Both the position numbers and the translations under genes were made by a program. 32,033 bases of DNA from Saccoglossus kowalevskii (Eukaryota > Hemichordata > Enteropneusta > Harrimaniidae), in assembly GCF_000003605.2 (NCBI RefSeq), contig NW_003134356.1, forward strand, positions 109,126 through 141,158, in the 5' to 3' direction. Below, one piece after another: positions 1 through 32,033 of the stretch (positions within the stretch are counted from its first letter, which is position 1; each line of letters starts with the position of its first letter). The notes under the pieces are model-generated. The model ran no database searches and was not told where the DNA came from. It saw nothing but the letters and a program-made list of their open reading frames with translations.

Positions 1-440
1 TGTGGACCTCTCTCAAATTTGTTCATTTCGTGATGATATCTTCAATTCTCTAATTTTGGTGAATATTTTTGTAATTTTTCGTAAAAAGTGATATTTTCGA
101 CTTCTTGTTGAAAACTGTAAGTCCGATTGCTTTGATATTACATATATAGGTACTACATGTGGACCTCTCTCAGATTTGTTTGTTTTGTGATGATATCTTC
201 AATTCTCTATTTATTTTGGTGAATATTTTTGTAATTTTTGGTAAAAAGTGATATTTTCGACTTCTTGTTAAAAACCGCAAGTCCAATTGCTTTGATATTA
301 CATATATAGGTACTACATGTGGACCTCTCTCAGAATTGTTCATTTTGTAATGATATCTTTAATTCTCTTTAAAACTGTAAGTCCGATTGCTTTGATACTA
401 TTCATATTGTTCATTTTCTAATGATGTCTTCAGTGCTTTA
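1..440. repeat. tandem repeat, about 157-160 bp unit
   Basis: Copies start at 1 (cut by the window edge or complete), 158 and 318, each opening TGTGGACCTCTCTCA and ending with a TTTGATATTACATATATAGG-type stretch. The third copy carries an internal deletion of about 70 bp and runs into a decayed fourth start near 405. The array probably continues to the left of the window. Confidence 0.85.
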
Positions 441-545
441 ATTGAAATGTACATTGCTAACAGCGGAGCTATCTCAGCCGATAGGCTGCTTGTTTATATT
501 TTCCATAACTGATTTAAAACGCCAATTTTGACTGATAACTAAACC

Positions 546-662
546 AAATTTGTTTACAATATCAAGTTCCTTTCATTCAATGAAAAGGCCCCCAACTAAA
601 TTTGTTTACAATATCAAGTTCCTTTCATTCAATGAAAAGGCCCCCAACTAAATTTGTTTACT
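546..662. repeat. 52-bp direct duplication
   Basis: Two identical 52-bp units (546-597, 598-649) and the first bases of a third. They include CCTTTCATTCAATGAAAAGG, which is itself a near-palindrome. The identity suggests a recent slippage event or an assembly duplication. Confidence 0.9.
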
Positions 663-2570
663 TATAATTTCCCACATCGTCATATTGGGTTTGGAGTTGA
701 GTTGAGTTACCTTGGACCCTTCATCTTACCCAACGCTGTGTTCATAATAGTTTTAATCAAATGGCAAGAACGGGAATTGTGCTTGATAACGGACGAGACG
801 CAGCAATGCTTTGTTACCTAGAGCACTGCCCAGGTATCGTCAGACAGTGTGCCACAAATCGTATGCGTGTACGTCAGTTAAATCTTATTGGTTATAGAAC
901 AATTACCGAAATCATCGGAATCTGATGATTTTGTATTTATTTTGAAATTACATTTTTATTATCTTTATTATATTTATTTTCCAGATGTTCTGAAAAGCTG
1001 CATTTGACCTTCCTTTTAGTATTTGTACACCGATGCATTAATGACGACTGACTGTGTCTACATCGAATGTTCACACGTGTAAAAGTTTAATGATAATCTT
1101 GTGAAATTGACCTCTGTGAAAATATGTCAGAAGCAGCATGGCCATGAGCCTCAGGTATTCAACGACTTTTCGATAATGTGAAGGCGTGCGTCACATTTCC
1201 ATGAAACCATGGCAACGTTATTCTGCAAAAAAAGAAGTTAGTAAGTAAATTCACCCGATTGAGGTTTAGGCTTTTCATAATCTCTGAATCTCCATACTTT
1301 ATCCTGTTGATATTTCTATTCTTTAATCCGTAGAATTTTGCGAAACCACCTACCTTGTTTTCAAATAAAGAACTATTCACATTCATCTGCAATGACATTT
1401 TGTTTTCACCTACAGTTCTTCTGCCTGTAGTTTTGTCATTAATTAAATTCGCAACTAATAACTGACTTCATACCAGGCTTTGAAAATGCGCATGCGTCGT
1501 ATTAAATAATTTCTACGTACTATTAATTCTAAATTCTTGCACGTATATGTAGTTCGTTATATCATAAATCTAAATATTATGTACTGCAAAACAGCCTTTT
1601 TAGTTTACAATGAAACCTTACTTGCATTGACCATTGATCATCGTTTATGAGCCAGTCGACACGACGACCCGAGTAGTACACAGGTAACATTTGATTACAC
1701 AAGCTTGAAAGAAAAGATTACGTCCAATAAAAGTCATGCGCTTCTGTGTCTCAACTGTGTATAAGGACGTCGTCCACATTGTAGTCGATATTGATTTGTT
1801 TTGTGATTGATCAGGAGTAAAAGTATTTGTTTTCACTGACGAACGACTACTCATTAATCAGAATTGTATATTTGGACGATATTGCTTACACCCGTCTATG
1901 TCATTGTGACTAACATGTTCCCACTCAGTGAGTTCGTCAACGAAAAATTGCGTCTTGTATTCTATGTGAATCTTTACAACATATGTACATTTCTTTGCAC
2001 TTCAAGTTGGTAGCTCTGTTGTCATGCCGACGCCCTTCCTATGTGTTTTACACACATATGTAAATATAGGGATTCTGGATTGCCAAACTTCAATTTGTTT
2101 GAAATTGTTTTATATTTGTCAATAAATATTGACTTTATCATCTGCGTGAATTATCCAGTTCTCTGATTGGCTGTTACTTAAATCTCGCGTTATACATTCG
2201 GCATTCTAACTGAATAGGGCAGCATGTAATAAACATTTGGTTCTTTCTCGTAATCTTACCCATCTATACCTTTGGGCGATATATGCATATGTGTCTAAAT
2301 ATAATTCTTCCTGTCCACTCAATCCCACGCATCCTTTTAGTTTTAATGGTAATGAACTGTTGACATCTTTGATGAAGTCCTTCCCTATCATTTACCTTGA
2401 AACAAGGCGTAATTGATAGGTTTCATCTAAAAGTCTATTAAAATCCCCCACCAAGTACTGACACTATTAAAACATTCAAATGACCTTCCAATTTATTTGT
2501 CTTTATAGCCCCAAGTGTCGAAAAATTATTATTTCATAAATGTTTGTCGTTCAGTTACGGCGCCGTTCGT
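663..2570. other. gene-free flank
   Basis: AT-rich, with only short open frames of random look and no splice-linked coding signal on either strand. I see no RNA gene here. Confidence 0.5.
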
Positions 2571-2623
2571 TCACCAAACAACGCATTTTGTGAGAGACTA
2601 CACATATCACTGTATGCACGAAG
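2571..2623. repeat. isolated copy of the 52-bp satellite unit
   Basis: It reads CACCAAACAACGC followed by TGTGAGAGACTACACATATC, closely matching the units of the array at 3071-3336 about 450 bp downstream. It lies alone, just upstream of a GC-rich MITE. Confidence 0.75.
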
Positions 2624-2706
2624 ATGTATTGGTACCAGAACATGAAATTTGTGAAGAAAATTTACTGAAGTAGACTTGGATTGCAAATACCTGATGGAGC
2701 TTGTTT

Positions 2707-2839
2707 TTAAAGCGCGGTGGTCGTCGCGCAGCGCGTGTTGGAATTTTATGTAAATAAACAATGTATTTCACACGCGTTGCATACGTCGCTACGAGTCCCA
2801 TATCGAACAGGACGCAGCACGACGACTGCCGCCCTTTAA
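2707..2839. mobile_element. MITE family 1, copy 1 (TTAA-ended, GC-rich)
   Basis: It begins TTAAAGCGCGGTGGTCGTCG and ends GCCGCCCTTTAA, with imperfect terminal inverted repeats of about 25-30 bp. A second copy lies at 22905-23028 and shares the core (AACGTATTTCACACGCGTTG-like and GAGTCCCATATCGAACAGGA). The GC-rich ends contrast sharply with the AT-rich surroundings. TTAA at both ends fits a TTAA-targeting transposase, but the parent element is not identified. Confidence 0.8.
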
Positions 2840-3070
2840 GGGACTAGGGATTGTGGCTTTGTGGAAGGAGACAGGAGCGGTAGTAACCGTGGACAATACT
2901 TAATAAGTAAAACTGTCAGTTGAATAAAGCAATGGATATAAAATACATGAAAAGGAAAAGTATAAAATATATTTGTCATAGTAAGAACTACAACGTCTTA
3001 GTAGATATTGAAATTTTATTACAGTCATTACCATACTTTGGTAATGAGAGCATCCATTAAACATATAGCT

Positions 3071-3336
3071 GCGTGCGACCCGCACCAAATAACGCGTGGT
3101 GTGAGAGACTAAACATACCACTGCGTGCGACCCACACTAAATAAGGCGTGATGTGAGTGACTACACATATCACTGTGCGGGACCCACACCAAATAACGCG
3201 TGATGTGAGAGACTACTCATATCACTGCGCGCGACCCACACCAAATAACGTGTGATGTGAGTGACTACACATACCACTGCGCGCGAGCCACACCAAATGA
3301 CGCGTGATGTGAGTGGCTACACATATCACTGCGCGC
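3071..3336. repeat. 52-bp tandem satellite, 5 units
   Basis: The GACCCACACCAAATAACGCG core recurs at exact 52-bp steps (the G of GACC or its equivalent at 3077, 3129, 3181, 3233, 3285). The units differ by a few substitutions and no length changes. The array is not a CRISPR: there are no unique spacers. Confidence 0.92.
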
Positions 3337-5133
3337 AAATCATACAAATACATTATTGTGTGTCTGTGTCATTTCCAGAGATGACAAACAGGCAATCAAG
3401 ATAATGGCCTTAGGTTTTATTGTTTAGCGTACCCCACTCCGAGTGTTACTGTGTACACTACTATCGACTGTTGTTGATTCATGTTCTAATTTCTATTTTT
3501 AAGTTAACAAAAAATATGCGCTACATATGATGTAATAAATTTTAAAATGTAATTTGGAATGAATTACAGTTATACGGAAAATAGTTTTGCCGTAGTTTTT
3601 AATGTTGAGAAATTATATATTATCATGTTAATTGTATGATAATGAGCATGCGTAAACCGATCGTGGGCGAGCGAGTGAAAAACCTTATGCACCATTTTGG
3701 TGCTGAAAACCAGTCAGGATAGTGGTGCAGAAATGCAGACAATCATATGGGAATACTTTACACAGTCTAACAATTGTCAGTGAATTATGTATCGCTTCTC
3801 CAAAAGATATGGGTTAACTGGTCAAACTTCTATATTGCCATACCCCTAAACATCGGCCATTTCGAGAAAGCATGTGTAATAATTTTAAATTTGAGAAGAC
3901 TGTAATTTAAAATCATTACAGACTACGCCTGTTTTAGAAATTCCAGCCTTCGTTTTTATAAGATTCTAAGTTTAGTAATAATACTCACTACCAACAACCA
4001 TTTAATGAACGTGTAGGAAATGTGCCCGGCCCATTTCGTCCAAATGCATATGCGATTTGAATCCAGAGGGCATGCGTGTTCCGATGAAATTAGTTAGCTC
4101 ATTATTTCCTTAGAATGTTTTTGTGTTACATCAGATTCATACATGCTTTATCAACATGGAAATACGTTCAATATAACCGCAAAATTTTAGCTACTAGTAT
4201 TAAACTACATGTATTATTAGAATTTAGAAAAGACATTACTCACTCTTGTATAATCCTTGTTTCAACCCAGCTGACTCCTTTGAATGGAAAGGCTAATAGG
4301 CTAGAAGCTAATTTATCGTTTGTATTAACTAACAACTATTAAAACATGTTTCTAACACTGAACTAAGGGTACTTTTGTAAACAAAGTTGTCTTGGTGGAA
4401 ATTATGGTCACAAAACATTCCCCAACTGGGGAATTTAATGCAAAGTAAAAAGAATACGAAATGCGAGGCTTTGGTACCTGAAATGTCATCTCCACTAGAC
4501 ATCTCCATTAGACAACCATGGATTAATTGGATATGGGACCCAACACTAGTGTTTTTTGCCTCTCCATGCTATGTCGCACAGGTTGCCCACACACCAGCTG
4601 GCTAGGGACCAGCAGGCCCAGATGGTTAGGACCTTTTGTCTTCTGCAACCTTTGAAAATGTTATTGATAGATTCACTTGACAAAGGCCAGTGAGTTGGCC
4701 AGAGCCTTGACCTGGTGTATTGCAGGTTGAGAACATCCGTCTCTGTGTGTAACTTGTACAAGGTTGCTGTTTAGAGTAAATCTTTTTGTGGATCAGATCC
4801 ACAGAAATAGTAAAAACATCTTCTACTGGGGGACTTAAAGGTCGCCTGTCATGGAACTCTCCCCATGCGTGTTCCTGAGGTCCGGTAATGTTGCTAGACA
4901 CTAATATAAGGTAGTTTGATTTTTGTGTTATATGTTATATGCATCAACAACATTTTATCTGTTGTGCTCGCTGTTCTAGCACCCAAATCAGGTCTACTCA
5001 AAAGGTAGCTTTACTTCCATGACACTCAGTTCTTCACTCAGAAAGGTAGTGGGCGCCACATGTAAAGTAGAATGTGCTCACTCCTTTTGAAACACCTGCC
5101 ACCCTTTCATGTTTACCATGGAGGTCCATATAT
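3337..5133. other. gene-free flank
   Basis: Nothing convincing in either strand. Short open frames at 4115-4905 overlap each other and show no known domain. Confidence 0.45.
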
Positions 5134-5637
5134 ATGTCTCTTACCGATTTGACATCCTGTGATGTACATGTTTTTGCTTTTGCATTGTTGGTTGCGACTT
5201 TCTTCGTAGGACTGTGCAGTAGTGTGCATTTTAGACAGTTCGTTTGTTTTGTGGATTATTTGCATTTAACTTTGTACTGTGGTGTATCTTCCAGTTCACA
5301 ACTAGAAATGGAACTATCCTCGACCACGACCACCCAATCCACAAGTATCCTAGGAACTCCCGCAAACATTGTCGGTTACTTGCCTGTACTTGTGAAGGCC
5401 TGTGTTCCATCCAAGCTACCTTTTGTTTGCCACCCTGAGACTTTCTGTTTCAGTTTTCAAATGCTTCTGCATTGGATGATAGCCTTGATTCCAGGTACAT
5501 TCCTAATATCGGCTGTCTTGGTATTATTTCTCAGTGTTGTATGCTGTCTTAAAAGTGCTGTTCCAAACGTAGTCGGCCATTTTCTGTCACAGTATACTAA
5601 GGGATATTGGTACTTGGAAACTGGTTGTCCTGGCTAG
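5134..5637 (+). CDS. doubtful ORF of 167 codons, not recognised
   Basis: The longest open frame in the 5' flank. Counted from the first true ATG (5134) it is 167 residues; the frame stays open upstream to 5074 without an ATG. It has two hydrophobic stretches that could span a membrane (roughly residues 11-29 and 108-139), many Leu/Val/Cys/Phe, and an STTTTQSTS low-complexity patch. No domain is recognised and no splice partner is evident. The minus strand of the same area has short broken coding-like pieces, so this may be the antisense shadow of a decayed element. Confidence 0.15.
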   Translation: MSLTDLTSCDVHVFAFALLVATFFVGLCSSVHFRQFVCFVDYLHLTLYCGVSSSSQLEMELSSTTTTQSTSILGTPANIVGYLPVLVKACVPSKLPFVCHPETFCFSFQMLLHWMIALIPGTFLISAVLVLFLSVVCCLKSAVPNVVGHFLSQYTKGYWYLETGCPG

Positions 5638-8316
5638 TTGGTGAACACTTTGTATGGCCGCCTTTAGGTCAACGTAAATAGCATATGATGCAGAAATCAT
5701 GCCAATCTCGTAAGATGGTGCCTTGAAAGTCGCTTGGACTGATTATCTGGGATGTGGTGCAGCTAAAAACCTCTTTTCATAAATAGTGATACTTCTGGGT
5801 TTATCAACAGTATTCTGGGTGTGACTCTTATGACTCTTATAAACGCAAGCAGAGAAGGTGCACAGGTGCAGGTACCACAATGTTGTTACATTCTAGCCCA
5901 GGAATAGAAAAATCTGTTTCACAACTGACAAAGCTTTTGCTCTATTCCGTCCCTGACACTTTTACAACTCTCAAGGGTTGTTCCGTCGCACGTCTCTGCC
6001 AAATTGAAAAACAACTTGTGAATCAATGAATTCCTTCTTCTTGTCGACAGTATCATTCCCAGCATTCTCATGTGTTTTTGGTTTTCCACTCCTAGCCATG
6101 CTGTATTGCGCTACATTTCAATCTCATCGATATTTATGCAATGGGACAACTCTGTTTAGTATGCAATGCCGCTCGGTGCCTCTTATTCAGTGTGTCTTGG
6201 GGTAAAAGCTTCGGTTTGAATGAACTATTTGTTCATCTGATGAAATTGCTTCAGAGACTTGTAAGCGTATCTGATAATTCAGACGCAGAATTCCCCTGTA
6301 CATGAAACGAATTGACGCGCTTAGTAGGATTGCTAGAACCGTGTTTCTTAGACTTGATGTTTTGTCATTTATTAATAGGTTTTATTATTTTTTTTCTCAG
6401 AGGAAGGGACTAGTTTTTGCAGATATCACATGTTTTTCTTTTCTGACTGTATGGTCAATGTTTCAGACACGTCAAATGGGTATCACCAATAGTTAATTCG
6501 ACCAGCCGACATTACAACACATTCTAAGAACAAAAAGCGGGTCATATTTCGATCAAGAACATATGAATTTCTGATCACTAATGATCGTTGCCAGGTTGCT
6601 ACACACAGAGAGTACCGGCCGTCATGTGTATTACAAACTTTCAGTTGCAACAATTCTCACAGAAAATGGTAATTCAACTAAAATAACTGACCATCAATGG
6701 TGGTGTAGAAGTTCCTGTTGTCTTGGAGGAGTAGCTTTCTTGTATAAAAAAAATTATAAAGACTTATTGAACAAACCAAAATTCTCTGAGTACTAATCCA
6801 AAGGAGGCTTTAGGATTAGACACTTCAAGTCTGCCAGTAAATGACAACAAATATTTTTATTTCCGAATTAAGTCCAAGATTTAAATATTTTAATATTAAT
6901 TAGTTGTAAGGTAAATATGACTGAAGTAAAACATAGTCTACTGTATTCCCGCGTACCATATATATATAAATGAATCTTCCTCGCGTACAACATATAGTCT
7001 GCTGCTTTCCCAATATATAGCCTGCTATGTATTTGGGGCAGCCTGGAAGGTAATACTATTACCTTTTCATCGGACATGTATGTAATGCAAATGACGCATG
7101 ACAGTAATGTAAATGCTCTATGCGGTGAATAATTTACACATTTTAATTACGTGCCATGTTTTTATACGGTTCATTTGCCTAGGATATAATGCATTGCCCT
7201 TGATGTTCCACTAGACCATGGTACGCTTTAATAAATCAACCATCACGATCAAAACATTAAGAGCGACTTTGAAAAACGTTTTCAATCACAGTGCTAATTT
7301 TGTTCAGTTTATAACAAATTGTGTTTGAACAGTATCTCAATATCCTAATATATTTTCCCTTCAATATAAACGCTAGCACCAGTGGTATGCCCATTCGAAA
7401 GAGACATTTTCGGGACAGATTCCACTACATAATATAACAATAAGGGCGACTGACTGTACCTCATGGAAGTATGTTAGTTATCTGTTCGCGTAACAATTAC
7501 AACAATATTCTCTTTCCGAGAGCGGCATACCCCTACCCATTCATATTATTGACTGTAATGAAATATTTTCAATATGGCAAATTTTACTTTGCAATTGTCC
7601 GCTCTAAAATTAGCAATATTTTCATTTCAACGTTAACAATAAAATAATGTATGATCTGTAATATTTTGAAATCATAATTTGTGATAAATTACAATTATAA
7701 AATATGAGAAATATGCCAATGCTTCCAACATTGATAAATAATATGTGTTCAGATATTCAAGAGATAGGCTTTGGGTTAGCATTAATAAATATGGCAGATT
7801 AGTTTATTAATAATACGATTCGAAATAAGAGATTTATTTACTCAAATCGGTAATATTGAGAGAAATCATACATTTATTTAATACGTGCAAAAAAAGTATA
7901 TGTTACGAATGCTCATTATTTAAAAATTGTAATTGAAATGAATGGATATAAGCATTCTTTTTTATTTGAATATTTAAAAGAACATAGTCCCGACCTTCTG
8001 AAAAACATCGTAAAAATCCATATTATCGCAAAGGCCAGTGATATTATATACTGGAAAATCTCAACCTAGAATGAACTCTGCGTGTGACGACGTGTGTTGA
8101 TAGTTTAATTGTGCTGTACTAAATATCCCTACGCATAATGTAAACATATATCCCGAAATACTGTGAACCATTTAAAACAGCTACATAGTATTAGCTCCAC
8201 TTTACATTAGAGATAATACAAAGCAGTTGACATCACTAGCTAGTTTTACAGTGCATGTTCTTCTCTGCAATATACGTTTACTGTAAGTAGCGCCCTCCAA
8301 TGTCGTATCGATTCCG
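5638..8316. other. gene-free flank upstream of the cyclase
   Basis: AT-rich and without a supported gene. On the minus strand a frame starting at 6099 reads MARSGKPK and stops after 42 codons at 5971; further broken pieces follow, perhaps a relic of a mobile element. Confidence 0.4.
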
Positions 8317-8324
8317 TGACGTCA
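8317..8324. promoter_or_regulatory. CRE octamer TGACGTCA, upstream of the cyclase start
   Basis: A perfect palindromic CREB/ATF site about 490 bp upstream of the proposed initiator ATG. It is one of nine exact copies in the window, so its presence alone does not prove function. Confidence 0.35.
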
Positions 8325-8370
8325 AAATGACGCATACGGGTTAAGGCAATGTCACTCAAATCGATATTGT

Positions 8371-8425
8371 GTTTGGTTGTGTAGTCGTTCGTTATTCATA
8401 GACGACTACAGATGAAAACATTATC
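8371..8425. repeat. short shared segment with inverted repeat
   Basis: It contains TGGTTGTGTAGTCGTTC and a perfect 9-bp inverted repeat TGTAGTCGT / ACGACTACA (8380-8388, 8402-8410). A related segment with TGGTTGTGTAGTAGTTC and GACGACTACA lies at about 23318-23390, and both follow a TGACGTCA site. Probably remnants of the same repeat family. Confidence 0.4.
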
Positions 8426-8811
8426 AACGCTACGAACAGTTTGCGTGTCACCAGCTCATGTCACTAATAAGTAAGGTGAATGGAACAGTAAACCCTGCTG
8501 TGTTAGCTAAGTCAACGCTCCTTGAAATTAGAATATGTTTAAGCATCTCAGCCAATCTTGACGAGGACCAAACGAAACGACAACATAATCCGATTGTGCT
8601 TGAAGCATATATAATGCAATCGGCAACACTCCGTGAAACATTAAGTTTACCGTATGTGGCCTGAGCAAATTGTCGTTTTATATTCCTATCTCGGTAGGAT
8701 GACTTTTACATAAGCAGTATATACACGGTATGACTTGTTCTCGCATTACCTAATCGCATCCGGTAATACTCAACGTTATCCTATTGAACAAGACGAAAAC
8801 CCGTCCTAAAC

Positions 8812-8814
8812 ATG
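8812..8814 (+). CDS. GUCY1B2: GUCY1B2-like exon 1: start codon only
   Basis: The ATG abuts a consensus donor, GTGAGT at 8815-8820. Exon 2 begins with TAT GGA after an acceptor AG, and H-NOX cyclases almost always begin Met-Tyr-Gly, so a preceding exon ending exactly in ATG is required. An in-frame TGA at 8785-8787 lies 24 nt upstream, so this would be the first in-frame ATG. Other ATG|GT sites upstream of exon 2 (for example near 6665 and 7219) have poorer donors. The 5' UTR boundary is not visible. The assignment rests on a three-base coding segment and is an inference. Confidence 0.6.
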
Positions 8815-11800
8815 GTGAGTAACTATCTCGGCAATGTTTTATTAACCTATGTTGTGTTTTGAAAGCCTTTTGGTGTTCGTGTATTGGGTCTGAATGTTCA
8901 GGACTTACCTGTTCAATCAGGTGTCGTTACTCCCTTAAAGTGTGCCTATACACTAAGCGGCATCGACTCATTCAATTCTCTCAGTCATGCGTGATGGCAA
9001 GCCTCATGTACTACATTATTGTATGCATTTCACACTCAGGCACGTAAATGAGAACGAGTTTCCCTGGTACATGATTTGCACAATAACAAAGCTGCCTATC
9101 AGTTAACATTTGAAATGACACGTGATATAATGGACAAACATTCAGGAAGGACTCATCACTTGTACTTGTTTAGATACTATGAATAAATTAAGACCTCTAA
9201 TTGGTTGTTCGTTGTTTACAATATGATGTAATGATTGATTATCTTGTACATTGCTTTGTGTTACATTAACCACAATTTGCGCACGTGTGGATTTACGTGT
9301 AACATTGTTGCTTGAGGGGTATATATTGTTGCGCGAGGAGTGTTTCGTTACATGAAATGCATTTTGTGGCACTAGAGGTATTGTGTTACTGAGGTGATAT
9401 TTCGTCAAATTAGGGATACTTCTTCACAAAGCGGGTACTTTGACACATGATGAGTGTTTTGAAAAACCCGTGAGTATATTAGGTTTTTTACATTTTGTTA
9501 CTGAGGAGATGTTTTTCATATTGGGGTATTGAAGGAATATTTTGTCACATTAAGGGTACTTTGTTACTGAGAGGATATTCTGACATATTAGAGATACTTT
9601 GTTACTCAGGAGATATTTTGAAACATTGGGGCACTTTGCTACTGGGGAATTTTTTGACATATTTGGGATACATTGTTACTGAGGGGATATTTTGACATAT
9701 TGGGGTACTTTGCTACTGGGGAATTATTTGACATATTTGGGATACATTGTTACTGAGGGGATATTTTGACATATTGGGGTACTTTGCTACTGGGGAATTA
9801 TTTGACATATTTGGGATACATTGTTACTGAGGGGATATTTTGACACATTGGGGTACTTTGCTACTGGGGAATATTTTGACATAATTGGGATACATTGTTA
9901 CTGCGGGGATATTTTGACACATCGCAGTACTTCGTAACTTGAGGAATACTTTTTTACTGAGTGATATATTGACATATTAAGGTACTTTTTTACTGAGGGA
10001 TATTTTGACATATTAAGGTACTTTTTTACTGAGGGATATTTTGACATATTAAGGTACTTTTTTACTGAGGGATATTTTGACGCAATAGGGTACACATTAG
10101 TGAGGGGATATTTTGACACAAATGAGAAATATTTTGTAGTATTAAAGAGATATGCCTATGATGTGCTAGTATTACCTGTTGAAACAACGAAGTAGGTGAT
10201 TACAACTCCTGGATTTTCGCGCTATAGCCGAGAAAAAAGGTACGAATTCATCAGTTGTGACAACGTCACTTTTAAAATCATACACTCGTAACGCCAATTG
10301 TAATCATTACACACACAAGTTTGAAAGAAGAGTTTGATTCATATTGTCGGCAAGGACACACAGTCAATACATTAGTGCTATTTTGACACACCCGGTATCT
10401 AACTACTTTATAATCTACTCTTATCGTGTATGAACATTGACATCACAGCAGCTGTTTCAGAGGACAAAGTAATACCAAACAACGGTGTTCTATCTAATCA
10501 TGCTGTCCGGTTTTCAAGAGTGAAAGTAACCCCCTAATTACGATGTAAATCAAATGTGGAAAAGTATTGTGGCAAAAATGCACTCTAAAATTGGATGGAA
10601 ACCGTACAAAAATAAACATGTCGACAAGAATGATGGCACTTATATTGTCGGTAAAGTCGTATAGAGAAACCGTAGATTGTCAGTGTAAGCATTAAGTGGG
10701 TCATTTATCTAACATGTGTTAATGGTCGGCATGCTGTCATAGTTCCCATCCAAGAGTGGTACAATCGTTGCTGTAACCACAGTGAGCTCTACTCATATGA
10801 TATACTATGCAATCAATTATGTCTAAAACACGTATTTTCAGTTTATGACTATATTTTAATAATTATCGATTATTGCTGCATGACAAGAACTAGGTTGAAC
10901 ACCAGGAATAGGATTTGATTAAAGCGGTGAGGTATATCACCATTCGTGTAAAACTCATTGTTTATTACACGTGCCTTAATGTAAGAATATGCAAATTCGG
11001 ACAGTGAAGTTTTTATTCAAATGAATAAGATTTTTTTTATTCGTGATGAAAACGAACCTGACCATTTACTTCATATAATTATCTTCTTTTCGACAAAATT
11101 CAATGAAAAGTGAGAATCAAATGAGCCGTTGTTATGTAAATACGGCAAGTGAATTCCGTGTGAACTAAATTCTCATATTCCACTTGAATGCTATCAACGC
11201 AACTCTTGATTGTGTCATAATTCATCTTTCCCATTTTGTTGTCGCGGAGTTTTAAAGAGTGGGAGTTATCATCTGCGCACGCGTCAGATGACCATAGCGT
11301 GTCATTGTTTATAAACAAGCGTCTACCCATGAGCCTTTACGTTTTTATTGTCACTTAAGACTTAATTTCCGCGCGTGCGCAGGTGACGACCCTCCCGCTT
11401 TAATGTGAGATGCGGCGACGCTATTGGCCAGAATGTTTGAATGACACACGTGGAACTACGTGAATAGGTGAGTAGGCCTCAGACGCAAAATGGCCGCAGA
11501 GATCTCATTGACAACGATGAAGTCACGTGACTTTTTTTACCAATCAAATACTGTTCTCTATTCTCTCCGTCACCGCATCCACAGTTCTTCTGATTCACGT
11601 ACCCATGATATAACAGTTGACGCGAGCGGGGGAGATTTAGACGGCCATTCTATTAAATGTAAGGTTTGTTCTGAATTGCCTTTATACAGTATGGACTTAT
11701 ACATGTGTGTATACGGACACTCGTCACCGAGAAATACGGAGAAGAGACTTGGGACAAAATAGTGTGAGTATAACATTTTATTAGACAACTGTCACCGTAA

Positions 11801-14800
11801 CGCCATAAGATACAGCGTGCCGTAATTTTGCAGTATCTTGCGGGGTATTTCCATCCTTCCATATTCGGAAATGCAAATTACAAATATGGAACGATTACGC
11901 ACGTAAGCGTCCTCTAATAATAAAAACAAACATGGCTGTCATCAGGGTTTGACCGGACTCCGCACGAAGAAGTTCGCTGATTCTGTTCTAAATGTTTTGG
12001 ATTTCGGCATTCCCATGATGTATTTCTGGAAGGAAACGATGTATAGTAATAATGTTAGTACGAGGATACTGCAAAGTATGCACTCAGACAGTACGCGGTC
12101 GCATCGACCTCCACTGCGCGTCGATCGATACCACCGCTGTTTTTGTGCATACTTTGAAGTATCCTCGTAATAACCTCATAGTAATAATACTAATATTGAT
12201 TTCCCCACTACAATCTTTTTTTCCATTCTCCCCATTCCATTCTCATTCTCTTCTTCTTGAAAATACGCTAAATAAATGCATATACCTTAGTACGTACCAT
12301 TTAAAGGGTACCAATGCTGCACTGAGCAAACATTGATAGTTTTGTGAGTCGTAAACAAGTTTCTCGAAATATTAGCATTTTTGCTGATTAAATTAATGTA
12401 CAATTCTGCAATATAAATCTCTGCATTTGCAATGTGCAAAGTAGTATTAACGTTCAGAGGAACAACCGTGATATTTAATGTCCGAAACTGTCGTCTGACT
12501 CAAATATATCTTGAAATAAATATAATTCACATATTAATTGTATCGCGTACTATAAACACGTTTTCTTCTATATTATCAATCGATACTGTTTTACTATAAA
12601 ATGCGTTCAGGTTCCAGTTATGGATAAACCGTCGACTGTGTGGATTATAAACATGTTTTCCCAGAAAAGATGAGTATTATAGTAATAAGCTCTTTTAATA
12701 CAGGAAACTAACCAAGTAAATCGACATTTTGTGGAACACGTATGACGTATGTTATATAAAATCGATCGTGTATTCTGATCTAGAAAATACGATATTAAAA
12801 AATAACATATTTGTACGAAATTTTAAAGAACGAATATAAGCCTTGTGAATATGAAATTTAGAGTATGTAGCATGTCAGATAGATAGCTTGCATTTTGTTG
12901 AACGGATCACCTCTGTCATGTGAGACAGGTAGCACAGATTCTTTTCAGATTAGCTGTATAGTTACAATCAGGTTTAGGGTCAAATGTACCATCCGAAAAC
13001 GCGAAAATGTAAACAAATATATGACCACGTCAAATGAGGTATATTGTCGAAGACGACACAAGGTTGGTTATTTTTTCTGTCTGTGTTTCAGTATACACTC
13101 CAGTGTTTTTTAAGAGTGCTTTCGTATATCCTTACGTATTTTCGTTTATTTGTGTATGTCATCGAGCGCTTTCGCTTGCAGTAGTCATGGCGTATGAAAC
13201 GTTTATTGAACTCAATTGTATTATTTCGAGTGGAACAGTTACTCGCGTCATCTGAAGTGGAGTGGCAAGTAGCGTGACGTCATTTATAGGGCAGCGCCAT
13301 TTAACATTTCAGTTTGATAAGAAATTAACTGATGAATTACAGTAGAAAATATTGAGAATGTATACACTGTTGTGCGTCTTTAAGAATAAACTATCCCACT
13401 CTGTATACTTATAGTACACTAAGTTTACTAGTATTCCATTCGAAATATCTTAGTGACGATTTTTACAGGTTTACTTTAGTTTTTACTGAATTATAAAGAA
13501 ATATAATGATTTCAACTAACCTTTCTTCTCCAGTGAATATGATATATTAACATATGACGTCACATTGTCGTCCATCTTTTATTGCACGAACAATGTGTAA
13601 TTTAAAGTTATTACGACAATTTTGGTGAATTGGTAATTTTTACAATCAATTACATGTTCAATAGCGGTGTACTAGCACCACAGGTTATCAACCCCGAGTC
13701 AAGTCTCCACACAGATAACTGATTATAAACGACTCGGAAATAAGAAAATTCAATCACAGCTTCAGCTTTGATAACAAAAACCTCATACACGGCTTAGATA
13801 TGCACGATGCAATTATTCGCCTTGATTTCTTGATTACATTTCTCCTATAATCTCCGAAGAACATATGTAAAGGGATGAACCATTATATATGCGGGGTGGG
13901 TATATTTTTTTGGTCTAACAACATTATTTCGTCGATTTCCTCTCCTGCCAGATTTTCAAACCTTGTTAGTGCAGATTAATAGCAATAATTGAGTCGTGTA
14001 TTGTTGCATATATGTAACACACATTGAGGTAATAATGACACGCTCCTAAATCCAAAATATTCAATTCTCCGTGACATAAGTCTGAAAGACTCAATGTGAT
14101 TATTTTTTATGACGTAGGATTGGGTACTCTAACATGCACAGACGATTTAAATAACATTTGATTCAGAACATTCTGAAATTCCGGTTCTTATTGCCCTACA
14201 GTGGTAAATTTACGAGCGGTCGCCGTAGATTTCTATCAATTGAAATCACAATGGTCTTGAAACATGTACAAGCTCATGTCGACCACAGACATTAAACATA
14301 TGTATTTTTAAGGTCTATGTGTCAAGTACCTCAAAAGCTGGCCGATAAGATGATACATTGCCTGTATACCGGGCAGGGACAGCACTAAACGATTCGTCAG
14401 TACAGCGGGTGGCAAGTTATATGCCCAAACAGTTTCAATGAATTCCAAACCACCTCATCATTAAGTCATTTGAGGTGGATCGTCTTTAAACTGAGTCTCA
14501 CGCAATATATAACTTGAAAAGTGTCTTGCGCGACCGTAATGCGTTATGGTGGTATGTCGAGTGTGCTTGCCGATCGATAGGCTTACTCTCCGTCAGCCAG
14601 ATCTAGAAACGACACATGTCCTGTTACAAGAAGATTGGAGATACGTGTGAAATGGCAGGTTTATACATCCAACAGAGAGCTATGTTGGACATGGATACAA
14701 ATATGTTAATTTATTACTTATAAAAGTTCCATCTAAATCACTATAACGCCACACATGTAAATGATCCGTATACTATATATGCACTATATCTTAGTGTTTA

Positions 14801-17800
14801 TTCCCAACTAATCTGTCAACATTAATTGTCGCGTACTGATCGCAACAATGATGATCTGTAATTACGTTCACATCGACAAGCAACCATCAAGTTAATTAAG
14901 CCGTCAAGTTAGTAAGCGTGAAAAGAAGTATAAGACACATCATCAAAAGCCACGGGTCATATATACCAACATGCCTAAAAACGCGACCAATATTCAAGAT
15001 ATTCTCCGAATACCTCACTCTACACATACAGTGGAAATAATTACGTGAAAATATAAACGTACATGTTAATATTATTTTCGAAATCACTTTTTTAATGATG
15101 CATGGGAAATGTTTATTTTAAATACTGTAAAATATTTTATTTCCGCTTGAAATTTATTTTCCCTATTTTTGCTGAAGGTGTGATTCAGTGAACATAAAAT
15201 CCAGTGAATATACTCTTTTCCCCATATTTCACATTCAACTCATCAAAGTCAGTGAAAATACATTCCAGCTAAAATAAAGTATTTTACAGTATACAATGAG
15301 AACTCGTAAAACAAGACTGTTGTCAACTGCTTTAAATCCAGGCTAAATAAACAGTGGGATTAACATACATACATGCGTAATTCGTACACTGATCTGTTTA
15401 TTTCAAGTCAATATAATTTCAATGCAAATGAGATGATCAGACAGATATTCATTATTGGCATCGTATTACATCAGTACGTGTATAGCACACGTGGTAGGAG
15501 GTGAATGACATGCTTCAAAACGCATTTTTGTATCTCTCGAATTTTTTTTTATTTATTTTCACTTTGCGTGTAAAATATGTTAATTAATCATGGCCATTAA
15601 AACAATAAACAAGTATTATGGGATAAGTTGAAATTTATGGCGCAATCATGTATGGTACCACCTGTACGTCGTTATTCAAGCCAAACAGAGCCTCTACACA
15701 AAACTGTTGATTACGTAACTTCAAAATACTACGTTGTACGTCACTATAAGTAGCTCAGAGTATGGCAGTCAATTAGGAAAGATGGCATTGTTTAACGTTG
15801 GCGTTTTACAGCAAAGTATGGAATGGATGGCGCTACAGATGGTAAATAAAGCAGACCAGTTTGTACACTGACGAAAATGGGCCATGACAACTAGGGAAAT
15901 ATATACAGATTGAGTGATTGACACTACAGGTGTTGCTACTATGATTATGACTAAAGTAAAATATGCTATGCAACAGAATATGGAATAGATGACAGATTGC
16001 GTGGCTGATGGTATAAACAAAGTGAATCAGATTGTACAACAAATTATTGAATGGATGGCACTACACATGTGGGATTGGTCACGGTTACTAAAAAAGAGTA
16101 ACCGTGGATTGGTGAAATGGCATGACAACTGTGAGACTGGTGTCAATGACGTTAGTGGAATAGGTTTTACAGTATTAAACGAAGGCACCACAGACGTGGG
16201 GCTGGTGGTAACGGAAGCACTTGCAAGTAAACTGTTATAGTTAAACCAATTATACTTTATGGTGTGGATGTTTGGGGTGGGTTCTTGACAAATGCTTTTA
16301 AAGGATCAAGAACTAACAAGTCTGAGATTGATGATGACAATTTCATTTCAAAATTATTCTCAGACAAATTGGTAACTGAAAAAGTTCATGTTAAGTTCTG
16401 CAAAAGAGTACTTAGGGTTCATAAGAAGGCATCAAATAATGCCTGTAGAGGGGAGTTGGGACGGTACCCAGTTATGGTAGAAATTTGTACGACAGTCATG
16501 AAATCATATCAAAGAATGTCATGTAAAAACAAACAATGCAATCATTAATGCAGCATTCAATGAAAGCAGTGCTTACACCCATGACCAATGGTTTACCTTT
16601 GTACAAAAGCTGTTGAGAATTACTCAAATGGATAATGTAGATATCAGTCAAGCAAATTTCTGTGACTTGTTCAAAGAGAAGATGAAGCTTATTTACATTA
16701 AATATTGGGGAATTGATTTACAGAAAATTGGCCATAATAAGTTAAGCACTTACAACACATTTAAAAGTAATTATAAGTTAGATAACTATTTGGATGAAAT
16801 TAAAAACAAGAAACATAGAATAGCTTTAACTAAATACCGTATTTCAGCACACTTTCTACCTATTGAGACAGGCCGTTACCAGGGTACTGATAGAGATAAT
16901 AGAGTATGTAATTTATGTAACAACGACGACTTGGGGAATTAAATACATTATATGATGCATAATGATATTAATGGGCACAGGGATAAATTTCTTAAATCAT
17001 TGTATATTTATGCACCCAATCTACAAAATTTATGTAAGAATGATTTGTTTTCTCTAGTAATGATAAATTTATCTATACTAACTTAGCTAATTTTGTTTTT
17101 CAGATTATGAAATTATTTTAGTTTAGTTATTTAGTTAGTTGTTTTGTATTGTTATTTCTTTTTGTTTTGTTTTTTGGACTTTACTCAAGCTCTGTATTGT
17201 GTACGTTCCAAATACAATATCTTGTATCTTGTATGCTATAAACAAGTGTATGTTAGACAGTTAAAGCGCCATAAAACGGACGATCGCCGCCACTGATAAC
17301 ACCCAGTGTGTGTAATGTCATGCTTTACAAAAACGTAATTGATTGATATGAACTGAACGAACCGTCCCAGTTGGGAGATACGTGACACTGGTAACACGTT
17401 GTCAATCCTGTTCAATTACTGCTAAACACACAACTGTGACCCAATGGATCAGTAGTCATAGCATATATTAGGATGGAAAACATAACAATGTAGTTCACAT
17501 ACACCGACAGGTATGAGAAAATCATGACACGTAAATAAACAGTATTTTTTAATTATTTTTAAAGAAACTAACCAGTTGCCTAATATGTAGCTAAAAATGT
17601 AATTGCATGAATGGAGAGGCAAAAATGAGGGTGAAGTTATTTAATTATGAAAAAGTAAAGTATGTATTTGCAAAGTATGCAAATATGGATATCTGCGATG
17701 TGACTATAGATTACTTAACTTATAACAATGCGATTAGTATGCAAATATGGATACATATTACATATCTATTAACAATGTGCTACAATTAGTGTAGATCGAT

Positions 17801-20800
17801 TAGCCGTCGAATTGGACACGCTTTGCGTGGTGTGAATACGTAAACTGTCAACACGCAGACTGATCGTCTATCCGTGTGAATAGCATACCTCATCAATAAG
17901 CTAGTTTCTGATTGAACTGCTTGACAAACGTACTTCACATATCGGTGATGATATAGTGCATTTTTGTTCATTAACATAATTGTAACATTCAGGGCATACA
18001 CAGGTTAGTCTCCCGTCTGTGACAATTATTGTAACACGAGAAGACAGATCTTCATATACTTCTCAGTTGCAGTTAATAATAATAACTATTACATTATTAT
18101 TTATTTGCTTATATCTTCCTAAATTTGTATTTCTTCATTTTCCCAATTACTAGTATAATATAAGTGACTATACTATTTTTACTTGCATACAACAAGTGTG
18201 AGTTATATATATATTTATGCTATATATATTTATGCTATATATATTTATGCTATATATATATTTATGCTATATATATTTAAATTCGCCGTCCGTAATCTAC
18301 CTATTCGTAAACTACTGTATTAAGTGCAACTCATTCTAACAAATATCAGCAAAATCACGTCGAAGAAAAAATACATATTGTATGTAAATGAAAATTTAAC
18401 TGTCAGACACATTTTGCGTTCAAGGTCAATAATATATAAAGGAAGGATTTCCCTGAATTAGATTTTTGTTAACTGTTTAATTAAATGAACCAGATAATGC
18501 TGAATACTCGTGTGAATGTTTAATAAATTCACATTGTCGTGGTTTTAGAACATCTTACACGCACACATTTACTGTATCAATGATACGTAAAGCTGAATCC
18601 TTGAACCGACCATAGCGATGATGATGTCTGATTCGCAGCATTGAACGATGCAGTTCAGATTGTTTGAGCCCGCGCGTAATGTCTCGCTGAAGGTAAATCT
18701 GTGGCAGTGTTGAAAATGTAAGTTTCTAATAAATAAAGACTAACTAACATGTCGCTAAAAAATATTGCAAAAATCTTTATTTCATAATATAAAAGCAATT
18801 CAAGGAAAGCGCTCTGCTATTTAAAGCATTTTTGATATATGCTGATGAAGGAGGCAGCGTTCAGATTTAGTATATTAAAATGATACAAAGTCTGTTAATA
18901 ATGTATAAAGTACACACTAGATAATGCACTGACAGTTAGACACTATTGTGTTTTTACTAATGGACCCCAAGTAATGCAAATGTATTAACTTAATATTGGT
19001 GGCACCAAGAACGGCAATTTATATGTAAAACACACGCACCAAGTAGATAAATCGAAGACTTCATTAAATATACAATCAAAGAAGAAAATAATCATAACTC
19101 TTTCGAAATTGCAACTGAAACAAACTGTACGCGTTATGGTTTGTGCTATAGGGTATGAAGTCAATAATACTAGTATTCTATTTTCACGTTAAACAATATA
19201 CATTTTATGTTATTATATGCAACCGGTTTAAGCCGGTACATTGATATTTGACTATTCATGTGTAGACTATTAATCTTTTATTTACCATGTATTTACAGCA
19301 CAACACAACGCAAGTGAAATGCGAAAACACACAAAGTCAATATATGTTAAATATGATATTATGATTAACCTTCGTATTGATTTAATGACTACTGGTGAAT
19401 ACGTGACGTCACGATACATGCCCCAACATGAATACCCACACTGGAAACCTTGTTACATTCATTTGGTTAGTTCTAGTGTGATAAATATATTATTGATAAC
19501 ACAAGTCGGACGAGGATGAATAAAAATGGCGTGGTGTGATGTGGTGACTTACTCGGACCATGCTCGTACAAAAAATCTCCTGATAATAGTCTACTGGAAT
19601 GAGTATAAATAAATTTAATTTGTGAATCTGCTTGCAAAACATGGATGAAACATTACAACCCGATAGTTAATTTGCATGTAAATTAAACTTCCTTTCAAGT
19701 TCGAATTTTAATTTAACAAAGTTGAATTCCTTTTATATGATGATGCTATTTAACATATATGACATACATAGATACGACAATGACGAGTTTTATGAAATTT
19801 ATGTTACTCAAATGCATGGACGTTTTAATGTACGTATTACTTATTTATTTATATTTTATAGTTGGTGTTTATTGTAAGATTTAAGTGACATGAATGCATT
19901 TGCCATGTACCTGCTGTGTTGGCGCGATGTGTCCTGGGGCTCGTTCAGAATCGTCATTAGATTCGCTGTATGAAGTGTCTTTCAGTGAGATGGATGTATC
20001 CAATTTACTACCCCTTGCCCAGCTCCACGTTTTTTGAAATCCATGAACTAAGCGTTTTTGTGTGTGTAATATTCCCCTGTTTATTAACTTACAAGTTGTT
20101 TGATACAAACGATAGAATGTTAATGGCAGGATATTGAATGTAGGTCACTTACACGAGTATACACATCGTCGACAACAACAGCGGGTGCCAATATGCGTTC
20201 GGTATGCATACAACTATGTATGCATACATTGATGGGCAAAACGATGTGCCAATGACAATTTTCACAAATGACCAGTGCTCATTCAAGGAATAAAAACATG
20301 TCTTCACATATATTCATCATGAATCAGAAACAAGTACATGAGGCATATTTCGTCATGACGACGATGATCCTGCTTACGATGATTTTGTCGATGTCCCCGC
20401 CAATAACCGTTTCAATCTTCACAAAATGTTACAATGTTTTTAAATTAAACACGGCAAGGCCCATCCCAAAATAAGAATCACAAACCATTATTCTCATTAG
20501 ATACAATCTTCTCTGTTCACATATTGTTTCGACGTAATGTGAGGTTATTACGAGAATACTGCAAAGTATGCACGAAGACAGTACAACTGGTGTATCGGCC
20601 GACGCGCGCGTAATTTGAGGTATTCTCGTAATAACCTTATTATTATCAGAGGTACATTACTTGGGGCTCGCAACTACGGTGACATGATACCAAGATCCCG
20701 TTACAATCTCGCTCTCGCATAAGCGTTCCAACTCAGAAAAATGCGAATGCGCATGCCCGAGGTCACTAGGATACTGGGATGTCCAGGTGGATCAAAATAG

Positions 20801-23800
20801 CTGCTCACGATATGACGGAATACGATAACTATATTTTCTGTACATTTTCGATGTATTGCATTTTTTCACTATGAATGTGGTAATACATGTTTTATTGATT
20901 ATTACAAACCGCCTATGTCATGTCAGAAGGTCGTCGCATCAGTCGCTATCTACAAGATGAGACTTGAATGGGATCTTGACATAATGTCACCATACAGTAC
21001 TACGGCCGTTGCAAACCCCAAGTAATGTACCTCTGTTATTATACATATTATACTTTCATGGGAATGTCGAAATTCAAAAAGTTCATTCAATATTTGAAAT
21101 TCGCATTTCCTTATATGGTAGGATGAAAATACCCCGTAAAATTAACCGCAGAATTACGGCACGCTATTACTTGTGGCGTTACGGTGACAAATGTATAACT
21201 TTACAAACACTATTAACATGGATAACGTGATATCGTATAAGCTTGTTCGTGCAATGAGATTTATTCCCGATTTTCTTGTAATCGCACTAGAGTTTTTTGT
21301 GTACTGTAATTGAGTTTTATAAATGATCAGTTTACAAATCAGTATTTTGCAGACAAGAACACAGTACGTAAAATTTTAACTATCCCGCCTTCACTGCCAG
21401 TCAGTGTAACATTTTGCGGCCAATCAATTCACGTACATAACTTAACTATAAAGTAAAAACCTGCACGTTAGATGGAAACATAGTGGATTTCAATCATGTA
21501 CAATGATTATCTGGGCGATATAATCTTAATCATTGATGTATAGACGGCGTCTCAGTATATGTGAGATGAATATCATGGCCACGAGTTCGGCACAGTGTGA
21601 CATGTTATACTTCATCAGTGATATGACCAGATTTGTCATGTTTCTATTTTAGATAAACGTATTTCATTTCTAGATTACGAAGTTCACTCCACAGATTGTT
21701 GTTCCTGCTAGCTAGCGGTGTCAGTGAAATTCGTCGAATTATTGAACACTTCCGCGTTTTTTAAATGATGATTATGGCAATAAGTAGACAGGGTGGAGGT
21801 AACCTGAAGTAGATTTGCGAGGTCTGCCGATCGAACTCGTAACAACCGAGATGATTTGTCGTAAACTATGATGTCGATTTTGCAACACATTGTATTCAGT
21901 TCATGATCAACTGCTGATATCCAGAATCGACAATAATCAATATTTTGTATCGCAAAACACATCCTCTATTCACCCTGTCGAGTGTTCTGGTTTTAGGAAT
22001 ACATACACGAGTACGTTCCATTTGACTCTTCTGACATGTACATTTCGATACATGGACATGGACATTAGCAAACCAGTAAAAGACGTAACAAATAACTGTC
22101 CGTCGGTGAAAGTTTCCCAATTTCGTCGTCACGTGCAGTTTTCAGGTGGAGGACCTCATCCCACTCCCCCGGGAATTTAGTTAAAAAACTGTGAAAAATT
22201 TCGTTTTTACATAGTTGTATACAAAATTATCAGAATCAGCTTGTCTTGTTTGAAGCTACGCAGAAAGAAAATCATCGGTATTTATAAATCTGACATCTGA
22301 ATACAACATTATTGAGAGCAATACACAATATGTATGTATCGAGTAAAAAAATGATGTCTGAATAACGACGACATAAGAATAGAGCAATACAATCGTACGG
22401 ATTAACCAGCGCTTTAGCAGTTACGCAGTGTATCAAAACAAAGCTTTGGATTATCTATCGTATTTATGTCGGCGTTGTTTCACAGAAATTCTAGTTATTG
22501 ATCGACGATAATGTGTTTTCTTTTTGTGGTTTGTTTTCTCAGAGCCAAGGCGGACATTGATGACATCGCGTTTTTGACGCACCAAAATTACAAAGACACT
22601 GTGTCATTTAGAATACTGCAAGCCGTTTCGATAATTTTAGGTAAGTGTCGCATTTGTCATAGAGACAACGGGTATTGATATATCAAATAACAGAACAGCA
22701 AGCCGAGCAGCAATATTATAAATTTTATTAGAACACAAGCATATCCTGCGGAAGAAATACTTGAATATTTATCAAGGTTTGCTTTGATATTTGAATTTAG
22801 AAAAGATAGACATCGGGATATACGTTTTCTGTTAAAGCCATCATGCGTTAAAACCGAGGGATTTGTATCTTACACAAGACTTATTTAAGTGATGTTTTAG
22901 TTGATTAAAGCGCGGTGGTCGTCGCGCAGCGCGTGTTCGAAAATAAACAATGTATTTTACACGCGTTGTATACGTCGCTATGAGTCCCATATCGAACAGG
23001 ACGCGGCGCGACGAGCACCGCCCTTTAAGATGTTTTTGTTTTAATCTGTGTTAAAGTGGTGTCATTGACGTCACTTGAATTAGTATATTGATAGCGCTTT
23101 TAAACTTTGCGCACAATTTATACCGATGGACTTTGTATTTCCTTCAGTGCTCACATCTCCTATGCACAACTTTCATATAATTCGCGCCTTCTAGTGACAA
23201 AACGTAATCACGTGACGTCATGAGTTTGATGAAAGATATGTCGTTCAGTATATTGTGTTATTTCTGTGCGTTACTTCCTGTGTTAACATCAACTAAGAGA
23301 TGTTGTTCACTACCTCATCTGGTTGTGTAGTAGTTCATCATTTATCATATCTCTCAATAACCGACGGACGACTACAAATAAACTCAATAATGACGATGTG
23401 AACGGCCTTCCGTTCAACCATTTACGTCACAGAATCACCTTGTTGCTAGGAGGTGCAACTTACTTCACTGCATAATGGATGAGTTGTAACACAATTCTGT
23501 CCCTTTGAGAAATCATCGATCGTAGGATAAGATCTCGCTTTTCATCAATATACAATGTTTTCAAGCAATATCAGATTTACTAGCTGTGGTCTGACGTCTA
23601 ATCGATTTAGTTCGAGTTTATTCTTCGACCGCATTTTAAAACTTATTGAAATCTCCCAACACCCATAATAATACTGACCAGGTATAGATAGTATGTTGTC
23701 TATGTCACTATTTTTTATGTGTTTCATATGCATTTTTTCTAAACTTTCGATCAATGAGTGAATTATTGTAGTCGTGTTTTATGTTGTTAATATTCGATTT

Positions 23801-26800
23801 GTTCTTTATGAATGTACATATTTGAATTTAGATCACAAATCACCTCACATCATTTTTAATATATATCATATTGTCATAATAAATAAAAGGGAACTATTTC
23901 GACTTTTTTTATTTAACATTACAACGATAAAAGCTGGAACACTATTATTGTATTTTTATCATTTGATTTTATATCTTGTTTATCGAACCGACCCACCCGA
24001 ACACGTTGTTGTCGCTAACGTATTCATTGGTCCATTTCTCATATTTGAGGAATTCTTCACTGAATTCTTTCCTATGGGAAATAAGTATACTTTCATGAAT
24101 ACATCTTATTCACATTTTTTCGTAACGTTTCTTGCCAGGTCTCGATATTCCCGTAGTTCTAGAGATGCTTGGCGAGTTCTTCGTAATTTACGTTCTACGT
24201 CTAGGCTATGAAAAGCTTCTCTCTGTACTCGGGAACGATTTGAAGTCGTTCTTGGAAAGTTTGGACTTTCTTCACTTCGTACACTTGAAATCGACATTCA
24301 CAGAGATGAGTGCGCCCTCATTTCGGTGTAGTGAGTTAGATGATGGAAGTCTACTGTTGCATTATTATTCAAACAGGAAAGGTCTGGAGCCCATCGTTGT
24401 CGGTAAGCACTACTTATCATTTTCTATCAATCTAGCGTTTTATTTGCTCATCGTAAACTACTTTTTACGACGACGATAATCATTCCTTTTCTCAAGTGGA
24501 TATAATGCATGCACTGCTCAATTTACAGCGAACAACGTCTATAAATAATACTTGTGTGTGTCTAGAAATCTGTAATACCTTACCATTGTGTTTAATAATC
24601 GATACATTATATACATTCAACAATAACCTGAGTAATTTTCAGTTGTGTATTTGACCAAAGACACTTTCTAGTGTCTTTGATTTGACATACACATTGGAAT
24701 ATGACTATATAGTACACAGACGTGGTGAATTATGCAAATGCGCAAGCGTTTTGATTTAATGGTACGTACAATAAAATGTAGGTCGTTATTTCATAAACAA
24801 TATATTGCGACTTAAACATTGATTAATATAAATAATAACCCAGTGTGTAAGTATACAGGGACGAGTGTAAGATTTCTGGTTACTAGGGGCGTAACTGTGT
24901 GATGACGTCAATACTCCATTACATTGCAGGATACTGTAACAAAGAAACAAGTCATGACATGCATAAATTCTCTTTTATCGACGTGAAACATCGACATAAA
25001 AACTATGTTTTAGTGATAATGTGCAAATTAATTTCATTCGCTTTTATATTGAATATAGGGATTGTTAAATCAATAGCCAAGAAATTCTTCGATATAGAAG
25101 TAACGGTGGTTGTATACTCTGAGCAGGAAACGCCCCCACTCGGCAGGGAAACTCACACAACATTCATTATACGTTCTGTTGGTGATTTTGCTATCAGTAC
25201 CAAGCGTAAGACGGTGAGTATAATTGTATATATAATTGTAAAGTTTATTGCGTTCTATATACTGAATGAATATGAGAATTGCATCAAATTAATTATAGAA
25301 TTGTCAGTTTATGAGTTCGCGATATACAATTTCTGTGGATTATAACTTTTATATTTTTTTATTGGAAAAAATGCCAGAGTTGTGTTCTGTTTCTCAGTTG
25401 GTATTTTCATCGCGATGGAGCAAATGCAGTGAACAAGAGCGCGTGACCACGTGTTAATGAGTCGCTGAGCATAATTTAGTAGGTCATTGAACTCATAGCT
25501 CTTGCGCGCACTATCATGACGAAAATTTTGGATGAAGTGGTTAGACATGTTCTGGTCAGTGAACATGGGGTTTTGGCATAGCGTTATTGTTTGTTTTGTT
25601 ATTGGGTTGCACAAAATAAAGTTAATAATATTGTGTTAGTATTAATAATTACAATGTAATTTAAGTTTTATATTGTATATTTTACTCCCCACAGAAAACG
25701 ATTGCAAGCCCTGTGAGAAAGTTTGTCGTAGGGGGCGATATACCTCGTCCGTTTTCCACATGGGATCTACGTAACTTTTTCCAGGCTCCAGATAGGCTGT
25801 GGATGGACGAGGAATCCTTCTGCAGAGCCTTTCCTTTTCACTTTGTATTCGACGAATCTCTCGTGTTCAAACAATGCGGTGTCATGATCCAACGAGTTTG
25901 TCAGAATTTGACCTTGAACGAAAATACAGTCAGTGACTTTTTAGAGATAATGCACCCAAACATACCTATGACGTCACAGGACATCAGACAATTCATCAAC
26001 ATAGAGTTTGTAATGGCGATAAAAAAGGAGCGAGTTAAGGAATACTACACCGACAAGTCACGCCTAATACTCAGAGGTACGTGACACTCATTTGCATTTC
26101 AATACAGGTATTACACCACCACTAGACTATTTGCGGGGTCTGGGACGCTTCATTTGTCAGATTACGTCATCAACTCACAGCCTCGTTCGCGTTTATACTA
26201 GGGATAACCCAGTTACTGTTTTAGTAGAGGTTTGTGGCCCAAACGTCTAAACCCAGACCCCATCATAGACAATTCGAAGGTAAAATGTAATCATCATTTC
26301 AGCAAGGTGGGTCGTGGAGCAGATGACATAATACTGATAATACGCTATTTCTGTTTGGATTCCAGGTCAGATGATGTGGATGGAAGACCTACTTTGTCTT
26401 GTTTTTCTATGTACACCGTTTGTTCATACATTGGAAGAAATGAAACAATGCGGTTTACATTTCGCAGATCTCGCTGTGCATGACCTAACGCGAGATCTAG
26501 TTCTAGCCAATCAACAGGTTAGTTTATTGTATGGAAATAACTTGTACTCTTCCATCATTTCATTTCAAATACTAGTAATATTAGTACTGCTTTCAATATA
26601 TGATTCGTTTCATTATTCGGGAGCAACTTTTGTTTTTAAGAGGCTGCTTGAATTACAACTTGCCAAACAACTAGAACAGAAAGAAGAAGAATTACGTCTC
26701 ACGCTGAAACAACTTGAGGAAGAAAAAAAGAAAACCGATATGCTGCTGTATTCAATGATGCCTAGACAGGCAGCTGAACAACTGCGTGAAGGCAAGAAAG

Positions 26801-29800
26801 TAGACGCAGGTGAGGAACACTTCGAAACTGTATTTAACCTGTAATTCAAACCTCATACGTTGACCCAACTCTGCAGCTTCAGTCAAGGTGCAACATCTAC
26901 AGTTAAGGGGTTCACTGATGACAAAGTTGGACAAGAATGGGATTCGAAGTGACATTATAAACAATAGTAACAATGCTAATACAGATTTCAATAACGTGTT
27001 ACGGCAAAAACATGCATTAGAATGATTATTTCAATATCACGTGGTGTGCATTGAATTATTCAAGGCAACTGACAGGCAATAGACGTTTAATGTGTCGCTG
27101 TACATTAATGGCTTGCTTAATCTTCCGTTTTTGTCGTGGTATTATAATTCTGTAGTTGCAATGCATTACAAGGTTGCTGACCACAACTGTGGCGTCGACG
27201 ATCAGAAATACGCTCTAACTCGTGCGATTACTAAACAATTCTGCTTACATCTTGTTTACATAATAATTGTGGTCAAACTAAAACAAACCAATTTGAAATT
27301 TGATTTTTTTGCATCAATGTTAGATTGGTACGTGACATGTATTAAATGATTTGGTTGGTGAATTTGTTTTATTCCCAGCAATTGACATGTCTTTGTAGAA
27401 GCCAGTTGTCAGAACAAACGCACAAAAGGCACGTGTACCTTCAGTAGATTGCATAATAATTGACCGTTAGAGAGCGATATAAACTTATTTTATTAGTATT
27501 CCCACCTTTTATTTTCTGAAGGATATTTCGACAAAGTAACGGTGCTGTTTTCAGATATTGTGAAGTTCACGAACATCTGCTCCCACTGCAAGCCAATTGA
27601 GGTCATACACCTCCTAAATGACATGTATTCACGATTTGACAGGCTCACCAGTGTGTACGAGGTTTACAAGGTCAGTATCGGGTCACATAATTCCGCTTAT
27701 TTTTGAGTTTCATCATTGAGTTGGGTTGTTGCTCTCAGAGGTTACGTAAACAATTGTATGTATTCGTCAAGCAGTCTACATCTCCATACCTAAGCGCTGG
27801 ATTCCCATTTCGTGTCTAGTCGTTGTTGCCGCTTCCAGTATATGATTTGTATTTGCTATCTCTTTTCCTTCACCAACGTGTTATTGCGCATCGACACGCA
27901 TTATTACTTTGTCGGCTCCTGCATTGCCACAAAATTACACAATGCTTCATTGCATTATTGAATGACTAAACTTTAATAATGCTTGTCATAGCAAAACTCG
28001 AATGCGTCACAATCATGGCGTCTGAGTGGCATCGTGGTATACATACCGGGCCTCGAAGTGTCCAAAGAGTAAAACAAATACCAGTGGACCAAGGTACGAC
28101 AGAGTCAAGAAATGAAAGATGGGGAAATTATTTTGGTAATCGTATTCATAAAATCCTCATTACATTCAATTTACTATCAGGTTGAGACGATTGGAGACGC
28201 CTATATGGTGGTTGGGGGCTTACATGTATCGAAGTCAGCTCACGCCCAGGGAGTTGCCAATTTTGCACTCGGGATAATCAAAGCGTCCATTCAAGTAAAA
28301 TCGCCCGCTGATGGGAATTCTATCAAAGTGAGTTTTCATTTTATATCATTATTTCGAAAACACATCCCAAATATTCCAGATGAGCAGAAACGGAATTTAA
28401 TTTTGTAAACTTTGTATACTTTATGTAATTTTATTATGGTGAGTATAGATCGGAATTACGCAATTTATTCCAGCAAACCATTAATAGTATACATTTTACG
28501 TGAGCTAGATTATACATAGAAGTCGATTTGTAAATAACAACTATATTACTTAATTTGAAATTTGCAACATCTTTCACGTAGATTCGCGTAGGAATCCATT
28601 CAGGACCCGTTGTCACAGGAGTCGTTGGCGAGAAAGTCCCTAGGTATTCCTTATTTGGCGATACAGTCAATGTAGCCTCCAGGATGGAAAGTCATGGCGT
28701 GCCAGGGAGAATACATATCAGTCACGAAACAAAACTGTGAGTACAAACGTATCAAGATTGCGACAAGGATAAAGCAATATAGTGAAAAATGATTCGGACA
28801 TTCTATAAAAGCCTGCTACTATAACAACCTATACATCTTTTGAAAGCTTAGATATAGAGGATTACGGTAGTACATATGCCGTACCAGTGATAGTCTAGGA
28901 GATTACCTGGAGGCCAATTATGCTATTAACAGTGTTTCCTAGCAACATGCAATTATTATGACCATGTATATTTTACTTCGCTAACAGAAAATGCAATAAT
29001 AATCAAAATAGCACAATTTAACCCAAAATTACGAAAATTACTATATAATATATTATGTATTACTATCTCTGTTATTGGAACAACTCGGGGGATAATTATC
29101 TTCCTGCTGGGCCAATCAAAAATTATATTATCTCCCTTATTGTTGGGACCACTCAGGGATAATATTATTGTATTTTTTTTACTATTCTGACTATTGAAAA
29201 CACTGTTTTTTAACACTTCCAATCTCACAAATAACCTGCGAATTGCACAAGTAGGCAAGCACGTAGCATGTCTGTAAAATAATATTGATATCCAAATAAT
29301 GCCCTAAATACAAACCATTTTAGCAACACATTCTAACCCCATCGACGACAGAAGTTACATGTCTGGGCACCTATTATAATAACTATTTTATTTTCGTTTA
29401 GTTTTTCCATTGATACTCGTATAATTTTGAGCTGTTGATTTCAGATGTCTGGAAGGCGGTGATTACGTAATCGAAATTCGAGGTGAAATTGAAGTTAAAG
29501 GAAAAGGTAGAATGGTGACCTACTTCTTAAATAGTAATAAAGTTGACGCTGAACCACCTACAGGTGAGACTGGTTGGTATATTGCTGAAAATGGACAATT
29601 TTGTTTTCAATAATTATTTTTTGAAATTACTGTAAAACATGTCTTTTTCGCGAGCATGTCTTTTTAGCGAGAGAACTGATTCGCTAATTAAAGATGTCGC
29701 TAATGACTTTATTATAAATTCAAAATGGCCAAGGCTTGGGGATTTGTATACAGTAATTTGAATCATAAAATTACACAGTTTTTCTTATTTAATTTTATGG

Positions 29801-30523
29801 AGGTAATAACTGCGCATTTGTTTTGGCGCGCGACAGACAAGTATCGTGAAAACAGGAAATCAACAATGACAAGAGAGATTCGCTAAACCAACATTTCGCT
29901 ACTACGTCATTTTACCACATTTCGCTAAAATTGCATGTCGCTTTTTCAACATGTTTTACAGTAGATCACCCATAATTGTTGATTTAGACTTAGTCTAAAT
30001 CAACAATTCAAAACACGGGATCGTCGTTCTGTTATAGCTATAGGTATTACAAACAAACTTGATAAAAAAGAGTACGACAAATAATACAAACAGTTCACGC
30101 AGTAAGACTTGAATCAAGTTTCATATACATGTGAGATGACACAAGACGCGTGATTGGTTGGCAATCAACAAGACGCGTGACTGGTTGGCAATCCACAAGA
30201 CGTGATTGATTGGCAAACAGCAAAACGCGTGATTGGTTGGCAATCCACAAGACGCGTGATTGATTGGCAAACAGCAAGACGCGTGATTGGTTGGCAATCC
30301 ACAAAACGCGTGATTGGTTGACAACCAGCAAGACGCGTGATTGGTTGGCAAACAGCAAGACACGTGATTGATTTGCAATCAGCAAAACGCTTAATAGAAA
30401 ACACTTGACCTGCTTTGACCCAGTAGCTTCAACCAATCATTTGGAAGTTGCGTGTTTTGTGTGACTTCATTTATTCGTCGATTTCGCATGGAATTGGTTT
30501 ATATTATTGCAGTTTTGTATTTT

Positions 30524-30590
<67 letters not shown>

Positions 30591-31485
30591 GTATATATAT
30601 GATGTTGCCGAGCCACTGGCGGGCTAACATCAAGATTCGGCATATTTTTGACTTCATGTTACAAGCGACTGTGGATAATGTGTTCAAATCTGCTAACAAG
30701 TGGGCAATGTCGCATCGAAGTAATCACTATGTTCATCCGCGATGTTGACGAGAGTGCAACATGTTTGCAAAGAATTGAGGGCGCTCACCTTCTTGAAGTA
30801 CTTGAAAATGTCGATTGTTCACTCACGTCTTTGTCAAAAAAATGTATTTGTTTAAAGCGGGAGAGTCGAAACAAGCGTCTACCCATACGCCTATCCGTTT
30901 TAGCATGTGTTGTTATCAACGCTTTGGACTCAATTCCCGCGCGTGCGCAGGTGACGATCTCCCGCTTAAAACAGCGACAGAGACAATCGGTTGAAATATT
31001 TCACCCCGGGTTCGTTTTTTTAATGCATTGATTGAAATATTATTTGTTTTAAAGGTGACGACAGGATAATACCTCCAGGAGAAGATCAAATCTCTGCAAC
31101 CAGCAGCGTCAATACGTTGTCAGACTCATTTGCATATCTGAAACTTCCGCCATCGACCATGGGATCAGAAGACAGTTTGTCACGTGACTCGGCTGGTGGC
31201 GCTGTCACGGGTATGAAACGTGTGGCATCAGGAAGACTACACGAACCAAACAACACCAATGATGACTTGTATGCAGATAACAATGTACAGTGCCCGCTGA
31301 ACACAGGAGATTATTCAAATGAACAGCAGGAAATGATTGCGTCAAGAGTGACGTCATTGACTCGCGCCATGGACGGGAACATGCGCAGTACTGGGAATAA
31401 CGAAATGTTTGTGATTCCGGCAAGCTATTTGAGTGAGCATAACAGTTCGTATTCTCAACATTCGAAGACTTGTAACATTTTATGA
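8812..31485 (+). CDS. GUCY1B2: soluble guanylate cyclase, beta-2-like subunit (whole gene, 13 exons)
   Basis: Haem-dependent guanylate cyclase that makes cGMP from GTP in NO-type signalling. The spliced model (8812-8814, 11690-11763, 22543-22640, 24139-24402, 25059-25213, 25695-26076, 26366-26517, 26641-26809, 27522-27670, 28181-28327, 28582-28736, 29445-29563, 31055-31485) is 2298 nt, one open frame of 765 residues. Domain order: H-NOX about 1-190, with proximal His104 and the YxSxR motif at 134-138; HNOBA about 200-370; coiled coil 377-416; cyclase domain about 434-620; low-complexity tail ending in CNIL. Catalytic residues seen: D444 and D488 (metal), E484 (guanine), N561, R565 and K603. 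Ser554 stands where guanylate cyclases normally have Cys. Beta-2 rather than beta-1 is favoured by FSDIV (beta-1 lacks this Asp), the EVKGKGRM stretch and the CaaX end, which rat beta-2 also has. All 12 introns are GT-AG. An orthologue of the related insect Gyc88E type is the main alternative name. Confidence 0.88.
9480..10130. repeat. minisatellite: 36-37 bp unit, 74-bp higher-order period
   Basis: Variants of TACTGAGGGGATATTTTGAC repeat through this part of intron 1. Between 9667 and 9889 the GGGATACATTG landmark recurs at exactly 74 bp, each period being two diverged half-units; at 9960-10090 a single 36-bp unit takes over. Weaker copies extend up to about 9340. The repeated open frames on the minus strand ([12 protein letters not shown]) come from this array and are not a protein gene. 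Confidence 0.9.
10131..11251. other. intron 1, no feature seen
   Basis: AT-rich intronic sequence between the minisatellite and a MITE. No coding signal or RNA gene is recognised. Confidence 0.5.
11252..11403. mobile_element. MITE family 2, copy 1 (TTAA-ended)
   Basis: It starts TTAAAGAGTGGGAG and ends CTCCCGCTTTAA. The ends are inverted repeats over about 32 bp, including CTGCGCACGCG / CGCGTGCGCAG. The core AAACAAGCGTCTACCCAT and the right arm CCGCGCGTGCGCAGGTGACG are repeated in the copy at 30852-30969. It lies in intron 1, close to exon 2. Confidence 0.82.
11690..11763 (+). CDS. GUCY1B2: GUCY1B2-like exon 2: N-terminus of the H-NOX domain
   Basis: Residues 2-25 plus two bases of Val26. 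It begins Tyr-Gly-Leu-Ile and contains [11 protein letters not shown], the conserved first helix region of sGC beta subunits. The acceptor is a pyrimidine-rich stretch ending TACAG and the donor is GTGAGT at 11764. The split codon GT|A joins exon 3 in frame. No ATG precedes it in frame; the codon before TAT is CAG, part of the splice acceptor. It lies isolated between a 2.9-kb and a 10.8-kb intron, so gene finders could easily miss it. Confidence 0.85.
11788..12174 (-). repeat. composite interspersed repeat, copy A
   Basis: Inverted relative to copy B at 20543-21190. The block 11788-11890 is the reverse complement of about 21090-21189 (CGGTGACA, ATTACGGCACGC, AATACCCCG, CGCATTTCC-type landmarks). 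The block 12054-12174 is a palindromic module with 30-bp arms containing GATACTGCAAAGTATGCAC. Copy A lacks the 389-bp insertion present in copy B. Confidence 0.8.
12175..15122. other. intron 2, gene-free part
   Basis: AT-rich intron without a supported gene. It holds two exact TGACGTCA octamers (13275-13282 and 13555-13562) and a short inverted repeat, CCACCTCA / TGAGGTGG, near 14449-14477. Confidence 0.5.
13275..13282. promoter_or_regulatory. CRE octamer TGACGTCA in intron 2
   Basis: An exact palindromic CREB/ATF consensus site. Function unknown; listed because the octamer is over-represented in the window. Confidence 0.25.
15123..15291. mobile_element. MITE with CTGTAAAATA ends and TA duplication
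   Basis: Bounded by TA on each side. The inverted ends are CTGTAAAATATTTTATTT and, read on the other strand, CTGTAAAATACTTTATTT, 18 bp with one mismatch. The 169-bp length and TA target fit a non-autonomous Tc1/mariner-type element. The terminal CTGTAAAA is shared with the element at 29628-29963. Confidence 0.85.
16080..16106. other. 10-bp perfect hairpin in intron 2
   Basis: CACGGTTACT and AGTAACCGTG flank a 7-base A-rich loop. It is not part of a recognised RNA family. Confidence 0.4.
16200..17235 (+). pseudogene. 3' end of a decayed LINE (non-LTR retrotransposon)
   Basis: Conserved C-terminal reverse-transcriptase polyprotein pieces are visible: [33 protein letters not shown] and GELGRYP, then, after a frameshift near 16530, [17 protein letters not shown] and VCNLCN, the start of the terminal zinc-knuckle region. 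A second frame break near 16940 continues with IHYMM. The 3' end is marked by a short TCTTGTA repeat at about 17220-17234, a common LINE tail. The reverse transcriptase core and the endonuclease are absent, so this is a 5'-truncated dead copy in intron 2, in the same orientation as the host gene. Confidence 0.8.
17236..18202. other. intron 2, gene-free part
   Basis: No gene is seen. An 18-bp direct repeat, AGTATGCAAATATGGATA, occurs twice 62 bp apart (17674 and 17736). Confidence 0.45.
18203..18289. repeat. AT-rich minisatellite, 15-17 bp unit
   Basis: Four copies of a TATATATATTTATGC unit, differing by one or two TA steps, then a fifth partial. Confidence 0.9.
18290..20542. other. intron 2, gene-free part
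   Basis: Mostly AT-rich. It contains a TGACGTCA octamer (19404-19411) and one less AT-rich stretch, 19911-20047, whose minus strand has an open frame bounded by AG and GT; too weak to call an exon. Confidence 0.4.
20543..21190 (+). repeat. composite interspersed repeat, copy B (interrupted)
   Basis: It opens with the palindromic module GGTTATTACGAGAATACTGC (20543-20573, opposite arm about 20614-20636), and its downstream part (21036-21190) matches copy A in reverse complement, including CATGGGAATGTCGAAAT and ATTACGGCACGC. The two halves are separated by the 389-bp element 20647-21035. Confidence 0.8.
20647..21035. mobile_element. 389-bp MITE nested in composite repeat B
   Basis: Inverted ends CAGAGGTACATTACTTGGGG and, at the right, CCCCAAGTAATGTACCTCTG, at least 20 bp perfect, with matching GCAAC just inside. 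It is flanked by TTATTAT on both sides (20640-20646 and 21036-21042), a 7-bp, possibly 8-bp, target-site duplication. There is no open frame of note inside, so it is non-autonomous. The duplication length suggests hAT-like or a similar superfamily, undetermined. Confidence 0.88.
21191..22542. other. end of intron 2, gene-free
   Basis: Overlapping short open frames on both strands around 21708-22180 show no domain. The stretch ends in the exon 3 acceptor TTTTCTCAG. Confidence 0.45.
22543..22640 (+). CDS. GUCY1B2: GUCY1B2-like exon 3: H-NOX domain
   Basis: Residues 27-58 plus one base of Gly59. It carries the FLTHQNYKD stretch that matches the sGC beta region before the second H-NOX helix pair. 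The acceptor is TTTTCTCAG and the donor GTAAGT. It enters in phase 2 and leaves in phase 1, matching exons 2 and 4. Confidence 0.88.
22905..23028. mobile_element. MITE family 1, copy 2 (TTAA-ended, GC-rich)
   Basis: It starts TTAAAGCGCGGTGGTCGTCG and ends GCACCGCCCTTTAA. It shares most of its length with 2707-2839, which has about 9 bp more in the middle. It lies in intron 3, about 265 bp after exon 3. Confidence 0.85.
23029..24138. other. intron 3, rest
   Basis: No gene. It has two TGACGTCA octamers (23066-23073 and 23213-23220) and the segment at 23318-23390 related to 8371-8425. An open frame from 23774 runs through the acceptor into exon 4 in another frame and is a chance reading. Confidence 0.5.
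24139..24402 (+). CDS. GUCY1B2: GUCY1B2-like exon 4: haem-binding core of H-NOX
   Basis: Residues 60-146 plus one base of Gly147. It holds the proximal haem ligand His104 (in LDFLHF, aligning with His105 of vertebrate beta-1), the APSFRC motif, and Y134-Y-S136-N-R138, the YxSxR motif that holds the haem propionates. The residue aligned with beta-1 Ile145 is Ile144, so there is no distal tyrosine of the O2-binding type. That fits an NO-selective sensor but does not prove it. The donor is GTAAGC. Confidence 0.93.
24656..24679. other. 10-bp perfect hairpin in intron 4
   Basis: CAAAGACACT, loop TTCT, AGTGTCTTTG. It is short and not part of a known RNA family; recorded as structure only. Confidence 0.4.
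25059..25213 (+). CDS. GUCY1B2: GUCY1B2-like exon 5: end of H-NOX
   Basis: Residues 148-198. It begins [14 protein letters not shown], the last H-NOX helix and strand typical of sGC beta subunits. The acceptor is AATATAG and the donor GTGAGT. The open frame runs on at both ends, but the flanking residues are not conserved and are taken as intron. Confidence 0.9.
25695..26076 (+). CDS. GUCY1B2: GUCY1B2-like exon 6: linker and HNOBA domain
   Basis: Residues 199-325 plus one base of Gly326. A variable linker is followed by [12 protein letters not shown] (240-251), the hallmark of the haem-NO-binding-associated (HNOBA, PAS-like) domain that mediates subunit pairing. The acceptor is CCCCACAG and the donor GTACGT. 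A TGACGTCA octamer sits inside this exon at 25969. Confidence 0.92.
26366..26517 (+). CDS. GUCY1B2: GUCY1B2-like exon 7: end of HNOBA
   Basis: Residues 327-376. It starts with GQMMWMED across the junction, matching the GQMIWMES-type strand of beta-2 subunits, and contains [14 protein letters not shown], the conserved lead into the signalling helix. The acceptor is TTCCAG and the donor GTTAGT. Confidence 0.92.
26641..26809 (+). CDS. GUCY1B2: GUCY1B2-like exon 8: signalling coiled coil
   Basis: Residues 377-432 plus one base of Gly433. A Leu/Lys/Glu-rich heptad helix (about 377-410) leads into [20 protein letters not shown], the invariant junction just before the cyclase core. The coiled coil drives dimerisation and passes the haem-state signal. 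It follows a 123-bp intron, the shortest in the gene. The donor is GTGAGG. Confidence 0.93.
27522..27670 (+). CDS. GUCY1B2: GUCY1B2-like exon 9: start of the cyclase catalytic domain
   Basis: Residues 434-482. It contains [15 protein letters not shown], in which D444 is the first metal-binding aspartate; vertebrate beta-1 lacks it and beta-2 has it. [12 protein letters not shown] ends the exon in phase 0. The acceptor is CTGAAG and the donor GTCAGT. Confidence 0.94.
28181..28327 (+). CDS. GUCY1B2: GUCY1B2-like exon 10: catalytic core
   Basis: Residues 483-531. It opens with [13 protein letters not shown], where E484 recognises guanine and D488 is the second metal ligand. The stretch [11 protein letters not shown] is the conserved following helix. 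The acceptor is CTATCAG and the donor GTGAGT. Confidence 0.94.
28582..28736 (+). CDS. GUCY1B2: GUCY1B2-like exon 11: catalytic core with the Cys-to-Ser change
   Basis: Residues 532-582 plus two bases of Leu583. It reads [10 protein letters not shown], then [17 protein letters not shown]. Ser554 (codon TCC) replaces the Cys that normally pairs with Glu to read guanine. N561 and R565 stabilise the transition state. The acceptor is TCACGTAG and the donor GTGAGT. Confidence 0.94.
29445..29563 (+). CDS. GUCY1B2: GUCY1B2-like exon 12: end of the catalytic domain
   Basis: Residues 584-622 plus one base of Gly623. [16 protein letters not shown] matches the C-terminal strands of beta-2 cyclases, and K603 is the triphosphate-binding lysine. 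The split Leu codon CT|A joins exon 11 in frame. The acceptor is TTTCAG and the donor GTGAGA. Confidence 0.92.
29628..29963. mobile_element. MITE with CTGTAAAACATG ends and TA duplication
   Basis: Inverted ends CTGTAAAACATG / CATGTTTTACAG between TA dinucleotides. The inner parts carry several TTCGCTAA / TTAGCGA motifs in both orientations (AAAAAGCGACATGC at the right). It has the same terminal CTGTAAAA as 15123-15291 but is twice as long, so it is a related yet distinct family. It lies in intron 12. Confidence 0.82.
29974..30008. repeat. 35-bp near-perfect palindrome
   Basis: The arms 29974-29990 and 29992-30008 are exact reverse complements of 17 bp around a single T. The left arm is AATTGTTGATTTAGACT. 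It lies 10 bp after the end of the MITE. Confidence 0.9.
30141..30395. repeat. 27-bp minisatellite, about 9 units
   Basis: The unit is ACGCGTGATTGGTTGGCAAT plus a short CCACAAG / CAGCAAG variant. The minus-strand reading ANQSRVLW repeats because the 27-bp unit is a multiple of three; it is not a protein. There are no unique spacers, so it is not a CRISPR. It lies in intron 12. Confidence 0.92.
30525..30590. repeat. (ATA)n microsatellite, 22 copies
   Basis: An uninterrupted trinucleotide run of 66 bp in intron 12, followed by a short TA run. Confidence 0.97.
30852..30969. mobile_element. MITE family 2, copy 2 (TTAA-ended, left arm shortened)
   Basis: It starts TTAAAGCGGGAGAGTCG, jumps directly to AAACAAGCGTCTACCCAT, and ends CGCGTGCGCAGGTGACGATC then TCCCGCTTAA. 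Compared with 11252-11403 it lacks most of the inner left arm. It sits 85 bp before the acceptor of the last exon. Confidence 0.8.
31055..31485 (+). CDS. GUCY1B2: GUCY1B2-like exon 13: Ser/Thr-rich tail with CaaX box
   Basis: Residues 624-765 and the stop TGA. It has no recognisable domain. The tail is rich in Ser, Thr, Asn and Asp, likely disordered and open to phosphorylation. It ends Cys-Asn-Ile-Leu, a CaaX box whose final Leu predicts geranylgeranylation. The acceptor is TTTTAAAG. The splice joins in frame to exon 12 (G|GT), and the frame stays open for 142 codons to the CaaX end, which supports the exon although its sequence is not conserved. Confidence 0.85.
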
Positions 31486-32033
31486 AAGCGTCGAGACAAT
31501 AAGGACTTCACACCACTGTGGAAGCATCTCGGAGAAGCAGTCCGAGAAATACAAATGTATTTGCATATCATAGACAGTGGATATACCTCAATGTTTTACA
31601 GAGAAGATTAGGTACTTTGTAACTTTATACAATATAAAGATATAACATATTGATCTATATTTTTGTCAATTATGTTACAAATAGAGTTTGACGTAGCTGA
31701 AGACTGAACGTTGTATATGTTTTATAGGACAGCGCACATCACTGGTACGCATGCGTAAAATCCGTCGATGACAAACTCGTTGGTGTATAGCACTTTACGG
31801 ATATATTATTTGTTGCTAATGTTACACTTCTTAAACACACACATTCAAAAATATACAAGTTTAATAGGAACTGTTTCAGGTAATTACTTCAAAACATAGT
31901 GTCCAATGACATTGCCGTCTTCTATATTCGTTTTTATAACTGTTAGATTACGCTTATAGCAATCTGTTAGGCTACCTGCGTTTACAACACATGTATTTTA
32001 TATTGTTACGTATACGAGAATACTATTTTGTGT
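31486..32033. other. 3' UTR or flank of the cyclase gene
   Basis: AT-rich sequence after the stop codon. No canonical AATAAA is seen to the window end; a weak variant, AATATAAAG, lies near 31631. The transcript end is therefore undetermined. Confidence 0.5.

Follow-up and report, generated by a model that had tools for sequence, protein, structure and literature searches.

A coding exon that carries the start codon and nothing more of the protein is an ordinary layout, known from several human genes. In the variants reported as TRPM7 c.3+1G>C (PMC11295107), DPM2 c.4-1G>C (PMC10154465) and RPS26 c.4-1G>A (PMC11660570), the names imply that c.3 and c.4 meet at a splice junction, and from the rule by which such variants are named we infer that the first coding exon of each of these three genes ends with ATG. 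The N-terminus of the H-NOX heme domain has been described from the structural side, as Y2 of the human and bacterial domains forms hydrogen bonds, in the simulations presented in PMC6225106, with carboxylates that mimic the heme propionates, which suggests that this N-terminus is structurally fixed. In the literature consulted on GUCY1B1 and GUCY1B2 gene structure, no stated first-intron position was found for any soluble guanylate cyclase beta gene. Herein we analyze a stretch of 32,033 nucleotides of Saccoglossus kowalevskii DNA (the window), and we propose that a cyclase gene within it has its start codon on a separate exon. As the human variant names imply that this kind of layout is already known, the cyclase would be a further instance of it.

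Gene model and identity of the product

Open frames were read by eye, exon ends were placed by hand and the exons were joined by script, and the resulting gene model on the + strand (8812-31485) has 13 exons, 12 introns that are all GT-AG, and a continuous frame of 765 residues. The Pfam domains HNOB (residues 2-163, 1.8e-48), HNOBA (235-424, 2.2e-48) and Guanylate_cyc (432-612, 2.9e-69) occur in this order and all score far over the Pfam cut-offs, as is expected of a soluble guanylate cyclase. The heme histidine falls in the H105 column and YYSNR aligns with the Y-S-R motif (Alr2278 numbering), as in beta subunits, and the H-NOX domain begins Met1-Tyr2-Gly3 without an extension, with Met1 supplied by the proposed exon 1. 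Judged by its sequence, the gene is one for a beta subunit of soluble guanylate cyclase, the heme-containing, nitric-oxide-sensor type. The model protein ends in CNIL, which resembles an isoprenylation signal of the CaaX type and which we take to be a mark of the beta-2 subtype, and the subunit is thus probably a beta-2, an assignment that relies on this C-terminal trait.

All exons lie on the + strand. Downstream of exon 2, the H-NOX domain continues through exon 3 (22543-22640, 98 nt) and exon 4 (24139-24402, 264 nt), the latter encoding the heme His as well as YxSxR and being backed by a Pfam HNOB match of the surrounding open frame (5.8e-25) and by PDB matches. Exon 4 also encodes one additional residue in the loop past the heme His, where the alignments give LHFVHL versus LHDHL in beta-1. 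Exon 5 (25059-25213, 155 nt) is followed by the HNOBA exons 6 (25695-26076, 382 nt) and 7 (26366-26517, 152 nt), by exon 8 (26641-26809, 169 nt) with the helical linker preceding the cyclase domain, and by exons 9 (27522-27670, 149 nt), 10 (28181-28327, 147 nt), 11 (28582-28736, 155 nt) and 12 (29445-29563, 119 nt), which encode the cyclase domain to its end, while exon 13 (31055-31485, 431 nt including the stop) encodes the C-terminal tail.

The introns and flanks contain a variety of repeats. Intron 1 harbors tandem arrays at 9530-9922 and 9947-10118, with units of 36-37 and 74 bp, which are CpG-poor (observed/expected about 0.2-0.3 around 9401-10000). In intron 2, which is 10.8 kb long, the frames of 15989-16942 resemble, as read by eye, the end of a LINE-type element, and three frames scanned there gave no Pfam family over the cut-off. 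The last intron has a 27/54-bp tandem array (30140-30390) and a perfect 22-copy trinucleotide run (30525-30590). Tandem arrays are also present 5' of the gene, at 1-368, 542-661 and 3061-3336, with units of 160, 52 and 52 bp, and the region 4501-6000 has raised GC (0.43-0.44), low CpG (observed/expected 0.25-0.53) and a 188-codon open frame (5071-5634). Six frames in 4629-6202, this one included, matched no Pfam family, and our guess is that the region is possibly a mobile element. An upstream neighbor gene that would bound exon 1 was not found among the 9 frames scanned of the 32 with at least 60 codons in 1-8800, none of which reached a Pfam cut-off; the minus-strand frame 6871-7146 has one Pfam match, under the cut-off.

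Exon 2 and the origin of the initiator codon

Exon 2 (11690-11763, + strand, 74 nt) encodes 24 residues plus 2 nt, and its letters align with H-NOX proteins from residue 2. It opens with TAT GGA directly after tttatacag, as had been claimed, and is followed by GTGAGT at 11764; its end in phase 2 matches exon 3. The acceptor, which the earlier note called good, turned out to be average, since by a simple score it ranks 6th among the 12 of the gene model and 40th among the 542 AG sites in 1-12000. Between the upstream stop TGA at 11672-11674 and Tyr2 there is no ATG in the frame of exon 2. An extension of exon 2 upstream without an intron was thus ruled out, as the frame IAFIQ-YG runs into that TGA, and so was an ATG at 11691, which lies within exon 2 and is outside the cyclase frame. 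The sole Pfam match of the 96-codon frame that contains the latter ATG (11472-11759) is GlnD_UR_UTase, which is below the cut-off (14.7 versus 21 bits).

That family members start Met-Tyr-Gly is borne out by comparisons with solved H-NOX structures and by the Pfam family. The H-NOX query aligns residue 1 to residue 1 with 17 of the 20 structure sequences listed, although the query was typed with Met1, so that the Met column is partly given, and many of the 17 are Alr2278 variants and not independent. Two of the other listed sequences align residue 2 to residue 2, and one, an alpha-1 chain, aligns only internally. Position 1 of Pfam HNOB corresponds to residue 2 (Tyr2) of the model protein, an independent sign that the protein starts directly before Tyr-Gly. 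At the cyanobacterial loci examined (270 candidates, of which 226 were confirmed and 80 kept), the codon preceding Tyr-Gly is ATG in 80 of 80, and in 50 of the 80 the stretch from the preceding stop to this ATG is free of any other ATG, GTG or TTG. The set is biased towards this result, since the pattern used to find all 80 itself begins with MYG. As the frame of exon 2 contains no ATG ahead of Tyr2, and both the solved H-NOX relatives and Pfam HNOB put the start immediately before Tyr-Gly, the initiator must come from an upstream exon.

The ATG at 8812 and competing first exons

The ATG at 8812-8814 on the + strand has an A at -3 and is abutted on its 3' side by a perfect GTGAGT donor (8815-8820), and an in-frame TGA (8785-8787) lies 24 nt upstream of it on the same strand, so that the earlier note was accurate in letters and coordinates throughout. 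The stop itself is uninformative, however, because among the 251 ATGs of the stretch upstream, 106 are preceded by an in-frame stop within 9 codons, and it was dropped as support. A TATA-like site at 8718 was likewise set aside, as TATAWA occurs 75 times on the + strand.

We consider it quite likely, in a weighing that is one of judgement and was not computed, that the ATG at 8812 is the start codon, placed as a lone codon at the end of exon 1 and spliced to exon 2. Exon 1 would be 5' UTR with the initiator ATG as its final three bases, and ordinary cis-splicing would remove a phase-0 GT-AG intron 1 of 2875 bp (8815-11689, + strand, GTGAGT...tttatacag) to connect it to exon 2, in which codon 2 is Tyr. 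The mature mRNA would then read ATG-TAT-GGA, and Met-Tyr-Gly would head the H-NOX heme domain. Donor, acceptor and frame all fit the claim that the start codon is alone on its exon, 2.9 kb from codon 2, and it is from sequence that we infer that 8814 is spliced to 11690 in RNA and that there is no other first exon.

The strength of the donor exceeds chance expectation in part. With a simple score, the weights of which are approximate consensus frequencies, the ATG at 8812 ranks top at 6.09 among the 10 ATG|GT sites in 1-11650, the runners-up being at 2.70 (7218), 1.41, 1.12 and 0.97, and only 3 of the 757 GT sites in 1-11660, including that at 8812 itself, score at least as high. In 500 dinucleotide-preserving shuffles of 1-11660, an ATG|donor with a score of 6.0 or higher arose one or more times in 6.0%, one that also has a purine at -3 in 3.6%, and a plain ATG|GTRAGT in 11.2%. 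For shuffles of 8000-11660 alone the corresponding values are 2.8, 1.0 and 4.4%.

These frequencies bear directly on the reading in which 8812 is a chance match and the real ATG-ending first exon is elsewhere, either in the window or upstream of it. The 6.0% of shuffles with a comparable site speak for that reading, as does the next best candidate, the ATG at 7218 (donor gtacgc), because its 2.70 falls within the range of the other 11 donors of the gene model (2.44-8.61) and is above two of them (exon 2, 2.44, and exon 11, 2.56), so that the score alone is compatible with 7218. The length of intron 2, 10.8 kb, means that a long intron 1 would be unremarkable in this gene, and it also makes a first exon past the left edge of the window conceivable. 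Nevertheless, 8812 is far ahead of every other ATG|GT in 1-11650 and has the A at -3, and we regard a first exon elsewhere as unlikely. An upstream exon might instead add a longer N-terminus rather than a lone Met. Nothing positive points to this, other than that an in-frame upstream exon of a different size could have escaped notice, and it is opposed by the residue 1 to residue 1 alignments of 17 among the 20 PDB sequences listed, many being variants of a single protein, and of two more from residue 2, by Tyr2 as position 1 of HNOB, and by the bonding of Y2 to propionate-like groups reported in PMC6225106, which together make it highly improbable.

Two further readings concern how the 5' end of the transcript would arise. 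Exon 2 opens with codon 2 right after an AG acceptor, as would be expected if it were a trans-splice acceptor that obtains its start codon from a spliced leader ending in AUG. Such leaders supply start codons in some flatworms, but with a cis donor and its preceding ATG present at 8812 a leader is unnecessary here, and the chance of this arrangement seems to us minute. A second promoter just 5' of exon 2, from which transcripts would start within intron 1, is compatible with a start codon at 8812, and it is suggested by the composition of 11001-11800, where 400-base steps have a GC content of 0.38-0.45 and a CpG observed/expected ratio of 1.15-1.48 versus 0.26-1.03 for 8801-11000. Part of this region, 11313-11403, is one copy of a dispersed repeat of which the other is at 30869-30970 (76% alike over 103 columns). 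That a repeat lies here counts against the promoter, as do the facts that a CpG ratio of at least 1.15 is found in 23 of the 64 bins of the window and that the first in-frame ATG of its transcript would be that of residue 68, and we hold such a promoter to be very improbable. The related proposal in the earlier note, of a 5' UTR exon that acts as a separate regulatory unit and could be exchanged through alternative promoters, found no support in the window.

Annotation and comparison with known genes

A one-codon coding segment could plausibly lead to a mis-annotated N-terminus. The next in-frame Met after the start is residue 68, and hence a gene predictor that misses exon 1 could lose 67 residues of the H-NOX domain. 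An automatic model of this kind, lacking Tyr2 among the residues lost, could falsely suggest that the heme domain is broken. N-terminal errors in gene prediction are among the subjects covered in PMC7656754, and in plants, according to PMC8831610, annotation frequently overlooks very short exons. The plant microexons described in the latter are internal and 1-15 nt long, whereas the exon proposed here is terminal and is short in its coding part alone.

On a broader evolutionary reading, the intron right after the ATG would be ancient and common to animal soluble guanylate cyclase genes of the beta type, with exchangeable tissue-specific first exons, and truncated N-termini of beta-2 entries in the databases would be traceable to this layout. 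We find this rather doubtful. On this reading, with exon 2 opening the protein frame at codon 2, the gene could be driven from any first exon with ATG at its end, and tissue-specific first exons could be exchanged with the protein unchanged.

The known genes with a junction between codons 1 and 2 compare with the present locus in layout only, as TRPM7, DPM2 and RPS26, in the reports cited above, represent protein families unrelated to the cyclase, and their junctions are based on annotated transcripts, whereas that in the window is predicted from the sequence. The closest likenesses in the protein itself are with the two beta subtypes. Rat beta-2 (GUCY1B2) is similar at the N-terminus and carries a C-terminus of the isoprenylation type, to which the CNIL of the window protein would correspond. 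Among solved structures, the H-NOX and HNOBA parts of the model are matched best by beta-1 chains of GUCY1B1 (6jt0_B and 6pas_B), presumably from human and Manduca. GUCY1B1 and the window protein share the Met-Tyr-Gly start, the heme His and YxSxR, and what sets the latter apart is its C-terminal tail ending in CNIL.
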